DNA of 64,000 bases, taken from positions 62,001-126,000 of the forward strand of contig JAOZOU010000002.1 in assembly GCA_029933125.1 (NCBI GenBank), written 5' to 3'. The translations under genes and the position numbers were made by a program. The notes below the pieces were generated by a model. It ran no database searches and was not told the origin of the DNA. It saw nothing but the letters and a program-made list of their open reading frames with translations. This DNA is from a bacterium. Lineage in GTDB: Bacteria; Arandabacterota; Arandabacteria; Arandabacterales; Arandabacteraceae. Positions within the stretch are counted from its first letter, which is position 1; the number at the start of each line of letters is the position of its first letter. Positions 1-64,000 of the stretch are shown here, one piece after another.

Positions 1-1
1 G

Positions 2-442
2 GTTGCTTATTATCAGCCTATCGGTCCCGATCTCCTGATTATTCTCAAAGGGCTAGCAGGTGGAAATGCCATCTTCTCAGCATGGCTTGCGGTGGGCTTT
101 ACCCTTGCCGGCAGCCTTGGTGGTTTCTTCCCTGCCAAAAGATTCGGAAGACGCCTCGTCAAGAGGATCTTCAAACGCAGAATGAGTGTCTTTGAGCGAT
201 TTGATCGCACGTTCGAAAGATACGGTGGCTGGTTCGTTTTTGCATCTGCCTTTGGCCCTGTCCCTTTGAGGTATGCCATCTGGCTTGCTGGTATCTCACA
301 GATGCCCCTAAGCAAGTTTGTCATTCTTGTCATCCTGGGTCTTATACCACGCTTCCTTGGTGAAGCAACACTTGTCACCTTATATGGAGATTGGGTTAAG
401 GGGGTTCTGGTGAAACTTGCACCTGGGATTTTTCCTGTCTAG
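2..442 (+). CDS. VTT-domain (DedA/SNARE-associated type) membrane protein, 5' end outside window
   Basis: The reading frame is open from the first bases of the window to a TAG at 440-442, so the N-terminus is missing. The visible 146 residues carry a glycine-rich hydrophobic segment, a basic stretch, an E-R-Y-G-G segment followed by a hydrophobic run, and a P-x-R-Y-x-x-x-x-x-A-G pattern. These are the hallmarks of the VTT (SNARE-associated, YqaA/DedA-like) domain of polytopic inner-membrane proteins. A role in lipid or undecaprenyl-phosphate handling is known for some DedA relatives, but nothing here fixes the substrate. The next gene starts 130 bases downstream on the same strand, and no clear terminator lies between. 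Confidence 0.7.
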   Translation, partial: VAYYQPIGPDLLIILKGLAGGNAIFSAWLAVGFTLAGSLGGFFPAKRFGRRLVKRIFKRRMSVFERFDRTFERYGGWFVFASAFGPVPLRYAIWLAGISQMPLSKFVILVILGLIPRFLGEATLVTLYGDWVKGVLVKLAPGIFPV

Positions 443-572
443 ATCCTGTCAATCTTACCTCACCACCAACCCTGAAATTGAAATGTGATTTTCTTCTGGC
501 GGAACCTTAGACTTGTTGAGATTATAGGGCTAGCGAAGGCTCAGCGTGTAGAGATAGCACAAGGAGATTGGA

Positions 573-2387
573 ATGAGGCTTGGTTGCAGATTGCTGGGGT
601 TAGTACTCATAATAGGTTTGTGTGGCTGTAGTAGCACCGTCCGTAAAGGTGGTAGGCAACTTAAGAAGGTTACTTTCACTTTCAAGCCCAATGCTTCCTA
701 CGAGAGAGTCTATCTTGCGGCAACCTTCAACGGATGGAGCACGGATGCTCTCCCCATGAGGCATGAAGGGAATGTCTATACTGTGACAATTCCCCTGAGC
801 GTAGGTTCCTACCAGTATAAGTTTGTCGCCGACGGAAACTGGATAACGGATGACAAAGCTCAAGCCTTTGCGCCAGATGGTTTTGGTGGACGCAATTCAG
901 TCGTAGTTGTCGACAATTCCTTCCCGGATTGGGATCTCAAGATAGGTGATGGCAGGATACTCACAGAGGGGCTTCGTCACGGCGGTCGTCCGTGGGAAAG
1001 AATCCTCAATTCGGATAGCACAACCACTCTTCGTCTAAGGGTTTGGAGTGATGACATTGAGCGAATTGAGATCTGCTGGGATTCCACAGCTGCAGGCTTC
1101 CCAGGAAACTGTCAGCCGATGGAACTCTTCGATAGCGATGGCATCCATGACTACTACGAGGCCGACGTTCCAGCAGTGAAATTCTCCTACTTCTTCAAAG
1201 TAGTTGATGGTAATGCCGTTATCGTCGTCGATCGTGGGTTTCCTCGAAATTTGGAGTATGGTGGATTGAGTCCGTTTGAATACAATTCCCAATCCCCACC
1301 TTTCGAGACCCCAGCCTGGGTTGAGACCTCAATAATTTACCAAATCTTCCCTGAAAGATTTGCCAATGGCTCACAGGAGAACGATCCTGATTTTTCCGAG
1401 TGGTACTATGAGGGTTCGAGGAACCTGCCACCTTCAGGCAAAACGAATAGTGAATACTTCCACCTTGTGAAAGATTGGTACGATGTTGATGGTCTGAAGA
1501 GAAGTCCATACAGAACAGATGGCAAGCCTGATTGGAATTCTTTCTATGGCGGCGACGTTGCCGGCATAAGTGACAACCTTGACTATCTCGTCGATCTTGG
1601 AGTGACCGCAATCTATCTTAATCCTATCTTTCAAGCCAAGAGCAATCACAAGTACGATGCAGCCGACTACATGAGGGTTGATCCCCATTTCGGATCGAAT
1701 GAGGAATTCAAGCAGTTTGTTGACAAATGCCACACCTACGGCTTACGTGTGATTCTCGATTTGGCTATCAATCACACGGGCCATACCTTCTGGGCATTTG
1801 TGGATGCTCGCCGCAAGGGACGCGACTCAGAATACTGGAATTGGTACGAATGGAAATCCTGGCCCGTGCCAGGTGATTCAGTATGGGCTCCACCAAATCC
1901 ACTCGACTATTACAGCTGCTGGTGGGGTTTCGGACAGATGCCAACTTTGAATTTTGACCTTGCACGACCTGACGCTCACGAAGCAGGTGTAAACAAAATT
2001 GAGGACGCACAACCCAACTGGGATCTCATAACCTATCTCCTTGATGTGGCTACTTATTGGCTGGATGAGATGGATGTTGATGGCTTCCGACTTGACGTTG
2101 CTGGTGATGTTCCGTTTTGGTTCTGGCAGATCTTTAGAGACCATGTGAAAAAGATCAAACCCGATGCTTACATCGTTGGTGAGCTCTGGGGTTCGTCACC
2201 CGACTGGGTTAGCAGCAACTACTTCGATGCGGTGATGAATTATCATTTCTTCCGAGAACCGGTGATAGGCTTTATTGCAAGGGGAACTATGAGTGCTGAG
2301 GAATTCGACAGAACGCTTGCTCGGGGAAGACTCATATATCCTCCAGAGGGGGGTCAAGGCGATGATGAATCTTCTCGGGAGCCATGA
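573..2387 (+). CDS. GH13 alpha-amylase/neopullulanase-like lipoprotein, N-terminal part (frameshifted)
   Basis: Secreted starch- or glycogen-degrading enzyme of family GH13, cut by a frameshift. The N-terminus is a lipoprotein signal ending L-C-G-C (Cys about residue 19). Residues about 33-115 form a CBM48-like glycogen-binding beta-sandwich, and about 150-235 a second N-terminal sandwich of the kind seen in neopullulanases. The catalytic barrel starts near the I-Y-Q-I-F-P-E-R-F motif. Conserved region I is D-x-x-I-N-H, region II is G-F-R-L-D (nucleophile Asp508) and region III is V-G-E-L-W (acid/base Glu537). The last conserved region and the C-terminal domain are in another frame downstream (2293-2895). 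An AAGGAGA ribosome site precedes the ATG. The GT4 gene follows, suggesting a carbohydrate theme. Confidence 0.85.
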   Translation: MRLGCRLLGLVLIIGLCGCSSTVRKGGRQLKKVTFTFKPNASYERVYLAATFNGWSTDALPMRHEGNVYTVTIPLSVGSYQYKFVADGNWITDDKAQAFAPDGFGGRNSVVVVDNSFPDWDLKIGDGRILTEGLRHGGRPWERILNSDSTTTLRLRVWSDDIERIEICWDSTAAGFPGNCQPMELFDSDGIHDYYEADVPAVKFSYFFKVVDGNAVIVVDRGFPRNLEYGGLSPFEYNSQSPPFETPAWVETSIIYQIFPERFANGSQENDPDFSEWYYEGSRNLPPSGKTNSEYFHLVKDWYDVDGLKRSPYRTDGKPDWNSFYGGDVAGISDNLDYLVDLGVTAIYLNPIFQAKSNHKYDAADYMRVDPHFGSNEEFKQFVDKCHTYGLRVILDLAINHTGHTFWAFVDARRKGRDSEYWNWYEWKSWPVPGDSVWAPPNPLDYYSCWWGFGQMPTLNFDLARPDAHEAGVNKIEDAQPNWDLITYLLDVATYWLDEMDVDGFRLDVAGDVPFWFWQIFRDHVKKIKPDAYIVGELWGSSPDWVSSNYFDAVMNYHFFREPVIGFIARGTMSAEEFDRTLARGRLIYPPEGGQGDDESSREP

Positions 2388-2895
2388 TACCCAACGCTTT
2401 CTCACCCTGGCTGGGGATGATATCCGCAGGCTCAAGTTAGCTTTCTTATTCAGTTTTACATATGTTGGTGCGCCGACTATCTACTATGGCGATGAAATAG
2501 GCATGAGGGGAGGGGGAGATCCTGACTGCCGCCGACCATTCTACTGGCGCTGGCAAGATGAGCCTGAGAGGGTTCGTCTCCATGCCTATGTTTGCAAGCT
2601 CATAAGATTACGAAGACAGAATCCTTGCCTGAGCGTCGGAGGTTTCGAAACCCTGATAGCTCGCGGTAGGATTTATGCCTATCGGAGGTATCTTGAGAGG
2701 GAGGAAATTGTAGTCGTTCTTAATGCTGACACCAAATCTCTAAGCGTTGAAGTACCAATCGGTGAAGACAAGGCGGGCTACATTGATATCCTCGATAAAG
2801 AGCTTTGGAAGGCGGAATCGAGGGGTGGGAAGAAGGTTGTAAGGATTCCTGTTGAGGCGATCTCAGGCAGGTTGCTCAAACCCAAGCCAGACTGA
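2293..2895 (+). CDS. GH13 alpha-amylase/neopullulanase-like protein, C-terminal part (frameshifted)
   Basis: C-terminal continuation of the GH13 enzyme in the next frame. Homologous coding really begins after the G run near 2350; the formal open frame upstream of that is not meaningful. It carries conserved region IV, S-H-D-T, with the transition-state Asp at 2386-2388. The A-P-T-I-Y-Y-G-D-E-I-G-M segment typical of GH13 barrels follows, then the C-terminal beta-domain. Without the first fragment it lacks the nucleophile and acid/base, so it cannot be active alone. The stop codon overlaps the start of the following glycosyltransferase by one base (TGATG), indicating translational coupling in one transcript. 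Confidence 0.8.
   Translation: MLRNSTERLLGEDSYILQRGVKAMMNLLGSHDTQRFLTLAGDDIRRLKLAFLFSFTYVGAPTIYYGDEIGMRGGGDPDCRRPFYWRWQDEPERVRLHAYVCKLIRLRRQNPCLSVGGFETLIARGRIYAYRRYLEREEIVVVLNADTKSLSVEVPIGEDKAGYIDILDKELWKAESRGGKKVVRIPVEAISGRLLKPKPD
2348..2353 (+). other. Frameshift site in the GH13 gene: run of six G
   Basis: The two halves of the GH13 protein join perfectly if this run has five G instead of six. The upstream frame reads through Y-P-P-E-G, and the downstream frame continues G-V-K-A-M-M-N-L-L-G-S-H-D, the expected region IV. The extra base sends ribosomes to a stop at 2387. It may be an assembly error in a homopolymer, a real inactivating mutation, or a slippage site. Confidence 0.8.
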
Positions 2896-4022
2896 TGCAG
2901 GGAGCTGTGTTTCGAATTCTCAATTCATGCATTTCAAATTCCTGGAGTGAAGCAGAGTCCTCATGCTTGAGATGGGCTTATGCCCTCACTGCAAGAGGAC
3001 ACAATGTAACAACAATTGTTCCTGAGGGTAGCCGCATTGGTGAAGAGCTAAAGAGGCGAAGGCTCAACCTCGTAACCCTTCCAGGTGAAGGGCGGTGGTA
3101 TGATATCGGCTCGAGGTTCAAACTGCGATCCCTTCTCAAGCGTCACAGCATCAAGATTATTCAGGCACACACCACTCAGGATCTAAAGCTGCTCAATTTC
3201 TTGCGACTTGGCATGAAGCTTCCGAGGATTCTGTTTGCCTGGCATGGAGAGAACATGAGGCTAAGCAGGAAGGCAGTATTGGATAGATTCTCACTCTCAG
3301 GAGTTTCCCACGTGATAGTTCCGAGTGGGTTTGCAAAGGAGAGATTCGTGGACGCCACAAGCTTTAAGCGCGAGAGGGTGTCTGTCGTTTATGACGGCTT
3401 TGATGCGAGCCAGTATGAACTCGTACATCATGACAGGCTCAAGATACGTGAGAAATTGGAAATTCCGAGAAGTCATGTCATGATAGGTTGTCGTAACTGG
3501 ATTGGGCCTGATATGGGAGATCTTGAGCTCATTGAAGCGATGAGAATTGTCCTAAGACGTTTCGAAAATGCTCATCTCATACTGATTGGTGAGCAAAGAG
3601 ATAGTGAAACTGCTTACCTAGAAGCTCTTAAGGCAAAGGTCTCCGAATACGGGATGGATAGGATTGTAACTTTTGTTACTGAACTTGAAGAAATTGCCCT
3701 TCTCAGCGCAATTGATATCTTTGTCAATCCGGCTTATGAAGACATCTCTGGTACATACCTTATTGAGGCAATGCTTGCAGGGTTGCCATGCATAGCGGCC
3801 GACTCAGGTGCCTTATCTGAGATTCTTGAAAAGGGAAGGCTTGGGCTGCTTGCCGAGCCAAGAAGCGTCGAAGGTCTCGCAAAAGCACTCCTGACCCTTA
3901 TTGAAAACGAAGATTTAAGAGCGGATCTGGCGAGCAAAGCTAAAGCCCATGCCCATGAACGCTTTCGAGTTGCTCTTATGCTTGGTGCATTAGAGAAGCT
4001 TTATGCAACAAGAGCCGGGTGA
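2895..4022 (+). CDS. GT4-family glycosyltransferase
   Basis: A 375-residue GT-B fold glycosyltransferase resembling family GT4. The N-terminal half has the usual W-A-Y-A-L-x-x-R-G-H-x-V-T pattern and an H-A-x-T-T-like stretch. The C-terminal half has the nucleotide-sugar-binding region with the paired acidic residues of the E-x7-E motif (Y-E-D-I-S-G-T-Y-L-I-E-A-M-L-A-G-L-P). No signal peptide or membrane segment is visible, so it should act in the cytoplasm. Donor and acceptor cannot be told from sequence. It is coupled to the GH13 gene by a one-base overlap. It converges on the minus-strand citrate lyase operon, whose last stop lies 31 bases away, and no terminator hairpin is evident between them. 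Confidence 0.8.
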   Translation: MQGAVFRILNSCISNSWSEAESSCLRWAYALTARGHNVTTIVPEGSRIGEELKRRRLNLVTLPGEGRWYDIGSRFKLRSLLKRHSIKIIQAHTTQDLKLLNFLRLGMKLPRILFAWHGENMRLSRKAVLDRFSLSGVSHVIVPSGFAKERFVDATSFKRERVSVVYDGFDASQYELVHHDRLKIREKLEIPRSHVMIGCRNWIGPDMGDLELIEAMRIVLRRFENAHLILIGEQRDSETAYLEALKAKVSEYGMDRIVTFVTELEEIALLSAIDIFVNPAYEDISGTYLIEAMLAGLPCIAADSGALSEILEKGRLGLLAEPRSVEGLAKALLTLIENEDLRADLASKAKAHAHERFRVALMLGALEKLYATRAG

Positions 4023-4052
4023 GGATCGGTCATGCCAGCCGAAGGCGAGCTT

Positions 4053-5612
4053 TCACTGAGCGATCTCCCTGACACAGTCAATTAGGGTTCCATCCACCCA
4101 CTTTATTGCAGCAACGACCCGATCCTTGAACTTTGGTTTGGCTGGCTTGCCACCACATATTTTCTCAACTTCTGCCTTTATGTCCTCAATGCTTCGAATG
4201 GGCAGATTGGAGCCCTTAACCGCATCAATAAGGTCAATTCTTCTCGGGTTTATTGCAATCCCTCGCTCTGTCACAACAACATCAATTAGCTCTCCTGGGC
4301 CACACAGGGTCGTCACCTCATCAACAATCACAGGGATTCTATCGCGGAAGGAAGGGATTGGTAGGATGGTGCATTTAGCAAAGAGACAGTTTTGCCAGCC
4401 ACCGATGCCATGAAGAAGCAGGCCATCGGAATGTGTGACCACGTTTGCATTGAAGTTTACATCAACCTCGGTTGCTCCAAGGACTACAACATCAACCATA
4501 CTAGCAAAATTGCCCTTGCCATGATAATTGTAGCTTGTAAAGGGGCTTGTCCAAACATGATTGGCGTTCTCACGCATTGACCTTACACCTTCGAGGTCAA
4601 ATGTCTGACCATCGAGGATGTAATCAGTCAAGCCTTCCTCAAGCATCTCAACCGTATAGCGAGTACTGCCAGCTCGCACGAAGCGCGCCTTAACACCTGC
4701 TTGCTTCATCATATCCTTAAGAAAGATTGCAAAGGCAAGAGCTGTACCACCCGCACCCCCCTGAAAGGAGAAGCCATCCTTCATGATCCCGGCCTCTCTT
4801 ACAAAGCGAGCTGCGAGCTCGGCAATGAGAAGGCGGTCTGGGCTTCTTGTTATCTCCGTGGTCCCTGAGACAATCTTGCTTGCATCACCAATGCGATCAA
4901 CGACAACGACATAATCGACATAGTTTCCATGTATTTGCCAGGGGACGCACGGGAAGGGAACAAGATTGTCTGTCACTATTATGACCTTATCTGCGTACTG
5001 GGAATCAGCTAGTGCAAAGCCAAGCAAACCACATGCTGATGGACCCGTTAGCCCATTTGCATTACCAAAGGGATCAGCAGTCGGAGCGGCAATGACAGCA
5101 ATATCTATGTGTACTTCACCATCCTGGACTGCTTGATGGCGTCCACCGTGGGAACGCAGTACACCCATTCCGCGCATCTTGCCACGTGAACAGAATTCAC
5201 CGAGTGGACCGTTCATGCTTCCTTCAATATGATCGATCACTCCACTTTCAAGGTGCTTGATGTTGTGAGCGTGACACGGAAAGGATGCGCTTGGAAACCA
5301 CATGAGATCTTTAACACCCATCTCAGCAGCGGTATCGAATACCATATTGGCGACATAGTCACCGTTTCTCAAATGATGATGGGTCGAGATTGTCATACCA
5401 TCCTTGAGACCTGCAAGTTCAAGAGCTGTTCTCAGATCTTTGACAATCTTATTTCCATCAGCGTGATAATCGACGCACGATGCAATAGGAGGAGCTGCCT
5501 TGTGTCCCTTGGGTTTGTACTTGCCAACTCCAGCAAACGGCACCTGGGGTCTGCCATTTACCACCTTCGGGACGAATCTGCCTAAAACGTTGCGAACCAA
5601 TTCATCCTTCAT
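4053..5612 (-). CDS. citF: Citrate lyase alpha subunit (CoA/ACP transferase)
   Basis: Alpha subunit of citrate lyase, which transfers the acetyl-ACP thioester to citrate to form citryl-ACP. At 519 residues it matches the family. It shows the K-V-V-N-G-R-P-Q-V-P-F and T-I-S-T-H-H-H-L-R-N-G-D segments, a G-G-R-H-Q-A block and the C-terminal G-P-G-E-L-I-D-V-V-V-T-E-R-G-I-A-I-N-P-R motif. The ATG at 5612 is chosen because a GGAGGGAG ribosome site sits just upstream. A longer in-frame start at 5663 lies inside the previous gene and has no such site. It overlaps the CitDE gene by 11 bases. It is the last gene of a six-gene minus-strand operon running from isocitrate dehydrogenase. Confidence 0.92.
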   Translation of the reverse strand: MKDELVRNVLGRFVPKVVNGRPQVPFAGVGKYKPKGHKAAPPIASCVDYHADGNKIVKDLRTALELAGLKDGMTISTHHHLRNGDYVANMVFDTAAEMGVKDLMWFPSASFPCHAHNIKHLESGVIDHIEGSMNGPLGEFCSRGKMRGMGVLRSHGGRHQAVQDGEVHIDIAVIAAPTADPFGNANGLTGPSACGLLGFALADSQYADKVIIVTDNLVPFPCVPWQIHGNYVDYVVVVDRIGDASKIVSGTTEITRSPDRLLIAELAARFVREAGIMKDGFSFQGGAGGTALAFAIFLKDMMKQAGVKARFVRAGSTRYTVEMLEEGLTDYILDGQTFDLEGVRSMRENANHVWTSPFTSYNYHGKGNFASMVDVVVLGATEVDVNFNANVVTHSDGLLLHGIGGWQNCLFAKCTILPIPSFRDRIPVIVDEVTTLCGPGELIDVVVTERGIAINPRRIDLIDAVKGSNLPIRSIEDIKAEVEKICGGKPAKPKFKDRVVAAIKWVDGTLIDCVREIAQ

Positions 5613-6819
5613 GTTGCTCCCTCCAATTGTCAGGTAGCTTGCCAGTGGCAATTGCAAGATCAACGGTGCGGATGGCTCTCTTTACAACTGGTGGATCAAT
5701 CATCTTGCTCCCAAGGGCAACAACACCAAGCCCTTTGGATTGAGCTTCCTCAAAAGCAAGGACGATACGTTTAGCCTTCTCAATCTCTTCATCACTTGGA
5801 GCAAATGCCTCATGTATCACATTTATTTGCCTTGGGTGGATGCAACCCTTGCCTTCGAAACCAAGTGACTTCGCTTCAAGAACACTCTGCCGAAGTCCTT
5901 CCATGTCCCGGACATCGGAAAAGACGGTGTCGATTGGCTGGATGCCAGCTGCACGTGCTGCATTGACTACTTCACATCTTGCCCAGAAGCTCTCCCTGCC
6001 ATCTTTGGTTCTCTGTGTGCCAATGTCAGCGGTATAGTCTTCAAGGCCGATGGTTAGAGCAACAACGTTTGGTGATGCCGAGGCTATCTCGAATGCCTTT
6101 ATAGCTCCACGTGCGGATTCGATTATGGGCATAAGAAACGTTGGCTGACTTATTCCATTGGCTTGCCGGATTGCTTCAATCTTGCTATCAACTTGCTTCA
6201 CCTGCTCAGCATCTTCACACTTTGGAATGAGAACGACATGAACATTGTGTGGGATGGTAAATTCGAGATCGATGTAGCCCAGCTTCCCTTGATTGATGCG
6301 TATCATGCGCTCGGCACCCATGAAATCCACCTGACGAAGAGCGTTACGGACGAGTATCCTTGCTGCATCTTTCTCGTCTGGATGAACGCTATCTTCAAGG
6401 TCGAGGATTATGCCATCAGGATGATGAATGCCGGCATTGATCATAAACTTGGGTTCATTGCCAGGAAGATATAGCCTTGAGCGACGCATGCGATCGCGAC
6501 TTGTAGTGTAGGTGCATTCAGATAGCATCGGAGGAAGATAGGGTTGGCTTGGCTCCAAACCCAGTCTTCTTACAGCTGCTTCAAGCCTTGCCATGATGAC
6601 AAAGGGTAGGGCGCCTTGATCCTCGATTTCCACACGGGCACTTCCAATGCCCATAGTCCTCAATCCATCTTCGATGAGACTTCTTATTGAATCTCCATAG
6701 AGGGTGGCGGTTTTTGACTTAACTTCAATCTCTATCGTACCGCTCTTGGTCTCTTCAATTGAGATCCAGCAGTCTGATCTTATGTCAGCGCCGCGCCTGC
6801 CAGCTTCACCTCTCGCCAT
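5602..6819 (-). CDS. citE: Citrate lyase gamma-beta fusion (CitD acyl carrier protein + CitE lyase)
   Basis: A single 405-residue protein joins two citrate lyase subunits usually encoded separately. Residues about 1-88 match CitD, the acyl carrier protein that bears the phosphoribosyl-dephospho-CoA arm. They include an S-D-C-W-I-S-I segment placing a Ser at the attachment position, and the C-terminal A-R-L-E-A-A-V-R-R. Residues about 108-405 are CitE, which cleaves citryl-ACP to oxaloacetate and acetyl-ACP. They show R-R-S-R-L-Y-L-P-G-N, the D-L-E-D-S-V acidic motif and G-C-I-H-P-R. A 14-base overlap with the upstream hydro-lyase gene points to coupling. No citC, citX or citG gene for prosthetic-group activation is visible in the window. 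Confidence 0.9.
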   Translation of the reverse strand: MARGEAGRRGADIRSDCWISIEETKSGTIEIEVKSKTATLYGDSIRSLIEDGLRTMGIGSARVEIEDQGALPFVIMARLEAAVRRLGLEPSQPYLPPMLSECTYTTSRDRMRRSRLYLPGNEPKFMINAGIHHPDGIILDLEDSVHPDEKDAARILVRNALRQVDFMGAERMIRINQGKLGYIDLEFTIPHNVHVVLIPKCEDAEQVKQVDSKIEAIRQANGISQPTFLMPIIESARGAIKAFEIASASPNVVALTIGLEDYTADIGTQRTKDGRESFWARCEVVNAARAAGIQPIDTVFSDVRDMEGLRQSVLEAKSLGFEGKGCIHPRQINVIHEAFAPSDEEIEKAKRIVLAFEEAQSKGLGVVALGSKMIDPPVVKRAIRTVDLAIATGKLPDNWREQHEG

Positions 6820-7309
6820 GCACCTGCCCCCTTTCCTTTAGCTTGGCTCTTACATGTTCGAGAAGTCCACCCGCATCTCTGATTGCGATTATCTCAGGTG
6901 GCAGTTTAGGAAAAGTGAATTGTTTGGAGTCAACTCTAAGCGTGCCTTCCTCGGGTTTGATCTCAATCTGGTCACCCTCACGATAGGCATCCACTGCCTC
7001 AGGACATTCAATGAGGATGAGGCCCTGATTGATTGCAGATCTATAGAAGATGCGTGCAAAGCTCTTCGCAACCACAGCCTTGATTCCCATTGCCTTAAGG
7101 CCAACAGTGGGTTGCTCACGTGAGCTCCCACAGCCGAAGTTCTCACCTGCTAGTATGACATCCCCTGGCTTTGCTTCCTTGGCAAAGCTCGGATCGAGAT
7201 CCTCGAGGAGATGAGGGATTATCTCCTCAGGCCTGCTGCAGGTATAAGTATATTTGCCAGGAAAGAGCATGTCGGTGTTGATATCATCCCCGTACTTCCA
7301 GATACGCAT
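6806..7309 (-). CDS. LeuD/HacB-type hydro-lyase small subunit
   Basis: Swivel-domain small subunit (167 residues) of a two-subunit aconitase-superfamily hydro-lyase. It has D-D-I-N-T-D at the N-terminus, G-E-N-F-G-C-G-S-S-R-E-Q, the usual active-site loop, and A-K-S-F-A-R-I-F-Y-R-S-A-I-N-Q-G. The short substrate-specificity loop reads Y-T-Y-T. From memory, homoaconitases carry Y-L-R-T and isopropylmalate isomerases Y-L-V-x, so the substrate is not clear from this loop. It sits 15 bases after the LeuC-like partner and shares an operon with a separate full-length aconitase. A GAGGA ribosome site precedes the ATG. Possible substrates are isopropylmalate, homoaconitate, dimethylmalate or a citrate analogue. 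Confidence 0.85.
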   Translation of the reverse strand: MRIWKYGDDINTDMLFPGKYTYTCSRPEEIIPHLLEDLDPSFAKEAKPGDVILAGENFGCGSSREQPTVGLKAMGIKAVVAKSFARIFYRSAINQGLILIECPEAVDAYREGDQIEIKPEEGTLRVDSKQFTFPKLPPEIIAIRDAGGLLEHVRAKLKERGQVHGER

Positions 7310-7324
7310 ATTTCCTCCTTGAGT

Positions 7325-8581
7325 CTAAGTTATCTCACGCGGATCTGTTATCTGGCCTGTTACTGCACTAGCGGCTACAGTTGCCGGGCTTGCAAGATAT
7401 ATCTCTGCATCACGGCATCCCATGCGCCCTTTGAAATTACGATTCGCTGTGCTGAGGCACCTTTCACCAGGAGCTAGAACTCCCTGATGAGCTCCGAGGC
7501 AAGGTCCACATCCTGGGGGAAGAATCATACCTCCGGCTTCAACCAAGGTTGCAAGTGTTCCATCTCTGGCTGCCTCAAGCATGATCTCCCTACTTGCCGG
7601 AAGAATCAGGAGTCGCGATCCTCTGTGAACATGTTTACCCCGAAGGATGTCTGCAGCAATGTGAAGATCTGAAAGGCGACCATTGGTACAGGTTCCTATC
7701 AGGAATTGGTCAATCTCGACCCCTGCAACCTCAGCCGCAGGGACAACGTTGTCCACACGATGAGGCAAGGCAACCACGGGTAGAATCGAGGAAAGATCAT
7801 AATCAAGCTCCCTGATGTAAGAGGCATCCTCGTCTGCCCATATCGCTTCCCAGGTTTCCTCACCTCTTTCAGAAAGGTAAGCCCTTGTCACCTCATCAAC
7901 AGGAAAGACAGCATTCTTTGCGCCCATCTCAACACCCATATTGGCAATTGTCAGGCGATCTTCGATTGATAGGCTGGCGACGTTACCATGGAATTCGACT
8001 GAAAGATAGTTGGCACCACTTGCACCAATGCCACCAATTATGTGAAGGATAAGATCCTTGGCTGCTGATGGCGAGGTCAGGCTACCTGTGAGATTGATTT
8101 TCATGGAATTGGGTACCCTCAGCCAGGTTTCTCCTGTAAGCATTATGGCTGCTGCCTCAGTGCGATCTATACCTGTTGCAAAAGCCCCCAGAGCGCCATA
8201 TGTGCACGTGTGGGAATCGCTTCCGACAATGAGGGAACCCGGAAGGGCGTGCCCCTTGGAAACCACAACCTCATGGCAGATACCATTACCAGCATCATAG
8301 AAATTGACAATCCCAAATTTCGAGACAAACTCACGGATTCGCCTGTGATTCGTAGCCGTTTTCTCATTGCTCGGCGGTACGACATGGTCGAGGACAATAA
8401 CAGGCAAGCGCGGGTCAGCGACTCCGTAAGTTTCAAGCTCAGGGCCTATCTTTGCGATAATCGCCGCCGTGTTATCGTGAGTAAGAAGATGGTCAGGCTT
8501 TACAGTTACTATCTCGCCAATCTCAACATGGCTCTTGCCGCTCTTTCTCGCCAGAATCTTTTGAGCAAAAGTATAGCCCAT
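7325..8581 (-). CDS. LeuC/HacA/DmdA-type hydro-lyase large subunit
   Basis: Large [4Fe-4S] subunit of the two-subunit hydro-lyase (418 residues, the length of the archaeal-type LeuC2/HacA/DmdA branch). Visible features are L-D-H-V-V-P, the G-S-D-S-H-T-C-T-Y-G-A segment, and the three cluster cysteines in I-G-T-C-T-N-G-R and P-P-G-C-G-P-C-L-G. The start overlaps the aconitase stop by one base. No leucine-pathway gene such as leuA or leuB is next to it, so a role beside the TCA enzymes is as likely as leucine synthesis. The exact reaction cannot be decided from the sequence. Confidence 0.85.
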   Translation of the reverse strand: MGYTFAQKILARKSGKSHVEIGEIVTVKPDHLLTHDNTAAIIAKIGPELETYGVADPRLPVIVLDHVVPPSNEKTATNHRRIREFVSKFGIVNFYDAGNGICHEVVVSKGHALPGSLIVGSDSHTCTYGALGAFATGIDRTEAAAIMLTGETWLRVPNSMKINLTGSLTSPSAAKDLILHIIGGIGASGANYLSVEFHGNVASLSIEDRLTIANMGVEMGAKNAVFPVDEVTRAYLSERGEETWEAIWADEDASYIRELDYDLSSILPVVALPHRVDNVVPAAEVAGVEIDQFLIGTCTNGRLSDLHIAADILRGKHVHRGSRLLILPASREIMLEAARDGTLATLVEAGGMILPPGCGPCLGAHQGVLAPGERCLSTANRNFKGRMGCRDAEIYLASPATVAASAVTGQITDPREIT

Positions 8582-10398
8582 CAGTCTTCCCCCGATCTAA
8601 CAAGAAGCCCACCACGCTTGTAGATTTCAAGCTGCACCTTGGAGAAGGGCTTGATTTTGGTTCTCTCACCTGTTGCTTCCTTGACGACGTCGCCTGAGAG
8701 GAAGTCAACTGAAATCACATCACCTTCTTTAAGGTTGAGACTATCGAGATTTCCCTCGAGGATTGGCAAGCCGGCATTTATCGCATTGCGTTCATATATT
8801 GCTCCAAAGGATTTCGCAATAATTGCTTGAACCCCGAGAGCTCTAAAGCAGTCAACGGCATGCTGGCGTGATGAACCACATCCAAAGTTACTTCCGGCTA
8901 CCACTATGTCACCCGGCTTTACCTTGTTTGCGAAATCCTGCCAGCCCTCAAGATTGCCAAAGCAATACTTTCCCATCTCTCTGATGTCTGTAACTGCCAG
9001 ATGCTTGTTATGATAGATCATATCAGTATCTATATTATCTCTGGCAACGACCCATACCCTTCCTTTTATCCTTGTAGGTGCTTGCCTCTCTTCGGGTGCG
9101 CTCCTGGTTTTTCTCTCAAGTACTGGTTCCTCGATGTGTTTTATTTCGATGGGTTCATCCATCTTCTCGGGAGAGGTGATGTAGCCCCGAATTGCTGATG
9201 CAGCTACCACTCTTGGTGAGGCAAGAAAGACCTTCCCCTGGCCTTGCTTACCCGGGAAGTTACGATTGCCTGTGCTCACGGTTACCTCACCAGGCCCATT
9301 CTGGCCAATCTGCCCAGCAGCGCAACCGGCGCATCCTGCATTCCCGACAAGAGCACCCGCATCTTTGAAGATCTTTATTATCCCTGTCTCAAGACACCTT
9401 TCCCAGATACGGTTCGTGGAAGGCACAATCTTAAGGACGACATCTTGAGCAACACTGGTGCCTCTGAGGATTCGAGCAACCTCAGCCATATCCTCGTATC
9501 TTCCATTTGTACACGATCCTACAAAGGCTGAGTGGATTTTTGTTCCGGCAACCTGAGAGATTGGCACAACATTTGCCGGACTACCGGGAAGCGATATCTG
9601 AGGCTCAAGATGTGTCACATCAAGGTCAATATCACCCGCATACGTAGCATCCTGGTCAGCAACAATGCCTTTGTATCTCTTGCCAGTAATCGATGAGAGC
9701 TCTTCACACACCTCCTCGTTGGGAGGGAAGAGGATAATGATTCCACCCATCTCTGTTGCCATGGATGCCAGAGTTATGCGTTCCGAAAGACTCATCTCAT
9801 CTGCAACTTCGCCATAGACCTCGGCTGCATAGCCAAGCAAACCACTTGCTCCAAGTTTTCCTACTAGCGCAAGCGTGATGTCCTTTGCGGTCAGATAAGG
9901 TGGTCGCTTGCCTCTGAGAAAAATGCGCTTAGTTGGGGGTACTCTGAACCAGACCCTTCCAGTTGAGAAGGCATAAGCGACGTCCTGATCACCCATACCT
10001 TGACCGAAGGCTCCAATTGCTCCCACGATATTGGCGTGGGAATCTGTTGAGACCATTGTTGAGCCAGGACCAATCAGACCTTCGTCGATTGCGATGTGAG
10101 TACCAATACCCTCGGTTATATCATAGACCTTGATACCTCTGCTCGCAGCGAAGAGGCGTATCATCTGCTGATTGGCTGCGTAACGCTGATCTGAGCCAGT
10201 CGGGTTACAATCGAATGTAAAATAGGTTGCTTTTGGGTTTTCTATTTCGAGGCCATAGGTGAGGATGTGTTTGACTACATTTGCACCACCGAAGTCTCTT
10301 GCAATCCTGGCATCTATCCTCAGATCAACAACATCACCTGCCTTGCACGGTCCTGCAGCATGTTGCGAGATTATCTTCTCAACAAGGGTTTGCCCCAT
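8581..10398 (-). CDS. Aconitate hydratase, single-chain (fused large and swivel domains)
   Basis: Interconverts citrate and isocitrate. The 605-residue chain contains a LeuC-like large domain (residues about 1-420) with cluster cysteines in V-G-S-C-T-N-G-R and N-A-G-C-A-G-C. A swivel domain (about 440-600) has R-D-N-I-D-T-D and G-S-N-F-G-C-G-S-S-R. This short aconitase form resembles the type reported from Aquifex and other anaerobes rather than AcnA or AcnB of about 890 residues. The ATG at 10398 is preferred because an AGATGGAGG ribosome site lies 8 bases upstream. The in-frame ATG at 10413 overlaps that site. Its neighbours isocitrate dehydrogenase and citrate lyase place it in the citrate segment of the TCA cycle. 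Confidence 0.9.
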   Translation of the reverse strand: MGQTLVEKIISQHAAGPCKAGDVVDLRIDARIARDFGGANVVKHILTYGLEIENPKATYFTFDCNPTGSDQRYAANQQMIRLFAASRGIKVYDITEGIGTHIAIDEGLIGPGSTMVSTDSHANIVGAIGAFGQGMGDQDVAYAFSTGRVWFRVPPTKRIFLRGKRPPYLTAKDITLALVGKLGASGLLGYAAEVYGEVADEMSLSERITLASMATEMGGIIILFPPNEEVCEELSSITGKRYKGIVADQDATYAGDIDLDVTHLEPQISLPGSPANVVPISQVAGTKIHSAFVGSCTNGRYEDMAEVARILRGTSVAQDVVLKIVPSTNRIWERCLETGIIKIFKDAGALVGNAGCAGCAAGQIGQNGPGEVTVSTGNRNFPGKQGQGKVFLASPRVVAASAIRGYITSPEKMDEPIEIKHIEEPVLERKTRSAPEERQAPTRIKGRVWVVARDNIDTDMIYHNKHLAVTDIREMGKYCFGNLEGWQDFANKVKPGDIVVAGSNFGCGSSRQHAVDCFRALGVQAIIAKSFGAIYERNAINAGLPILEGNLDSLNLKEGDVISVDFLSGDVVKEATGERTKIKPFSKVQLEIYKRGGLLVRSGED

Positions 10399-10425
10399 AG
10401 TGGAAGCCTCCATCTTGATGCGATC

Positions 10426-11616
10426 TCATACAACCTTGAGTTTTTCAATCACAGCATCGGTTATCTGGTCAGTGCTTGCAGCGCCCTGCTTTAGCACATC
10501 TGGTCCACCCTTGAGCTTGAGCATATCATACGATCTGACTTTGCCTTCCTTTATGACTTCAGCAATTGCAGATCTTATCTTGTTAGCCTTGTCATTCTCC
10601 CCCAGATAGTCGAGCATGAGAGCAGTGCTTAGGAACATTGCCATTGGGTTGACGATCGAGGGCTTGAGATCTGCATACTTGGGTGCCGATCCATGGGTGG
10701 GCTCAAAGATAGCACAATCCTTCCCTATGTTTGCGCTGCAGGCAAAACCGAGTCCCCCTACAAGCCCAGCGAAACCATCGGAGACAATATCGCCAAACAT
10801 ATTACCGCTTACGATTATGCCATAATCCTCAGGATTCTTTGTGAGCCACATCATCTGTGCATCTATGTTTGTCTCCCAAAGCTCTATATCTGGATAGTTT
10901 TCGTGTACCTTACGCGCTTCTTCCCTTAGCATGCCTGATGTCTCACGGATCACATTTGGCTTCTCGCATATCGTAACCGATCTATAATCATAGCGCTTTG
11001 CATACTTGAAAGCCTCTTCGACGATCCTGCGGCATGCTCTGCGCGTGAATATGCGGCATGAGATTGCGAAATCCTCACTTGGCACATCTTTGAATGCTTT
11101 CATCTTGGGATGGGTCTCGAGAGCCTTGCGCACTTCGGGGGGTGGATTTGTCCATTCAACCCCTGAATAAAGACCCTCGGTATTCTGACGGAAAATCACG
11201 ACATCTATCTCTGGTTCTTCATAGCCATCTTTAGTCTTGCGTATGAAGTTGAGAGGATTGCCCTTGAAGGTCCGGCATGGACGGATACAGATATCAAGAT
11301 TGAAATGCTGCCTCAAACCAACAATGGGACTGTAATAAACGTAGCCCTTACCCTGGAGCTCAGGTGCCAGCTCGAGTGCAGCCTGGTCCTTGGGTTTTGA
11401 GGTTATCGCTCCAAACAGTCCAAGACGGTGCTTCTCGAGAAGATCTAAGGTCCGCTGGGGGAGCGGATTGCCTTCCTTTACCCAGAATTCCCAGCCTATG
11501 TCCGCATGAACATAATCTGCCTCAAAGCCAAGAGCATCGAGCAATCGCAAAGCCTCATTGAGAACTATCTTTCCAATCCCATCGCCTGGCATGGTGACAA
11601 CTGTGCGCTTGGGCAT
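10426..11616 (-). CDS. icd: Isocitrate dehydrogenase (beta-decarboxylating dehydrogenase family)
   Basis: Oxidises isocitrate to 2-oxoglutarate, or carboxylates in reverse. The 396-residue chain has P-G-D-G-I-G, the substrate segment R-Q-N-T-E-G-L-Y-S-G-V-E-W, the metal-binding D-x-x-x-D motif in F-G-D-I-V-S-D, and H-G-S-A-P-K-Y-A in the cofactor loop. K-Y at that loop resembles NADP-type enzymes, but the surrounding sequence resembles NAD-type ones, so cofactor use is left open. It is the first gene of the minus-strand operon. A GAGGAGG ribosome site is present, with a good promoter about 90 bases upstream. Relatives acting on homoisocitrate or isopropylmalate cannot be fully excluded, but the adjacent aconitase and citrate lyase argue for isocitrate. 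Confidence 0.88.
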   Translation of the reverse strand: MPKRTVVTMPGDGIGKIVLNEALRLLDALGFEADYVHADIGWEFWVKEGNPLPQRTLDLLEKHRLGLFGAITSKPKDQAALELAPELQGKGYVYYSPIVGLRQHFNLDICIRPCRTFKGNPLNFIRKTKDGYEEPEIDVVIFRQNTEGLYSGVEWTNPPPEVRKALETHPKMKAFKDVPSEDFAISCRIFTRRACRRIVEEAFKYAKRYDYRSVTICEKPNVIRETSGMLREEARKVHENYPDIELWETNIDAQMMWLTKNPEDYGIIVSGNMFGDIVSDGFAGLVGGLGFACSANIGKDCAIFEPTHGSAPKYADLKPSIVNPMAMFLSTALMLDYLGENDKANKIRSAIAEVIKEGKVRSYDMLKLKGGPDVLKQGAASTDQITDAVIEKLKVV

Positions 11617-11705
11617 AAACTAACCTCCTCGTTTTTTAACCCCTTGATTACCAGACTTCCGGCAGGCATCCTCCCCGCCAGCGAACAGTCCCTTGAATCA
11701 CATCC

Positions 11706-11733
11706 ATTTTATTATAGTATTGTATAATGTCAA
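11706..11733 (-). promoter_or_regulatory. Sigma-70-like promoter of the icd-citF operon
   Basis: On the minus strand a perfect -35 TTGACA (11728-11733) is followed after 16 bases by TAAAAT (11706-11711). It lies about 90 bases before the icd start, in an AT-rich divergent region. A TATAAT (11723-11728) on the plus strand partly overlaps the -35 box and may serve the divergent acetyltransferase gene, though no matching plus-strand -35 was found. Confidence 0.6.
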
Positions 11734-11765
11734 CCTATGTGATTGACCTGAGCGGTGATTAAGCG

Positions 11766-12569
11766 ATGATTGAGCGCATTGATGGCACCCATGCCTCAAA
11801 CCTGTTTCTTAAAAAGGCAAATCTCGGGAACTATCGTAGCACGGATTTCCTGAGAGGGCTTGCCCGGGAATTCTCAAAACTTCCTTATGAGAACCTCAGC
11901 AAGATAGTAAAGGTAGCGAGGGTCGGGAGCCCTCATGAGGCTCTCAGGCTTCCACATGAGGTTCTTAGCGAACACTTTGAATATGGCTTTGGCGGCACAT
12001 GCTTTTCACTGACCTTTCTTCTTGAGCGCATACTTAGGGCGTGTGGATTTAAGTGCTACAAGGTAATGGCAGACATGCGTTCAGGCAAGAATGTCCACTG
12101 CCTGGTCATTGTTGAGGAAAGAGATGCAAGATTCATGATTGATCCTGGTTATGCCATCTATGAATTGATCGAGCTTCCGAGGTTCGGTTCAACCATGGTT
12201 TCCTGTCCTCATGCTATAGTTGAGGTTATCTCACGAGGTGAAGAGATCTATGACGTCTGGACAATAGATCCTTCGGGTCGTAAGTGGCGCTACAGGTTTC
12301 GGGATGTACCAACAAGCGACAGGCAGTTCGAGGGATACTGGATCGCCTCATTTTCAAAGCCAACTCTTAACAATGTCTGTCTGACTAAGCTTACACCTCA
12401 GGGGCATATCTACATTCGCAAGGATTTCTTTAAATTCACTTCACTTCATAGCTTGACCAAGAAACGTCTGAGAGATGGTTTGGAGGAAGTCATCTCAAGT
12501 GAGTTTGGGATAGATAGCCGCTGGGTGGATTTAGCCTTAGGAATACTTGCCAAAAGGCGGATTGGATGA
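11766..12569 (+). CDS. Arylamine N-acetyltransferase (NAT)-like protein
   Basis: A 267-residue protein of the NAT family, cysteine acyltransferases related to transglutaminases. The triad can be read directly. Cys79 lies in G-G-T-C-F, His111 in N-V-H-C-L and Asp126 in I-D-P-G-Y, in the order and spacing of NAT enzymes. The segment L-P-Y-E-N-L before the cysteine is also typical. Acetyl-CoA is the usual donor; here the donor and amine acceptor are unknown, and some homologues act in natural-product chain release. It is divergent from icd and overlaps the next gene by four bases (ATGA), so it is translated with the DUF4416 protein. Confidence 0.82.
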   Translation: MIERIDGTHASNLFLKKANLGNYRSTDFLRGLAREFSKLPYENLSKIVKVARVGSPHEALRLPHEVLSEHFEYGFGGTCFSLTFLLERILRACGFKCYKVMADMRSGKNVHCLVIVEERDARFMIDPGYAIYELIELPRFGSTMVSCPHAIVEVISRGEEIYDVWTIDPSGRKWRYRFRDVPTSDRQFEGYWIASFSKPTLNNVCLTKLTPQGHIYIRKDFFKFTSLHSLTKKRLRDGLEEVISSEFGIDSRWVDLALGILAKRRIG

Positions 12570-13099
12570 TGTCCAAGGAGAGCAGTGTCGAGAAGGTAGA
12601 GCTTCTGATTGGCGTCATTTTCAGGGATAGCATGCTCCTTGGTAGCCTCGAAGATAGCCTTGAGGTCAGTTTCGGACCGGTAGAGTTGCGATCGGATATC
12701 TATGACTTTGATGTGACTGACTATTATGAGCCAGAAATGGGGAAGGGTCTCAAGCGCATCTTTTATTCCTTCAGAAACCTCATAGTTCCCGATGAGATTG
12801 TTGGGATCAAGCTAAGAACGAATCGGCTTGAGGATGAATTTGCTCTGGATGGAAAGCGCAGAGTCAACATAGATCCAGGTTATATTGATTTTTATAAGTT
12901 GGTGCTGGTATCAAACAAGTTCCTTGGGCAGAAAATATACCTCGGGAAAGGTGTGTACGCCGATCCAACGCTTTATTATGATAAGGGATGGAAACCCTAT
13001 GTCTGGGGTTTCCCTGACTTCAAGAGTGGGCGGTATTATGATTTTCTCGAAAGGGTTAGAGAAGTCTATAAGCAAAAGATTCGTAGGCAGAGATGGTAA
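12566..13099 (+). CDS. DUF4416 family protein
   Basis: A 177-residue protein matching the DUF4416 pattern: an N-terminal V-E-L-L-I-G-V-I-F-R-D strand, F-G-P-V-E-L, F-D-V-T-D-Y-Y-E-P-E-M-G-K-G-L-K-R, R-V-N-I-D-P-G-Y, and the K-I-Y-L-G-K-G-V-Y-A-D segment. The family is soluble and has no established biochemical role. Its conserved acidic and tyrosine residues suggest a binding pocket but nothing specific. The start overlaps the acetyltransferase stop. The kinase gene follows after 43 bases, so the three are probably co-transcribed. Confidence 0.85.
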   Translation: MMSKESSVEKVELLIGVIFRDSMLLGSLEDSLEVSFGPVELRSDIYDFDVTDYYEPEMGKGLKRIFYSFRNLIVPDEIVGIKLRTNRLEDEFALDGKRRVNIDPGYIDFYKLVLVSNKFLGQKIYLGKGVYADPTLYYDKGWKPYVWGFPDFKSGRYYDFLERVREVYKQKIRRQRW

Positions 13100-13142
13100 A
13101 TTCTGCTAAATTCCAGATGACATCCGTGACGAGGGTTGTGTC

Positions 13143-14810
13143 ATGAAGCAAACACAGACAGAGATAAAGCTTGAGATCAGTGGGGTGGGGGAAAGGAAAT
13201 TTCCCTTTGGCATAACCCCTCTTGCAATCCTTAAAGAGCTCAGGTTGAAGTTTGATCACCAACCCATTGCTGCCCGTTTCAACAATAAGGTAAGGGAGCT
13301 TAAGTCGCCGCTTGAGTGTGATGGTCACTTAGAATTCGTGACGCTTGATACTCCCGATGGTATGAGTGTCTATAGGCGTAGCCTCGCCTTCGTCATGATA
13401 CGTGCTGCGCGGGAGGTTTTCGGAAATCCTAAGGTCTATGTGCGGCATTCCCTCAGCAAAGGCTACTACTGCGAGATTGATCTTGGCAGGCAGCTCGAGC
13501 TCGATGATCTGAGCAAACTTGATGCACGTATGCGTGAGATAATTGATGCTGATGAGCCATTTGTGAGACAGGAGGTTACAGTTGATGAGGCTCTTCGCTT
13601 ATTCGAGGAGGATGGTCAACTTGATAAGGTGAGAGTTCTTAAGTATCGCACCGAAGAAACTGTCAATATCTATCGTCTCGGCAAGTTTGTTGACTATTTC
13701 TATGGTTGTCTTGCACCGAGCACGGGCTACCTAAAGCTATTCGAGCTGAGATATTATCCGCCTGGATTTATCTTGCGGTTCCCACTTCACGAGGATCCAA
13801 CCAGCATACCCGAATTCGAAGAGCAGAAGAAAATGGCTGAGGTATTCAGGGAATATGTGCGGTGGGGTCAAATCCTTGGGGTTGGCAAGGTGGGTGATCT
13901 CAACCAGCTCATCGAGTCCGATGAAGGTGAGAATGTTATCAGGGTGGCTGAAGCTCTTCATGAGAAGCGATTGGCTCAACTTGCTGACATGATAGCCTCA
14001 AAGCTCACCAGGCCACGGCTTGTTCTGATTTCAGGTCCATCGGGTTCAGGGAAGACAACTTTCTCAAAGCGTCTTGCGATTCAGATGCGAGTCAACGGAC
14101 TTCGCAATGTAACCCTTTCGCTCGACAATTACTTTCTCGACAGGGAAGTAACTCCTCGTGATGAGACAGGAGAGTATGACTTTGAAGCTCCTGAGGCGAT
14201 AGACATTGATCTCCTCAACAGACAGCTTCTTGATCTGTTCGCCGGCAAGGAAGTTGAAGTCCCGACCTTCAGCTTTCGTGTTGGCAAGCGAACTGGATTC
14301 AGAAAGATGAAGCTTCACCCTGATGAGATTCTCATCCTCGAGGGAATACATGCTCTCAATCCCATTCTTACTCCATCCATCCCTTCGATAATGAAATTCA
14401 AGATCTATGTGAGTGCTCTTTCACAGCTCAATATCGATGACCACAACAGAGTACCGACAAGGGATGTGAGAAAACTGAGGAGGATCGTACGTGACCATCT
14501 CTTCAGGGGCTATTCAGCTCTTGATACCTTATCGAGGTGGCAGTCGGTGAGCCGGGGTGAGGATCTATATATCTTTCCTCATCAGGAAGAGGCTGATGTG
14601 ATGTTCAATTCTTCGCTTGTATATGAGTTGAGCGTTCTCAAAACTTATGCAGAGCCTTTGCTAAAGGAGATCACGAGTGCAGTTCCCGAATATGCCGAAG
14701 TAAGGAGGCTGCTGCGCTTTCTTTCATATTTCCTGCCTATGCCGGCTGATGAGATCCCGCCGAACTCAATCCTGCGTGAGTTCATAGGGGGAAGTATTTT
14801 CAAGTATTGA
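13143..14810 (+). CDS. TGS-domain uridine kinase-like nucleoside kinase
   Basis: A 555-residue fusion known from anaerobic bacteria. Residues about 5-65 form a TGS domain. Residues about 70-270 resemble the threonyl-tRNA synthetase editing-type (SAD) domain. Residues about 290-500 are a uridine kinase/phosphoribulokinase-like P-loop kinase with G-P-S-G-S-G-K-T-T at 298-306, a D-N-Y-F substrate loop and a Walker B-like I-L-E-G-I-H-A. The kinase half probably phosphorylates a nucleoside or related sugar. The role of the tRNA-synthetase-like half is unknown. It is cytoplasmic. The next gene starts 8 bases after the stop with a GGGAAGGA ribosome site. Confidence 0.85.
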   Translation: MKQTQTEIKLEISGVGERKFPFGITPLAILKELRLKFDHQPIAARFNNKVRELKSPLECDGHLEFVTLDTPDGMSVYRRSLAFVMIRAAREVFGNPKVYVRHSLSKGYYCEIDLGRQLELDDLSKLDARMREIIDADEPFVRQEVTVDEALRLFEEDGQLDKVRVLKYRTEETVNIYRLGKFVDYFYGCLAPSTGYLKLFELRYYPPGFILRFPLHEDPTSIPEFEEQKKMAEVFREYVRWGQILGVGKVGDLNQLIESDEGENVIRVAEALHEKRLAQLADMIASKLTRPRLVLISGPSGSGKTTFSKRLAIQMRVNGLRNVTLSLDNYFLDREVTPRDETGEYDFEAPEAIDIDLLNRQLLDLFAGKEVEVPTFSFRVGKRTGFRKMKLHPDEILILEGIHALNPILTPSIPSIMKFKIYVSALSQLNIDDHNRVPTRDVRKLRRIVRDHLFRGYSALDTLSRWQSVSRGEDLYIFPHQEEADVMFNSSLVYELSVLKTYAEPLLKEITSAVPEYAEVRRLLRFLSYFLPMPADEIPPNSILREFIGGSIFKY

Positions 14811-14818
14811 GGGAAGGA

Positions 14819-16063
14819 ATGGACGAATTAAGAAAATCATTTCTTGTTGCTGGGCTTTACTTGGGTGATATCAATCTTGCCCTGGCAAGCGTCGCACGTG
14901 AGCTTCCCACTTATGTTAAGGGTGTTGATCCCAATTCGCTTTTGGGTGAAGAAGGGGAAGTTGAGAGGCTCAGGCAAGTGGTCGAAAGCTGGCTTGCTGG
15001 AGGAGAGAAGACCGAGCTTGATAGTGCTATTCTTGAGCGAATTCTTGAGCGAGCGATAGCTGGCGGCAGATATCTTTCTGCAATTCGATGTCTTGAGATG
15101 CTCGGGAAAAGGGAAGCCTATGTGAGAGACTACATAAGCAAGGGTGAGGATGCAGTTGGGAAGAATGATTTTCGAGAAGCTGCTGAAGCCTTTGTCATTG
15201 CTTCAAGTCTTGATCTCAACGAGGGCTTGCCTCTTTTTCAATACACAGGAGCTGACTTGCATCGCCAATGCACACTTCACCCTGAGAATTGCATAACAAG
15301 GAGGCCTATTGACGAAGCCTTATCGCAGGCGCTAACCTATATGCTCGGCAGCCAGACCGTAGCGGAGAGAATTGCGGGTTTTAAACCTGAAATTCAGGCT
15401 CAATTGCTTCCCTGGATTGTTCTCGAACGCGATCCCCTCGCCCCTTGCTTCTACCGTTACTTTGAGCAGGCACATAGTCAGATTGAGGGCATTGGCGACA
15501 GGGCACTCAAAGAACTGGGTGAGAAGCTCAAAACAATTGTCTCGGCGATTAAGAAGTTCAAGTCAAGACTAAACGGGCAATCGGGTAGTGATCCTGTTGT
15601 TGGCAAGATAAAGCGTATTGCTGATGGCCTTGTGCGTGATTTTGAGACCGTAGAGGAGCTTTTGAGGAATTGGCAGTTTTTGCGCATCGAAAGGCGACTC
15701 GAGCGTGTAATAGAGTCCGGACACATCGTTTCAGAAAGTCTCGAACGACTCAGACAAGATACTTCTCTTGGCGATGTTGCAGGCGAGTTCCTTGAGGTTG
15801 CTCGGAAGGTTGAGGAGGATGGCCTGGTGGGCAGAGTTCAGGGAATACAAAACAGTCTGCTCGAGACGCAGGTTATTATGCTTGGCCGCAAGGTTGCCTC
15901 TCAGGAGCACTGGCAATTCCTCAGGGAGATTGCCTTCAAATACCCATCAGCCCCCCTTATGTGTTGCCTGAGGCGCCTTAACGACAGGTGGCTTGTGGTT
16001 CCCATCTGGGAAGGACCAATTGTTGGTCTGCTAAGGGAGCACCTTAAGGCAGTCAGTGTATGA
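14819..16063 (+). CDS. Hypothetical helical protein with a TPR-like segment
   Basis: I do not recognise this 414-residue protein. It is largely helical, without a signal peptide or membrane segment. Residues around 100-135 (a D-F-R-E-A-A-E-A-F-V-I-A-S-S-L-D-L pattern) read like one TPR repeat. The stretch around 225-330 is charged and could form a coiled coil. The start at 14819 is chosen over a TTG at 14807 because a GGGAAGGA site lies directly before it. It follows the kinase by 8 bases and probably belongs to the same transcript. Its 3' end overlaps the convergent aminotransferase fusion gene by 11 bases. Confidence 0.6.
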   Translation: MDELRKSFLVAGLYLGDINLALASVARELPTYVKGVDPNSLLGEEGEVERLRQVVESWLAGGEKTELDSAILERILERAIAGGRYLSAIRCLEMLGKREAYVRDYISKGEDAVGKNDFREAAEAFVIASSLDLNEGLPLFQYTGADLHRQCTLHPENCITRRPIDEALSQALTYMLGSQTVAERIAGFKPEIQAQLLPWIVLERDPLAPCFYRYFEQAHSQIEGIGDRALKELGEKLKTIVSAIKKFKSRLNGQSGSDPVVGKIKRIADGLVRDFETVEELLRNWQFLRIERRLERVIESGHIVSESLERLRQDTSLGDVAGEFLEVARKVEEDGLVGRVQGIQNSLLETQVIMLGRKVASQEHWQFLREIAFKYPSAPLMCCLRRLNDRWLVVPIWEGPIVGLLREHLKAVSV

Positions 16064-18401
16064 TGCTTCCGAGGAGCCTGTCGATCAATCTTGGCATCTT
16101 TGTTGCACCCGTATTGACGAGGTAGCTGGGGACAAGCTTCACCAGGTGCTCAAAATACCTTCTGTGAAGATTGAGGCGGTCGGGTGTTGGATCGAGTATG
16201 TAAGGATTGTAGAAGGGCTCGCTCCTTATGGTGTCGAGTACACTTCCAGAGCTTGTGTATTTGCCCTCCTCGAGGTACTTGAGAGCCTCCTCAGGCTTTA
16301 GCTCCTCTATAGCGCGTGAAACGTTATCCTTGCGCAGAATCATGAGCCAGCCAAGTGGCGAACGCTTCACATACTTCCCAATACCACCGATCCAGTAGGG
16401 GTCAAGCATTGCTCTTGAATACCTGGAAGCCCAGTAGCAATGGGTCTCACCGCGATCGAGATAGCAATCTTCAAGATTCTCACACTTGGTGTTGAGACAG
16501 TCTTCCTTGCTTGTCACAACATTTTCAAGTTTGCTTCTATCAAAAAGGGGAGCCAGATAGGGATAAGATCTTGCAACCCTTGTTCTCACATAGAACTTTC
16601 TTTCAGAGATATCGGCGATTGCCTCCCTTGGGGTATAGCGGACGAAGAAGCAATCGTTCGAATGGATTCTCGCCCTTTCGTTCAGAAGGAGACCGTAGCA
16701 TAGGGTTCCTCTGCCAACTCCGGGCGGAGCAATTATCGCCAGGGCTTTGCCATCAAATTCGATACAGGCTCCGTGTATCGTATGGGTATCAGCCTGGCGT
16801 CCAACAACATCCGTAACTATCCCCAATGCCCATCTTCTTACCTGTTCATATGAGTCACAGTTGACAATTATACCTGTTCTGGTTTCAGCATTGTAGAAAG
16901 CTCTGGGTTCTCTGCCCGCAATTCCGATTACAGCATAGACGATTGCGTGGGGTTCGAGGTCACTTTCCAATTCGGCCGGGTACCAGTTATCGATCCAGAA
17001 CTCATGCAGGTGCTTGACATTGGTGCGAAGTTGCACAACGACCCCGGCTATGTTGGCATTCCACTCATAGTAGGCGTCGTGCGTCAGATGCTCTTCTATT
17101 TCGCCAAGAAGTGATTCTCTTATCTTAAGATTGATATCGGTTTCAGCTTCAACCGTCCCTTTGACCTGCGTTATAGTATTATCAAGACTTATCCGCCTTA
17201 TCTTGCGAGCCGTTCTGAGCTTCGACATCGCATCAGCAATTCTTTCCATCCCCTTCTCTAGGTTTTCCATCGATGTAGCATAGGAAATTCTTATACACCT
17301 ATCGTTGCCAAAGGCGTTGCCCGGAACAATTGCAACATTTGCAAATTTGAGAAGGTAATAAGCAAGACCATAGGAATTTCTGATGAGCATACCTTTGTAC
17401 TCTTTCTCATAGTAGGATGAGACATTTGGAAAGACATAGAAGGCACCTCTGGGTTCAAGGCATGAGATGTTGGGGATCTGGCGCAATCTTTGAAGAACAA
17501 AGTTTCTTCTTCGCTGAAACTCTGAGACCATCTGATTCACATCCATCTGGGGTCCCCTGAGTGCCTCGAGGGCAGCCATTTGGGAGATTGATGATGCATT
17601 TGATGTATTGTGACTCTGAACTTTCGCCATTGCGGCGATTATCTCCTTGGGTCCAGCTGCATAGCCCAGTCTCCAGCCAGTCATCGAATAAGCCTTTGAT
17701 ACGCCATTTACGATGACTGTCTTCTGCTTTATCTCTTCACTCAGACTTGCAATGCTTGTGAATCGGAAGGCGTCATAGACAAGCTTCTCATAGATCTCAT
17801 CAGCTACTATGATGAGGCCCTCCTTAACTGCTATTGAGCAGAGGCTAAGCAGCTCCTCTTTTGTATAAGCTGTACCTGTCGGGTTTGAGGGATTGTTGAG
17901 AATAAGTGCCTTGGTAGCGAAGCTGATTGCAGCCTCAAGGTCCTTAGGCCTGAGCTTGAATTCATCCTCCTCACGAGTTTCAACAATTACAGGTTTCCCC
18001 CCGGCAAGAATCACCTGCTGAGGATATGAAACCCAATAGGGAGATGGCACTATCACCTCGTCCCCTTCGTTCAGGACAGCCATGAAAAAGTTGTAGAGGC
18101 AGTTCTTAGCACCACTTGAAACGATGATTTCATCGATGCTGTAGTCAACGTTATTGTCACGCTTAAGCTTCTGAACAATCGTTTGCCGCAATTCCGGTAT
18201 GCCCTGATTGGCAGTGTACTTGGTGAAGTTGGAATCGATTGCACGCTTGCCAGCCTGTTTCACATTCTCAGGCGTTGGGAAGTCGGGTTCGCCCACGCTG
18301 AGATCGATTACGTCTATTCCTTGAGCAGCAAGTTCTTTAGCCTTAGCTGTTATTCTCAGCGTCTCGCTAGCTCCAACTCTTGCTATTCTGTCCGATGTCA
18401 T
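16053..18401 (-). CDS. Class I aminotransferase fused to a PEPCK/HPr-kinase-like domain
   Basis: A 782-residue chain with two unrelated halves. Residues 1-395 are a complete class I (aspartate-type) aminotransferase. It has S-V-G-E-P-D-F-P near the N-terminus, N-N-P-S-N-P-T-G, D-E-I-Y-E, and the PLP lysine at 236 in S-K-A-Y-S-M-T-G-W-R. Residues about 400-782 resemble the nucleotide-binding half of PEP carboxykinases and HPr kinases. A P-loop-like P-P-G-V-G-R-G-T (559-566) has Arg where the catalytic Lys is expected. An N-D-C-F-F-V stretch stands at the kinase-2 position. The order of blocks parallels the PEPCK encoded at 19954-21822. The 3-base gap after the flotillin gene shows co-transcription. 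The C-terminal half may bind rather than hydrolyse nucleotide. An assembly-made fusion is possible. Confidence 0.8.
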   Translation of the reverse strand: MTSDRIARVGASETLRITAKAKELAAQGIDVIDLSVGEPDFPTPENVKQAGKRAIDSNFTKYTANQGIPELRQTIVQKLKRDNNVDYSIDEIIVSSGAKNCLYNFFMAVLNEGDEVIVPSPYWVSYPQQVILAGGKPVIVETREEDEFKLRPKDLEAAISFATKALILNNPSNPTGTAYTKEELLSLCSIAVKEGLIIVADEIYEKLVYDAFRFTSIASLSEEIKQKTVIVNGVSKAYSMTGWRLGYAAGPKEIIAAMAKVQSHNTSNASSISQMAALEALRGPQMDVNQMVSEFQRRRNFVLQRLRQIPNISCLEPRGAFYVFPNVSSYYEKEYKGMLIRNSYGLAYYLLKFANVAIVPGNAFGNDRCIRISYATSMENLEKGMERIADAMSKLRTARKIRRISLDNTITQVKGTVEAETDINLKIRESLLGEIEEHLTHDAYYEWNANIAGVVVQLRTNVKHLHEFWIDNWYPAELESDLEPHAIVYAVIGIAGREPRAFYNAETRTGIIVNCDSYEQVRRWALGIVTDVVGRQADTHTIHGACIEFDGKALAIIAPPGVGRGTLCYGLLLNERARIHSNDCFFVRYTPREAIADISERKFYVRTRVARSYPYLAPLFDRSKLENVVTSKEDCLNTKCENLEDCYLDRGETHCYWASRYSRAMLDPYWIGGIGKYVKRSPLGWLMILRKDNVSRAIEELKPEEALKYLEEGKYTSSGSVLDTIRSEPFYNPYILDPTPDRLNLHRRYFEHLVKLVPSYLVNTGATKMPRLIDRLLGSIIH

Positions 18402-18404
18402 CCG

Positions 18405-19808
18405 CTATTCCTCAGATTTGGTTTCGTTTTTTTCCTCAGCCTGGGTCTTATCTTTACGTCCAATATTGGTGAGAATTTCCTTGAGTTGCTTTCCACCGAG
18501 AGCTTCAACAACTGCAGGCAGTTGAGCCATTATGCTTGCGACCTCACCTGTTATCTTTGAAGCTCCGAGAGGACCTTCACCTGAACCCCCAACGATTACT
18601 ATCTTGTCAACCTTTGAGAGGGGCTCTGCAATTGCCTTGGCTATCGATGGAAGCACATCAATGAACATCTGATAGACTGCTGCCTGATTGTATTCCCGCC
18701 ATGATTCAGCCTTCTTCTTCATCGCCTCTGCCTCAGCAACGCCCCTGGCTTTAAGGATTTCGACTTCGGCACTACCTTCGAGCTTACGAGCGACAGCTCT
18801 TCCTTTTGCCTGCATCTCCTGGCGGAAGCTTTCAGCCTCTGCTGGCTTGCGAACTGTTGCCTCGAGCTCCTTCTCCTTGCGCTTTATCTCCATCTCCTCT
18901 ATTTCCACTTGTTTCCTCTTGGCAATCAGGATTGCTTCAGCCTCCTGTTTCTTGATTTCCTGGCTGAGGCGTTGCCTTTCGAGTTCGTATGCTGCATCGG
19001 CTTTTGCTCTTTCCTGATTGACAGCAGCTTGATACTGAGCACGCTTGGCCTCGTAGTCTCTTGTAGCTTCAGCAACTTCGGTCTCAGCCTGAAGTTTGGC
19101 TATGTCACCCTCCTTGCGTGCCTTTGCTGCTTTTATTGCTGCTTCCTTGGCTGATTCAGCCTCAGCAACTTCGGCATCATGCCTAGCCTTTGCTATCTGA
19201 GGCCTTCCAAGGGCTTCGAGATAGCCCTGAGAATCAGAGATGTCGGTTATGGAGAAAGAGATTATTGACAAGCCAAGGCGATTGAAATCCTGCTGGACTG
19301 CTTTCTCCACAATGTCTCCAAAATCCTTGCGGTTGCGATATATCTGTTCAACGCTCATCGTACCAATCGCTGCTCTCACATGCCCTTCAATAATCTGATG
19401 GGCTATTTCTTTCATGCCTTCAACACCCTTGCCAAGGAAGAGCTCGGCTGCGAGTCTTATTGAATGATCATCGGTTTTTACTCTAACCTGGGAGGTACCT
19501 TCGATTGCAATGGGGATACCCTGGGATGAAAGCACCTCAGATGTCTTGATCTCCACAGTGAAGACCTCAAGAGGTAGGACCTCAGCTCTTTCGACCAAGG
19601 GAAGAACGAAGGTGCCTCCGCCAATATGTGTGCGGTATCCGATCCTCTTCTTTGTGCCATCTGGCTCAACGACTGTTCGCTTGAGACCACCAGAGACGAT
19701 CAATACCTCATTGGGACCTACCTTGCGGTATTGCTTGGCTATGGCAATTATGACAATTGCAACAATTGCTGCTATCACACCTACGATAGTGATCGTTTCC
19801 ATAGGCAT
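18405..19808 (-). CDS. Flotillin-like SPFH/band-7 membrane scaffold protein
   Basis: A 467-residue flotillin-type protein. An N-terminal hydrophobic anchor (residues about 5-25) is followed by an SPFH domain (about 30-210), including the G-G-G-T-F-V-L-P segment. A long alanine- and glutamate-rich coiled coil spans about 210-380, and the C-terminal region carries G-G-S-G-E-G. Flotillins oligomerise on the cytoplasmic side of the membrane and organise microdomains. A GGGGGA ribosome site supports the ATG at 19808. It is the first gene of a two-gene unit with the aminotransferase-PEPCK-like fusion. Its promoter is interlocked with that of the divergent PEPCK gene, which suggests linked expression. 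Confidence 0.88.
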   Translation of the reverse strand: MPMETITIVGVIAAIVAIVIIAIAKQYRKVGPNEVLIVSGGLKRTVVEPDGTKKRIGYRTHIGGGTFVLPLVERAEVLPLEVFTVEIKTSEVLSSQGIPIAIEGTSQVRVKTDDHSIRLAAELFLGKGVEGMKEIAHQIIEGHVRAAIGTMSVEQIYRNRKDFGDIVEKAVQQDFNRLGLSIISFSITDISDSQGYLEALGRPQIAKARHDAEVAEAESAKEAAIKAAKARKEGDIAKLQAETEVAEATRDYEAKRAQYQAAVNQERAKADAAYELERQRLSQEIKKQEAEAILIAKRKQVEIEEMEIKRKEKELEATVRKPAEAESFRQEMQAKGRAVARKLEGSAEVEILKARGVAEAEAMKKKAESWREYNQAAVYQMFIDVLPSIAKAIAEPLSKVDKIVIVGGSGEGPLGASKITGEVASIMAQLPAVVEALGGKQLKEILTNIGRKDKTQAEEKNETKSEE

Positions 19809-19838
19809 AGAGTAATCCCCCTTTGTTTCTTGTCAGGA

Positions 19839-19888
19839 TTGTTATCTACACGGGTCTGCATTATAATCACTGTTGTTTGGCGTTGCAA
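19839..19888. promoter_or_regulatory. Divergent promoters sharing an overlapping -10 element
   Basis: On the plus strand, TTGTTA (19839-19844), 17 bases, then TATAAT (19862-19867) drives the PEPCK gene. On the minus strand, TTGCAA (19883-19888), 17 bases, then TATAAT (complement of 19860-19865) drives the flotillin gene. The two -10 boxes overlap inside the palindrome ATTATAAT. RNA polymerase could probably occupy only one direction at a time. Confidence 0.6.
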
Positions 19889-19953
19889 CTAAATTCGCTT
19901 ATCGTTTATCATTGCACTGAGTGCTTTGGCAAGCTAAGAGCACAGGGGGAGAC

Positions 19954-21822
19954 ATGGCAGATATCTACGATGTAGAAGCTTACAGGAGATTTGTTGAGAA
20001 CCTCTATCCGCTTCTTAAGGGGAAGAACATCCGTTCGGTTAGTCTCAACGATCTCAGAGGTCCTGCTCTTGAGACTGGTCGCAGAACACGCTTTGGTTCT
20101 TATGGATGGAGATCGGCGATATCGAGTAGAATTGCCCCTAAGACAGTCTATCTTGGCAGTGAAGACGTTCGCCTTCCGCATCTGACCGATCTGCAGAAAA
20201 GCATAATAGCGAGAGCACCTGAGGAGCTCCACAACGTTCTCCACTTCATGCGAACCCTTCCCTTCGTTCATCTCAAGCGACAGATGGGGCACAACTCGGA
20301 GTACAATCCACTTTGCAACCTCTACATGTCCGTTGCCGATCCCAAGAACTATCGCATCGCCTATATGTGGGGTAACACTTTGCGGGAGCCTAGCAAAGAT
20401 CCGGGCCCAGAGTTTATCATGATTCACATTCCTGAGGAGCATAGCTTGAGGCAGCAGGTGCTTGTGCTGCCTGAGCACAACATAAATATCGCTCTTGGCA
20501 CAGACTATATGGGTGAGGATAAGAAGGGTTTCCTTAGGCAGGCCATGTGGTATGCCGACGAAAGGGGAATGCTGGGGCTTCATGCTGGCACGAAGATAGT
20601 AACCATAAGAGGGGTCGATGGGAAGCTAAGGCGCTATGGAGTGCTGATGTTTGGGTTAACTGCAACAGGCAAGTCGACATGGTCTTGCCATCCTCTTGGG
20701 CTTAACTATAAGGAAGGTGAAGGGACTGAGGTTATCCAAGATGACATTGTATTTCTAAGAAGTGATGGTTCAGCACTTGGCAGTGAACCCAAAGGCTTCT
20801 TTGTAAAAACAGACGTTGATAAGCGCTATCAGGAGGCTCTATACAACGCCCTTATTGATAAGACAGCCCTTTTTGAGAATGTGATGATAGATGCTGAAGG
20901 CAATGTCGATTTTCTCGATGAGACCCTCTGTGCAAACGGAAGGGCAGTGATTCAACGTGATAAGCTGTGGATTAAGGTTGGTCGCAAGCGCCGTAGCATA
21001 AGTGCAAAAACTGTGAACCTTCCTCCCCTTGATGAACTTGACGGACTTGTGTTCGCCTTCATAACCAGGCGCAATACGATAATGAGCTTTGCCCAAAGAC
21101 TTACACCAGAGCAAGGTGTGCTTGCATATCTCTGGGGTGAGTCGACTCATAGTTTTGCCTCACAGCCTCACAGGGCTGGTGAGTCAGTAAGGATAGTTGG
21201 GACAGATCCGTTTATCATAGGTTCACGCGGGCGTAAGGTGAATCGCTTCTACAGGATAGTGAAGGAATTGGTAGAGAGATATCCTGGCAAGGTTCACTTC
21301 TACCAGTACAACACAGGTGGAATTGGCGAGATTATTGAGGAGACAGAGGAAGGTGGAGTGAAGAAGAAGAATGTAGTGAGAAAGGCCAAGCGGGTACCCA
21401 TTGATCTTATGGCTGCAATTCAGCGTGGGGATCTGAGAGGAACCAATTCCTATGAGATGGGGCTCTTTGGGACTGAGGAGATTATTAAGGTTGAGGGGAA
21501 AGCGATTGGCAAAGAATATGATCCCCACAATTTCTACTCGCAGGAGGAGATCGAAAGATACCTGAGAGACATCATAGAAGGTCGAATGAAATTTACCGAG
21601 GATGTTGCCGACGAGGGCCTCGACAAGGAGATTGTAGAAATGGCTGAAAAGTCATCTGAAATATTGCCCAGATCAAGGGAGAAGGTGTTTGTGAGTAGGG
21701 GGGAGGGGAAGCAGGGATCTCCAGAGGTGGAGAAGCCTCAAGAGCAGGAACGATCACCTGTTGAGCGTTTCTGGCAACCTTTATCAAGGTTACCTTCACC
21801 TGGCAAGTGGCGTAAGCGTTAG
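19954..21822 (+). CDS. pckA: Divergent ATP-type phosphoenolpyruvate carboxykinase
   Basis: A 622-residue PEP carboxykinase-like protein, interconverting oxaloacetate and PEP with a nucleotide. Diagnostic blocks are the Y-M-G-E-D-K-K-G-F segment, the metal-site region G-L-H-A-G-T, the P-loop G-L-T-A-T-G-K-S-T (234-242) and kinase-2 Q-D-D-I-V-F (from 262). It also shows F-E-N-V-M-I-D with the following N-G-R-A-V. The family norms are G-x-S-G-T-G-K-T and D-D-E-H-G, so this is a divergent branch. About 90 extra C-terminal residues are charged and proline-rich. The ATG at 19954 is used because GGGGGAG precedes it. In an organism with citrate lyase and fumarate reductase it could link oxaloacetate to PEP for gluconeogenesis or fermentation. 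Confidence 0.82.
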   Translation: MADIYDVEAYRRFVENLYPLLKGKNIRSVSLNDLRGPALETGRRTRFGSYGWRSAISSRIAPKTVYLGSEDVRLPHLTDLQKSIIARAPEELHNVLHFMRTLPFVHLKRQMGHNSEYNPLCNLYMSVADPKNYRIAYMWGNTLREPSKDPGPEFIMIHIPEEHSLRQQVLVLPEHNINIALGTDYMGEDKKGFLRQAMWYADERGMLGLHAGTKIVTIRGVDGKLRRYGVLMFGLTATGKSTWSCHPLGLNYKEGEGTEVIQDDIVFLRSDGSALGSEPKGFFVKTDVDKRYQEALYNALIDKTALFENVMIDAEGNVDFLDETLCANGRAVIQRDKLWIKVGRKRRSISAKTVNLPPLDELDGLVFAFITRRNTIMSFAQRLTPEQGVLAYLWGESTHSFASQPHRAGESVRIVGTDPFIIGSRGRKVNRFYRIVKELVERYPGKVHFYQYNTGGIGEIIEETEEGGVKKKNVVRKAKRVPIDLMAAIQRGDLRGTNSYEMGLFGTEEIIKVEGKAIGKEYDPHNFYSQEEIERYLRDIIEGRMKFTEDVADEGLDKEIVEMAEKSSEILPRSREKVFVSRGEGKQGSPEVEKPQEQERSPVERFWQPLSRLPSPGKWRKR

Positions 21823-21823
21823 G

Positions 21824-21852
21824 TTGACCTGGAGCAAAATTTGTGGTAGAAT
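21824..21852 (+). promoter_or_regulatory. Sigma-70-like promoter of a candidate small RNA
   Basis: TTGACC (21824-21829), a 17-base spacer and TAGAAT (21847-21852), each one base off consensus, begin two bases after the PEPCK stop codon. No open reading frame follows on this strand before a strong terminator, so the promoter appears to serve a short untranslated RNA. Confidence 0.55.
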
Positions 21853-21858
21853 AGCGGT

Positions 21859-21954
21859 TGATGAAAGGGGAAAACCGGGGATCGGCTTTGCGATAGCGTC
21901 TGGGTAGTTCAAATCTCTCTTGTGGAGTGGAAATGCCCAGACGCTCCTTTTTTT
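21859..21954 (+). ncRNA. Candidate small RNA, about 95 nt
   Basis: The stretch between a near-consensus promoter and an intrinsic terminator would give an RNA of about 95 nucleotides. It has no start codon with a ribosome site and no sizeable frame. A short 5' stem (ATCG/CGAT around 21881-21894) and a long 3' terminator arm are visible; the 31-base apical loop contains a CTC/GAG pairing. It does not match 4.5S, 6S, tmRNA or a tRNA by eye. It could also be an alternative 3' end of the PEPCK transcript. Confidence 0.4.
21895..21954 (+). terminator. Rho-independent terminator after pckA / small RNA
   Basis: A 10-bp perfect stem (21895-21904 with 21936-21945) closes a 31-base loop and is followed by CC and seven T (21948-21954). 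It ends 13 bases before the stop codon of the convergent minus-strand gene. Confidence 0.75.
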
Positions 21955-21967
21955 GCTCGCCAAAACA

Positions 21968-23164
21968 TCAACTCTGAGGCTTCTTACTGTTACGATCTTG
22001 TCGCGCTACACCCTGAATCCTGATGTGGGCTCGTCTTGTGCTGCCTGAAATGCAGTAATCATCCTTCACCCAGACATAGATTGTGTTAATAAGAGGCTGC
22101 GTTACAACATAAGGAACGTTGCGAGGGTACACCCAATTCGCATGGTCTGAGGCATCAAGCCAACTCGTTGGAATCTCTGGATCGTTTACCTGAAACTGTA
22201 GATCGGTAACCTTCGTAGCATACTGTCCTGCGGTGAGATCCACTCTGAAGTGAATTGTATCCCCTATTGCAACAGGTACTGGAATGTTCATAAGGGTTGT
22301 ATCTCCCGAGGTCGATCGACAGGCGATTGGGCTTCCTAGGGGGCTTGTAGGAAGACCCCTATAGCAGCATATCTCAATCTGCGGCAGATTGACCTCTGTG
22401 GAATCGATGAAAATCCTTATGTGGTTGCGCCCATCTTCGAACTTGGTCTCAATTGCTCCAGCATTGTCTTTTGCCTGGACATAGAAACTCCAGGGATCGT
22501 CTTCCGCAAGCCTGGCAAGGCGAACTGTAACTTGGGTGGCGGTTGTCCACGCACTCCATCGCGTGTCCCAATCAGGTGGTGGCTCACCTTCTGGCCAGTC
22601 GTAATAAAGCTTCCTTGCATAGCGATAGGCAACAACTTCACCATCAACGTCAAGACCTTCCCATTTAATTGTGACACACGGTGAAAGGAAAACATCGCGT
22701 TGACCAGCCCCAACCCTTGGATAGGTTATACGGCTTCTCGGAGCAGTGGTTACTGCAGTGAAGGTAAGATGCGCTGGTGTTGGATCTACCTCGCCATCGT
22801 TGTCTATTGCCCTTACGAAGAAAGTGTAAGCATGGTATCGGATTCCGTCTGCACAGCAACTGTCAGCAAGCAGATCAAATGTATCGCTTGTGGCTTGGGT
22901 GGTTTCCCATTCGAAGAGGCTATCCAAGTAAGCAGTGGAATCGGGTCCTCCATGCCAGGCTATGTCAAATGCGACAACTTCACCGTCTGGATCGCTTCCA
23001 TTCCAGGCAAGTATGACACGATAGGATTGGTTGGAGCCAGGTTCTGGGCCGCTAACTATGAAGGTTTCCGGTGCCAGGTTTGGTCCCTGGCTTTCCTGTT
23101 TGGTGCATGAGAGCAGCACAAGGGTCAATACAAGCAAAAGCGCAAGCCTGCCATCTTTTTTCAT
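21968..23164 (-). CDS. Lipoprotein with fibronectin-III-like repeats, unknown function
   Basis: A 398-residue protein with a lipoprotein signal (lipobox V-L-L-S-C, Cys about residue 20), so it is anchored in the envelope. Two similar beta-rich units contain W-N-G-S-D-P-D-G-E-V-V-A-F and W-E-G-L-D-V-D-G-E-V-V-A-Y, patterns typical of FN3-like domains in secreted proteins of the FCB group. Eight or more cysteines occur in the mature part. No catalytic motif is recognised. It is the last gene of a three-gene minus-strand unit, separated by 3 bases from the preceding gene. A structural or binding role at the cell surface is an inference. Confidence 0.65.
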   Translation of the reverse strand: MKKDGRLALLLVLTLVLLSCTKQESQGPNLAPETFIVSGPEPGSNQSYRVILAWNGSDPDGEVVAFDIAWHGGPDSTAYLDSLFEWETTQATSDTFDLLADSCCADGIRYHAYTFFVRAIDNDGEVDPTPAHLTFTAVTTAPRSRITYPRVGAGQRDVFLSPCVTIKWEGLDVDGEVVAYRYARKLYYDWPEGEPPPDWDTRWSAWTTATQVTVRLARLAEDDPWSFYVQAKDNAGAIETKFEDGRNHIRIFIDSTEVNLPQIEICCYRGLPTSPLGSPIACRSTSGDTTLMNIPVPVAIGDTIHFRVDLTAGQYATKVTDLQFQVNDPEIPTSWLDASDHANWVYPRNVPYVVTQPLINTIYVWVKDDYCISGSTRRAHIRIQGVARQDRNSKKPQS

Positions 23165-23167
23165 GGT

Positions 23168-24052
23168 CTAAGCTCCGAAGTGGAGGCCCACCCTTAAGCC
23201 TGGGCCACCGATGTTTGTCGCTGGCGAGTTTGGGATTTTGATATTGTCAAGCTTCCATTGTCCATATCCTGTTTTTGCCCTCAAATATGATACTGTAACC
23301 TCGAGGGCGACAAAGCTCATGAGCCGATACTTGAGCTCCACGAAAGGTTCAATAGCGATGAAGTTGGCTGTGAGTCTCGATGTAACATTGAGGTCATCCA
23401 CAGCTACGCTATCGGGTGAATTGACATCGAAAATGTCCCAGGCATCATTCCAGCCGACAACATAGCGTGAGTTTCTCCTCCGCTCAACGACAATGGAGCC
23501 ACTGCCAAGGAGTATCCCGCCTGTGAGCTCATAGGATCTTGTTTGCCTCGCCAACCCGAAGATCACGCCACCGTAAGCAATTTCAACCTGAGCATACCTG
23601 GCGCATCTGTCAGGAATGCCGCTTGTCTCACCTTCAGTTGCATAGCCTCCCCCACCAATGATGAAGCAGCCTATCCGGGCATAGCCTTTTCCACCCATCA
23701 CAAAGAGATCCTCATTGATCTCCTCAATTCCCATGCGCCTTATCTGCCTGTTGATTTCCCCGAGATTGGAGAAAAGATAGCCAGCAGCGAATCCTCCTCC
23801 ACCACCAAAGCCTGCGCCACGACGAGAGCAGCGGCCGCAGGGCTTGCCGCCATGCCCTCTTGCCTGTGATTGGGCACTTGGCGATGGAGCTGCCTTTTCA
23901 ATTTTCGGAGAGACAGCACTTGTATCCTCCTCAGTTATCACGCGGAGAGGTCTGATTATGACTCCCTTGGCTTCGTTGTCCTCTTGTGTTTCGCACATAG
24001 CCTGTCCTGTGACTACAAGGAGTATTGCGAGAATGCAAGTAAACTTTGTCAT
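23168..24052 (-). CDS. Exported glycine-rich protein, possible outer-membrane barrel
   Basis: A 294-residue protein with a signal peptide (about 20 residues ending near M-C-E). A low-complexity Ser/Ala/Pro linker follows, then a C-G-R-C pair and a poly-glycine stretch. The remainder alternates polar and hydrophobic residues and ends in a G-L-R-V-G-L-H-F-G-A strand, as outer-membrane barrel proteins do. No family was recognised. A GGAGGAG ribosome site precedes the ATG. It lies 22 bases after the small basic protein gene and 3 bases before the FN3 lipoprotein gene, which suggests these envelope proteins are made together. Confidence 0.6.
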   Translation of the reverse strand: MTKFTCILAILLVVTGQAMCETQEDNEAKGVIIRPLRVITEEDTSAVSPKIEKAAPSPSAQSQARGHGGKPCGRCSRRGAGFGGGGGFAAGYLFSNLGEINRQIRRMGIEEINEDLFVMGGKGYARIGCFIIGGGGYATEGETSGIPDRCARYAQVEIAYGGVIFGLARQTRSYELTGGILLGSGSIVVERRRNSRYVVGWNDAWDIFDVNSPDSVAVDDLNVTSRLTANFIAIEPFVELKYRLMSFVALEVTVSYLRAKTGYGQWKLDNIKIPNSPATNIGGPGLRVGLHFGA

Positions 24053-24074
24053 TGTCTCCTCCCACGAGATTCGG

Positions 24075-24470
24075 TTAGGGTTTCCAATTCTTTCTGATGC
24101 TATCCCTTATCTGTTTGTAAGTCTTGCCCCGATCAAAGGCGCGTTTTATCTCGGGTGCAAACACTTTTTCATAGAAATCTCTGCCCATGCGATCGACTAT
24201 TTCCTTATCAAAGGTCCTATCGTTTTGTTCCTTTCCACCGAGCAATCTGAACTTTCTTGGCTTCTCCCGAGCCACCTTTGCTCCACGGGGAAGTCCTGTT
24301 ATCTCTTGAGGCTTTATCCTTCCGAACTTGCGGGCTGCAACAATCTTTGCGAGCCAGATGGCATAGCCTTTTGCTACATCTGATGGCATGCCTTCATTTT
24401 GCTTCTCAAGGCGGGTGTATTCTGCAAACACGTCGAATCTTCTTACAGGTGCCTTAGGTCGGATTTCCAT
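24075..24470 (-). CDS. Small basic hypothetical protein
   Basis: A 131-residue soluble, strongly basic protein that I do not recognise. It has no signal peptide, no membrane segment and no cysteine pair. A Y-A-I-W-L-A-K-I-V-A-A-R-K helix and a C-terminal R-D-F-Y-E-K-V-F-A-P-E-I-K-R segment suggest helical packing, perhaps nucleic-acid binding. The ATG at 24470 is preferred over one at 24482 because GGGAGGG lies immediately upstream; the longer start would sit on top of that site. The ribosome site touches one arm of an 8-bp inverted repeat (24478-24515). Confidence 0.6.
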   Translation of the reverse strand: MEIRPKAPVRRFDVFAEYTRLEKQNEGMPSDVAKGYAIWLAKIVAARKFGRIKPQEITGLPRGAKVAREKPRKFRLLGGKEQNDRTFDKEIVDRMGRDFYEKVFAPEIKRAFDRGKTYKQIRDSIRKNWKP

Positions 24471-24477
24471 AGTCCCT

Positions 24478-24515
24478 CCCAATTGTAACCAAACCTCGCA
24501 CCGGAGTCAATTGGG
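24478..24515 (-). promoter_or_regulatory. Inverted repeat next to a ribosome-binding site
   Basis: CCCAATTG (24478-24485) and CAATTGGG (24508-24515) can pair around a 22-base loop in the leader of the minus-strand gene starting at 24470. The proximal arm runs into the GGGAGGG ribosome site, so folding could mask part of it. The rest of the 224-base gap up to the ligase gene (24471-24694) holds nothing else I recognise. Confidence 0.35.
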
Positions 24516-24694
24516 ATAAGATTGTCGTGCGAAGTTTCCCAAAGCGATTCCGCAAGTGGAAGACTTCCAAATTTTCGCCACGAAATTCTTCATGCGGCAG
24601 GGTTTGCCTCGATAGCTCCCTCGGTGGGAATTGCCTCGCGTTGCCTTTTGAACCTTAGAACTTTCAGCTCAGCGGGCGCTTGACTGCGTGGAAA

Positions 24695-26359
24695 TCAAAT
24701 CTCTCGTGTAGTTTGCGTGGCATAGAGGCGTTTGAGAGTCTCAAGTGTATCAATCTCACTTGCCTTCTTATCTTCACGGATGCTTTCGATTCGAGCAAAT
24801 CTCAGAGCATAACCTGATTCGTAACGCTTGCTTCTCTGGACTTCACCAAATGAGACCTCCACAACCACCTCTGGCTTTACAACGACCATTCCACCCTTCT
24901 CCGAAATCTTGAGAAAGCTAAGCCTCATTGTCATCTTCTCAAACTCACTATCCGATAGCCCCTTGAATGTTTTGCCAATGGGGAGAAATCTTCTCGATCT
25001 CTCGTCAAGCACAGCGAGCATGTAGTTACTGAGCCAGCCGTGGCGTCTGCCGTAACCGTACTCTGCGGCTATGATTACGAGATCGAGAGTAATCTTTTTC
25101 TTAACCTTGAGCCAGTGCTTACCTCTTGAGCCAGGCCGATATGGGCTTTCGATGTTCTTGATCATGAGACCCTCATGCCCCTGGTTAATTGCTCGTTTGA
25201 AGAAATCCCGAAGCTCACAAATCGTGGGATTCTCTAGAGAGGCTACGATGAGATCACCAGGTAGAGTTTCTCGAAGTATCCTGTGGCGCTCGTGAAGGGG
25301 AAGGCGATAGATCGGTTGGCCGTTGAAAAGGAGGATGTCAAAGATATAGGGGCGGAACTCGAATTCCCTGGCAAAACCGAGAGGCAAGACATCGGCTGTT
25401 ATTCGCTTCGAGAGTCTCTGAAAGGGCAGTGGACTGCCCTTCTCATCGACGGCTATAACCTCGGCATCGAGAATAGCTTCTTTGGCTGAGATGTTTTCCT
25501 TCGCGATTGTTGCAACTTCTTCAGGGTGAAGCGTTAGGTCTCTTAGAGAGCGCGAGAAGATTCTTACCTCGCACCCCTTCTTGTGTATCTGGGCTCTCAG
25601 TCCGTCGAGTTTTATCTCTGCCTGGAGCGTTCCCTCCATTTGGGCATAGGCTTCGTCAAGGTTCTGAGCTTGTTCGGCAAGCATTGGACGTAGCGGTCTG
25701 AAAACAGCTGGAGCGATGGTACCGAGAAAGCCGGCTCCATGCTTGAGTACACCAAAGGCGAGCTCCTCGGGTTCCCCCAAAAGCATGAGAGCTGTCTCAA
25801 CATCTGAGCGCGGCTCACCTGTAAGAAGTGTAAGAGCGTCGATGAGAATTCCCACATTCACACCGTGCCTCATCTCCGAAACAACTATCTTCGCTAACCA
25901 CTTTGCTTCGAGGGGATTCAATTTCGAAAGCAGGTTCGTTAGGATCGCCATCCTTCTTTCACTCGAGCCCTTTCCGACCTGAGCTTCGAGTTGGAGAAAG
26001 TCCTGCTCAATCTCATTTAGCGTAAAGCTCGAAGATGGCTTCTTGGCAGCACCGGATAACATGATTTTGTATATGCTTTCTCCGAAATCAACTGAGGCAG
26101 TGAATGCCTCTTCGAGCACCTCCATCGGGGCAGCAGCAAGAGAGCTTACCGCATGGAATAGGGTGGTGGCACCAAGATTGATAGTTCTCCCATGAGGCAA
26201 TGCTGAGCCCAAGAGAAATCGGGTGGCAATCCTTGCTGTTTCGGGACTGAGGGACTTGAGGTAGTTTGCAACAATCTCTGCCCTTCTCTTTTTGCTTTTC
26301 TCATGACTTATCTCTTCGCAGGTTTTGGAGAAATTTTCAAAACTCTCTTTCCGGGGCAT
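24695..26359 (-). CDS. ATP-dependent DNA ligase, archaeal/LigB-like
   Basis: A 554-residue DNA ligase joining nicks with ATP. An N-terminal helical DNA-binding domain (residues about 1-200, with L-L-G-S-A-L-P and M-R-H-G-V) precedes the nucleotidyltransferase domain. The adenylated Lys250 is in E-I-K-L-D-G-L-R, with G-L-M-I-K, W-L-K-V-K-K and an OB-fold following. Its length and N-terminal domain match archaeal replicative-type ligases rather than short bacterial LigD or LigC enzymes, consistent with interdomain transfer or an additional repair ligase. Bacteria normally also have an NAD-dependent LigA, not seen here. It follows the beta-helix gene by 26 bases on the same strand. Confidence 0.92.
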   Translation of the reverse strand: MPRKESFENFSKTCEEISHEKSKKRRAEIVANYLKSLSPETARIATRFLLGSALPHGRTINLGATTLFHAVSSLAAAPMEVLEEAFTASVDFGESIYKIMLSGAAKKPSSSFTLNEIEQDFLQLEAQVGKGSSERRMAILTNLLSKLNPLEAKWLAKIVVSEMRHGVNVGILIDALTLLTGEPRSDVETALMLLGEPEELAFGVLKHGAGFLGTIAPAVFRPLRPMLAEQAQNLDEAYAQMEGTLQAEIKLDGLRAQIHKKGCEVRIFSRSLRDLTLHPEEVATIAKENISAKEAILDAEVIAVDEKGSPLPFQRLSKRITADVLPLGFAREFEFRPYIFDILLFNGQPIYRLPLHERHRILRETLPGDLIVASLENPTICELRDFFKRAINQGHEGLMIKNIESPYRPGSRGKHWLKVKKKITLDLVIIAAEYGYGRRHGWLSNYMLAVLDERSRRFLPIGKTFKGLSDSEFEKMTMRLSFLKISEKGGMVVVKPEVVVEVSFGEVQRSKRYESGYALRFARIESIREDKKASEIDTLETLKRLYATQTTREI

Positions 26360-26385
26360 ACCAAACTCGATTGCCTATTGGCTGC

Positions 26386-27792
26386 CTAGTCTGAAAAGAC
26401 CATTCCCATCCTCCCACATGAATGCGTAGCCAAAGGGGAATCCTTAGGGAAACTGAAATCGCCCTTTGCGGGATCGGCGAATTGGGGATCCTCCTCATAG
26501 ACATGTTTGAGGGTGATAGCCTGTTCCGCATCCCCACCGTAGTTGCCAGGTAGGTTCTTCCACAGAAGCGAGCATGCGAGAATAGCCTTTGAGGATACAT
26601 CCGAACAGTAGATTGCGCTGCCTTCGAGGGTATTTGCGATGACCGACTTTTCGATGAAAGGGCAAGAGCCAACCTTAGCAAAGATTGCACCACCGTAGGT
26701 TGCCTTATTGCCATAAAAGGTTACATTGGAAATCCAGGGTGATGAGCCCTCCATGCAGTGAATGCCTCCACCTGTTTCTGCTGAATTATTCACGAAGATG
26801 ACATTTCTTATTACAGGTGATGATGCATGGCAGGCTATGCCTCCACCATAGGATGCTGTGTTTGAATCTATTATAAGATTTGTCAGTTTGGGTGAGGATC
26901 CGTTGCGCAGGGCGATGCCTGCTCCGAACCTAGCATTTGCTCCTCTTATGACAAAGCCGTCCAGGACAGCGGTGGAATCTTCACCGAGGTTACCCCTTAC
27001 TGCGCTGTGTCCCTTAGTCGGTTGGATTACACTCGGAGTTCTCTTCAGGCTGCGGCTCCTAAAATCGTCTGACCAGCTTCCCATGACGACAACACCAGGC
27101 CTTAGCAGGACGTGCTCTCTATAGGTTCCTTCAGCAACAAGAATGGTGTCTCCTGGTAAAGCCTTCCGCAGAGCTTCTTGTAGCGTTGGTAGGTCTCCCG
27201 AGCTGTCTGCTTTGACATGCCATCTTCGGTTTGCGAGGTGTTTCATCACACTAGGGCTATCCCCCTTTGCACCGCCAGCCCCAGCACCAAGCCTAAGAAT
27301 TGCCTCGTGAGTTCGAGGTGCGATCTTATTGCAGTCTCCAATTGCAACAGTTCCTTCAATATGATGGGGGATAATCTCAATCCTCCCGGGTGAGGTAACT
27401 GTAAGGGTAACCCATCCGAGAATGATTGCCGAAGTATCCGGGATACAATCCTTCCAGACCATGCTTATCTCATCACCGGGGTTGGAAATCTCGCCGATCT
27501 TCAAATAGCTGCAGTCGTGCCATTTGCCCCCTCCCCAGGCCTCTGGCCATGTAAGTCCAAACGAGATTCCCTTTATCTCGGTGAAATCGAAAAGGACAAT
27601 GAAGGCATCTATCTCTCCAACTCCCGAATATGTGGATACAATATTTTCAAGAGTCACAGTGGGTAAGCCTTTCTCACAACTGCGGTGCTTGTGCTTTTCA
27701 ACATGGACGCCTATTGTGGGGAGCTTCAAACCCCATGCATTTCCAACTGCAAACATAATGCTAACGAGCATTGCAACGAACAACCGCATCAT
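26386..27792 (-). CDS. Exported right-handed parallel beta-helix protein
   Basis: A 468-residue secreted protein. The signal peptide (about 21 residues) is followed by an N-terminal beta domain of about 160 residues. The region from about 190 on has a pectate-lyase-like fold, with T-L-Q-E-A-L-R-K-A-L-P-G-D-T-I-L-V-A-E-G-T-Y at its entrance. Repeated coils of the form G-G-G-I-x-C-x-x-S-S-P-x-I-x-N-V-x-F-x-x-N follow. Such proteins bind or cleave polysaccharides; no catalytic residues could be assigned. There is no clear C-terminal sorting domain. It lies between the DHH and ligase genes on the same strand, an odd functional mix. Confidence 0.75.
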   Translation of the reverse strand: MMRLFVAMLVSIMFAVGNAWGLKLPTIGVHVEKHKHRSCEKGLPTVTLENIVSTYSGVGEIDAFIVLFDFTEIKGISFGLTWPEAWGGGKWHDCSYLKIGEISNPGDEISMVWKDCIPDTSAIILGWVTLTVTSPGRIEIIPHHIEGTVAIGDCNKIAPRTHEAILRLGAGAGGAKGDSPSVMKHLANRRWHVKADSSGDLPTLQEALRKALPGDTILVAEGTYREHVLLRPGVVVMGSWSDDFRSRSLKRTPSVIQPTKGHSAVRGNLGEDSTAVLDGFVIRGANARFGAGIALRNGSSPKLTNLIIDSNTASYGGGIACHASSPVIRNVIFVNNSAETGGGIHCMEGSSPWISNVTFYGNKATYGGAIFAKVGSCPFIEKSVIANTLEGSAIYCSDVSSKAILACSLLWKNLPGNYGGDAEQAITLKHVYEEDPQFADPAKGDFSFPKDSPLATHSCGRMGMVFSD

Positions 27793-27812
27793 CTTCTCAC
27801 CTCGCGCTTTTC

Positions 27813-28859
27813 CTACCTCTCCCTAAAGGGCTTCCTGAGGCCCAGTCGATCAACAAGCTTTGCCCAGATCTCTTTCTCTATTATAGCACCTGCGGCTCTG
27901 TCATGGCCAAAGACAATATGCTCCTTCACATCAGGTGGTTTTATGGACTCCATGAAATCGATGACGCTAACATCGAGTTGAGTTCGAATAACATAGGCGA
28001 CTTTGTCCTTGAGGAAGCCGAAATTGGCAGCTATGACCACATATTTTTTCAACTGGCGCCTCCACGTCTCAGCGATGAGACCCTGGATGTCACATGGGCT
28101 TTCGAATGGAATGATGGCAACCTTCCAGCTGAAGAGAGGGGCTTCACGGCGGCACCTTCGCACTTCGGCATTGACCTCCGCTCTATAGGTTTGAAGCCTC
28201 CTGACAGCTTCACTTGATGTGTCTGTGAGATCACCAGGCTTCGATGCACCTTCCAGCAAAGAGATTGGTGTGTCTATGTCGTAATGAGATGAACGCTTGG
28301 CAGAATTGAGAAGAATCTCAGCTTCACGGATTTGGGATTTGGGTATCCGACCGGCAAAGTAGTTCTCTAGTATAAAATCGCTGCCCAGGTCACCGGCGGC
28401 ACCAGTTGCTGCAAGCCATCCAAGATCTTCCTTCGAAGTCAAGTGCCTGATCAAATTGAAGGTTATGAGTGATGTTGGTGGTGCCGGATCGCTTCCGTAG
28501 GAAGAGATTACCTTTGCCCCCTCGGGATAGCCGAATGGACGGTGATGATCGATGAAAAGTGTAGGTTTGCCTTTTGCGATTTCCTTATCCATCGCGCCAA
28601 GATCAAGGACTATCAGGCTGTCGGCGCTTACTGCATTTACACGCTCAGTTGTTGAGGGAGTGAAAGCATTTGCTCCTTTCAGAGGATACAGGTGGGTGAA
28701 GCTAAAGCCCTGTGAGGTGAGAAAGCGTTTAAGGATTTCTGCTGAGCAAAGCCCATCTGCATCCACATGGGAAAGAATTAGTATGTTCCTGCCAGCCTCA
28801 CTCAAAAACTGCTTTAGCTTCGTGGCTGAATTGCTTATGCTTTCATTGAAGTCGTTCAT
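27813..28859 (-). CDS. DHH/DHHA1-family phosphoesterase (RecJ/GAN-like)
   Basis: A 348-residue DHH-superfamily protein. Metal-binding motifs are H-V-D-A-D-G-L (about residues 31-37), V-L-D-L-G, the signature D-H-H-R-P-F-G, and G-D-L-G-S-D. The C-terminal DHHA1 domain has F-G-H-D-R-A-A-G-A. It resembles the RecJ-like exonucleases of archaea (GAN) more than full-length bacterial RecJ, being shorter and lacking the OB domain. A nanoRNase or c-di-nucleotide phosphodiesterase role is possible too. The ATP ligase nearby supports a DNA-repair connection by inference. Its start is only 9 bases from the divergent lipoprotein gene. Confidence 0.82.
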   Translation of the reverse strand: MNDFNESISNSATKLKQFLSEAGRNILILSHVDADGLCSAEILKRFLTSQGFSFTHLYPLKGANAFTPSTTERVNAVSADSLIVLDLGAMDKEIAKGKPTLFIDHHRPFGYPEGAKVISSYGSDPAPPTSLITFNLIRHLTSKEDLGWLAATGAAGDLGSDFILENYFAGRIPKSQIREAEILLNSAKRSSHYDIDTPISLLEGASKPGDLTDTSSEAVRRLQTYRAEVNAEVRRCRREAPLFSWKVAIIPFESPCDIQGLIAETWRRQLKKYVVIAANFGFLKDKVAYVIRTQLDVSVIDFMESIKPPDVKEHIVFGHDRAAGAIIEKEIWAKLVDRLGLRKPFRER

Positions 28860-28868
28860 CTTACCTAG

Positions 28869-29978
28869 ATGGTAAAGTTTGGGAGGGCAAGTATCAACGC
28901 TAAGTTAGCGATTGTTGCAACGCTTGGTTTGGCTTTCTGCTTGAGTGCGGGGTGTGCTCCGAGGGCAAGTCTTAGCTATCCGTCCACCGCCAATCCGATT
29001 GAGATAATAGATCGATCGCCACGTATCTACCATATAGGATTTCAACCAATTGCTGATAGCATAGCTGCCGAAAGACTCATGCGCTACATTGAGTACGGTT
29101 TCATATCTGAATATCCGGAAGTCTTGGTGGAGACTTCATCAGATTTAAGTGATTCCGCAAAGGAACTTGCCAATGCTGAGTTCGCCGAAGCTGCGCAACA
29201 AGCTCAGGCGGGTTCACTCTCAGTTGCAATGGATCATCTGAGAAAGTCCCTGGATTCTGATCCTACCTTTAAGCCTGCATATCTTCTTCTTGCTGATCTT
29301 CTCCTCGAGCAAGGCAGACTCAAAGAGGCTTTCAAAGTCTATATGCGTTTGCTTCCTTCGGATATGAGAGACTCGAGGGTGCTCGTCGGTCTTGCTCGCT
29401 GTATGATGATGCTTGGGGATCTTGACAATGCTCGCAAGGCGCTTGTTGATGCCATCATCTTTGACAGAGCAAATCTTGAAGCTTGGGAGGATCTAAGGTT
29501 CGTTGCTCGGGCACAGAAGCAAGAGCTTCGAATTTTCGATGCTCCCGAGCTCGCATTTGTGCGTAAGAGACGTGGTCGGCACTTCGACATCGTTGTGGAT
29601 AAGTCCCTCGAAGATTGTCCATCACTTGCAACAGCCTGGATAGTCTATGCCTCGCAGAGAGCCGTCTGGAGGTATGAGTCGAAGTTCAAAAGATCCACCG
29701 GGTTAACAAAGTACCGCAGGACATATGAAGAGGACATCGATTGCTACATGGCACTTGTTGCTGCCTGGAATGTTCTGTCGCGAGAGGATACAACACTTTG
29801 TCACGACGACTATCTTGAGTATGTGGGCAAGATTACTGATGAAGGCTATCTCGTGCCGCATGTTCTTTTTGACTATATTTGCGTTGAGCGACCCGATGCT
29901 GCACGCAGTTTCTCAGGTGAGGCAATCCAGCGGATACGTGACTACATAAATCGTTACGTTATTGTTCCCAAAGGGTAA
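28869..29978 (+). CDS. TPR lipoprotein
   Basis: A 369-residue lipoprotein: an N-terminal hydrophobic signal ends at L-S-A-G-C (Cys about residue 29). A central region (about 95-220) contains three TPR-like helix pairs with A-x-x-x-L-x-x-A-L-x-x-D-P patterns. The C-terminal 140 residues are unassigned and rich in Tyr and Arg. The start codon lies 9 bases from the start of the divergent DHH gene, leaving no room for a promoter outside coding sequence. No ribosome site is evident, though GGGAGGG occurs inside the first codons. The RNase H-like gene follows 3 bases after the stop. Confidence 0.7.
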   Translation: MVKFGRASINAKLAIVATLGLAFCLSAGCAPRASLSYPSTANPIEIIDRSPRIYHIGFQPIADSIAAERLMRYIEYGFISEYPEVLVETSSDLSDSAKELANAEFAEAAQQAQAGSLSVAMDHLRKSLDSDPTFKPAYLLLADLLLEQGRLKEAFKVYMRLLPSDMRDSRVLVGLARCMMMLGDLDNARKALVDAIIFDRANLEAWEDLRFVARAQKQELRIFDAPELAFVRKRRGRHFDIVVDKSLEDCPSLATAWIVYASQRAVWRYESKFKRSTGLTKYRRTYEEDIDCYMALVAAWNVLSREDTTLCHDDYLEYVGKITDEGYLVPHVLFDYICVERPDAARSFSGEAIQRIRDYINRYVIVPKG

Positions 29979-29981
29979 GCT

Positions 29982-30473
29982 TTGATACAGAAAGCCTATC
30001 TCGACATCGAAACATCCTACTGTGGCGAGATAACAGTTGTTGGTATCTTTCGCCCGCCTGGTGATCTCATTCAACTCATTCATCCGGATATAAGCGCCGA
30101 GGCTTTGCTGGAAGCACTTGAGGGGGTTTGTGAAATAATCACTTACTGGGGCCATAGATTCGATCTTCCCGTTATCCAGCGAGTCCTCGGCATGAATCTG
30201 CGACGCATGTTTGAAACTACTGATCTTGCTGACCACTGTCATCGCCACGGGCTCTATGGTGGACTCAAGCATGTTGAGAGGTTGCTAGGCATTCCGCGTT
30301 CCACAGCTGGTATGACAGGGGAGGATGCCATGCTCTTGTGGGAAGCATGGTGCAAGGGTAGTGCAAGCGCGCTTAAGACACTCTTAAGATACAACGAGGA
30401 GGATGTAGTCAATCTCTACTTGCTTGAAAGGGAACTTCACGCTCTAGACTTCCTTGCAGATGGTACATGGTGA
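29982..30473 (+). CDS. RNase H-like DEDD exonuclease (YprB type)
   Basis: A 163-residue protein with the DEDD exonuclease pattern. Y-L-D-I-E-T is at the N-terminus (residues about 6-11), W-G-H-R-F-D-L-P-V-I in the middle and Y-N-E-E-D-V-V-N-L near the C-terminus. These fit the YprB/predicted ribonuclease H-like family and supply the acidic metal ligands. It should be a small cytoplasmic 3'-5' nuclease. Translation appears to start at TTG (29982), 3 bases after the TPR lipoprotein stop, which implies coupling. In other bacteria the domain is fused to helicases; here it is stand-alone. Confidence 0.78.
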   Translation: MIQKAYLDIETSYCGEITVVGIFRPPGDLIQLIHPDISAEALLEALEGVCEIITYWGHRFDLPVIQRVLGMNLRRMFETTDLADHCHRHGLYGGLKHVERLLGIPRSTAGMTGEDAMLLWEAWCKGSASALKTLLRYNEEDVVNLYLLERELHALDFLADGTW

Positions 30474-30525
30474 GGCTGGCTGGATTGAGCTCGAAGGAAA
30501 GTCTCTCAAACAGGGGGTGACCATT

Positions 30526-31602
30526 ATGCTCAGACTAACTGGCTTTGTCTTTTGCCTTCTTGCTTTAACAGTGGGGACAGTCTCAGCCTCAGGAGAGCCA
30601 GTAGGGACTTTCTCCATTGTCGCTTATGACTCGGTCACCCAAGAGATTGGTGTTGCAGTCCAGTCACGGGCTTTCAGTGTTGGCTCAGCAGTGGCTTGGG
30701 CTGAAGCCGGGGTGGGAGCGATCGCCACTCAAGCGCTCACCAATGAATCCTTTGGACCACGAGGGCTCGAGCTTCTGAGAGCAGGATTAACAAGCCAGCA
30801 GGTTCTCGAAATTCTTCTCGAGACTGACCCAGGCGGGGAGGATCGTCAGGTTGGAGTCATCGATGGGAAGGGCAGACCTGTGAATTTCACTGGCTCGAAG
30901 TGTCTTTCGTGGGCGGGTGGCAAGACAGGCGTGAACTATGCCTGTCAGGGTAACATACTTGCATCCGAAAAGGTAATCGAGCACATGGCTAATGCCTTTG
31001 AGACGACCCAAGGAGAGTTAGCGGATAGACTTCTTGCAGCTCTGGTTGCTGCTCAGGCAGCAGGAGGGGACAAGCGTGGAATGCAATCCGCTGCTTTGCT
31101 GGTTGTTCGTCCAAGTGAGCAATTTCCTGAGTATCGCTACAGATACATTGATCTCAGGGTCGAGGACAATCCCGATCCTATCAACGAACTTATCCGGCTT
31201 TACAAGATACATCAGAAAACCAATCTCATCGAAGCACACATAAGGTACGCAGCCTACTATGATAGTGTTGGGATAAGCGATCTTGCCGACCATGAACGCG
31301 GGATAGTTGGAGGGATGCTTAAACAGGCTCTTCAAGAAGGGACACAGGATGCCGACCTTCTTAACAATCTTGCCTGGATATGTGCTACTGCCGATGTGTT
31401 TCTGGAAGAATCTCTTGAGGCTGCCAAGCGGGCTGTGGCTCTCAAACCCGACGAAGCCTACATTCTGGATACGCTCGCCGAGGTTGAGTTCCGCATGGGA
31501 ATGGTGGAAGAGGCAATAAAAACCATAAAGCGAGCCATTGAGCTTGATCCTGAGAGCCAGTACTACCGCGACCAGCTCAAACGCTTCCGGGGTCTGAGCT
31601 AA
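30526..31602 (+). CDS. Exported DUF1028 protein with C-terminal TPR repeats
   Basis: A 358-residue protein. The signal peptide (about 20 residues ending S-A-S-G) precedes a DUF1028 domain, an Ntn-hydrolase-like fold (residues about 24-215) beginning G-T-F-S-I-V-A-Y-D. It also shows V-A-V-Q-S-R-A-F-S-V-G and Q-A-L-T-N. Residues about 225-358 form TPR-like helices, including L-L-N-N-L-A-W-I-C-A and A-V-A-L-K-P-D-E-A. The ATG at 30526 is preferred because GGGGGTGA precedes it and it leaves a clean signal peptide. An in-frame start at 30454 would overlap the nuclease gene and spoil the signal. Substrate is unknown. Confidence 0.78.
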   Translation: MLRLTGFVFCLLALTVGTVSASGEPVGTFSIVAYDSVTQEIGVAVQSRAFSVGSAVAWAEAGVGAIATQALTNESFGPRGLELLRAGLTSQQVLEILLETDPGGEDRQVGVIDGKGRPVNFTGSKCLSWAGGKTGVNYACQGNILASEKVIEHMANAFETTQGELADRLLAALVAAQAAGGDKRGMQSAALLVVRPSEQFPEYRYRYIDLRVEDNPDPINELIRLYKIHQKTNLIEAHIRYAAYYDSVGISDLADHERGIVGGMLKQALQEGTQDADLLNNLAWICATADVFLEESLEAAKRAVALKPDEAYILDTLAEVEFRMGMVEEAIKTIKRAIELDPESQYYRDQLKRFRGLS

Positions 31603-31652
31603 AGAGTGCATTTGCGCACCTCTTGAATGAACCATGCTATCCAGGTCGGATT

Positions 31653-31673
31653 GCGGTCTCCCGAGCAGGCCGC
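31653..31673 (+). other. Hairpin in the gap before the mrp operon
   Basis: GCGGTCT (31653-31659) and AGGCCGC (31667-31673) form a 7-bp stem, with one G-T pair, around 7 bases. No T run follows, so it is at best a weak or Rho-assisted terminator for the DUF1028 transcript. It lies upstream of the mrp promoter. Confidence 0.3.
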
Positions 31674-31703
31674 ATCTATTTCCCCCATCCAAATGTTTTT
31701 GGG

Positions 31704-31733
31704 TTGACAAAGTAACGACAGTATGTGTAAACT
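31704..31733 (+). promoter_or_regulatory. Putative promoter of the mrp-nuo-hdr-sdh cluster
   Basis: A perfect -35 TTGACA (31704-31709), an 18-base spacer and a TAAACT -10 (31728-31733, four of six matches) lie 82 bases before the first antiporter gene. No other promoter of similar quality was seen before 51 kb. The 17.5-kb cluster may depend on this site plus internal starts. Confidence 0.45.
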
Positions 31734-31815
31734 TCCAGGTTGAGTTATCCAAAGTTATTTAGAGGGACATGACGGCACAGGATTTCTCAGGTTAACAAAC
31801 CGGGGATCTGTCTGA

Positions 31816-32337
31816 ATGTCGCAAGGTGTAGATAGGTCGCACGAATGGGCTAAGGGCTTTGCGTGGCTCTTTGGTATTACCTTTCTTGTTTGGCTAGCTC
31901 TTGTTTCCTCGCTGGCGCCTCCCGAAGTGATCTCAGGGTGTATTGTCGCTCTGGTTATCTCAATCTTGGGAGCTCATCTTTACGCAAGGCTTGGACTTCC
32001 AGCTCTCACCCTGAAGAGAGCCGCGTTTTTGCTTGCTTACATAGGTGTTCTTTTCTGGGAGATAATCAAGGCGAATGTTGATGTGGCTTATAGAGTGCTT
32101 CACCCCCGGATCCCCATACGCCCGGGAATCGTCGTTATTAGAACATCACTCAAGTCGAATGTGGCCAAATTAATATTGGCTAATTCGATCACACTGACTC
32201 CAGGAACATTCACTCTTGATGTCGTGGATGATCAGCTACTCATTCACTGGATATACGTTGGAGCAACTGATGTAGAAGGAGCAACACAGCTGATTGGGAA
32301 AAGGTTCGAGAAGTACCTTAAACCTATTTTCGGATAA
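31816..32337 (+). CDS. mrpE: Mrp-type Na+/H+ antiporter subunit E (MnhE/MbxA-like)
   Basis: A 173-residue membrane protein of the MrpE family. Hydrophobic segments at about 15-50 and 65-90 are followed by the typical cytoplasmic tail with N-S-I-T-L-T-P-G-T-F-T-L-D-V and L-I-H-W-I-Y-V. MrpE is an accessory subunit of cation/proton antiporters and of MBH/MBX-type complexes. It is the first gene of the cluster and is separated from the F subunit by an ArsR-family regulator gene. That interruption is unusual, since E, F and G are normally contiguous. The start ATG has only a weak ribosome site. Confidence 0.88.
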   Translation: MSQGVDRSHEWAKGFAWLFGITFLVWLALVSSLAPPEVISGCIVALVISILGAHLYARLGLPALTLKRAAFLLAYIGVLFWEIIKANVDVAYRVLHPRIPIRPGIVVIRTSLKSNVAKLILANSITLTPGTFTLDVVDDQLLIHWIYVGATDVEGATQLIGKRFEKYLKPIFG

Positions 32338-32419
32338 GTGTGGTAAGGGTCCGATTGACGATCGGTTGTAGCAAGATGTGTGGTGAGTTTGGCTGTAGGA
32401 TGGTGAAGTGAGATCGACT

Positions 32420-32689
32420 ATGGCGGCGGATTACGAGTCCTTCTGTGAGATCTTGAAAGCGCTGGCTCATCCAGCGAGATTAAGGATCGTGTCTGGACTT
32501 GTTGAAGATGAGTGCAACGTGGGTCAGATTCAGAAGAGGTTAGGTCTGCCGCAGTCTACCATTTCGCAGCATCTCAGAATACTCAAGAGCGCTGGCATCA
32601 TCAAGGGCAGAAGAGAGCTCACTAGAACCTGCTATCAGGTGATAGATGCCAGGGCGAGGGCAATCATCGAGTTACTCGAAGGCAGGTGA
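32420..32689 (+). CDS. ArsR-family winged-helix regulator
   Basis: An 89-residue DNA-binding repressor of the ArsR/SmtB type. A-L-A-H-P-A-R-L-R-I-V opens the fold and the recognition region reads L-P-Q-S-T-I-S-Q-H-L-R-I-L-K-S-A-G-I-I. There is one Cys near the N-terminus, one at D-E-C-N-V and one near the end. The classical ArsR metal motif (C-V-C) is absent, so the signal may be redox or another ligand. It is embedded between mrpE and mrpF and overlaps the latter by four bases, so it probably controls its own operon. A small CCGAT-N5-ATCGG repeat upstream (32351-32365) is a candidate operator. The ATG at 32420 is preferred over a GTG at 32408. Confidence 0.85.
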   Translation: MAADYESFCEILKALAHPARLRIVSGLVEDECNVGQIQKRLGLPQSTISQHLRILKSAGIIKGRRELTRTCYQVIDARARAIIELLEGR

Positions 32690-33006
32690 TTTTTTTGGCC
32701 ATACCCATCGTTTTATCACTATATATGGATAAAACGGTCTTTGGCGGCTTTTCTTTCACCGAAATGAGTTGGATGACGCTTGCGGTGGCCGGAATTGTTC
32801 TGTGCACTCTGCGCTTGCTCAAGGGTCCTACTTCGCCTGACCGCGCAGTGGCGGTCGATACTGCCGCAACGGTGACGACCGCGTTCCTGGTTCTTCTTGG
32901 TTCGGTCTTCGGACGACAGTTTTACTTGGATGTGGCATTAGTGTACGCCGTCCTGACATTCATAGGTTCCGTCGCGATCGCACGATTCCTTGAAGGGGGA
33001 TTTTAG
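32686..33006 (+). CDS. mrpF: Mrp antiporter subunit F (MnhF/MbxB-like)
   Basis: A 106-residue protein with three hydrophobic segments. The signature R-L-L-K-G-P-T-S-P-D-R-A-V-A-V-D is followed by a final V-Y-A-V-L-T-F-I-G-S-V-A-I-A-R-F segment, diagnostic of MrpF. It begins at GTG overlapping the ArsR stop; ATG codons a little inside the frame are alternatives. It sits directly before subunit G. In antiporters and in MBH/MBX complexes, F and G form part of the ion-translocating membrane arm. Confidence 0.88.
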   Translation: MIFLAIPIVLSLYMDKTVFGGFSFTEMSWMTLAVAGIVLCTLRLLKGPTSPDRAVAVDTAATVTTAFLVLLGSVFGRQFYLDVALVYAVLTFIGSVAIARFLEGGF

Positions 33007-33339
33007 GTGAATGTAGCGGGCCTGATCAGTACCACTGTGGGGACGATATTTCTATTCCTCGGAAGTCTTGGCGTATTCAGAATGCCGGATGTTTATAACC
33101 GGCTCCAAGCAGGAACCAAGTGCACGACTCTCGGTGCCTTTCTAACCATCGTTGGTGTGGGGCTGATGCACAATGATTGGCTTCCAAAAGCATTAGTCAT
33201 TTCGATATTCATCCTGATTACCAACCCGGTTTCCAATCATGCCTTGGGGAGGGCAGCGCGGAAGGTTGGTGTTCCGCTCTGCAAGAAGAGTGTAGTGGAC
33301 AAGACCGAAGAGTTCGAGCAACGCAAGGTGGGACAATGA
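33007..33339 (+). CDS. mrpG: Mrp antiporter subunit G (MnhG/MbxC-like)
   Basis: A 110-residue protein of the MrpG family, with three hydrophobic segments and the signature L-G-V-F-R-M-P-D-V-Y-N-R-L-Q-A-G-T-K. A later T-N-P-V-S-N-H-A-L-G-R-A-A segment is also typical. Translation starts at GTG immediately after the mrpF stop. Its stop overlaps the next start (ATGA), so the whole E-to-D section is translationally coupled. It belongs to the ion-translocating part of the complex. Confidence 0.88.
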   Translation: MNVAGLISTTVGTIFLFLGSLGVFRMPDVYNRLQAGTKCTTLGAFLTIVGVGLMHNDWLPKALVISIFILITNPVSNHALGRAARKVGVPLCKKSVVDKTEEFEQRKVGQ

Positions 33340-33575
33340 TACTTATTGTGTCGCTCCTAGTTCTTTTGATGCTGGTTGGGGCGGTGGCAGCGTGCGTATT
33401 CAAGGATTTGCTTAGTGCGATAATCGCCGCTGCATTGGTTAGTCTGATCGCTGCTGTCCTGTTCTACTTCTTGCAGGCACCCGATGTGGCCATGGCAGAG
33501 GCTGCTGTTGGCGCAGCGCTAACCACGGCGATCTTCGTCGTGGCTATAAGAAGAACAAACAGGTACGAGCAATGA
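33336..33575 (+). CDS. DUF4040 membrane subunit (MbhD/MbxD-like)
   Basis: A 79-residue protein with two to three hydrophobic helices. The A-P-D-V-A-M-A-E-A-A-V-G-A-A-L motif is the one found in the C-terminal part of MrpA and in the separate MbhD/MbxD subunits. The start at 33336 overlaps the mrpG stop by four bases. A longer frame upstream lies within mrpG and is not coding. Having this piece as a separate gene, rather than inside a large MrpA, is the arrangement of archaeal MBH, MBX and MBS complexes. Confidence 0.82.
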   Translation: MILIVSLLVLLMLVGAVAACVFKDLLSAIIAAALVSLIAAVLFYFLQAPDVAMAEAAVGAALTTAIFVVAIRRTNRYEQ

Positions 33576-34252
33576 GGAAGATAATTAGTGTACTGCTTCT
33601 TTCAATAGTGGCGGTGGGGATCTATCTCTCTGTGTCACACATACCATTCGGTGCCCCAAAGACCAAAGTGGGTGGACATTACGTTGAGCAGGGCATGGAG
33701 GAAACGGGAGCTGCCAATATGGTCACCTCCGTGGTGGTGATCTACCGTGGATTTGACACCCTTGGTGAGGTTACAGTTCTGTTCATCGCCGCCGTAGGAT
33801 TGGCAGCGGTTCTGGGGATTGCAGGACAGCAGGGCTTCCCAAGAGAGCCGGCTAGTTTTGTTCTGCGAAACGCTTGCGTAGTCATCTTCCCCCTGATCCT
33901 GCTTTGTGGAACCTATATCTTCGCCCATGGGCACCTGACCCCAGGGGGAGGGTTCCAAGGGGGGGTGGTCATCGCTTCGGCTTTTGTCTTGTCATACCTG
34001 GGTGGACGTGAGCGGAGAATAAGCAAGAGGCTATTTGGCTCGGTTGAATCTCTGGCAGGGTTGGTATTCGTGACGACCGGTTTGATAGGCCTGGCGGTCG
34101 GAGGATACTTCCTTAGCCGCATCCTGCCCAATGGGAGACCGTACAGTCTCCTGAGCGCAGGAATCATCCCGATAATCTACATTGCCATTGGATTCAAAGT
34201 GGGGTCAGAGCTCGCCGGGATAATTGACAACTTGATAGAGGAAACGAAATGA
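33572..34252 (+). CDS. mrpB: MbhE-MbhF-like fusion (MrpA tail plus MrpB)
   Basis: A 226-residue membrane protein joining two units. Residues about 1-90 resemble MbhE, the last helices of MrpA, with a G-A-A-N-M-V-T-S-V-V-V-I-Y-R-G-F-D-T-L-G-E segment. Residues about 95-226 are MrpB/MbhF with H-G-H-L-T-P-G-G-G-F-Q-G-G. The overlap with the preceding gene and the ATGA overlap with mrpC support tight coupling. The fused form is reported in some MBX-type clusters. Confidence 0.85.
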   Translation: MRKIISVLLLSIVAVGIYLSVSHIPFGAPKTKVGGHYVEQGMEETGAANMVTSVVVIYRGFDTLGEVTVLFIAAVGLAAVLGIAGQQGFPREPASFVLRNACVVIFPLILLCGTYIFAHGHLTPGGGFQGGVVIASAFVLSYLGGRERRISKRLFGSVESLAGLVFVTTGLIGLAVGGYFLSRILPNGRPYSLLSAGIIPIIYIAIGFKVGSELAGIIDNLIEETK

Positions 34253-34608
34253 CATTCTTAGAGAACTACGTTTTCTATGTTGGGGCATTTGGTCTCGTCC
34301 TGATAGGTCTTTTCACTATTCTTGTGAAGCGCAATCTCATCAAAGCCATCATTGGATTGGCTATCCTGGATACTGGAGTGAACCTGTTCCTGATCTCTGT
34401 GGGATACTTGGCAAGGGGAACAGCTCCAATTTACACGAGAGCTGAGCAAGGGGCTCAGCCTATGGTTGACCCTGTACCTCAGGCATTGGTTCTGACGGCA
34501 ATCGTGATCGGCGTGGCGGTTCTAGCGCTGGCACTTGCACTGGCAATCAGATTGTACCGTCACTACGGCACACTCGATCTTAGAAAGATAACTGAGCAAA
34601 GATGGTAA
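34249..34608 (+). CDS. mrpC: Mrp antiporter subunit C (MnhC/NuoK-like)
   Basis: A 119-residue NuoK/MrpC homologue with three transmembrane helices. The first contains G-L-V-L-I-G-L-F-T-I-L-V-K-R-N-L-I-K-A-I-I-G, the second has L-D-T-G-V-N-L-F-L, and the third is preceded by D-P-V-P-Q-A-L-V-L-T-A-I-V-I. Acidic and basic residues in the helices belong to the proton/cation path in this family. It overlaps its neighbours on both sides by 4 and 7 bases. Confidence 0.9.
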   Translation: MTFLENYVFYVGAFGLVLIGLFTILVKRNLIKAIIGLAILDTGVNLFLISVGYLARGTAPIYTRAEQGAQPMVDPVPQALVLTAIVIGVAVLALALALAIRLYRHYGTLDLRKITEQRW

Positions 34609-36086
34609 ATCCTGTATTGCTTATAGTGGTACCTTTAGGCTTCGCATTCTTGATCCCGATTCTGTCACTTCTCTCAAAGAAGGCAGCCAAGTACATTCCG
34701 CCGATCCCTCTTTGCTTCAACATCGTAGTCTCCCTTTTACTGTTACCTAGGGCACTGGAGAATCCAGTTGTCGTTTCCATTGGTGGATGGCAACCAGCGT
34801 TTTCTATCAATCTTGTTGCTGGCCCGGTAGGTATTCTCTTGTCGGCCGTCGTAGCCTTCGTGGGGCTGTTAGTCTCCATTTATGCCGTTGACTACATAAG
34901 AGAGGGGGCTACCGACCGGTATCATATGCTTTTCCTGCTGCTCCTAACTGGTGCCACTGGCGTGGTCCTGACAGGTGACATATTCAATCTGTTTGTCTTC
35001 TTTGAAATCCTCTGCATCTCCTCCTATGCCCTGGTGGCATATGCAGGAGACAAAGCTGGGATTGAGTCTGCGGTGAAATACCTGATTCAGGGTGCGGTTG
35101 GCTCGAGCCTTCTGCTCATAGGCATCGGCTTACTCTACGGTCTTTTCGGTACTCTCAACATGGCTGATATCGCCAAGGCACTGCAATCACCCAGTTCTCT
35201 GCCAGTGTTTGTTCCAATGGCTCTTATCATTTCGGGACTGGGTGTAGAGGCAGCCATTTTTCCATTGAACGGTTGGCTGCCCGATGCTCATTCATCTGCC
35301 CCATCGCCAGTGAGCGCGATTCTGTCTGGTATAGCAATTGAAGTAGGACTCTATGCCATTGCCAGAGTTGTGTTCACCATCTTTGGTCTGTCCATAGATT
35401 CTACATCGAACTTCCTCATGTTTCTGGCGGTCCTGGGCATTCTGACGCTGCTGGTAGGAGAAATGTGTGCTCTGGGTCAGAACAACATCAAGAGGATGCT
35501 CGCCTATTCAAGTATAGGCCAGATGGGCTTGATCCTGTTCGCTCTGGCTATGGCTAGCTCATATGCCGTGGTTGGTGGTTTGTTCCAGCTGGTGAGCCAC
35601 ACCCTTGCCAAGGCACTGCTGTTTCTGACAGTGGGCTATATGACTTATAGAACTCATTCTTTGGACGTATCAGCCCTCGCAGGAATCGGTAAGAGAATGC
35701 CCATCACCAGTTTGGCTTTTACCATAGGAGCATTTTCGCTGATAGGGCTGCCACCCTTCGCGGGTTTTCCCAGCAAGCTATTGATCGTTCGAGCGGCTTT
35801 GGCAACTAAGGAATGCCTATTCTTTGTGCTGATTGGAGGTGCCTTGCTGGGCACGGTAATCGAGGCTGCCTATTTCTTCAGAATTGTCCAGGTACTCTAC
35901 TTCAAGGATGGAAATACCAACATCGCGAGGAAGCAAGTTCCAGCTGTTGCTCTGATTCCCATTGTCATATTCGTCATATTGATCGTGGGTATCGGCATAT
36001 ACCCCAAGTTCATAACTGGTCTGTTGAGCTCTGCCGCCGCAGAGCTCTTGAACAGGGTTGACTATATCAGGAATGTACTAGGATGA
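34602..36086 (+). CDS. mrpD: Mrp antiporter subunit D (MnhD/MbxH-like)
   Basis: A 494-residue polytopic protein of the NuoN/NuoM/MrpD family with about 14 helices. Diagnostic segments are F-F-E-I-L-C-I-S-S-Y-A-L-V-A (with the key Glu of helix 5), the P-L-N-G-W-L-P-D-A-H-S-S-A-P-S loop, and K-R-M-L-A-Y-S-S-I-G-Q-M-G. It is the main ion-channel subunit. The start overlaps mrpC by 7 bases, and the stop overlaps the second antiporter-like gene by four. Two such proteins in tandem correspond to MbxH and MbxH' in archaeal clusters. Confidence 0.92.
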   Translation: MVNPVLLIVVPLGFAFLIPILSLLSKKAAKYIPPIPLCFNIVVSLLLLPRALENPVVVSIGGWQPAFSINLVAGPVGILLSAVVAFVGLLVSIYAVDYIREGATDRYHMLFLLLLTGATGVVLTGDIFNLFVFFEILCISSYALVAYAGDKAGIESAVKYLIQGAVGSSLLLIGIGLLYGLFGTLNMADIAKALQSPSSLPVFVPMALIISGLGVEAAIFPLNGWLPDAHSSAPSPVSAILSGIAIEVGLYAIARVVFTIFGLSIDSTSNFLMFLAVLGILTLLVGEMCALGQNNIKRMLAYSSIGQMGLILFALAMASSYAVVGGLFQLVSHTLAKALLFLTVGYMTYRTHSLDVSALAGIGKRMPITSLAFTIGAFSLIGLPPFAGFPSKLLIVRAALATKECLFFVLIGGALLGTVIEAAYFFRIVQVLYFKDGNTNIARKQVPAVALIPIVIFVILIVGIGIYPKFITGLLSSAAAELLNRVDYIRNVLG

Positions 36087-37951
36087 AGCCACAATTGATA
36101 CTGCTGATCGCCTTTGGGGGGGCCTTTCTTACCTACATATTCGGTAAGATCTCCAGTAAGCTCAGGGATGGAGCCGCCGTCGCCATATCGCTAGCACTGG
36201 TCGCCATATTTGCTTGCCTTTATGGCAGGCCCTTGCAGGAGAGTTTCTATTGGGGCTTCCTGGGCCTGAATCTCAGTCTTAGGCTGGATGCACTCTCTTG
36301 GTTCTTCGCTATTGCGATAGTCTCTTTAGGTGCTCTGTCTATCATCTTCTCGCTGAGGTACATGAGGGACAGAGAAAGGACTGACTTCTACTACTCGATG
36401 ATGCTCATGGTCAATGCGGCAATGCTAGGGATCGTTTTGTCAAATGATCTCATAAGTTTCTACATCTTCTGGGAAATGATGTCTTGGTGCACTTTCTTGT
36501 TGATAAGCTACAACCAGCACCGAGCGCTGGATGCCGGCATGAAGTACATCATCATGTCAATGATTGGCTCAGTTGCTATGCTTGCAGGGATCCTGTCGCT
36601 ATACGTTTCCTTTGACACCCTACTCATCCCGCAAATCGCTTCTAGTCTTGCCACCGCTTCTCCGGGCTATGTCCTGTTTGTCTTGGTTATTTTCGGCATA
36701 GCCTTCGGGATTAAGAATGCCATTATGCCCTTGCATACTTGGCTACCCGATTCTTATGCTGAGGCTCCCTCCCCATTCACGGCGGTACTCTCTGGCATGC
36801 TCACACGAATGGGTGTATACGGCCTTCTTCTGATCACCTACGTCATAGGAGGGATGATTGGGGGTACCGGGCTGGGTTCAAACGTGTCCAAATTCAACTA
36901 TGTCCTTGCCTGGCTTGGAGCGCTCACCATAGTTGTGCCCACCTTTATCGCCATGCTGCAGAACGATGCGAAACAGCTGCTTGCGTGGCACGGGATCGGG
37001 CAGGGCGGATACATGGTCTTGGGTATCGGTTTTGGCGTGGCTACTGCAAACAGTCTGGCTCTTGCTGGGGGAATCTTCCACACTCTTAATCACGCAATAT
37101 ATATAGTCCTTCTTTTCATGAGTGTGGCCGCGGTCCAGTACAGGACTGGTGGTGTGAGGGATCTCAACTCTCTGGGCGGTCTCGTTGCAAGAATGCCCGT
37201 TGCATTTGTTGGCGCTCTCCTGGGTATCTCCGGACTGATCGGATTACCTTTGACTAACGGGTTTGTCTCAAAATGGATGATCTATAAGGCATTGATTATC
37301 GAAGGACATCCCTTCTTAGCATTCGCCGCACTGATAGGGACTTGGGGAACTATACTGTCAGTCTATAAGTTCCTCCATAATATGTACCTTGGTCAACTTC
37401 CTGAGAAATACAAGCACCTCGAGAAGTCGCCATTCAGCATGCAGTTGCCTATTGCAGTGCTCTCGTCAGCCGTCGTTTTGTTTGGAATCCTTCCAGGTAT
37501 TCCTCTAAGAGTGATCAATAAAATTTGCACATGGCTGGGTTTCTCATCCCTGGATGTGACCATCTGGGGATTCACTTCCGAGACGGGTACGTTAAACACC
37601 ATAAACCTGCTTGCAGCTATAGTGGTAGTCAGCGCGGTCGTATGGGTGCTCTTCCACCGTGCTGCCAAATCGGTGGTCGTTGCTCAAGATGATAACTATG
37701 CTGCTGGTGCATATGTGCCTAGAGATAAGTATCATTACACAGCAGGATTCTACGAGCCTCTCTTCACAATGCTCAGACCCTACTTGAGAGACGTCGTAGA
37801 TGAATTCTACACAGCACTGGCAGGGGCTGTTAGGAAATCCTGTGGTGCAGTAAGGCGCATTTATACGGGGGACGTCGGCAATTATGTAACCTATATCATC
37901 CTGTTCCTTGCAAGCCTGATTCTTGTGCAGCTTAGGTGGAGACCATGGTAG
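36083..37951 (+). CDS. Second antiporter-like subunit (NuoL/MrpA-like, MbxH' equivalent)
   Basis: A 622-residue polytopic protein of the NuoL/MrpA/MrpD family. It shows F-W-E-M-M-S-W-C-T-F-L-L (helix 5 Glu), P-L-H-T-W-L-P-D-S-Y-A-E-A-P-S, and K-Q-L-L-A-W-H-G-I-G-Q-G-G. The C-terminal extension of about 130 residues ends in one more helix, like the lateral helix region of NuoL or MbxH'. It lies between the D subunit and the NuoH-like subunit, exactly where MbxH' is found, and should connect the antiporter arm to the redox arm. Its end overlaps the NuoH gene. Confidence 0.88.
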   Translation: MKPQLILLIAFGGAFLTYIFGKISSKLRDGAAVAISLALVAIFACLYGRPLQESFYWGFLGLNLSLRLDALSWFFAIAIVSLGALSIIFSLRYMRDRERTDFYYSMMLMVNAAMLGIVLSNDLISFYIFWEMMSWCTFLLISYNQHRALDAGMKYIIMSMIGSVAMLAGILSLYVSFDTLLIPQIASSLATASPGYVLFVLVIFGIAFGIKNAIMPLHTWLPDSYAEAPSPFTAVLSGMLTRMGVYGLLLITYVIGGMIGGTGLGSNVSKFNYVLAWLGALTIVVPTFIAMLQNDAKQLLAWHGIGQGGYMVLGIGFGVATANSLALAGGIFHTLNHAIYIVLLFMSVAAVQYRTGGVRDLNSLGGLVARMPVAFVGALLGISGLIGLPLTNGFVSKWMIYKALIIEGHPFLAFAALIGTWGTILSVYKFLHNMYLGQLPEKYKHLEKSPFSMQLPIAVLSSAVVLFGILPGIPLRVINKICTWLGFSSLDVTIWGFTSETGTLNTINLLAAIVVVSAVVWVLFHRAAKSVVVAQDDNYAAGAYVPRDKYHYTAGFYEPLFTMLRPYLRDVVDEFYTALAGAVRKSCGAVRRIYTGDVGNYVTYIILFLASLILVQLRWRPW

Positions 37952-38841
37952 GAAGAATCTTGCAATTCATCCTATATCCGCTTGTTGCGCTTGCGATAGG
38001 TGTGTTCTTCCTGGGGCTAGCGAGGAAGATCACGGCTAGGATACAGTGGCGCTATGGCCCTCCGCTCGTTCAGCCGGTTATTGATATGATCAGGCTCTTC
38101 TATCAGAAGAGTGTGTCGCATGGACCGGTGTTCGCCGTGGGTCTGATTATGTCCCTGGCGGGGTCCATAGTCGTTGTTCTGTTCCTGCCTTTCGGCTCCA
38201 TCTGCCCTCTCAGTGGGAGTGGTGGTCTACTTGTGGTTCTCTACGTTATGCTCTTGGCACCCATGGGTATTGCCCTGTCGGGAGGACAGGGTGCCAATCC
38301 CAACATCAGTATCGGGATATCCCGAAAGTTGATTCTTGCCTTGGGATACGAAGTGCCCTTCCTCCTGGTGTTGTTGACGGTTATGACTCACTACAACACG
38401 ATTTCCATTGTCCAGGTGGTAGAGGCTCAAAGAGACATAGGGTGGTCAATCGCCTCCCTTCCATTATTCTTGTCAGGAGTTTCGTACCTTCTCATTCTGC
38501 CTGCCATGTTGGGGTTCAGACCATTCGATGTGAGCACCGCTCCCCAAGAGATCTCTTCTGGGCCTCTGGTTGAATACGGTGGCAAATATTTGCTGATGGC
38601 AACGATTGAGCATGCTCTGTTGCTCTTCATCGACATTGCTCTTTTTGTAAACCTGTTCCTCGGTGGCGCAGGAAATCCGATCATCTTTTTCGTGAAGATG
38701 CTGATCGTATTCGTGCTTGTGCTATTCATTCATGCTGCATTTCCGAGGCTGAGGATCGAACAGGCTATCAGATATCTCTGGAAGTGGCCAACAGCATTGG
38801 CCCTTGCGGGGCTGATAATAGTCACAATTGGGAGGAGCTGA
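37945..38841 (+). CDS. NuoH-like membrane subunit (MbhM/MbxM type)
   Basis: A 298-residue membrane protein of the NuoH/HyfC/MbhM family with about eight helices. Segments include R-I-Q-W-R-Y-G-P-P-L-V-Q-P-V-I-D-M-I-R-L-F-Y, A-L-G-Y-E-V-P-F and F-R-P-F-D-V-S-T-A-P-Q-E-I-S-S-G-P-L-V-E-Y-G-G-K. This subunit anchors the hydrophilic redox arm and forms the start of the ion path. The ATG at 37945 has an AGGTGG site five bases upstream. A GTG at 37936 is an alternative but sits on that site. The length and loops resemble energy-converting hydrogenase-related complexes more than NADH dehydrogenase. Confidence 0.88.
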   Translation: MVGRILQFILYPLVALAIGVFFLGLARKITARIQWRYGPPLVQPVIDMIRLFYQKSVSHGPVFAVGLIMSLAGSIVVVLFLPFGSICPLSGSGGLLVVLYVMLLAPMGIALSGGQGANPNISIGISRKLILALGYEVPFLLVLLTVMTHYNTISIVQVVEAQRDIGWSIASLPLFLSGVSYLLILPAMLGFRPFDVSTAPQEISSGPLVEYGGKYLLMATIEHALLLFIDIALFVNLFLGGAGNPIIFFVKMLIVFVLVLFIHAAFPRLRIEQAIRYLWKWPTALALAGLIIVTIGRS

Positions 38842-38844
38842 GAG

Positions 38845-39420
38845 TTGGACAGAAATCAAATTGCAAAGTGGTTCAAAGAGCCTTCTAAGATGGCAAATAA
38901 GTACTCCTTGCATGCGATATACTTTTGCACCGGCTGCGGCATAATTGAAGTACCGCCCGTAATAACGGCGAGATGGGACGCGGAGAGGTTCGGTGTCATA
39001 CCAGTAGCTACGCCTAGACAGGCAAACCTGTTCCTGATAACGGGATATGTCTCAGTGAAAACCCTGAAGGCGATCATCAGAACCTATGAGCAAATGTATG
39101 AACCCAAGTACACTGTTGCGTTTGGCTCATGTCCAATAAACGGCGGAATGTACTGGGATTCCTATAACACCATAAAACATTTGGATAAGTACATCCCGAT
39201 CGATGGCTGGATAGCCGGCTGTATGCCGAGGCCAGAGGCGATATTCGTTGCTGTGACGCATCTGTGGACGCTTATCGACAAAGGAATGGCAAATGGTTAC
39301 GAGAGGTACAAGAAGTACTACCGAGCCTACAGGCGAAACCAAGAGCTGGCTCTTGGTAAGTTGGAATGGCCTCCACTGTATCCGATAGGCGAGCACACAG
39401 AAGGAGGCGAATGTGATTGA
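38845..39420 (+). CDS. NuoB-like [4Fe-4S] subunit (MbhJ/MbxJ type)
   Basis: A 191-residue NuoB/hydrogenase small-subunit homologue carrying the cluster next to the catalytic subunit. The four ligands can be read: Cys28 and Cys31 in C-T-G-C-G, Cys96 in G-S-C-P-I-N-G-G, and Cys126 in G-C-M-P-R-P-E. The first pair is C-x-x-C as in energy-converting hydrogenases and MBX, not the C-C pair of true complex I. Translation starts at TTG (38845) behind a clear GGAGGAG site. The C-terminal 40 residues are basic. It overlaps the NuoC gene by 8 bases. Confidence 0.9.
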   Translation: MDRNQIAKWFKEPSKMANKYSLHAIYFCTGCGIIEVPPVITARWDAERFGVIPVATPRQANLFLITGYVSVKTLKAIIRTYEQMYEPKYTVAFGSCPINGGMYWDSYNTIKHLDKYIPIDGWIAGCMPRPEAIFVAVTHLWTLIDKGMANGYERYKKYYRAYRRNQELALGKLEWPPLYPIGEHTEGGECD

Positions 39421-39928
39421 GCAACTGAAACGGGAATTGGAAGCGACATTCAAGGGCGTCTCCGTAACCTCGGAGGCAGACAGACGTATTACAGTAGTAG
39501 TTGATCCGTTACAGGCTCTTGCGCTCCTCAGGTTTTTCAAGGACAGGGGATTCAGTCATCTTGCGCTCCTATCCGCAGTGGACCTCATAGATAAACATGC
39601 GTTTGAACTCGTTTACGTACTTACAAGCTACGTTGAAGATACTGGTGAGGATGCGGTCCCGGGCGAGCTGATTCTGGTAGTAAAGTCTATGATTCCCAGA
39701 GACAAGCCTACATTCAAATCCGTCATCAGCATCTATCCGAATGCGGAGCCTTATGAGCGGGAAATACATGAGTTATTCGGAATTCACTTTGATGGTCACC
39801 CAAGACTGACACCACTTTTTCTCGAAAGGCAGTATCCAATTCCACCATTTCGGAAAGATTTTGACACTAGGAGATATGTCGAGGATGTCTTCGGTAGCAT
39901 TCCAGCCATCGGCGATGAGGAAGGATAG
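39413..39928 (+). CDS. NuoC-like subunit (MbhK/MbxK type)
   Basis: A 171-residue NuoC-family protein, a structural subunit of the peripheral arm. It has L-L-S-A-V-D-L-I-D near residue 60, then Y-P-N-A-E-P-Y-E-R-E-I-H-E-L-F-G-I-H-F-D-G-H-P and L-F-L-E-R-Q-Y-P-I-P-P-F-R-K-D-F, the family signature. It starts at GTG (39413) after an AAGGAGG site; the overlapping ATG is followed at once by a stop. A possible small gene and then the NuoD-like gene follow. Confidence 0.9.
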   Translation: MIEQLKRELEATFKGVSVTSEADRRITVVVDPLQALALLRFFKDRGFSHLALLSAVDLIDKHAFELVYVLTSYVEDTGEDAVPGELILVVKSMIPRDKPTFKSVISIYPNAEPYEREIHELFGIHFDGHPRLTPLFLERQYPIPPFRKDFDTRRYVEDVFGSIPAIGDEEG

Positions 39929-40115
39929 GGCAGGACTGTTGATAGGATGCGTATCCGAGAGGGTTTGTCCGCCCCGGCGCGGACTGCGAATACGCATGGT
40001 GGCTAATATGGGGCGCATCGTCACATCGAAGGTAAAACACCAGGAAAGCGGTAAGATCGTCTTGAAGAAGTACCTGGGGAAGGATGCGGCACATGAATGG
40101 CACTTCGGAGAATAA
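39915..40115 (+). CDS. Possible small protein between NuoC- and NuoD-like genes
   Basis: An open frame of 66 residues fills the 164-base gap between two complex subunits, overlapping the first by 14 bases and the second by 23. The product is basic, with one Cys pair (G-C-V-S-E-R-V-C) and a C-terminal K-K-Y-L-G-K-D-A-A-H-E-W-H-F-G-E segment. No family is recognised. An AGGAAGG motif falls just inside its start rather than before it. It may be spurious, or a small accessory subunit. Confidence 0.3.
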   Translation: MRKDRAGLLIGCVSERVCPPRRGLRIRMVANMGRIVTSKVKHQESGKIVLKKYLGKDAAHEWHFGE

Positions 40116-41226
40116 GACGAGCGGATCATCAAGGGAGCTCGAGCTCTATTTCGGACCTCAGCACTTAGGCATGGTCGGTAATTTCAGTATTACCCTCAAG
40201 GTTGAAGGCGATCGCATATTGGAGGCACGAGCGAATCCGGGCTTCCTCCACAGGGGTTTTGAGAAACTGATGGAGTACAGAACTTGGATACAGAACTTTC
40301 CGATGGTCTGCAGGATAAACGTAATAGAGTCAGGCTCCATGGAGATGATCTATTCCATGGCTGTGGAGAGTCTGGCGCAGATAGAGGTGCCAGAACGGGC
40401 ACACTATGTAAGAAGCATCTACCTGGAACTTTGCAGGGTGAGCTCGCACCTTTTTGGTCTGTGGGCTTATTCAAACATGCTCGGATTCGATACTGTGGCA
40501 CAATGGGCAATGTATCACAGAGACCTTATCCTCGATCTGCTGGAGGAGCTGACCGGTGGAAGGGTATACAACATATTCATATGGCCAGGAGGGGTTCGGC
40601 GCGATTTTCCCAAAGGCTTCGAAGATAGAATAGTCGAGACACTTCATACCATAGGAAGCTGCGTACCCGACTACAATACTGCCTTCTTCGATAACCGCAT
40701 TTTCTATGAGCGATCAAAGGGAATAGGGAAGATTACCCAGCAAGAGGCGAAGGAGCTGGGTGCCACTGGGCAGACCCTGAGAGCGACCGGCTTGAAGTTC
40801 GACATAAGGAAGGTAGCGCCATATGCCGCCTACGACAAAGTGGAGTGGGATGTGCCCGTGAGAGAGGATGGTGACGCATATTCAAGGATATTAGTGATAA
40901 GGGATGAAATGATCGAAAGTGTCCACATGATATTCAAGCTCCTTGAAGCTATGCCTCAAGGACCTGTTTACAATCGCATACCGAATCCTTTCAAGTGGAA
41001 AATACCCCCTGGTGACACCTATGTAAGATGTGAATCATCGCGAGGGGAGCTGGGACTCTACCTAGTAAGCGATGGTGGAGAGAGGCCATACCGGGTACAT
41101 TTCAGAACACCTTCATACACAAATGGCCTCATCTTGTTGGAGAAACTGCTTCAAGGGGCAAGCATCGCCGATGTCGGGAACATTATGATCAGCCTCTACG
41201 TTGTGGCGCCGGAGATAGACAGATGA
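40093..41226 (+). CDS. NuoD-like catalytic-fold subunit lacking a NiFe site (MbxL type)
   Basis: A 377-residue member of the NuoD/hydrogenase large-subunit fold. G-P-Q-H near residue 21 and G-F-L-H-R-G-F-E-K-L are conserved. Where NiFe enzymes have C-x-x-C near the N-terminus this protein has Cys73 followed by R-I-N. The C-terminal C-x-x-C is replaced by V-V-A-P-E-I-D-R. Three of four metal ligands are missing, so hydrogenase activity is excluded and an MBX/MBS- or Nuo-like role is expected. The ATG at 40093 is preferred because GGGGAAGG lies 9 bases upstream; the ATG at 40084 abuts that site. It overlaps the ferredoxin-GltD gene by four bases. Confidence 0.9.
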   Translation: MNGTSENKTSGSSRELELYFGPQHLGMVGNFSITLKVEGDRILEARANPGFLHRGFEKLMEYRTWIQNFPMVCRINVIESGSMEMIYSMAVESLAQIEVPERAHYVRSIYLELCRVSSHLFGLWAYSNMLGFDTVAQWAMYHRDLILDLLEELTGGRVYNIFIWPGGVRRDFPKGFEDRIVETLHTIGSCVPDYNTAFFDNRIFYERSKGIGKITQQEAKELGATGQTLRATGLKFDIRKVAPYAAYDKVEWDVPVREDGDAYSRILVIRDEMIESVHMIFKLLEAMPQGPVYNRIPNPFKWKIPPGDTYVRCESSRGELGLYLVSDGGERPYRVHFRTPSYTNGLILLEKLLQGASIADVGNIMISLYVVAPEIDR

Positions 41227-43094
41227 AACAGAACGAGGAAAGGGGAACGGGCAGCCTCCTCAGGCCATTGAAGACGATTGGCTTTGTGCTCAGGATACCG
41301 CAGACCCTGCGGTATCCCTTCGAACCCAAGGAGCCTGCGCCGAGATATCGGGGGTTCCATCTCAACGATTGGGAGAAGTGCACAGGCTGCGGCAATTGTG
41401 CGGAAATCTGTCCGAACCAAGCTATCAATATGGTGGAAATAGCCGAAATACAACCTAAGCCCGGTATGAAGAACGAACGTCCGCAGCTGGACTACGGCAG
41501 GTGCTGCTTTTGCGGCTTGTGCGTCGATATTTGCCCAGCGGGTTCATTGAGGCTATCGAGGGACTATTTCCATATTCATTTCGATCCGAAGACCTTTGTC
41601 TTCGTGCCCCAAGATGACAAGACGGACCACGAGCACTTTTACCCCATCGAGCAATACTCCATATTCAAGGCAAGCCTTACCCATCGCAGGCAAGATTATG
41701 AGGGCTTCAGTCCGGATCTAAATTTTGCTCTGTTCGATCCCCAACGCGTACCTATGAAGGAGGTGGAACCTGACAAGAGGGTACTATCGTTCGTAGAACA
41801 GGTCTTGGGATATGACCGCGAGGAAGCACGGGCCGAAGCCTCGAGATGCCTGGAGTGCAAGCTTTGCGAGGAAGCATGCCCTGCTCACATGAAGATATCG
41901 GACTATATCAAGGCAATCTATGAGGACCAGCCAGCCGAAGCGCTCAGACAGATATTTGAGGACAATCCGATACCATCCATCTGTGGCAGAGTATGCATGA
42001 AGCACTGCGAAAAAGCATGTTCCTTGAGCATTAGGGGTGAACCTCTAGCCATAAGGTGGCTCAAGAGATACGTTGCTGATTCGATCACGGATTATCAAGT
42101 TGCCCTCGAGCAGAAGACTGCTGAACCTAGTGGCAAGAAAGTTGCAGTTATTGGTGCAGGTCCAAGCGGACTCTCGGTTGCCTACTTTCTTTCTTTGAAG
42201 GGCCACAAGGTAGTGGTTTTCGATTCCTTGCCTGGTGGTGGGGGGACACTGCGTGTCGGACCGCCCCTTTACAGACTACCACTTGAAGCGATCGATAAGG
42301 ATGTCGATTACATTGCCTCTCTGGGAGTCGAATTCAGATTCAATACAACAGTAGGTAAAGATGTGCTCTTCGAAGACATTCTGAAGGGCTACGACGCTGT
42401 CTTCGTTGGCGTAGGAACAAGAGTCAGTCGATCCACGAAAGTAACGAATAGCGACAGAGCCTACTTGGCACTCCCCTTCCTTGAGCAAAACAAGCTTGGC
42501 AAACCTGTGAAAGTGGGCAAGGAAGTGATCGTTATCGGTGGTGGAAACGTGGCCATCGATGTTGCTAGAGTAGCGCTGCGCTTGCAGCATATACAATATC
42601 CGAATGAAGCGGTCGTAACCAAGGTCGTGTCTCTGGAGGATTGGGATGAGATGCCAGCAACCAAGGAAGAGATCGAGGACGCTAAGGCAGAGGGAATCCA
42701 ATTCAATCCTGGATGGGGACCTAAGGAAATCAAAGTCGCAGACGGTGAAGTGCGAGGCCTCCTTTGCATGAAGGTGAAGGCAGTGTTTGATGAGGCGGGG
42801 CGGTTCAACCCCACTTTCTACGAGGATGAGCTGATGTTCCTCGAAGGTGACATGGTGATCGAAGCGATCGGCCAACGGGCTGATTTCTCTTTTATTCCTC
42901 AGCAAATCCTTGAGAAGCTCGAATTCACCGCCTGGGGAAAGGTCAAGGTCGATGAAAATGGGATGACCACAATCCCTGGCATCTTTGCGGGTGGTGATAT
43001 AGTCAATCTCAACCTGGATGCCGTCACTGCCATTGCCGATGCCAAGGTGGCTGCGGAAGGAATTGACAAGTGGCTTCGCAGGAAAACTACATAA
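41223..43094 (+). CDS. NuoI-like ferredoxin fused to GltD/NfnB-type NAD(P)H flavoprotein
   Basis: A 623-residue fusion. Residues about 1-150 are a NuoI/MbxN-like subunit with two C-x-x-C-x-x-C-x-x-x-C-P cluster motifs beginning at residues 53 and about 95. Residues about 160-620 form a GltD/NfnB-type oxidoreductase. It has an N-terminal Fe-S domain (C-L-E-C-K-L-C-E-E-A-C-P near 210, C-G-R-V-C near 254), an FAD site G-A-G-P-S-G-L near 310, and an NAD(P)H site I-G-G-G-N-V-A-I-D-V-A-R near 438. The C-terminal FAD contact is F-A-G-G-D-I. The subunit that normally receives electrons from ferredoxin therefore carries its own pyridine-nucleotide module, in place of NuoEFG. It overlaps the preceding gene by four bases. 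Confidence 0.9.
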   Translation: MKQNEERGTGSLLRPLKTIGFVLRIPQTLRYPFEPKEPAPRYRGFHLNDWEKCTGCGNCAEICPNQAINMVEIAEIQPKPGMKNERPQLDYGRCCFCGLCVDICPAGSLRLSRDYFHIHFDPKTFVFVPQDDKTDHEHFYPIEQYSIFKASLTHRRQDYEGFSPDLNFALFDPQRVPMKEVEPDKRVLSFVEQVLGYDREEARAEASRCLECKLCEEACPAHMKISDYIKAIYEDQPAEALRQIFEDNPIPSICGRVCMKHCEKACSLSIRGEPLAIRWLKRYVADSITDYQVALEQKTAEPSGKKVAVIGAGPSGLSVAYFLSLKGHKVVVFDSLPGGGGTLRVGPPLYRLPLEAIDKDVDYIASLGVEFRFNTTVGKDVLFEDILKGYDAVFVGVGTRVSRSTKVTNSDRAYLALPFLEQNKLGKPVKVGKEVIVIGGGNVAIDVARVALRLQHIQYPNEAVVTKVVSLEDWDEMPATKEEIEDAKAEGIQFNPGWGPKEIKVADGEVRGLLCMKVKAVFDEAGRFNPTFYEDELMFLEGDMVIEAIGQRADFSFIPQQILEKLEFTAWGKVKVDENGMTTIPGIFAGGDIVNLNLDAVTAIADAKVAAEGIDKWLRRKTT

Positions 43095-43148
43095 CGACAT
43101 GCTTTGTCCTATCGTTTGATGGACGGCTAGAACCATAAGGAGTCGACA

Positions 43149-45524
43149 ATGAGAATCGGTGTATACGTCTGTCACTGCGGTGGGAACATATCTGATACTG
43201 TCGATGTTCAGGCAGTGGCATCATTCGCAGAAAATCAACCGGATGTTGTCTTGGTACGGGATTACTCGCATATGTGCTCTGAGGTTGGTCAGAAGATGAT
43301 ATGGGATGGCATCACCGACCACAAATTGGATAGAGTCGTTATTGCCGCTTGTTCACCGCAGTTTCACGAGAACACTTTCATGGCGACGGTTGAGAAGGCA
43401 GGCTTGTCCCCATATGTCTTGGAGATAGCTAACATCCGTGAGCAATGCGCGTGGCCGCACTTCGACCTTCCTGAAGCCGCAACTGAGAAGGCCAAAGACC
43501 TTGTTGGAATGTCTATAGCAAAAGCTAGGCTGGATGAGGCACTGGCAAAAAGGACTATGCCCATCGGAAAGAGGGTTTTAGTGGTGGGGGGCGGTATTGC
43601 TGGCATTCAGGCATCACTCGATCTGGCTGATGCAGGATTCAAGGTCTATCTTGTGGAGAAAGAGCCAACAATAGGTGGCAAAATGGCTAAGCTGTCTAGG
43701 ACCTTCCCCACCGAAGATTGTGCAGCATGCATACTCTCACCCAAGATGGCAGACGTCCCAGCCAATCCAAACATAGAGCTGCTAACCTTCACAGAAATAG
43801 AAGAAATAACTGGGTATCTTGGCAACTACGAGGTAACCGTCGTCAAGAAACCCAGATACGTCGATACTGAAAAATGCACAGCATGTGGCAAATGCACTGA
43901 GGTTTGTCCTGTAGTGGTTCCTAATGAATATGAAGAGGGGCTCACTTCCAGGAAGGCTATATACCTGCCGTCACCTATAGCAGTGCCACACAGCTTTATC
44001 CTTGATGATCAGGCATGCCTTGGACTTTTCCCTATGGCATGCGAGCGGTGCTCCGAGGTTTGTGAGCCCAACGCGATAAACTATGATGACACCCCTGAAC
44101 GAGTGAAATTCACAGTGGATACAATTATTGTTGCCACCGGTTTTGATATCTTCGATGCAAGGGGGAAGAAAGTCTATGGAATTGAGCACTCAAGAAATGT
44201 GATCACAGCCCTCGATATGGAGCGCCTCATAGTGCATGCGTCAGAAGGTAAGCCATTAAGGCCTATAGGCAAGAGGATTGCATTCATTCAGTGTGTTGGA
44301 TCGAGAGATGAACAAGTCGGAAACGAGCATTGCTCGAGAATCTGCTGTATGTACGCTACCAAATTATCACAGCTGCTCAAGCGTTCCGATCCCAGCCGAG
44401 ATGTTTACGTTTTCTACACCGATCTCAGGGCATACGGCAAAGGCTTCGAAGAGTACTACAAGAGAGCGCAGAGAACAGGAGTCAAGTTCATTAGAGGACG
44501 AGTTGCTGAAGTCAATAGTAGTTCCAGTGATGGGAAGGTCACTCTAAAAGTGGAAGACACGCTTACACGGCAGATTATTGAGGCGGATTTCGATTTGGTG
44601 GTGCTTTCAGTTGGGCTGTTACCGGGCGAAGGTACTAAGCAAATCGCTAGGATTCTGAAACTAGCGGAGAGCCCGGATGGATTCCTTCAAGAAGCACATC
44701 CTAAGTTCAGACCTGTCGATACCCTCGCAGATGGTGTATTCATTTGCGGATGTGCACAAGGTCCTAAGGATATTCCTGACACAGTGGCTCAAGCAAGTGC
44801 TGCTTCTTCAAGGGCAATTAGGCTCATGAACAAGGGGGAGTATGACATAGCTCCGGTGATTGCGTTCGTTCACGATGACCTGTGCAATGGCTGCGGAGAA
44901 TGCATTGGGCATTGCCCCTTCGGTGCCTTGGTTCTCACGCAGACTGCATCTGTGAACGAGGCTGTCTGCCGCGGGTGCGGCAGTTGCATTTCATCATGCC
45001 CCACTGATGCTCTGGATTTGCATTGTTACACTAATGAGCAACTCTTGGCAGTGGTCCGTGCTTCTATGGACAGTAAGCAAGAAGGTGAGATCAGGATACT
45101 GGTGTTCGCTGACGATCAAACCACTTATCGGTTGGCGGATAACGTCGGCACAGGAAAGCTTTCGTACTCTTCACAAACACGCATAATTCGTGTGCCAAGC
45201 GGTGCCAGGGTTACGCCGAAGCTGATGCTGCAGGCCTTTGAACTTGGCGCAGACGGCATATTCATCGGTGAGAGTGAGGAGAAATCGTCTCCTTACCCTC
45301 ACAGCGTTGCAACCATAAAGAAAAACGTAGCCGCTGTAAGGGATGCTTTGTCGAAGAGGAACATAGAGCCAGAAAGGATACGCTACGCAGAATTCGTGAC
45401 TGTAATGCTGGGGGCATTTGTAAATCAGCTCAACGGCCTATGCGACTTTGCCAGATCTTGCGGACCCATATCCGCTGACCAGAGGCGTGGGTTGGCGCAC
45501 GATCAGGTAGAACTGAAGCAGTAG
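43149..45524 (+). CDS. hdrA: HdrA-like flavin/iron-sulfur subunit with degenerate MvhD tail
   Basis: A 791-residue heterodisulfide reductase A homologue, the flavoprotein that can bifurcate electrons. Visible parts in order: V-C-H-C-G-G at the N-terminus; FAD-binding V-G-G-G-I-A-G-I-Q-A near 144; E-D-C-A-A-C-I-L-S-P; a cluster motif C-T-A-C-G-K-C near 243; C-E-R-C-S-E-V-C; and two ferredoxin-type clusters near 579 and 607. Residues about 640-765 align with MvhD, including the F-E-L-G-A-D-G-I-F-I segment, but the cysteines that bind the [2Fe-2S] cluster in MvhD are gone. An AAGGAG site precedes the ATG. HdrC, HdrB and a fumarate reductase pair follow. Confidence 0.92.
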   Translation: MRIGVYVCHCGGNISDTVDVQAVASFAENQPDVVLVRDYSHMCSEVGQKMIWDGITDHKLDRVVIAACSPQFHENTFMATVEKAGLSPYVLEIANIREQCAWPHFDLPEAATEKAKDLVGMSIAKARLDEALAKRTMPIGKRVLVVGGGIAGIQASLDLADAGFKVYLVEKEPTIGGKMAKLSRTFPTEDCAACILSPKMADVPANPNIELLTFTEIEEITGYLGNYEVTVVKKPRYVDTEKCTACGKCTEVCPVVVPNEYEEGLTSRKAIYLPSPIAVPHSFILDDQACLGLFPMACERCSEVCEPNAINYDDTPERVKFTVDTIIVATGFDIFDARGKKVYGIEHSRNVITALDMERLIVHASEGKPLRPIGKRIAFIQCVGSRDEQVGNEHCSRICCMYATKLSQLLKRSDPSRDVYVFYTDLRAYGKGFEEYYKRAQRTGVKFIRGRVAEVNSSSSDGKVTLKVEDTLTRQIIEADFDLVVLSVGLLPGEGTKQIARILKLAESPDGFLQEAHPKFRPVDTLADGVFICGCAQGPKDIPDTVAQASAASSRAIRLMNKGEYDIAPVIAFVHDDLCNGCGECIGHCPFGALVLTQTASVNEAVCRGCGSCISSCPTDALDLHCYTNEQLLAVVRASMDSKQEGEIRILVFADDQTTYRLADNVGTGKLSYSSQTRIIRVPSGARVTPKLMLQAFELGADGIFIGESEEKSSPYPHSVATIKKNVAAVRDALSKRNIEPERIRYAEFVTVMLGAFVNQLNGLCDFARSCGPISADQRRGLAHDQVELKQ

Positions 45525-45532
45525 GAGGCAGT

Positions 45533-45937
45533 ATGGCAAACAGGCTTATGATTTCGACTGGAAACGAGGAATTCCTCGAGCGGATAAGCGAAATGAGCGG
45601 CCAGATCATAACGCTATGCGAACAGTGCGGGGTATGTTCTGGAAGTTGTCCAATGGTTTCGGAGATGGACATAACACCGTCCCAGATGATGAGAATGGTT
45701 CAACTAGGGCAGAGTGAGGTTCTGCGCGCAAAGACAATCTGGTTGTGCGCTTCGTGTTTCACGTGCACTGTGCGATGCCCTCGTGGCCTCGACCTTTCCA
45801 AGGTAGCCGAGGCATTGCGGCAGGTAATCCTCAGACAAGCGGTCGATCATATTGATATCAAGGCTCTCCCCAGGGATGAGCTAGTCGAACTCCCGCAGAT
45901 TGCACTGGTGGCCGGCATGAGGAAATTCACTGGCTAG
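45533..45937 (+). CDS. hdrC: HdrC-like ferredoxin subunit
   Basis: A 134-residue HdrC homologue with two complete [4Fe-4S] motifs: Cys29, 32, 35 and 39, and Cys72, 75, 78 and 82. It passes electrons between HdrA and the CCG subunit HdrB. It is cytoplasmic, with no membrane helix, unlike membrane HdrE/DsrM-linked systems. The gene begins 8 bases after hdrA with an AGGAGG site and ends 12 bases before hdrB. Confidence 0.92.
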   Translation: MANRLMISTGNEEFLERISEMSGQIITLCEQCGVCSGSCPMVSEMDITPSQMMRMVQLGQSEVLRAKTIWLCASCFTCTVRCPRGLDLSKVAEALRQVILRQAVDHIDIKALPRDELVELPQIALVAGMRKFTG

Positions 45938-45949
45938 GAGGACTTTGAA

Positions 45950-46840
45950 ATGGAGCCTGATATCCATAAATTCCCCTACTATCCGGGGTGCACCCTAAAG
46001 ACTACCGCCCGTAACTTTGAAGTATCCGCCCTGGCGTGTGCCAAGAAACTAGGGATAGAGCTGGTGGAGCTTCCAAGGTGGAATTGTTGCGGCACTGTTT
46101 TCTCGCTGACAGATGATGATCTAATCCATCATGTGGCTGCGGTAAGAAACCTTATCCGTGTGCAGGAAATGAATCGAGACGGGATGGTAGAGGAGAATAG
46201 ACTGGTGACGCTTTGCTCAATGTGCTTCAACACCTTGAAGCGAGTGAACCTATTGGTTAAGGAGAACCCCGAGAACCTCGAGAAGATCAATAACTTCATG
46301 TATTTGGAAGATGACTATGAGGGAAACGTTGAGGTCATACACTTTCTGGAATTGCTGAGAGAACTGGACCCCGGTGCAATATCCCAAAGGGTCGAGAGGC
46401 CGCTTACCGGGCTGAGGGTAGCACCCTACTATGGGTGCCTGATGCTAAGGCCAAGGGAGGTCGGCATTGACGATCCCGAGGAACCGACGATTCAAGGTGC
46501 TATATTGGCTGCTGTGGGAGCAGAGGTGATTTACAACAGTTACATGAAGGTATGCTGCGGTAGCTACCAGACAGTGAATGACAAGTCTGCAGTTGCCCGG
46601 TTGGTATATGATATCCTTAGCCATGCTCAGGCTGACGGGGCACAGGCAATAGTCACCTCGTGCCCTCTCTGTGCCTACAATCTTGACAGCCGGCAGAAAG
46701 AAGTCAGGGAGATCTATCCTGATTTCGAGCAGATTCCAGTTTTCTATTTTACCCAACTGATGGCCGTGGCCTTCGGCTTCGGAGCAGACTTATGCGGATT
46801 CGATCCAAATCAGTTAGTCCCCGAGCATTTGCTCAAGTAG
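45950..46840 (+). CDS. hdrB: HdrB/SdhE-like CCG-domain subunit
   Basis: A 296-residue protein with two complete CCG motifs. The first has Cys14, Cys46-Cys47, Cys89 and Cys92. The second has Cys163, Cys202-Cys203, Cys238 and Cys241. In HdrB these hold noncubane [4Fe-4S] clusters that cleave the CoM-CoB disulfide. In type E succinate dehydrogenases the related SdhE takes the place of a membrane anchor. Gene order here (hdrA, hdrC, this gene, sdhB, sdhA) fits both roles. The archaeal thiol:fumarate reductase carries the same domain fused to its B subunit. An AGGAGGA site precedes the ATG. No membrane helix is present. Confidence 0.9.
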   Translation: MEPDIHKFPYYPGCTLKTTARNFEVSALACAKKLGIELVELPRWNCCGTVFSLTDDDLIHHVAAVRNLIRVQEMNRDGMVEENRLVTLCSMCFNTLKRVNLLVKENPENLEKINNFMYLEDDYEGNVEVIHFLELLRELDPGAISQRVERPLTGLRVAPYYGCLMLRPREVGIDDPEEPTIQGAILAAVGAEVIYNSYMKVCCGSYQTVNDKSAVARLVYDILSHAQADGAQAIVTSCPLCAYNLDSRQKEVREIYPDFEQIPVFYFTQLMAVAFGFGADLCGFDPNQLVPEHLLK

Positions 46841-46886
46841 GTTTAGAGTTTGTCGGAATAGGGAGTAATAGAAGCAGGAGATTGCC

Positions 46887-47642
46887 ATGAAGACTGAAGA
46901 GAGCATCATGCAGCGAATTGCCGATGCTGCGAAGGCCGTCACCAGGGGTGTAGATGCTAAAGATATCGAGCACTGGGTGACCATCTACATAATGGGAAGG
47001 GCTTACAAGGTGCCTGCAGATCTAACCATATTGACTGCCATGGAGTATGCGGGCTACAGATTCGTGAGAGGTGTGGGTTGTCGGCAGGGCTTCTGCGGTG
47101 CATGTTCGACAGTATACCGAAAAGAGGGTGAGTACAAGCTTCAAACAGGGATGGCCTGCCAGACAAGGGTTGAGGACGGAATGTACCTGGTTCAGATACC
47201 TTTCGCGCCCGCAGAAAAAGCTGCCTATGACATAAGCAAGGAAAGCTATGATGCATCAGTTTTTCTCAAGTTCTACCCCGAGGTAGCGAGGTGTGTGTCT
47301 TGCAACACCTGTACCAAGTCATGCCCCCAGGATTTGGAAGTAATGGATTACGTCCAAGCCGCGATAAGAGGGGATTTCCAATCCCTGGCGGAGGGCTCTT
47401 TCGACTGCATCCAGTGTGGTCTGTGCGCTATGAGATGCCCAGCTGACATCGTGCAGTACAACGTTGCTCAACTAGGCAGAAGGATGTATGGCAGATACGG
47501 GATGCCTGTACCCAAGCACCTTATTACACGTTTGCAAGAGATAGAAGCTGGCAAATTCAGGGGAAAAATGGATCAGCTTGTGGCTGTCCCAAGAGAGCAG
47601 CTGGAGAAGCTTTATGCGAGTCGAGTGAGGGAGGCAGACTAA
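46887..47642 (+). CDS. sdhB: SdhB/FrdB/TfrB-like iron-sulfur subunit
   Basis: A 251-residue iron-sulfur subunit of a succinate dehydrogenase/fumarate reductase. The N-terminal [2Fe-2S] site uses Cys65, 70, 73 and 91. The C-terminal part has Cys136, 139, 142, 146 and Cys174, 177, 180, 184. Ordinary SdhB proteins lack a Cys equivalent to Cys177 and therefore hold a [3Fe-4S] cluster. Here a full set is present, so a second [4Fe-4S] cluster is likely, as in soluble thiol-linked enzymes. It lies 46 bases after hdrB and 1 base before sdhA. No sdhC or sdhD anchor gene is present. Confidence 0.88.
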   Translation: MKTEESIMQRIADAAKAVTRGVDAKDIEHWVTIYIMGRAYKVPADLTILTAMEYAGYRFVRGVGCRQGFCGACSTVYRKEGEYKLQTGMACQTRVEDGMYLVQIPFAPAEKAAYDISKESYDASVFLKFYPEVARCVSCNTCTKSCPQDLEVMDYVQAAIRGDFQSLAEGSFDCIQCGLCAMRCPADIVQYNVAQLGRRMYGRYGMPVPKHLITRLQEIEAGKFRGKMDQLVAVPREQLEKLYASRVREAD

Positions 47643-47643
47643 C

Positions 47644-49314
47644 ATGGGGAAGAAGACCACTGGGATCAGATATGTCGGGGGTTACCCTGAATACATGCGG
47701 AAACTGATATCCATTGTTCACAAGACCAGGGCAAAAAGGAGAGACTACACGCCTCCTCCTATGACCAAGGAGGAGCAGGAGGAGGTGCTAAAGCTGCATC
47801 CAGATTATGCCCCTGGGGGTAAAAGGACCATATCTGTTGGTCCCAACAAGGGTGATATCGGTCCAACCGAAGTTGTAGATCTAGTCGAAGCTTATCCTCT
47901 TGTGGAGGAGGGGGAGATTGATCTGTCAAAGGTGGACTATAGTCCTGACATTCTCATAATAGGTGGCGGCCTTGCCGGGACATCGGCAGCCATTTGGGCA
48001 AATGACAGTGGTATTCCCAAAGAAAAGATCTTGCTTACGAACAAACTAAGGCACGGGGATGCCAATTCGATAATGGCCGAGGGCGGCACCCAAGCCGCGG
48101 ACCGTAGCGTCGACTCTCCAGAAAGACATTTCATCGACACGATTGGAGGTGGGCACTTCGCAAACAAACCGGACGTAGTGAGAGCCCTAGTAGAAGATGC
48201 ACCACTCATAATCCGCTGGCTGCTTGACCTCGGTGCAATGTTCGACCGCGAAGAAAATGGGGATTTCGTTGAGAAGTGGGGTGGTGGCACGTCCATAAAG
48301 AGATTGCACTCATGCAGGGATTACACGGGGCTTGAGGAGATGAGGGTGATAAGGGATGAGCTGAGAAGCCGAGGAATCCCATGTATCGAACACTTCCCTG
48401 CCATTGAGCTTCTCACGGATGGCGAAAACAGAGTCACTGGAGCTGTGCTCTGGAACCTTGAAACAGGTGAATATAAGATAGTCAAGGCGAAAGCCACGAT
48501 CCTGGCCACGGGTGGGTTTGGCAGACTACACATTCGAGGGTTCCCAACTACCAATCACTATGGTGCTACATGCGATGGTGTAGTAATAGCTTATCGTGCA
48601 GGCGCCAGGCTCAGAGACATCGATACAGTGCAATACCACCCAACAGGTGCTGCATATCCCATCCAGATTGTAGGTTATCTGCTCACTGAGAAGCTCAGAA
48701 GTTCGGGGGCTCAGCCTGTGAACAAGGATGGAGAAGCATTTGTATTCCCTTTAGAGCCGAGGGATGTGGAAGCAGCTGCGTTGATCAGAGAATGCTATGT
48801 TCGGAACAAGGGTATTACCACGCCGACCGGATTGAGAGGGGTATGGCTTGACACCCCTTTGATCGAAGAAAAGAATGGCGAGGGTTATATCGATAAGGCA
48901 TTTCCGGGCATGAGGAGAATGTTTGCTAGGTTCGACATCGATATGCGGAAGGATCCCGTGCTTGTATTCCCGACCCTCCATTACCAGAACGGTGGGATTG
49001 AAACAGATCCACATGGGAAAACCAATGTCGAGGGATTATGGGTAGCTGGTGAGGTGTCGGGCGGAGTACATGGCAAGAATAGGCTTATGGGGAATTCAAC
49101 GTTGGATTGCCTAGTTTTCGGAAGGAGAGCAGGTATCTCAGCAGCTGAGTACGTGAAGTCGGGTCGGGGGGGTGGGGCGCTGACCTTGAAGCATGTAACG
49201 GGCTATGTTAAGGATCTTGAGCGAGCAGGTATCAGACCTGAAAGAAGATCTCCCATACTTCTCCCCGACTATAGGGGTAGGGCTGCCCTTGCGAGGATGA
49301 TAGATGTGTTCTAG
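47644..49314 (+). CDS. sdhA: SdhA/FrdA/TfrA-like flavoprotein subunit
   Basis: A 556-residue flavoprotein. The FAD dinucleotide site is I-I-G-G-G-L-A-G-T near residue 107. The segment A-N-S-I-M-A-E-G-G (140-148) carries Asn141 where covalently flavinylated SdhA has His, so FAD is probably held non-covalently. Substrate-site elements Q-Y-H-P-T-G, H-Y-Q-N-G-G-I and H-G-K-N-R-L-M-G-N-S are present, supporting fumarate or succinate chemistry. An N-terminal extension of about 95 residues precedes the flavin domain. It ends the 17.5-kb cluster. Direction (fumarate reduction or succinate oxidation) cannot be read from sequence. Confidence 0.88.
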   Translation: MGKKTTGIRYVGGYPEYMRKLISIVHKTRAKRRDYTPPPMTKEEQEEVLKLHPDYAPGGKRTISVGPNKGDIGPTEVVDLVEAYPLVEEGEIDLSKVDYSPDILIIGGGLAGTSAAIWANDSGIPKEKILLTNKLRHGDANSIMAEGGTQAADRSVDSPERHFIDTIGGGHFANKPDVVRALVEDAPLIIRWLLDLGAMFDREENGDFVEKWGGGTSIKRLHSCRDYTGLEEMRVIRDELRSRGIPCIEHFPAIELLTDGENRVTGAVLWNLETGEYKIVKAKATILATGGFGRLHIRGFPTTNHYGATCDGVVIAYRAGARLRDIDTVQYHPTGAAYPIQIVGYLLTEKLRSSGAQPVNKDGEAFVFPLEPRDVEAAALIRECYVRNKGITTPTGLRGVWLDTPLIEEKNGEGYIDKAFPGMRRMFARFDIDMRKDPVLVFPTLHYQNGGIETDPHGKTNVEGLWVAGEVSGGVHGKNRLMGNSTLDCLVFGRRAGISAAEYVKSGRGGGALTLKHVTGYVKDLERAGIRPERRSPILLPDYRGRAALARMIDVF

Positions 49315-49962
49315 GCGTCTCCAGGGCTGTGCGTGATGGGCTCCGAGCGCCTATGACAGAATAGATGCCAGCAGCGAGCAGCGATACAGAAGGAGGCTGC
49401 ACCGTGAAGTTCTCCCCCAAGAATTTCGGGATCTCCTTTCCGCGGCCAGGACCTATGGCCGTCGCTTATTCCTGCTGCAGGGTAAGATACGTTGTTTCTT
49501 GCCTAACTCGGCACACGATCTTGCTGGGAAGCGAATCGCTGCTCGCTGCATGTTATCCTGCTCTCGAGTCAGTCGTGGGACTGCCATCGATTGACTGATG
49601 TCACCTCTATATATGGGTCATCGCTTGGTTTTCAGGTTCAAACTACAAGGATCACGAGACTACCCATGAGCTACCCCGGTTTCGAAACGCGCAAAGAAGC
49701 TGCATCTTATGGCTTTCACGTATTTAGAGAGTGCGGTTAGGACGGTAGCGTTCTCCCAGCTATCACAGCATTTGCAGCTGTCTCTTAGGCCAGACATTCT
49801 GAGACTTTTCGATCCACACTCGCTTGCTCCTCTCCGCAACTGCGTTAAGAGACAGGACATCGCTTTCTCCGCGTTCTATTCGTCGTGATGATACTTACTC
49901 CCCTGGTTCTTACCAAAGAAAACAACGTAGTCAAGCAATTTCTGAGGAAGATGATAGTGCAA
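49315..49962. other. 650-base stretch without a recognisable gene
   Basis: No convincing gene, promoter or terminator was found between sdhA and the IS256 remnant. Short frames exist on both strands, but none has a ribosome site or a recognisable motif. The stretch is probably decayed mobile-element or spacer DNA. Confidence 0.5.
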
Positions 49963-50350
49963 CTAAAAGTGTGCGGAATTGATTTTTTCAAACGTTGCAT
50001 GGGGTAGCTCCCGGTTCTTTCCATTGCGTCTCAACTGGTCGTGCTCATATACGGTTGCTATTGCGAACCTGTCTGCGTGGATCGCACAGGCAGGAAGAAT
50101 TCTCGATGCGCTCTTTCTATCAACGAAGGCACCGATTGGATCGACTCTTCTTTTTATCTCACGGAAGAATCTATCAAGAGGGTTATTGGTTCTGATCTTG
50201 CTCCACATCCGGCGTGGCATTTCCAGATATGTTAGAGTAAGGTCTATGTCTCTGAGGAAGTTCCTTACAGCCCTGGGATGAGCCTTGTGCCATTTCTGTC
50301 TGAAGTGGGCTATTCTCCTCAAGGCTTGAGCCTTTGAGTGTGCCCGCCAG
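49963..50350 (-). pseudogene. IS256/Mutator-family transposase, C-terminal remnant
   Basis: About 125 C-terminal codons of a Mutator-type (IS256) transposase remain. They show the A-V-R-N-F-L-R-D, K-I-R-T-N-N-P-L-D-R-F-F-R-E-I-K-R-R and P-I-G-A-F blocks and end at a natural-looking stop at 49963. The catalytic N-terminal two thirds are missing. The frame continues to 50478, but the similarity stops near 50350 where IS110-like sequence begins on the other strand. The last codons overlap an AGTGTGCGGAATT stretch (49969-49981) that may be part of the terminal repeat. Confidence 0.8.
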
Positions 50351-50361
50351 ATCATCCTAGC

Positions 50362-50892
50362 ATCAGTTATGATGAGTTGGTAGCCAGACTCCGGGAGTTG
50401 AGACAGGGATATCCTGGGGCTGAGATACATGGAGGTGCAGAAGCCACACGTATATGCTGGTGCAATCTGTTCTTCCAACTGAAGCGAGCCCTACCGTGGG
50501 TGAAGATGACACTTGTGAACCCTCTTCAAACCAGGCCGTATAGAGACCTGCGGTTACGTCGAACAAAGACTGACCCACAGGATAGTCGGTTGGTAGCGGG
50601 GTATCTTGCCCCCTTTGAGCCTGCCGAGACGGGGTTGCCCGATGAGCATCTTGCTGCCCTGTGTGAGTTAGTCAGGTATAGACGGGTGGATTTGAAGGAG
50701 TATAGCCGGTACCGCAATCATCTTCACAAGTATCTTAAGCTGGCGTTTCCGGGGCTTTGCGGTAAGGTCAGGCGGATGAGCGGTTTGAGAATTCTTGCTG
50801 TCTTGAGCCGGTATCTCACTGCTGGGCATGTAGAGAAGATGAGATATCTGCCTCGGCAATGGTTATTGCTATCAAGTACAACAGGAAAGTGA
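50362..50892 (+). pseudogene. IS110-family transposase, N-terminal-domain remnant
   Basis: About 175 codons match the DEDD domain of IS110 transposases. They include G-A-E-A-T, V-K-M-T-L-V-N-P-L-Q-T-R, R-R-T-K-T-D-P-Q-D-S-R-L-V-A-G-Y-L, and the helical Y-R-R-V-D-L-K-E-Y-S-R-Y-R-N-H-L segment. The first catalytic Asp region and the whole C-terminal Transposase_20 domain are missing, so it is inactive. It abuts the inverted IS256 remnant, indicating nested or successive insertions followed by decay. The following 270 bases (50893-51161) hold nothing recognisable. Confidence 0.78.
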
Positions 50893-51161
50893 CCCCCCAA
50901 GAGTCTTAAAAAACTCAAGATAGAGGTCTGGTGACCTTCCCCAACCTATGACTATCGCTGAGGCAAGGACTGCTTGCCTCAGGCAAGTCCATATCCGTCT
51001 TAACCTTCCTGATCCACCTACATCAACCAATTTTCCCCTTGACTTCCCATATAGGCTCTCCTTCAAATCCAAATCAATCTGCGAATTCCATCGTACACTA
51101 TTCTTTTCTTATGCTGACTATCTGTGCCCCCACCCATTCCCCACTTTCTCGTCTGAAATCC

Positions 51162-51191
51162 TTGCACTTGAGGTGGGCGATGTGGTACAAT
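51162..51191 (+). promoter_or_regulatory. Promoter of the C25 protease gene
   Basis: TTGCAC (51162-51167), an 18-base spacer and TACAAT (51186-51191) form a good sigma-70-like promoter 50 bases before the protease start. Transcription would begin near 51198. Confidence 0.6.
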
Positions 51192-51197
51192 AACACT

Positions 51198-51220
51198 GGA
51201 GCGGGGAGCAGACCCGCTCC
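51198..51220 (+). promoter_or_regulatory. 5'-terminal mRNA hairpin
   Basis: GGAGCGGG (51198-51205) pairs perfectly with CCCGCTCC (51213-51220) around 7 bases. It starts at or next to the predicted transcription start and lies before the GAGGGATAGG ribosome site, so it would cap the mRNA 5' end. A role in RNA stability is an inference. Confidence 0.5.
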
Positions 51221-51240
51221 TTGCTGTATAGAGGGATAGG

Positions 51241-54200
51241 ATGAAAATAGAGCACTGTCTTGGCCTTGCGTTTATTGCGCTCCTGCTTGCAAGCGGACCA
51301 CTTTGCGCTTCAACTATAGTGGAACAGGTGAGCTTTGCCTATCCAGTAGTCACCGACAATGGCCAGACAAGCCAGGTATCCATTGAAGGGCTTCCTCAGG
51401 TCGGAGCCGAAGGTGAGCCACTGTTGCCTGCTTATGGAATGCAGGTATTGCTTCCCGAGGGAGAGGATGCTGTAAGTGTGAGGGCACGAGCTTTCGGGGA
51501 GGATAGGATACAGCTCAGCCATCAGCTTGAGTGGGTACAGCCTCAGGTTCCTTTGAGCCGACAGGGTGAGTTCAAGCCAGTCAAGGCGAATCCAGACATC
51601 TATGGAACGAGCAAACCATTCCCGGAAAGGCGCGCGAGGTATGTGACAACTCAGACCTTCAGAGGTTACAATATCGCTTTCATTAGGGTTTATCCTCTCC
51701 AGTACAAGCCAGGTGCGAATGCCCTAATATATGCACACAGGGTTGAGGTAACGATTGAAACCCAGCCAAGCGATGCCATCCGTCGTCGTTCCTTGAAGAC
51801 CCTGCGCAGTGGTAATGAGCATGATGCAGACCTAGTGAGGGAATCTGTACGGAATGGCGACGCAGTTTCAACCTATAAGGCTTCTGATAATCACTTCGCA
51901 ATGTTATCAGAGCTTGTCAAGTCGGATGAGACCTATCCCTATGTGATAATCGCTCACTCCTCCTTCGTCGATGCTCTTGAGCCACTTCGTGCGCACAAAG
52001 AGCGTCTGGGTCTAAAGGCCAAGATTGTCCATACTGGGCAGATAAACTTCAATTACAGCGGTGCAGACATACAGGAGAGGATAAGGAATTTCATTCGTGA
52101 CGCATATCTCAACTGGCAAACAGAGTATGTGCTGCTTGCCGGTGACAAATCCTCAATTCCAGCTCGCGGCCTCTATGCCAAAACCGGCAGCGATGAGGAT
52201 GATGATATAGCGTCGGATCTTTACTATGCTGCCCTTGATGGAACATGGAATGATGATGGTGATTCCCTCTGGGGCGAGCCTGGTGAGGCCGACCTCATCC
52301 CTGAAGTAAGTGTTGGACGAATTTCAGTTGATGATTCAGTTGAGGCTGCAAATTTCATCAATAAGCTCATAAAGTATGAGACCCAGCCTGTTGTCACTCA
52401 GATCAAAACCGCAGAGATGGTAGGTGAGCTTCTTTGGGACGATCCTACATGGGGAGGAGATTACAAGGATGAGATAAAGGACGGTTCATCTGCCTATGGC
52501 TATACAACAGTGGGATTCCCATCCGACTTCACGGTCAATACACTCTATGATCGCGATATCGATCCTGATCGCTGGGACAAGGAGGATCTCATCCCTATAC
52601 TCAATGGCGGTTGTCACATTGTCAATCACCTTGGCCACTCTGATGTCACCTATGGGCTGCGCATGTACAACAGTGATGTGGAAACAAGATTCACCAATGA
52701 TGGTATCTCAAATACATACTTCATAATCTATACGCAGGGTTGCTATTCGGGATCCTTTGACAATCGCAACGCTGGTGGTGGCTATGGTGATGATTGCCTC
52801 GGTGAGCATTTCACTTATGTTGAGAATGCTGCAGTCGCCTTCATAGGGAATACTCGCTATGGTTGGGGTGCCCATCAGAGCACGAGGGGTGCAAATCAGT
52901 ATTATGATAGGCAATTCTTTGATGCAATCTTTGGTGAAAACATAACCGAGATCGGAAAGGCAAACGACGATTCGCGCATTGACAATATTCCTTTCATAGA
53001 CGTGGGCCCAAACCGCTGGGTCTATTACGAGCTCGTCCTCCTGGGGGATCCTTCCATGGACATCTGGACTGATGTACCCGACAGTCTCATCCTGACTTGT
53101 CCAGATGTCATCCACGTTGGGGACAATGAGGTTGAGTTTGCTGTAGCCCATGATTCCCAGCCTGTCGAAGGTGCAAGGGTGAGCATCTTCAGTGCTAATA
53201 CATATAATAGTAACTATACGGATGCCAATGGTCTGGTCCATCTTGATCCAATTGCCTCTGAGCCTGGTACGTTGCTGGTCGCTGTCAAAGCACATAACTT
53301 CTATCCGCTCCTTGATACGATACCTGTGGTCAATCCTACAGATGCGCTTGTGGTGATAAATAGTGTCACCACGGATGATGACCCACTGGGTAAGAGCCAG
53401 GGTAATTCTGATGGCATGTGTGATGCAGGCGAAGCAATTGAGATTACAATTAGCCTTGAGAATGCTGGTGTCGATACTGCTTTTGATGTATCCGCTACGA
53501 TTTCCTCGATTGACACCTTCGTCACTGTGATTGACTCATTCCAGACATATGGTGATATCGAGCCCGATAGTCTTGTGGTACCTGTATCACCCTATCTTGT
53601 CCAGATCATGCCCCAGGCACCAGACAGCCATAGCGTGGAGTTCAATCTTCAAGTGGCTCACACCGATACGGTGTTTACGAAGCATTTCTCCTTGCAGATT
53701 AGTGCTCCCGTCTTGAGGATCGCAAGCATTGGATATTCTGATAGCCTTTATGGGAACGGCGATGGATGCTTAGAGCCGGGTGAAAGCTTCAAGCTTCAAC
53801 CTGTTCTCCTCAATCATGGCTCAGGAGTTGGAGAGGGAATATCTGTGCTCCTGAGCATCTCTGACAGTTATGTAACTATAAGTCAGGACAGTTCCTACAT
53901 CGATAGCTTGGCATCGGGTGATTCAAGTTCGATTGAGGCACCTTTTATTGTGAGCATCCATCCAACCTGTCCAGAATTCCATAGGCTGGACTTCGGCATT
54001 ACTTACGCGTATTCGAGCGGCCGCACCGACAGCGATAGCATGAGCATATTCATAGGCGGATCGCTTGCTGATGATTTCGAGGCTGGCTCTATGGGATGGA
54101 CACATGCAGACTTGGGTGATGGCTATCTCGATGAATGGCACATGGAGACCTACAGGAATCACACCGCTGCGGGTAGTACCTCCTGGAAATTCGGTGGTGA

Positions 54201-54906
54201 GGATTCGATCAGATATTCGGACTATACACATGGTGCACTTGTCACACCTGAGATATGTCTTGGTCCGAATGCTACTCTTACTTTCTGGTACTGGATCCAC
54301 GCTGAACTACAAAACGGGACGTATGCCTGGGACGGCGGAATTGTTGAGATCTCAACTGATGACGGACAGACCTGGACACAGATAGAGCCCGTCGGTGGCT
54401 ATCCCTACATGATATATCCCAATGATGCCAGCCCATTTGAAGCAAACACTCCTTGCTTCGCCTGGACTGACGACTGGACTCAAGCACAGTTTGATCTCTC
54501 CGGGTATGAAGGTTCTGCGCGTATAAGATTCAGGTTTGGAGCAGATGGCTATGCAGGTGCTGAAGGATGGTATATAGATGACATAGTGGTTTCTGATGAC
54601 TACGCCTCTATTGAAATAGATGATCTCGAACCTCTTCCACTTGAGTTTGCCTTAAGACAGGTTCGCCCCAATCCCATAACAGCAAGCTCGGTCATCACAT
54701 TCGACGTTCCCCATCGGGCAGGTGTGAGGATAGAGCTCTTTGATGTTAACGGTCGTCATGTGAAAACTCTCGCCAATGAGGTCTTTACCCCAGGCAGATA
54801 CTCTCGTTGTCTCCCTGGTCCAGGAAATTTAGCGTCAGGGATATATTTCCTGCGCATGGAAAGCGAATCCTATCAGGCGACAGTTAAATTGGCTGTTGTT
54901 CGCTAA
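51241..54906 (+). CDS. Secreted C25 (gingipain-type) cysteine protease with C-terminal sorting-like domain
   Basis: A 1221-residue secreted protease. A signal peptide (about 23 residues) precedes a propeptide-like beta domain (to about 220). The C25 catalytic domain follows, with His463/His466 in N-H-L-G-H and Cys501 in T-Q-G-C-Y-S-G, the gingipain dyad spacing. Ig-like beta domains span about 640-900 and a jelly-roll, MAM-like domain about 945-1120. The last 85 residues (R-P-N-P...I-E-L-F-D-V-N-G-R...G-I-Y-F-L-R-M) match type IX secretion or FlgD-like C-terminal domains. It is probably exported through a Por-type system. It has its own promoter and a 5' hairpin. Confidence 0.9.
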   Translation: MKIEHCLGLAFIALLLASGPLCASTIVEQVSFAYPVVTDNGQTSQVSIEGLPQVGAEGEPLLPAYGMQVLLPEGEDAVSVRARAFGEDRIQLSHQLEWVQPQVPLSRQGEFKPVKANPDIYGTSKPFPERRARYVTTQTFRGYNIAFIRVYPLQYKPGANALIYAHRVEVTIETQPSDAIRRRSLKTLRSGNEHDADLVRESVRNGDAVSTYKASDNHFAMLSELVKSDETYPYVIIAHSSFVDALEPLRAHKERLGLKAKIVHTGQINFNYSGADIQERIRNFIRDAYLNWQTEYVLLAGDKSSIPARGLYAKTGSDEDDDIASDLYYAALDGTWNDDGDSLWGEPGEADLIPEVSVGRISVDDSVEAANFINKLIKYETQPVVTQIKTAEMVGELLWDDPTWGGDYKDEIKDGSSAYGYTTVGFPSDFTVNTLYDRDIDPDRWDKEDLIPILNGGCHIVNHLGHSDVTYGLRMYNSDVETRFTNDGISNTYFIIYTQGCYSGSFDNRNAGGGYGDDCLGEHFTYVENAAVAFIGNTRYGWGAHQSTRGANQYYDRQFFDAIFGENITEIGKANDDSRIDNIPFIDVGPNRWVYYELVLLGDPSMDIWTDVPDSLILTCPDVIHVGDNEVEFAVAHDSQPVEGARVSIFSANTYNSNYTDANGLVHLDPIASEPGTLLVAVKAHNFYPLLDTIPVVNPTDALVVINSVTTDDDPLGKSQGNSDGMCDAGEAIEITISLENAGVDTAFDVSATISSIDTFVTVIDSFQTYGDIEPDSLVVPVSPYLVQIMPQAPDSHSVEFNLQVAHTDTVFTKHFSLQISAPVLRIASIGYSDSLYGNGDGCLEPGESFKLQPVLLNHGSGVGEGISVLLSISDSYVTISQDSSYIDSLASGDSSSIEAPFIVSIHPTCPEFHRLDFGITYAYSSGRTDSDSMSIFIGGSLADDFEAGSMGWTHADLGDGYLDEWHMETYRNHTAAGSTSWKFGGEDSIRYSDYTHGALVTPEICLGPNATLTFWYWIHAELQNGTYAWDGGIVEISTDDGQTWTQIEPVGGYPYMIYPNDASPFEANTPCFAWTDDWTQAQFDLSGYEGSARIRFRFGADGYAGAEGWYIDDIVVSDDYASIEIDDLEPLPLEFALRQVRPNPITASSVITFDVPHRAGVRIELFDVNGRHVKTLANEVFTPGRYSRCLPGPGNLASGIYFLRMESESYQATVKLAVVR

Positions 54907-54940
54907 TCAATTCCGACTCCATGCCTTCAGTCTAATCCAA

Positions 54941-54968
54941 TTGACATCGCATAGATAGCATCTATAAT
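54941..54968 (+). promoter_or_regulatory. Consensus sigma-70 promoter of the dehalogenase-like gene
   Basis: Perfect TTGACA (54941-54946) and perfect TATAAT (54963-54968), separated by 16 bases, stand 32 bases before the ATG at 55001. Expression is probably strong or constitutive unless repressed. Confidence 0.75.
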
Positions 54969-55000
54969 TCTTGAAACCTTTCTCAAACAAGGTGGTTCCA

Positions 55001-56233
55001 ATGAAGCCAACCTATGAGGTTGTCGGCAAGATAGAGAGATTCGATGAACGTGACACTGTTTTTGCAAGAGAAGCCCTCATCGCGGGTTCTGAGGAGGAGA
55101 GACTCTACCACGAGCAAAACCCTCACTTAAGAGAGATAGATGAGCGCATAAGGAAATTTATCGATGAGAAGCTTGCAACGGATAGAGCAAGCTGGGGAAG
55201 GGCCTACTATCAAGTTGGTTTTCGAACGCTTGCCTATCTTGCTCTGCCCGATTGTGTTGATGGTGAGCCCGCACCTGACGCTATCAAGATCGATCCTAAG
55301 CGGGCTTCACTTCTGGTGAAAGGACTTGCCAGCCATCTCGGTGCTGATGTTGTTGGTATAACAAGACTCAAACAGGAATGGGTATACTCTCACAGGGGCA
55401 CACGACCTTTCTTTGCTGATCAACCTCCGAATCCTCCCCTTTTTGAAGGCATGCCTGATCATTACACCGGCAGACTCTGGGGCGATCCAATCCATCTTGA
55501 ACATCAGTACGCCATTGCTCTTGCATTCACGCAGGATCTAAGATTTATGAAGGCGGGTCCTGGCGTGGCTTCAGATCTTGAAGTTGGGAAAGTGTACGCT
55601 CGCAGCGCGCTTGTTGCGTGCCAGCTAGCCAGCTTTATCCGTGCTCTAGGCTTTGCTGCGCGGGCTCACCACGTGCGCAATTATTATGTCCTCGTTGTTC
55701 CTATCGCAGTTGATGCTGGACTTGGTGAGCTTTCTCGGGCTGGCTATCTACTGAACAAGACCTATGGACTCAATCTCAGACTTTCCTGTGTAACAACAGA
55801 TCTTCCCCTGAAAGTTGATGAGCCGATTGACATTGGTGTTCAAGAATTCTGCTCGAAGTGCCTTAAGTGTGCGCGCAACTGTCCGGCAGGAGCCATCCCG
55901 ACAGGAGATAAGACTATCGTAAGAGGCATCCGCAAGTGGAGAGTCGATGCGGAGAGGTGTTTGCTGTATTGGGGCAGGGTCGGTGCAGCCTGTCAGATCT
56001 GTCAGGTGGTCTGCCCGTGGAGCAAACCACCAACTTACTTCCACAGGGCTGTTGCAAACATAGCTTCAAAGTTTGGCGGTCTTACCAAGTTCTTAGTCAA
56101 AGCGGATGACCTCTTTTATGGGACAAAGTACAAACAAGTGTCTGAGCCCCTCTGGATGCACCCCGACGGTGAGGGAGGAAAGTCACAATCTGACAGTTGT
56201 TTTTCTGGTAGCCTTCGAGCCTCACGGCACTAA
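55001..56233 (+). CDS. Reductive dehalogenase/QueG-related corrinoid iron-sulfur protein
   Basis: A 410-residue protein of the reductive dehalogenase-epoxyqueuosine reductase superfamily. The N-terminal half has the cobalamin-fold features K-G-L-A-S-H-L-G-A-D-V-V-G-I-T. The C-terminal half has two [4Fe-4S] motifs: Cys284, 287, 290 and 294, and a second set around 319-338 including C-Q-I-C-Q-V-V-C-P. There is no twin-arginine signal and no neighbouring rdhB membrane anchor, so it acts in the cytoplasm. That resembles catabolic or orphan members rather than organohalide-respiring ones. The ATG at 55001 is preferred over a TTG at 54971 because AGGTGG lies 5 bases upstream. Substrate is unknown. 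Confidence 0.85.
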   Translation: MKPTYEVVGKIERFDERDTVFAREALIAGSEEERLYHEQNPHLREIDERIRKFIDEKLATDRASWGRAYYQVGFRTLAYLALPDCVDGEPAPDAIKIDPKRASLLVKGLASHLGADVVGITRLKQEWVYSHRGTRPFFADQPPNPPLFEGMPDHYTGRLWGDPIHLEHQYAIALAFTQDLRFMKAGPGVASDLEVGKVYARSALVACQLASFIRALGFAARAHHVRNYYVLVVPIAVDAGLGELSRAGYLLNKTYGLNLRLSCVTTDLPLKVDEPIDIGVQEFCSKCLKCARNCPAGAIPTGDKTIVRGIRKWRVDAERCLLYWGRVGAACQICQVVCPWSKPPTYFHRAVANIASKFGGLTKFLVKADDLFYGTKYKQVSEPLWMHPDGEGGKSQSDSCFSGSLRASRH

Positions 56234-56272
56234 TCTCTCTTTGAAGATTTGCGCAACTCAAACAAAAAATTC

Positions 56273-56299
56273 TTGACAAGGATTTGCACAGATGATAAA
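56273..56299 (+). promoter_or_regulatory. Possible promoter of the TonB-receptor operon
   Basis: A perfect TTGACA (56273-56278) is followed by weak -10 candidates, GATAAA at 15-base or TAAACG at 17-base spacing. It would give a leader of about 190 bases. Confidence 0.35.
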
Positions 56300-56380
56300 C
56301 GGCTTGCAGATAGTGCCATTTGTTTGGAAAAAATTGGAGATAGCTTTGGTTTTGTTACAAACAGCAAGAAAGGAGAGCCG

Positions 56381-56464
56381 TAACGGCGCAGACTTCAAGC
56401 AGATAAGTGCCGTTAACCATTGTCGAGAAGGAGCCCATGCCGGATGAAGTCCGGTCAGGACAAT
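56381..56464 (+). promoter_or_regulatory. Structured leader upstream of the TonB receptor gene
   Basis: Two stems are visible. The first is TAACGGC (56381-56387) with GCCGTTA (56409-56415). The second is ATTGTC (56419-56424) with GACAAT (56459-56464), enclosing an inner CCGGA/TCCGG hairpin (56440-56454). A GAAGGAGGG ribosome site follows at 56481. No known riboswitch is confidently matched; part of it recalls the guanidine-III motif. Confidence 0.4.
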
Positions 56465-56494
56465 CAGAGAACCGGATTGCGAAGGAGGGAAATC

Positions 56495-59494
56495 ATGAAG
56501 AAAGGTCTCCCTATTTTTTTGGTGATCATTTTCGCCTGTGCCCAGATTGGTTTTGCTGCAGTCACTGGTAAGATTGCAGGCACGGTGAAGGATAAGGAAA
56601 CAGGAGATCCCCTGTTCCCTGCGAATATCATCATCGAGGGAACACACTTGGGGGCAGCCAGCCGCCCATCAGGTGAATACTTCATAATCAATGTCCCGCC
56701 TGGAAAGTATACTGTCAGGGCAAAGATGATGGGCTACCGTGACATGGTTGTTGAGAATGTACTCGTACGTGCTGACTTCACCACAACTGTAAACTTTGAG
56801 CTCGAGAAGACAACTGTTGCTGTGCTCGAGCCAATAACAGTCAAGGCTGAGCGCCCCATTATTCAACCTGATGTTACTGCAACGACAAGATTCATATCGG
56901 GTGAAGAGCTCGAGAACTTACCAACACGCGGGTATCAGGAGGCAGCATATCTTCAAACTGGTGTTGTTTCCTTTCAGATGAACCCTGATTTCGACATCAC
57001 TCAGGTTGAGAGTCAGAATCAGCCTCTATTGAATATAAGAGGTGGACGTTACAACGAAGTCGCCTACTATGTTGATGGTTTCTCTCAGCAGGATCCTCTG
57101 ACCGGTCTATCTTCAACGGCTATCAACCAAAGTGCAATTCAGGAAGTAACCGTCTTGACAGGTGGCTTCAATGCAGAATACGGACGAATCATGTCAGGTG
57201 CAGTAAATGTTATTACCAAGGAGGGTGGTTCGGTTTATGAGGGCGCTCTCGAAGCCGTGACCGATAATCTAGCTGGTGATTGGATTGGTGCTCACAATTA
57301 CGACTACAATATCTATGACTTCTCGCTTGGTGGACCTGGTCTGATAGTTCCCATTGGAAGTGATAAGTTCAACTTCTATATCTCGGGTGAGCGGCGATGG
57401 GGCAAGGATCGTGCACCAAGACCATTTTCTGATGGACCACTGCCGAACAATTCACTTTCAGGATGGAGCTGGCAGGGTAAGTTGACCTATAAGCCCACGA
57501 GCGAACTCAAGATAAAACTTGGTACACTTGGATCGTTTGACGATTGGCGTGAATTCCGAAATACCTACCGTTTCAATATCGATCACGCACCCCGTTACCA
57601 GGATCTCAATTATTCCGTCACCTGGAGTATGACCCATACCCTGAGTCCATCAACCTTCTATACACTTGCGGCCAGCTATTTCCTTACGGATCGCAAGCGA
57701 GGTGACGGAGTCCACTTTGACGATCTACCTGCTTACTCACGGCCTAAGGGTAATCCGCGTTATGATCAGTTCCTCAACCTCTTCATGAACGCCGATGACC
57801 CGACCAGTCCAATCGTTCGCGACAGGCAGGGAACTGTCATTGGTGGTGACGAAGCTCATGTCTGGGATGACTATCTCCACAGAACCTCAAGCTACTGGGG
57901 CTTGAAGTTTGACTATACCAGCCAAGTGAATCCCGAGAATCAGGTCAAGTTTGGCTTTGATTTCCAGCGTCATACCCTGAGGAAATACAATCATGTTCTC
58001 CCTGTTCAGGTTCGACTTGTTGATAGCACCTTGGTTGACAATTTTGATGGAGAGGGGCATGACGCACTTTATTATCATACAGATCTTAACAGCTGGGTTC
58101 AGGATGCCGACTACTTCGGCTATTACTGGACAGTTGTTGATAGCCAGCTTGTAACCCCGGCACACTGGCGTTACATATTCAGCGAGTCCAATCCCGACAG
58201 TATTGTAGACAGCCTGTATTGCTTCGACTACTACAAGTATTTCTATGATGAGAAGGAGATCGACAGCGGGCGTCAGGGTGCCAAACATCCCATAACAGCT
58301 TCTGCTTACATTCAGGACAAGTTTGAATATGAAGGCGTGGTCATAAATGCTGGCTTGCGCTATGACTATCTCAATGTTGATACCGAGGCACTCAAGAATG
58401 AAGAGCTGCCACTTGGCGATGACGGCACTACACTTGATGATGAAGATCTCGTCGAGAACAAGAAGTACCACGTTATCAGTCCAAGGCTGGGAATAGGTTT
58501 CCCAGTAAGCGAGCGTACGCTCTTCCACGCCAACTATGGGAAGTTCTTCCAGCAACCCAATCTTGAAGATCTTTATGTTAGCTATGACTATTTGGAGTAC
58601 ATGATCAGATGGGGTCCTTACTACGCGCCTTTTGGCAACCCGAATCTTAGACCCGAGAAGACAACAGCCTACGAGGTTGGCATTGCCCACCAAATTGCAC
58701 CCAAGGCTAAGATTGATATAGTTGCCTATTACAAGGATGTGAGGGATCTGGTTGAGGTAAGAAATGTTCCCTCTCAGCCAAATGCATTCGCCACTTACCG
58801 CAATGTTGACTATGGCACAATCAAGGGAGTGGACTTTGGATTCTCGCTTGCAAGAACAAATCATGTAGCAGCCAATCTTGCTTATAGTCTCTCCTGGGCA
58901 ATGGGAACCGGCTCGGTTTCAAACAGTCAGTACAACATTGCATGGACTGGGAGCGAAGTTCCCAAGATGACAACTCCACTAGCATTCGATCAGCGCCACA
59001 AGATCAGCCTCAACCTCGATTTCAGATGGGATAAGGGTGAGGGTCCGACATGGGGTGAGATGAAGCCTTTACAGAATGCTGGTCTTAATGTCCTGGTAAA
59101 CATCGGTAGTGGCAAACCGTATACACCAACCTTCACCTGGAATGAGGTTACATTGGCTGCTGTTTCAGTTACGCCGAGTGGGCCAATCAATTCCAAGTAT
59201 GGTCCATGGACCTATCAGGTTGATCTAAAGGCCAACAAGGGCTTTGAGTTTAAGCACGGCAAAGTTGACTTCTACATCTGGGTGATCAACCTCTTCGATC
59301 GCAAGAATGCCACCTATGTTTATCAGTCAACAGGATCACCCGAGTCAACAGGCTGGCTTGCGACTCCCGAGGGGGAGAAGTGGCTTGCTGACAACGGTCC
59401 CGAAGCTCGCAGACTTTACAACTTGGCTCAGAGGAATCCCAATAACTTCAGCGTGCCTCGAATGGTACGCTTTGGGATAAGGACAAGCTTCTAA
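56495..59494 (+). CDS. TonB-dependent outer-membrane receptor with CarboxypepD-like N-terminal domain
   Basis: A 999-residue outer-membrane transporter. A signal peptide (about 20 residues) precedes a carboxypeptidase-regulatory-like domain (about 22-105: G-K-I-A-G-T-V-K-D...G-E-Y-F-I-I-N-V-P-P-G). The plug domain (about 130-250) has I-R-G-G-R-Y-N-E-V and E-Y-G-R-I-M-S-G-A-V-N-V-I-T. The 22-strand-type barrel ends in a terminal Phe. The ATG at 56495 follows GGAGGGAAATC. The ligand is unknown; the architecture is SusC-like, but there is no SusD partner. The next genes, a large exported protein and a PorV-like protein, follow at 20 and 30 bases, forming one operon. Confidence 0.92.
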   Translation: MKKGLPIFLVIIFACAQIGFAAVTGKIAGTVKDKETGDPLFPANIIIEGTHLGAASRPSGEYFIINVPPGKYTVRAKMMGYRDMVVENVLVRADFTTTVNFELEKTTVAVLEPITVKAERPIIQPDVTATTRFISGEELENLPTRGYQEAAYLQTGVVSFQMNPDFDITQVESQNQPLLNIRGGRYNEVAYYVDGFSQQDPLTGLSSTAINQSAIQEVTVLTGGFNAEYGRIMSGAVNVITKEGGSVYEGALEAVTDNLAGDWIGAHNYDYNIYDFSLGGPGLIVPIGSDKFNFYISGERRWGKDRAPRPFSDGPLPNNSLSGWSWQGKLTYKPTSELKIKLGTLGSFDDWREFRNTYRFNIDHAPRYQDLNYSVTWSMTHTLSPSTFYTLAASYFLTDRKRGDGVHFDDLPAYSRPKGNPRYDQFLNLFMNADDPTSPIVRDRQGTVIGGDEAHVWDDYLHRTSSYWGLKFDYTSQVNPENQVKFGFDFQRHTLRKYNHVLPVQVRLVDSTLVDNFDGEGHDALYYHTDLNSWVQDADYFGYYWTVVDSQLVTPAHWRYIFSESNPDSIVDSLYCFDYYKYFYDEKEIDSGRQGAKHPITASAYIQDKFEYEGVVINAGLRYDYLNVDTEALKNEELPLGDDGTTLDDEDLVENKKYHVISPRLGIGFPVSERTLFHANYGKFFQQPNLEDLYVSYDYLEYMIRWGPYYAPFGNPNLRPEKTTAYEVGIAHQIAPKAKIDIVAYYKDVRDLVEVRNVPSQPNAFATYRNVDYGTIKGVDFGFSLARTNHVAANLAYSLSWAMGTGSVSNSQYNIAWTGSEVPKMTTPLAFDQRHKISLNLDFRWDKGEGPTWGEMKPLQNAGLNVLVNIGSGKPYTPTFTWNEVTLAAVSVTPSGPINSKYGPWTYQVDLKANKGFEFKHGKVDFYIWVINLFDRKNATYVYQSTGSPESTGWLATPEGEKWLADNGPEARRLYNLAQRNPNNFSVPRMVRFGIRTSF

Positions 59495-59514
59495 AACCAA
59501 GGGGAGGAGAGATC

Positions 59515-62490
59515 ATGAAGAAGCTAAGCTGGTCTGTGTCGGTAGCACTGGTACTGCTGCTTGCGGCATCGGTGTTTGCTGAGAAACCAAAAGATACTGG
59601 CTGGTTTGATAACAGCGACCCCCGCTATCGTCCGATGATCATTGACAATACTTCCTTCTTCGATGCCAACAACATCAAGATGATTGTGACCAACCACGGG
59701 TCCTTTGCCTATGATCTTACCCAACAGGATGCTGGTCTATGGTATCCCAAAGGGACTGACAAGACCTGTGTCTATGCTTCGGGGCTCTGGATAGGATGTA
59801 AGATCAATGGGGAGATCCATGTTACGGCCGGATCGTTTACCCAGGAGTATACACCTGGTCCAATCCTTGATGAGTGCCAGTGGGCTGGCGTAGGCGACCC
59901 TGTGCATAAGGTCTACAAGATCACCAAGGGGGATACCACATCCTACGACTACGTTAACTGGCCATCGCAGTTTGGTGCTCCTGTCGATGAGCATGACAAG
60001 CCCTTGCTGATTGGTGACCAGACCCTCTGGTGTGTTTACAACGACGCAGATCCGAGCGTTCACCAGTCTGATGAGGGACGTACTGGACCTATGGGTATTG
60101 AGATCCAGCAAACTGTGTTCGGTTTTGACTGGCCTGGTGCCCTCGGCAACGTTGTCTTCGTCAAGTTTAAGGTGATAAATAAGTGCGACAACACAATGGA
60201 CAGCACTTACTTCTCGGTCTGGTGCGATCCTGATGTGGGTGGCGCAAGTGATGACTATGTGGGTTGCGATATAACCCAGAGCATTGGCTTTGCCTACAAT
60301 GCTACTAACAATGACAATCTGTATGGCTCGACACCACCCTGTGTTGGATATGACTTCTTCAAGGGTCCTGTCGGCGACGATGGCAAAGAATTGGGGATGG
60401 TCTCATTCAATAAGTACATAAATGGGACAGATCCGAGAACCTTCCAGGAATCCTGGAATTACATGCGTGGTCTGGATCTGCACGGTGATGTTCTTATCGA
60501 TCCCACAACGGGTGAGCCAACGAAGTACTTTGTGCCAGGTGATCCCGTTGAGAATACAGGATGGCTTGATAGCGACCCAGCTGACAGAAGATTCATGCTT
60601 AACACTGGTCCTTTCACAATGGAACCGGGTGATACTCAGGAAGTGGTTGTTGGAATAATTGTTGCTCAGGGTGCCGATAGGATTGGTGCCGTAAGAGTCA
60701 TGAAATTCTATGATCAGACTGCTCAGATTGCATTCGATCTCGACTTCCAGCTGCCTGAGCCTCCAGCTCGTCCCATGGTCGATGTGGCTGAGCTTGATCG
60801 AAAGATCATACTTAGCTGGGGGACAGATTCGGAGATTGCAACTGCACCTGGCTACACCTTTGAAGGATATAACGTTTACCAGAGTGCATCGATTTCAGCC
60901 GCTGGCCCTTGGAAGCGGATAGCGACTTTTGACATCATCAATGGAATTCAGACGATTGAAGATCTTACTCTTAATGTGGACTTTGGGTTGCCTATTGTCC
61001 AGCCTGTCCAGTTTGGAAAGGACACAGGGCTTAAGCGTTATCTTGAGATAACTGAGGATAAGGTGAGAGGTGTACCCCTTGACAACGGTACCCCCTACTA
61101 CTATCGTGTAAGTGCCTATTCCTACAATCCCGATCCTGAACCTGGACTCCCCAAGACGCTCGAAAGCTTCTCTGACATAATAACGGCAATTCCTCAGGAA
61201 CCTGCTGCTGATGCCGTTATCACCGAGGAATTTCCAGAGACTGAGATAATCCAGGGTCAGATCGATCAGAATCTACCTCCCACCACTGACTATGTGACCG
61301 TTGACATAACCAATCCCTATTCCCTTACTGGGCATACCTATCGAATAGAATTTGCTCCAGCTGATCCACCCGATACGATAATTGCTGACGGTGACACAAC
61401 GATTGCCTATTACAAGTGGAATCTGAAAGACAAGAATACCGGTCTTTACCTCCTTGATGACTGGTCAGTAAACAAGAGTGGCGATGATGACTATCAGGTC
61501 GTAGACGGCTTCCTCGCCAAGGTAATTGGTTCCCACAAGGCTGAGCTTAGTCAGGTGCTCTTCCTTGATCCCAACGGTAACAAGTCGAGAATCCTTACCG
61601 GAGTTGATTGGGGTGGAGGCTACGCAATAAATGGCTCAGGGGGACCTGGTGCTGACTATGGTATCAACTTCTTCGGAAGCGAGCTTGATCCAGTTGCAAA
61701 TGCAGATCAATTCACAACTGTTGAGGTGCGTTTCAGCAGGACTGAAACCCAAAAGGCATATCGCTATGAGCGACCCGGATATGCCTATACCGGTTTCTTT
61801 GAGGTTCCCTTCACCGTCTGGGACGTTGTAACAGGCAAGCAGCTTAATGCTTGCTTTGTTGAGTGGGTTGAAAGCGCTGTCAATGACAGTACATGGGATC
61901 CGGATGATACCGATGTCGGTGGAAGGGAATACCTCTTCATCATGCGCAGCGAGTACGATCCCAACGGCGGCATCTATGATGATGAGAATTGGGGTCCTGC
62001 AGCTGATGTACTTTACGCCCTCTGGCCAAGGTTGCGCACGGGTTATAAATTCTCCGATATTGAGGACGGCTCGGTGCTCAAGTTTGTGTGGGCTCAGCCA
62101 GCAACTGATAACGACTACTTCGAATTTACACCTCAGGCTGTATCATATAGCAATGAGAAGGCGAAGGGAATCCTTAGCCAGATTCGTGTTGTTCCTAACC
62201 CCTACTTTGCCAAGTCAACATATGAGCTTGACCAGTTCCATCATGTCATCAAGTTCAGCAACCTGCCGAGAAAGTGCACTATTCGCATATTCAATCTTGC
62301 AGGTGATCTGGTTAAGACGATAGAGAAGACCGATCCAACGACCTCAATTGCTGAGTGGAATCTCATGAATGAGAAGGACATTCCCATTGCCAGTGGCTTT
62401 TACATCTATCATGTTGACGCACCTGGCATAGGTTCAACATTTGGTAAGATGGCAATATTCCTTGAGAAGGAGCGACTCAACACGTTCTAA
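59515..62490 (+). CDS. Large exported protein with FlgD/sorting-like C-terminus
   Basis: A 991-residue exported protein with a clear signal peptide (about 22 residues ending V-F-A-E). The body is beta-rich, with many Trp, Asp, Gly and Tyr residues. One region near 425-560 (I-L-S-W-G-T-D-S...F-E-G-Y-N-V-Y-Q-S) reads as an FN3-like domain. The C-terminal 100 residues (R-V-V-P-N-P-Y-F...I-R-I-F-N-L-A-G-D-L-V-K-T-I) match FlgD-like or type IX sorting domains. No enzymatic motif was found. Such proteins are commonly encoded beside TonB receptors and PorV-like proteins in uncultured FCB bacteria. A surface-binding role is inferred. Confidence 0.75.
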   Translation: MKKLSWSVSVALVLLLAASVFAEKPKDTGWFDNSDPRYRPMIIDNTSFFDANNIKMIVTNHGSFAYDLTQQDAGLWYPKGTDKTCVYASGLWIGCKINGEIHVTAGSFTQEYTPGPILDECQWAGVGDPVHKVYKITKGDTTSYDYVNWPSQFGAPVDEHDKPLLIGDQTLWCVYNDADPSVHQSDEGRTGPMGIEIQQTVFGFDWPGALGNVVFVKFKVINKCDNTMDSTYFSVWCDPDVGGASDDYVGCDITQSIGFAYNATNNDNLYGSTPPCVGYDFFKGPVGDDGKELGMVSFNKYINGTDPRTFQESWNYMRGLDLHGDVLIDPTTGEPTKYFVPGDPVENTGWLDSDPADRRFMLNTGPFTMEPGDTQEVVVGIIVAQGADRIGAVRVMKFYDQTAQIAFDLDFQLPEPPARPMVDVAELDRKIILSWGTDSEIATAPGYTFEGYNVYQSASISAAGPWKRIATFDIINGIQTIEDLTLNVDFGLPIVQPVQFGKDTGLKRYLEITEDKVRGVPLDNGTPYYYRVSAYSYNPDPEPGLPKTLESFSDIITAIPQEPAADAVITEEFPETEIIQGQIDQNLPPTTDYVTVDITNPYSLTGHTYRIEFAPADPPDTIIADGDTTIAYYKWNLKDKNTGLYLLDDWSVNKSGDDDYQVVDGFLAKVIGSHKAELSQVLFLDPNGNKSRILTGVDWGGGYAINGSGGPGADYGINFFGSELDPVANADQFTTVEVRFSRTETQKAYRYERPGYAYTGFFEVPFTVWDVVTGKQLNACFVEWVESAVNDSTWDPDDTDVGGREYLFIMRSEYDPNGGIYDDENWGPAADVLYALWPRLRTGYKFSDIEDGSVLKFVWAQPATDNDYFEFTPQAVSYSNEKAKGILSQIRVVPNPYFAKSTYELDQFHHVIKFSNLPRKCTIRIFNLAGDLVKTIEKTDPTTSIAEWNLMNEKDIPIASGFYIYHVDAPGIGSTFGKMAIFLEKERLNTF

Positions 62491-62520
62491 ATTGGCCTCT
62501 TGGCAAAAAGGAGGTAGGTC

Positions 62521-63531
62521 ATGGAACGCAAGGCTATGCTCATCGGGATCTTGATATTGCTCATGGCAAGCTCAGCTTTTGCTGTCACCAACAGGATAGG
62601 CACAGCTGGTGCTCAGGAGCTTCGTATACCTGTTGGTGCTCGGGGTACAGCAATGGCTGGTGCGGTCGTTGCTGACGTGAGTGGTACGGAGGCTCTCTTC
62701 TGGAATCCAGCTGGCGCAGCATGGGCACAGGGCACTGAGGCGACCGTGTCTTACAGAGGCTACATTGCTGACATGAATGTGAGCTACTTTAGCGTGCTTT
62801 CAAGGTTCAATGTGGGCACCATTGGTGTGAGCGCCAAGATCTTGAGCCTGGGTGATATCTATGTTACGACTGAGCAGGATTGGGATGGAACGGGCGAGGT
62901 TTTTTCGGTGAACATTCCCGTCTTAGGCTTAACATATGGCAGAAGATTAACCGATAAGGTGACCTTCGGTGCAACAGGCATGTACATCTCTGAGCAGGTT
63001 ATGCAGACTGAGGCAAAGGGTGTAGCATTCGACTTTGGCTTTCAATATGTACCGGGGTGGAAGACACTCAAGTTTGGAATGGTGATGAAGAATTATGGAC
63101 CAAGGATGCAATTCGGGGGTCCGGATTTTGAAAAGCCACTGCATGATCCCGATGATGATCCCCAAGCAGCTGTCAGGCAATGGCGATTGACTTCTGCTGA
63201 TTACGAGCTTCCATCATCCTTCCAGGTAGGTGTCACCTATGATGTTGACCTTGGACCGAATGGGATGCTGACCCTCGGTGGTGTTTTCCAGAGCAATGAC
63301 TTTTCTGAAGATGAGTATCGCCTTGGAGCCGAATTCAACATGAACAATCACATTTTTGTAAGGGCTGGCTATGTGTATTGCAATCAAACGGATTATCTCT
63401 ATGGTGCCACCCTGGGGGTTGGTGCAAGATTCACGCTTGGAAGAGTAAAGGCATATTTGGACTACTCCCACACTTTTGTTGATAGCTACTTCGACGATAT
63501 TCCAGAAGTTTCCCTTAGATTTACAATGTGA
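62521..63531 (+). CDS. PorV/PorQ-like (UPF0164) outer-membrane protein
   Basis: A 336-residue outer-membrane beta-barrel. A signal peptide (about 22 residues) precedes the family signature I-P-V-G-A-R-G-T-A-M-A-G-A and E-A-L-F-W-N-P-A-G-A-A. The remaining sequence alternates as barrel strands and ends V-S-L-R-F-T-M. In Bacteroidota PorV shuttles type IX cargo and PorQ assists its attachment; this homologue probably serves the exported protein encoded just upstream. It is the last gene of the three-gene operon and is followed by a strong terminator. Confidence 0.85.
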   Translation: MERKAMLIGILILLMASSAFAVTNRIGTAGAQELRIPVGARGTAMAGAVVADVSGTEALFWNPAGAAWAQGTEATVSYRGYIADMNVSYFSVLSRFNVGTIGVSAKILSLGDIYVTTEQDWDGTGEVFSVNIPVLGLTYGRRLTDKVTFGATGMYISEQVMQTEAKGVAFDFGFQYVPGWKTLKFGMVMKNYGPRMQFGGPDFEKPLHDPDDDPQAAVRQWRLTSADYELPSSFQVGVTYDVDLGPNGMLTLGGVFQSNDFSEDEYRLGAEFNMNNHIFVRAGYVYCNQTDYLYGATLGVGARFTLGRVKAYLDYSHTFVDSYFDDIPEVSLRFTM

Positions 63532-63583
63532 GACCTGGGGCGCTTGGTTCAGGGCGTTGGCTTCTGCCTGGAGCGGAGACGAA

Positions 63584-63618
63584 ACGGTGGGGCGCAAGCC
63601 CCACCGTCCCCTTTTTTT
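63584..63618 (+). terminator. Rho-independent terminator of the TonB-PorV operon
   Basis: A perfect 10-bp stem (63584-63593 with 63598-63607) carries a GCAA tetraloop and is followed by four C and seven T (63612-63618). It ends the PorV-like gene, 50 bases after its stop codon. Confidence 0.9.
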
Positions 63619-63624
63619 GACTGG

Positions 63625-64000
63625 TTAGGCTCGAAGCGGTAGGATCTCCTTACCAAGATTACTTAGTTCTTTGAAAGCGCGGTATTCGCCGGGGAGCGGG
63701 ATTCTGGGAAAGTCTATCTTGAGAAATTCCTGGTAACGCTCCCGTCCTTCCCGCCCTCGGGTGTTTTCTCTCCGATCCTGGAGGAGCCATGAAGATTAAG
63801 AACGTAAATCTCATCAAAGGTCTCGAGGAGTTTCCTTCTCATTCCCCGATGGATCACCCCGGAGAGATAGGAATTGTTGGTTACGAAGCCGAGGATCCCT
63901 CTGCCTGCCCGATCTGCGCACGATCGCCTTGGCAGCGAATACCAGAGCTAATGCTGTGTAAGCTCCGAGGAGCACGAAAGTCAATATCAATGTGTTCTCA
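63625..64000 (-). pseudogene. Decayed type ISP restriction-modification gene (adenine methylase/helicase type), C-terminal remnant
   Basis: Two frames on the minus strand together resemble the C-terminal methylase region of type ISP (LlaBIII-like) enzymes. In one, G-R-G-I-L-G-F-V-T-N-N-S-Y-L is followed by L-L-E-T-F-D-E-I-Y-V-L-N-L-H-G (about 63915-63745). In the other, R-E-R-Y-Q-E-F-L-K-I-D-F-P-R-I-P-L runs to a stop at 63625. Between them a large central part is missing and the frame changes. Upstream the first frame meets a TAG, and sequence from there to the window edge seems to lie in a third frame. The gene is therefore dead. Confidence 0.72.

Follow-up and report, generated by a model that had tools for sequence, protein, structure and literature searches.

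In evolutionary accounts, complexes of the MBS/MBX type are placed between hydrogenases and complex I, and they are regarded as ferredoxin-driven. PMC7684303 gives two hallmarks of MBS: its proximal [4Fe-4S] cluster has only three cysteines as ligands because the motif is shortened, and the quinone residues His38 and Tyr87 are missing. Of the MbsJ motif FCTGCGGIE, the first cysteine does not serve as a ligand (PMC7684303). Thirteen subunits are also described for the MBX of Thermotoga maritima (PMC9431562), and a putative Mrp-Mbx has been reported in Endoriftia, the gammaproteobacterial, sulfur-oxidising symbiont of Riftia (PMC11636981). GltD-like modules, in turn, are understood to pass NAD(P)H electrons to a partner via low-potential clusters (PMC8097209).

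In the window (the whole stretch of 64,000 nucleotides that was analysed), an operon of 13 genes was found on the + strand (31816-43094). These genes mostly overlap and map one to one, in order, on the 13 subunits of MBS (subunit table in PMC8415708). The last of them encodes an MbsN-type, NuoI-like subunit fused to a GltD-like flavoprotein.

Architecture of the operon and of the fusion

The operon, all of it on the + strand, starts with an MrpE-like subunit (MbsA; 31816-32337; Pfam MNHE, 4e-39), syntenic in relatives, followed by an ArsR-family regulator (32408-32689; HTH_5, 8e-15, and alignment) that lies between MrpE and the MrpF-like subunit (MbsB; 32686-33006; MrpF_PhaF, 1e-19). The MrpG-like subunit (MbsC; 33007-33339; PhaG_MnhG_YufB, 5e-26) and an MbhD-like subunit (MbsD; MbhD, 1e-18) come next; the mechanical reading frame of the latter spans 33177-33575, but as the match covers only residues 63-129 of this frame, the gene probably starts near 33336. 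The genes of an MbhE/MrpB-like subunit (MbsE; 33572-34252; MnhB, 5e-24, and MbhE, 3e-9) and an MrpC/NuoK-like subunit (MbsG; 34249-34608; Oxidored_q2, 6e-27) precede those of the two antiporter-like subunits, one MrpD/NuoN-like (MbsH; 34602-36086; top PDB chain 6u8y_H, 332 bits versus 273 for MBH) and one NuoL/M-like (MbsH'; 36083-37951; 6u8y_X, 246 bits versus 195 for MBH). The remaining partners of the fusion are a NuoH-like membrane anchor (MbsM; 37936-38841; 6u8y_M, 215 bits versus 64 for complex I), a NuoB-like subunit (MbsJ; 38845-39420; 6u8y_J, 217 bits versus 122), a NuoC-like subunit (MbsK; 39413-39928; Complex1_30kDa, 5e-29) and a NuoD-like subunit (MbsL; 40084-41226; 6u8y_L, 339 bits versus 260 for complex I). 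The top PDB match was P. furiosus MBS (6U8Y) for all six subunits compared, L, the N-part, J, H', H and M, the fusion being represented in this comparison by its NuoI domain.

The fusion gene (41223-43094, + strand) was analysed with Pfam, NCBIfam, alignments and AlphaFold2. It is a single open frame from the ATG at 41223 to the stop at 43094, it overlaps the stop of the NuoD-like gene by four bases (ATGA), and it encodes 623 amino acids. The preliminary description of this DNA had read the chain as a NuoI subunit joined to a GltD/NfnB flavoprotein, and the Pfam domains, the kept cysteines and the FAD/NAD(P) motifs bore this reading out. Residues 52-107 matched the dicluster ferredoxin domain (Fer4_7, 9e-14), residues 189-290 the GltD/DPD Fe-S domain (Fer4_20, 9e-29) and residues 305-604 the pyridine nucleotide-disulphide oxidoreductase domain (Pyr_redox_2, 5e-25). 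All eight NuoI-type cysteines (53, 56, 59, 63; 94, 97, 100, 104) and all eight of the GltD domain (209, 212, 215, 219; 254, 258, 262, 266) are kept, which by sequence suffices for four [4Fe-4S] clusters. The FAD motif GxGxxG (311-316) and the GGGN (439-442) and GGD (590-592) motifs are kept as well, and most of these cysteines and motif positions were invariant in an alignment with 31 relatives. With the Fer4_20 cysteines and both dinucleotide-binding motifs present, the protein belongs to the GltD-like NAD(P)H-FAD-Fe-S proteins.

The AlphaFold2 model was confident (mean pLDDT 86, pTM 0.83), with residues 1-31 poorly predicted. Its nearest PDB structure was the large subunit of P. furiosus NfnI (E 1e-46, TM 0.86 on the target), and the Nfn large subunits in general showed 34-36% identity and TM values of 0.85-0.86 (on the target). 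The top NCBIfam match was the full-length model NF010590/PRK13984, named 'putative oxidoreductase', followed by GltD-like and NuoI models, one for each half. The score of 705 bits did not reach the cut-off of 946; the protein is therefore a divergent relative of this family.

No NuoE, NuoF or NuoG was detected in the 13-gene operon by profile search, and three NuoF-like proteins encoded elsewhere in the host genome scored below the family cut-off. Downstream of the fusion, no gene was conserved among the loci of relatives, and the 13 genes therefore look self-sufficient. This supports the proposal of an ion-pumping arm to which a pyridine-nucleotide flavoprotein is joined in the place of NuoEFG. 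In the window, HdrA starts 54 bases downstream of the fusion; as components of the complex, the HdrABC/SdhAB-like genes found no support, as they adjoin the operon only in this genus.

Distribution of the fusion

When one genome per species was scanned, 65 loci encoding a relative were obtained, most of them with the full fusion; the architecture occurred in some 60 genomes spread over many phyla. The hosts included Planctomycetota, Zixibacteria, KSB1, Cloacimonadota, Eisenbacteria, Fermentibacteria, Bacteroidota, Spirochaetota, Proteobacteria (among them Thiomargarita and Chromatiaceae), a Thermoplasmata MAG and others; in MAGs of sulfur oxidisers (Chromatiaceae, Thiobacillus) the fusion occurs together with the operon. 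In tblastn, all 12 partner genes were present in 24 of the 30 relatives for which 9.5 kb or more of upstream sequence was available. NuoD was the immediate neighbour of the fusion in 53 of the 56 loci that had upstream sequence, a count that includes two loci in reverse orientation. The database search for the same domain order and gene context, suggested in the preliminary description, recovered both.

That description had also considered that two genes might have been merged by an assembly error, or that the fusion might exist only here. A MAG of the same genus carries the fusion at 96% identity, and 64 further loci come from independent assemblies, most with the full fusion, which rules out a merge; the same architecture in dozens of other genomes likewise rules out a fusion unique to the window. 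Among 14 named control genomes, the only strong match, which exceeded the curated cut-off and had an E value below 1e-180, came from T. maritima. Within the small phylum of the host, the fusion was found only in two genomes of the same genus, and in the tree the window sequence grouped with Planctomycetota sequences. Taken together, these two observations suggest horizontal transfer.

Acceptor, nucleotide and proposed working of the complex

The NuoB-like motif of the window, FCTGCGIIE, aligned without gaps with FCTGCGGIE of MbsJ, and the remaining ligand cysteines are kept. In the alignment of relatives, A, S or G frequently takes the place of its first cysteine, while its second is kept in MBX-type sequences; a hydrogenase-like NuoB paralogue in one locus (L013) has a three-residue insertion in the motif. 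Judging from these residues, the proximal cluster of the window would have three cysteine ligands, as in MBS. The N2 tandem-cysteine motif of complex I is missing. In the NuoD-like subunit, the positions of Nqo4 His38 and Tyr87 are both occupied by Val, and RINV and ...YVVAPEIDR replace the [NiFe] cysteine motifs, so that no [NiFe] cysteine is left. A group 4 [NiFe] hydrogenase (MBH) was ruled out, since both NiFe cysteine pairs are missing from the large subunit. The menaquinone markers MqnA and MenD had no match in the host genome, which is 96.7% complete. The MBS-type motif, the two substitutions by Val and the lack of MqnA and MenD matches together make a quinone substrate unlikely. The reading of the arm is accordingly refined to the MBS (sulfane-sulfur) type rather than the quinone type, and sulfane sulfur, as in MBS, is the best proposal for the substrate.

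The nucleotide was addressed through the motif that follows the second strand of the NAD(P)-binding domain. In the solved NADPH-using relatives, as aligned for NfnI and T. maritima NfnL, this position holds YRR, with its Arg-Arg pair. The window fusion has Val-Ser-Leu-Glu there, and the Arg pair is lost; in the AlphaFold2 model, strand 465-470, which comes after the GGGN nucleotide-binding loop in chain order, ends just before Glu472. Among 61 readable fusions, the pair was Leu-Glu in 58, Arg-Arg in two (the deep-branching sequences L063 and L077) and Leu-Gln in one. Acidic residues after beta-2 usually, though not infallibly, mark the use of NADH. E. coli PreT, annotated as NAD(+)-dependent, has Arg-Glu at the YRR position; the one Arg that it retains weakens the parallel.

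Rex is a repressor that senses the NADH/NAD+ ratio. In 8 of the 16 loci of clade A, the clade of the window's operon, that include MrpE, a Rex gene is the immediate upstream neighbour of MrpE (called from the domain pair PF06971 and PF02629, six by Pfam and the others by tblastn similarity). Given Leu-Glu in place of YRR and Rex upstream of clade-A operons, the nucleotide is more likely to be NADH than NADPH. In the window's own genome, no match to the Rex N-domain was found, and near the operon no Rex-like operator stood above chance; the ArsR gene stands in the operon of this genome without Rex, and Cys36 and Cys75 of the ArsR-family protein were invariant in eight aligned sequences.

Regarding sulfur, no sulfur gene was found to be conserved beside the operon among the loci of relatives. 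A rhodanese gene lies directly upstream of the fusion in a single case, a Thiomargarita MAG (L057), and mbxA transcripts of T. maritima go up with S0 (PMC9431562). Both observations fit a sulfur role and are no proof of it.

The best explanation, to which we give about as much credence as doubt, is that the operon encodes an ion-translocating, near-equilibrium NADH:polysulfide oxidoreductase of the MBX/MBS type. The architecture, the operon, the ligands and the loss of the quinone residues, the [NiFe] residues and the NADPH motif can be read from the sequence, and from these features we infer the use of NADH, the sulfur substrate, the ion and the direction. In such a complex, the input subunit MbsN would bear the GltD-like module at its C-terminus. 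Hydride would pass from NADH to the FAD of the module. From there, single electrons would run along four [4Fe-4S] clusters, first the two of the module and then the two of the NuoI type, before they reach the proximal cluster of the NuoB-like subunit. With three usable cysteine ligands, this cluster would cleave polysulfide (sulfane sulfur) reductively in the NuoB/NuoD/NuoH chamber, as in P. furiosus MBS, and the two antiporter-like subunits with the coupled Mrp-like arm would move H+ or Na+. The textbook potentials of NADH (about -320 mV) and polysulfide (about -260 mV) are close, hence the proposed near-equilibrium operation. Fermenters could use the complex for sulfur reduction; a reverse run in the sulfur-oxidising relatives, giving NADH from reduced sulfur, is plausible because the driving force with NADH is small. 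By the standard potentials, the free energy with NADH as donor is only about 12 kJ/mol, which is little for a pump and speaks against this explanation. The literature searched contained no activity data for any fusion-bearing complex.

An unlikely reading, and the one that survives best among the alternatives, keeps ferredoxin as the donor, as in MBH and MBS, and makes the GltD-like module a side exit or a second entry, that is, a ferredoxin:NAD(P)+ oxidoreductase or a dual-carrier input. Archaeal MBS uses ferredoxin, the NuoI clusters of the fusion are intact, P. furiosus Mbx was earlier called a ferredoxin:NADP+ oxidoreductase (PMC6349859), and T. maritima MBX is assumed to take electrons from ferredoxin (PMC9431562). 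However, the ferredoxin docking side of NuoI is probably covered by the fused module, and electrons that went from ferredoxin to NAD+ by way of the NuoI clusters alone would miss the proximal cluster and the loops responsible for coupling to the membrane arm.

It is rather improbable that the FAD of the module bifurcates as in NfnL, splitting the electrons of NADH or NADPH between the pump and a second acceptor, for example ferredoxin or the neighbouring HdrABC. The top structural matches of the fusion are bifurcating enzymes, HdrA is its close neighbour, and its invariant Arg351 corresponds to the FAD N5-binding Arg of bifurcating NfnB (Arg187 in T. maritima; PMC6405883), but the same Arg occurs in PreT (FRLP) and is therefore not diagnostic. 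Moreover, no NfnS-like partner ([2Fe-2S] and a second FAD) was found in the operon or conserved beside it, and HdrABC adjoins the operon in this genus only.

There is a slim chance that electrons in the chamber go not to polysulfide but to another disulfide or to some unknown electrophile. The diversity of the hosts, the lack of a conserved sulfur gene beside the operon and the loss, in the NuoD-like subunit, of both cysteines remaining in MbsL would agree with it; against it, those two cysteines are dispensable for MBS activity (PMC7684303) and the cluster motif of MBS is kept in the window. Finally, a simplified complex I, an NADH:quinone oxidoreductase with the GltD-like module in place of NuoEFG, is very doubtful, because the broad resemblance of NuoBCDHI and the antiporter subunits is countered by the loss of both quinone head-group residues (the criterion of PMC7684303) and of the N2 motif, by the higher score of MBS over complex I for each subunit tested and by the missing MqnA and MenD.

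The NADH:polysulfide reading may be extended, tentatively and with considerable reserve, to a widespread and so far unrecognised class of bacterial respiratory complexes, NADH-specific, reversible and ion-translocating, within which the nucleotide would have switched from NADPH (the basal YRR members) to NADH. If so, fermenters could unload NADH electrons on sulfur with a gain of energy, and sulfur-oxidising Proteobacteria could run the complex backwards, from reduced sulfur to NADH.

Comparison with known systems

The kind of complex is already known, from MBS/MBX, T. maritima MBX, the Riftia-symbiont Mrp-Mbx and a named but functionless NCBI family. The earlier remark that no standard complex with this fusion was known is accordingly not supported: NCBIfam holds a full-length model (NF010590), a T. 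maritima protein scores above the cut-off of that model and the operon is of the MBX/MBS type. What is new is the evidence for NADH and the near-universal presence of the module in this bacterial branch, which the family name 'putative oxidoreductase' conceals. A literature search, mostly without subscription papers, gave only ferredoxin-based descriptions of MBX; a published description of an NAD(P)H-fused form may exist. An NADH module built into the complexes of a broad bacterial branch would represent an independent NADH input to an ancient ion-pumping arm, parallel to NuoEFG; it also calls into question the ferredoxin assumption for Thermotoga MBX and makes this assumption directly testable.

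Complex I (NuoA-N) shares the homologous NuoB, C, D, H and I and antiporter subunits with the window operon, whereas the latter has no NuoE, F or G and no quinone head-group residues and has an Mrp-like distal membrane arm. The GltD-like family (NfnL/NfnI, GltD, DPD, PreT, AegA) shares Fer4_20 and the FAD/NAD(P) fold, but the window protein has Leu-Glu for YRR, and it is fused not to GltB, NfnS or a DHOD-like domain but to the NuoI domain of an ion pump. T. maritima encodes a PRK13984 protein above the curated cut-off by profile score, whereas the window protein, at 705 bits, lies under it. The closest likeness is to P. furiosus MBS/MBX (6U8Y), in the 13 subunit types, two antiporter-like pumps, the Mrp-like distal arm, the J-K-L-M-N peripheral arm, the proximal-cluster motif and the loss of His38 and Tyr87. 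Nevertheless, MbsL of P. furiosus keeps the residual [NiFe] cysteines C85 and C385, both lost in the window, and its MbsN is short and faces ferredoxin, while that of the window carries a GltD-like NAD(P)H module.

Nucleotide motif and neighbours of the fusion in other loci

The arginine-pair motif for NADPH (YRR), replaced by Leu-Glu in most of the fusions, including that of the window, was retained in the deep-branching fusions of loci L063 and L077, which adjoined the same NuoD-like partner. The nucleotide preference may have changed within the family.

Immediately 5' of the fusion, a Thiomargarita MAG carried a rhodanese-like gene (L057:9622-9948); none of the remaining operon genes was detected near this fusion. 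Rubrerythrin-like genes were observed 3' of the fusion in four clade-B loci (L047, L051, L057, and L064), and dihydroorotate-dehydrogenase-like genes in two loci (L045 and L060).

Hdr/Sdh block downstream of the fusion

In the window, genes for HdrA2 (with an MvhD-like C-terminus), HdrC, HdrB, an SdhB-like and an SdhA-like protein were found at 43149-49314, on the same strand as the fusion and starting 54 bases 3' of it. This block possibly encodes an HdrABC-linked fumarate reductase-like complex. HdrA next to the fusion was also present in the same-genus genome (L029, L074) and in none of the other relatives. Downstream of the block, an IS110-type transposase fragment was located at 50338-50892.

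Regulatory genes at the operon

The product of an ArsR-family regulator gene within the operon (window 32408-32689) is a candidate thiol or sulfur sensor; Cys36 and Cys75 were invariant in the eight aligned sequences, most of them from beside the same operon. Additionally, genes resembling Rex, a sensor of NADH/NAD+, were found immediately 5' of MrpE in L014, L018, L020, L021, L028, L031, L032, and L034, which belong to several phyla.

Further gene sets of related type

The genome of the window carried a second Mrp/Mbh-type gene set (L092; G000:C42:438500-457000), in which the NuoI-like protein stands alone and which also encodes a NuoD-like subunit (38% identical). Furthermore, a second, distantly related NuoH-B-C-D-M cluster was observed in two Zixibacteria (L012:16151-21833 and L013:7728-13381), a few kilobases 3' of the fusion, and its NuoB in L013 had a longer, hydrogenase-like motif.

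Follow-up and report, generated by a model that had tools for sequence, protein, structure and literature searches.

For Pseudoclostridium thermosuccinogenes, Koendjbiharie and van Kranenburg (preprint 2019, cited in PMC7282089) have put forward a soluble fumarate reductase linked to FlxABCD and heterodisulfide reductase (Hdr) proteins; the idea of an Hdr-linked bifurcating fumarate reductase is already published, as a hypothesis. The operon, as described, combines a fumarase gene with genes for an NADH dehydrogenase/Hdr complex and a pair of fumarate reductase genes. A literature search on the link between Hdr and fumarate reductase found this proposal and no report of its breadth. HdrA2B2C2 of Methanosarcina acetivorans bifurcates electrons and can also accept them from ferredoxin (PMC5296606). 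A Glu/Lys pair of HdrA has been tied to bifurcation (PMC12054007). Hydrogenobacter thermophilus, an autotroph, is credited with a soluble multi-subunit NADH-dependent fumarate reductase, FrdABCDE (Miura 2008, as cited in PMC12743299), and soluble FrdABCDE subunits are listed for Aquifex (PMC10052474). Related flavoproteins that hold FAD non-covalently are reported to reduce fumarate and not to oxidise succinate (PMC9557727).

The locus described here lies in a window of 64,000 nucleotides, the whole stretch of DNA analysed. It comprises five genes in the order HdrA-HdrC-HdrB-FsB-FrdA, all on the forward strand and separated by gaps of 8, 12, 46 and 1 bp. Open reading frames and profile searches confirm the HdrA-HdrC-HdrB-SdhB-SdhA gene module seen in the initial annotation. 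The NCBIfam scores of HdrA, HdrC, HdrB and FrdA all fall under the cut-offs of their models. Matches in a promoter and terminator scan were no commoner than in shuffled sequence.

HdrA (43149–45524; 791 aa) is of type Ia/HdrA2 and scores 930.9 bits to NF040770, under the HdrA2 cut-off of 1100. It is built on a core of the FAD/thioredoxin-reductase kind, to which Fe-S domains are added at the N-terminus, as an insert and at the C-terminus; an MvhD (FlpD) domain (45096–45521; PF02662, 80.7 bits) is fused C-terminally. Residues 2–641 align to the solved HdrA structures 8rvu and 5odc; all cluster ligands are present and C194, E358 and K405 correspond to Cys197, Glu356 and Lys409 of 5odc. E358 is found in 45/45 aligned sequences and K405 in 43/45. 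HdrA had been suggested to bifurcate electrons between ferredoxin and fumarate or a disulfide; the conserved residues agree with this, and bifurcation as such is a reading of the sequence.

The fused MvhD domain contains none of the cysteines of the [2Fe-2S] pattern CX2CX25CX24CX4C, as seen when the window copy and seven like copies are aligned with six intact MvhD proteins. The cluster-less domain keeps a signature of its own, FADD..YRL.D..G..K..Y / PS..R.T / SP / VT.M. No Flx or other donor genes were found beside the window copy, and Flx or Mvh genes adjoin none of the eight cluster-less copies as against 18 of the 30 with an intact MvhD (Fisher p about 0.003, with kinship between copies ignored). 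Loss of the cluster removes the input branch of the known bifurcating Hdr complexes, so that electrons must enter the window complex by another way. For the same reasons the NADH donor named in the initial annotation is unsupported for this copy, which has neither Flx genes nor the MvhD cluster. Tentatively, the conserved cluster-less MvhD may define a distinct class of HdrA with a new electron entry and a donor novel for any Hdr complex; electrons might arrive, for example, from pyridine nucleotide bound directly or from the complex-I-like subunit NuoI-GltD docked on it.

HdrC (45533–45937; 134 aa) carries two [4Fe-4S] motifs and scores 70 bits to TIGR03290 against a cut-off of 160. HdrB (45950–46840; 296 aa) has two complete non-cubane (CCG) cluster motifs, aligns to solved HdrB and resembles the HdrB model TIGR03288 (149.5 bits, under its cut-off) and the MFR SdhE model NF042965 (148 bits) alike. 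Nine of its ten ligand cysteines occur in 39/39 FrdA-linked HdrB rows, and the tenth, C92, in 97%. All ligands used for disulfide reduction are kept and a thiol partner is therefore possible. The CCG protein had been read both as HdrB and as an SdhE/TfrB-like partner of SdhAB, and an HdrB-type subunit would indeed be placed to serve as the CCG partner.

FsB (46887–47642; 251 aa) has the layout of SdhB, with an N-terminal [2Fe-2S] domain followed by two CX2CX2CX3C [4Fe-4S] motifs, and its 12 cysteines are invariant in 31/31 aligned sequences. The name SdhB fits this layout only, as there is no [3Fe-4S] motif and the Pfam SdhB domain PF13085 scores 14.4 bits, below the cut-off of 27. An AlphaFold model of FsB compared by Foldseek gave a pTM of 0.60 and low TM-scores, with uncertain domain orientation. 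FrdA (47644–49314; 556 aa) is a flavoprotein of the SdhA/FrdA/TfrA type, as the name SdhA had implied, with about 95 extra, conserved residues at its N-terminus and without the C-terminal domain PF02910. Its model has a pLDDT of 84 and E. coli FrdA (1kf6) as the top solved match. The dicarboxylate-site residues H332, T348, E349, R352, R373, H446 and R480 are invariant in 56/56 sequences. N141 occupies the place of the flavin-linking His, again in 56/56; the FAD is predicted to be non-covalent and fumarate reduction is thus favoured. The invariant site, the predicted non-covalent FAD and the fumarase and malic enzyme genes linked in relatives make fumarate, the acceptor originally suggested, a likely one.

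A canonical complex II (SQR/QFR) is rejected: FrdA supplies the FAD_binding_2 flavoprotein and the dicarboxylate-site residues of such an enzyme, but a PF01127 anchor, the His for covalent FAD, PF02910 and the [3Fe-4S] motif are missing. A PF01127 profile search found no SdhC-type anchor in the whole genome, which bears out, as far as this profile detects, the earlier remark that the pair has no membrane anchor; nor does the genome contain an SdhB above cut-off. UbiA-family genes are present, which is not specific as a quinone indicator. Besides FrdA, the SdhA-like genes of the genome comprise only NadB and a paralogue within another cluster of Hdr genes. FrdA itself was rejected as an L-aspartate oxidase NadB, as it scores 257.5 bits to TIGR00551 (cut-off 452.75) and the genome has its separate NadB (693 bits to NF006567).

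FsB is found in 40 of 386 panel genomes. Of its 33 matches outside the window's family, 21 have codirectional Hdr genes at most 8 kb away, and 5 further ones lie on cut contigs; the same linkage holds for 47 of 66 FrdA homologues and for both FrdA copies of the window genome. The survey of co-occurrence called for in the initial annotation thus finds the module conserved. The Hdr-FrdAB core recurs across many uncultured anaerobes in several bacterial phyla and in archaea. Linkage of Hdr, FsB and FrdA is not due to chance, being far above chance in unrelated genomes. Of the arrangements that had been named as evidence against the module, SdhAB apart from HdrABC or with an anchor of its own, one is partly seen, in a minority of homologues. 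FsB-FrdA pairs do not adjoin Hdr in L068, L115, L120 and L124; at L068, L115 and L124 the place of Hdr is taken by a 4Fe-4S protein for which a transmembrane helix is predicted. The distant homologues L069 and L131–L133 have no Hdr.

Upstream and codirectional with the module is a complex-I-like operon (31816–41226, forward strand) encoding Mrp-type antiporter subunits, NuoM/L-like proteins, NuoH, NuoB, NuoC and NuoD. Its last gene, a NuoI-GltD fusion (41223–43094, forward strand; NF010590, 705 bits, cut-off 946), ends 54 bp before HdrA. L177, from a sister species in the genus, shows this adjacency too; so far it has been seen only in that genus. The same operon occurs without the Hdr module at L179–L181, and G002 and G005 of the same family carry HdrA-FrdA with no NuoI-GltD match at E <= 1e-120. 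The complex-I-like operon is thus unsupported as a fixed part of the module beyond the genus, and the suggestion that the adjoining membrane complex reoxidises the ferredoxin is weak, with the adjacency within the genus in its favour.

Relatives of the locus carry interchangeable donor modules beside the same core. FlxABC genes of the NADH type, recognised by the Fer4_22 domain of FlxB, are present in L037–L039, L043, L047 and L108, and the [NiFe] hydrogenase MvhGA (PF00374) in at least 13 loci. Fumarase and malic enzyme genes are linked in L043 by Pfam and, by similarity, in L104, L105, L110, L111, L116, L117 and L128. Genes for 2-oxoacid:ferredoxin oxidoreductases often adjoin the module. 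F420H2 is unlikely as the donor in the window genome, where no CofH was found.

The best explanation, which we consider reasonably probable, is that HdrABC and FrdAB form one soluble complex of five subunits, in which electrons are split at HdrA and fumarate is converted into succinate in the cytoplasm. Such a fumarate reductase is probably bifurcating, judging from the conserved residues. Electrons would enter HdrA and part at its FAD, one branch passing HdrC, HdrB with its pair of non-cubane clusters, FsB with its [2Fe-2S] and [4Fe-4S] clusters and, last, the non-covalent FAD of FrdA on the way to fumarate, and the other going to ferredoxin. In relatives, electrons from NADH (FlxABC) or H2 (MvhGA hydrogenase) would come in through the [2Fe-2S] cluster of MvhD. 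In the window variant, pyridine nucleotide or ferredoxin may deliver them directly at HdrA, or an unlinked partner may do so. With NADH the overall reaction is exergonic by about −33 to −49 kJ/mol (textbook potentials). Loss of the MvhD cluster, with the absence of Flx and Mvh genes beside such copies, also suits an unlikely alternative in which the same complex does not bifurcate here and ferredoxin, reduced by 2-oxoacid oxidoreductases or by the complex-I-like enzyme, passes its electrons through HdrA to fumarate as an electron sink. The M. acetivorans enzyme does take ferredoxin (PMC5296606), and 2-oxoacid oxidoreductase genes lie upstream in L049 and L036; however, E358, K405 and all HdrA cluster ligands are retained, and about 87 kJ/mol per fumarate would be wasted.

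It is distinctly improbable that two enzymes are present, HdrABC reducing a small or protein disulfide that a Tfr-like thiol:fumarate reductase of FrdA, FsB and HdrB then remakes. TfrA is the top named match of FrdA, HdrB retains both non-cubane clusters and such parts are united in one protein in TfrB, but the 305.6 bits to TfrA are far from the cut-off of 718, the operon has a single HdrB, FsB lacks a CCG domain and no DsrC was found in the genome as a thiol partner. The homologues linked to the 4Fe-4S protein with the predicted helix (MemFd) or without Hdr, together with L158, where a fused HdrA stands with HdrCB but without its own FrdAB (in L156 it stands alone), would fit an independent soluble FrdA-FsB fed by some other partner, with the Hdr genes as mere neighbours. 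Hdr linkage in most members of a broad clade that takes in archaea and several phyla, and for the two copies in the window genome, makes this highly unlikely. A complex running backwards, with ferredoxin driving the oxidation of succinate by confurcation, has the slightest probability: the adjoining 2-oxoacid oxidoreductase genes fit a TCA cycle in either direction, but Asn replaces the flavin-linking His throughout, such enzymes reportedly cannot oxidise succinate (PMC9557727) and turning the NADH reaction around would cost 33–49 kJ/mol.

Fumarate is a strong electron acceptor (+33 mV). If its reduction is coupled to that of ferredoxin in the cytoplasm, anaerobes would gain low-potential electrons from an ordinary step of the TCA cycle without quinones or cytochromes. 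The source of reduced ferredoxin in bacteria with the reductive TCA cycle has been described as unresolved (PMC10052474), and a widespread Hdr-linked fumarate reductase would be a directly testable answer for the lineages carrying it. Donor swapping supplies natural controls, with H2, NADH and the donor of the window type.

The H. thermophilus FrdABCDE is not known to contain HdrA or to bifurcate electrons. The methanogen CoM/CoB fumarate reductase TfrAB resembles the locus in the cooperation of SdhB-like and CCG parts and in TfrA, the top named match of FrdA, but its CCG part is fused in TfrB, whereas the locus has a separate HdrB and scores far under the Tfr cut-offs. With HdrABC-MvhADG of methanogens (5odc, 8rvu) the locus shares the full HdrA core, cluster ligands and bifurcation residues along with HdrB and HdrC; it differs in having no hydrogenase and no MvhD cluster and in adding the FsB-FrdA acceptor module. 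M. acetivorans HdrA2B2C2 has the same HdrA-MvhD fusion (type Ia HdrA, PMC12054007) with HdrB and HdrC (PMC5296606), but keeps the MvhD [2Fe-2S] cysteines, uses F420H2 as donor and CoM-S-S-CoB as acceptor, and has no FrdAB. The P. thermosuccinogenes operon, as described, has the gene kinds of L043, where FlxABCD, HdrABC and fumarate reductase genes do stand together. Compared with that proposal by gene kinds rather than sequences, the window copy is without Flx and without a fumarase in the operon, and its cluster-less MvhD is fused to HdrA. New here are a fused MvhD that lacks every [2Fe-2S] cysteine yet holds to a signature of its own and adjoins no donor genes, the breadth of the gene set and the swapping of its donors.

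The module at 43149-49314 consists of five codirectional ORFs with intergenic gaps of 8, 12, 46 and 1 bp, and a complex-I-like operon lies 54 bp upstream. Profiles name the products, in order, HdrA (HdrA2-like), HdrC, HdrB, an Fe-S protein (FsB) and an SdhA/FrdA/TfrA-type flavoprotein (FrdA), all five scoring under the NCBIfam model cut-offs. The gene set read by the initial annotation as Hdr subunits followed by an SdhB-SdhA pair is present. Just downstream of FrdA lie Mutator-type (PF00872) and IS110-type (PF01548) transposase remnants at 49963-50478 (-) and 50338-50892 (+).

The FrdA model (pLDDT 84, pTM 0.87) best matches E. coli FrdA (1kf6), and all 56 FrdA rows retain the equivalents of the E. 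coli residues H232, T244, E245, R248, R287, H355 and R390. Asn replaces the flavin-linking His in all 56; fumarate reduction without succinate oxidation has been reported for relatives whose FAD is non-covalent (PMC9557727). The usual C-terminal domain is missing, and an N-terminal extension of about 95 residues (47644-47940) is conserved and confidently predicted, with no Pfam match. All 31 FsB rows share twelve cysteines: C65, C70, C73 and C91 are the assigned [2Fe-2S] ligands and the other eight form two CX2CX2CX3C motifs. FsB has no complex-II-type [3Fe-4S] motif, as would suit a protein with no quinone site. Its AlphaFold model reaches pLDDT 83 with a pTM of only 0.60, and Foldseek matches parts of it (RnfC, HdrC, SdhB-type and [2Fe-2S] proteins) with no single whole match. 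Across 39 FrdA-linked HdrB rows, nine of ten non-cubane cluster ligands are invariant and C92 is present in 97%. The genome (97% complete) yielded neither a PF01127 anchor nor an SdhB above cut-off, which agrees, within the reach of the PF01127 model, with the claim that the pair lacks a membrane anchor. Its only other SdhA-like genes are NadB and a 56% identical paralogue, which belongs to a second module copy (contig G000:C84) ordered HdrC-HdrB-HdrA-FsB-FrdA and without MvhD.

Residues 2-641 of HdrA align with the whole core of the solved Methanothermobacter and Methanothermococcus proteins. Counting along the alignment, with a check against homologues, places C194, E358 and K405 at the positions of Cys197, Glu356 and Lys409 in 5odc; they are conserved in 41/45, 45/45 and 43/45 rows, respectively, and the Lys/Glu pair has been tied to bifurcation (PMC12054007). 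HdrA ends in a 140-residue MvhD/FlpD domain (PF02662) that has none of the [2Fe-2S] cysteines, and seven further loci (L031, L036, L048, L049, L156-L158) share this variant. Nearly all separate MvhD proteins at other loci retain the motif. The cluster-less domains have a common signature (FADD..YRL.D..G..K..Y, PS..R.T, VT.M) and so look maintained rather than decayed. Flx or Mvh genes adjoin 0/8 cluster-less against 18/30 intact-MvhD copies (Fisher p about 0.003), an association that is suggestive only because rows are related and several cluster-less contigs are short.

MAGs assigned to Eisenbacteria, WOR-3, Aminicenantes, Cloacimonadota, Bacteroidetes, Phycisphaerae and one Hecatellales archaeon contain FrdA homologues with 74-84% identity, and further archaea and Bipolaricaulota contain homologues with 58-64%. 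Phyla are intermixed in the FrdA tree, which suggests transfer between lineages; mislabelled MAG contigs could add to the mixing. FsB is present in 40/386 panel genomes. Outside the family and order of the window, 21/33 FsB genomes carry codirectional Hdr genes no more than 8 kb away (L106 among them, with a divergent HdrA only). In 3/33 the place of Hdr is taken by a 4Fe-4S protein for which a single transmembrane helix is predicted, and 4/33 have neither, three of these four being distant (33-36% identical). In the remaining 5/33 the contig is cut: Flx genes are still visible in three and MvhD in one, and the fifth is too short. At L068, L115 and L124 FsB-FrdA lies beside a 4Fe-4S protein whose single predicted transmembrane helix is C-terminal, an arrangement that is possibly a membrane-linked variant.

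The simplest reading is that the five proteins form one soluble complex. Donor electrons would reach the HdrA FAD, where the path would branch, one arm running through HdrC, HdrB, FsB and FrdA to fumarate and the other to ferredoxin; the sequences themselves show the gene linkage, the cluster ligands and the conserved residues, whereas complex formation, electron order, bifurcation and the direction of the reaction are all inferred. Textbook potentials give a computed standard free energy of about -33 to -49 kJ/mol with NADH as donor and -70 to -85 kJ/mol with H2. The donor genes next to the core vary: six loci (L037-L039, L043, L047, L108) have FlxABC (NADH-type), and at least 13 have the [NiFe] hydrogenase MvhGA. 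A complete FlxABCD-HdrABC-like cluster with intact MvhD lies apart from any fumarate reductase in the window's genome (L160, contig G000:C120, 5500-12043). F420H2 is an unlikely donor for the window copy, as no CofH was found in the genome; a search of the same genome did not find DsrC.

Recurrent TCA-cycle neighbours of the core are 2-oxoacid:ferredoxin oxidoreductase, fumarase and malic enzyme. A minus-strand run at 4053-11616 in the window encodes CitF (citrate lyase alpha, 510 bits, above its cut-off of 501), a CitE that carries a CitD-like ACP domain, a pair of aconitase-family proteins and one protein resembling isocitrate dehydrogenase; it may represent a reductive TCA branch of the citrate-lyase type or serve citrate fermentation. 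Citrate synthase is encoded elsewhere in the genome. With PEP carboxykinase, also encoded in the window, these genes could plausibly supply oxaloacetate, and thence fumarate, as candidate substrate.

The proposal that the adjacent membrane complex reoxidises the ferredoxin is weakly supported. The NuoI-GltD operon of that complex also precedes HdrA in sister species G001 (L177; 96-99% identity), but in G346, G247 and G330 it occurs on its own. No NuoI-GltD match at E <= 1e-120 was found in same-family G002 and G005, both with the HdrA-FrdA cluster; at 87% and 73% completeness, these two assemblies may have missed the gene. Very large ORFs at L040 (16598-20806) and L122 (1403 and 1477 aa, respectively) combine HdrA-like and NuoI-GltD-like parts.

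For Pseudoclostridium thermosuccinogenes, a 2019 preprint, as relayed by PMC7282089, proposed that a Flx-Hdr-fumarate reductase operon couples succinate formation to ferredoxin reduction. HdrA2B2C2 contains an HdrA-MvhD fusion able to bifurcate, with its MvhD cluster intact (PMC5296606), in contrast to the fused domain of the window HdrA. A study of WOR-3 lists frd genes in one entry and mvh/hdr genes in another (PMC12542636). New here are how widely Hdr and FrdA are linked, the exchange of one donor module for another, the invariance of the predicted non-covalent flavin site and the HdrA variant whose MvhD domain has no cluster.
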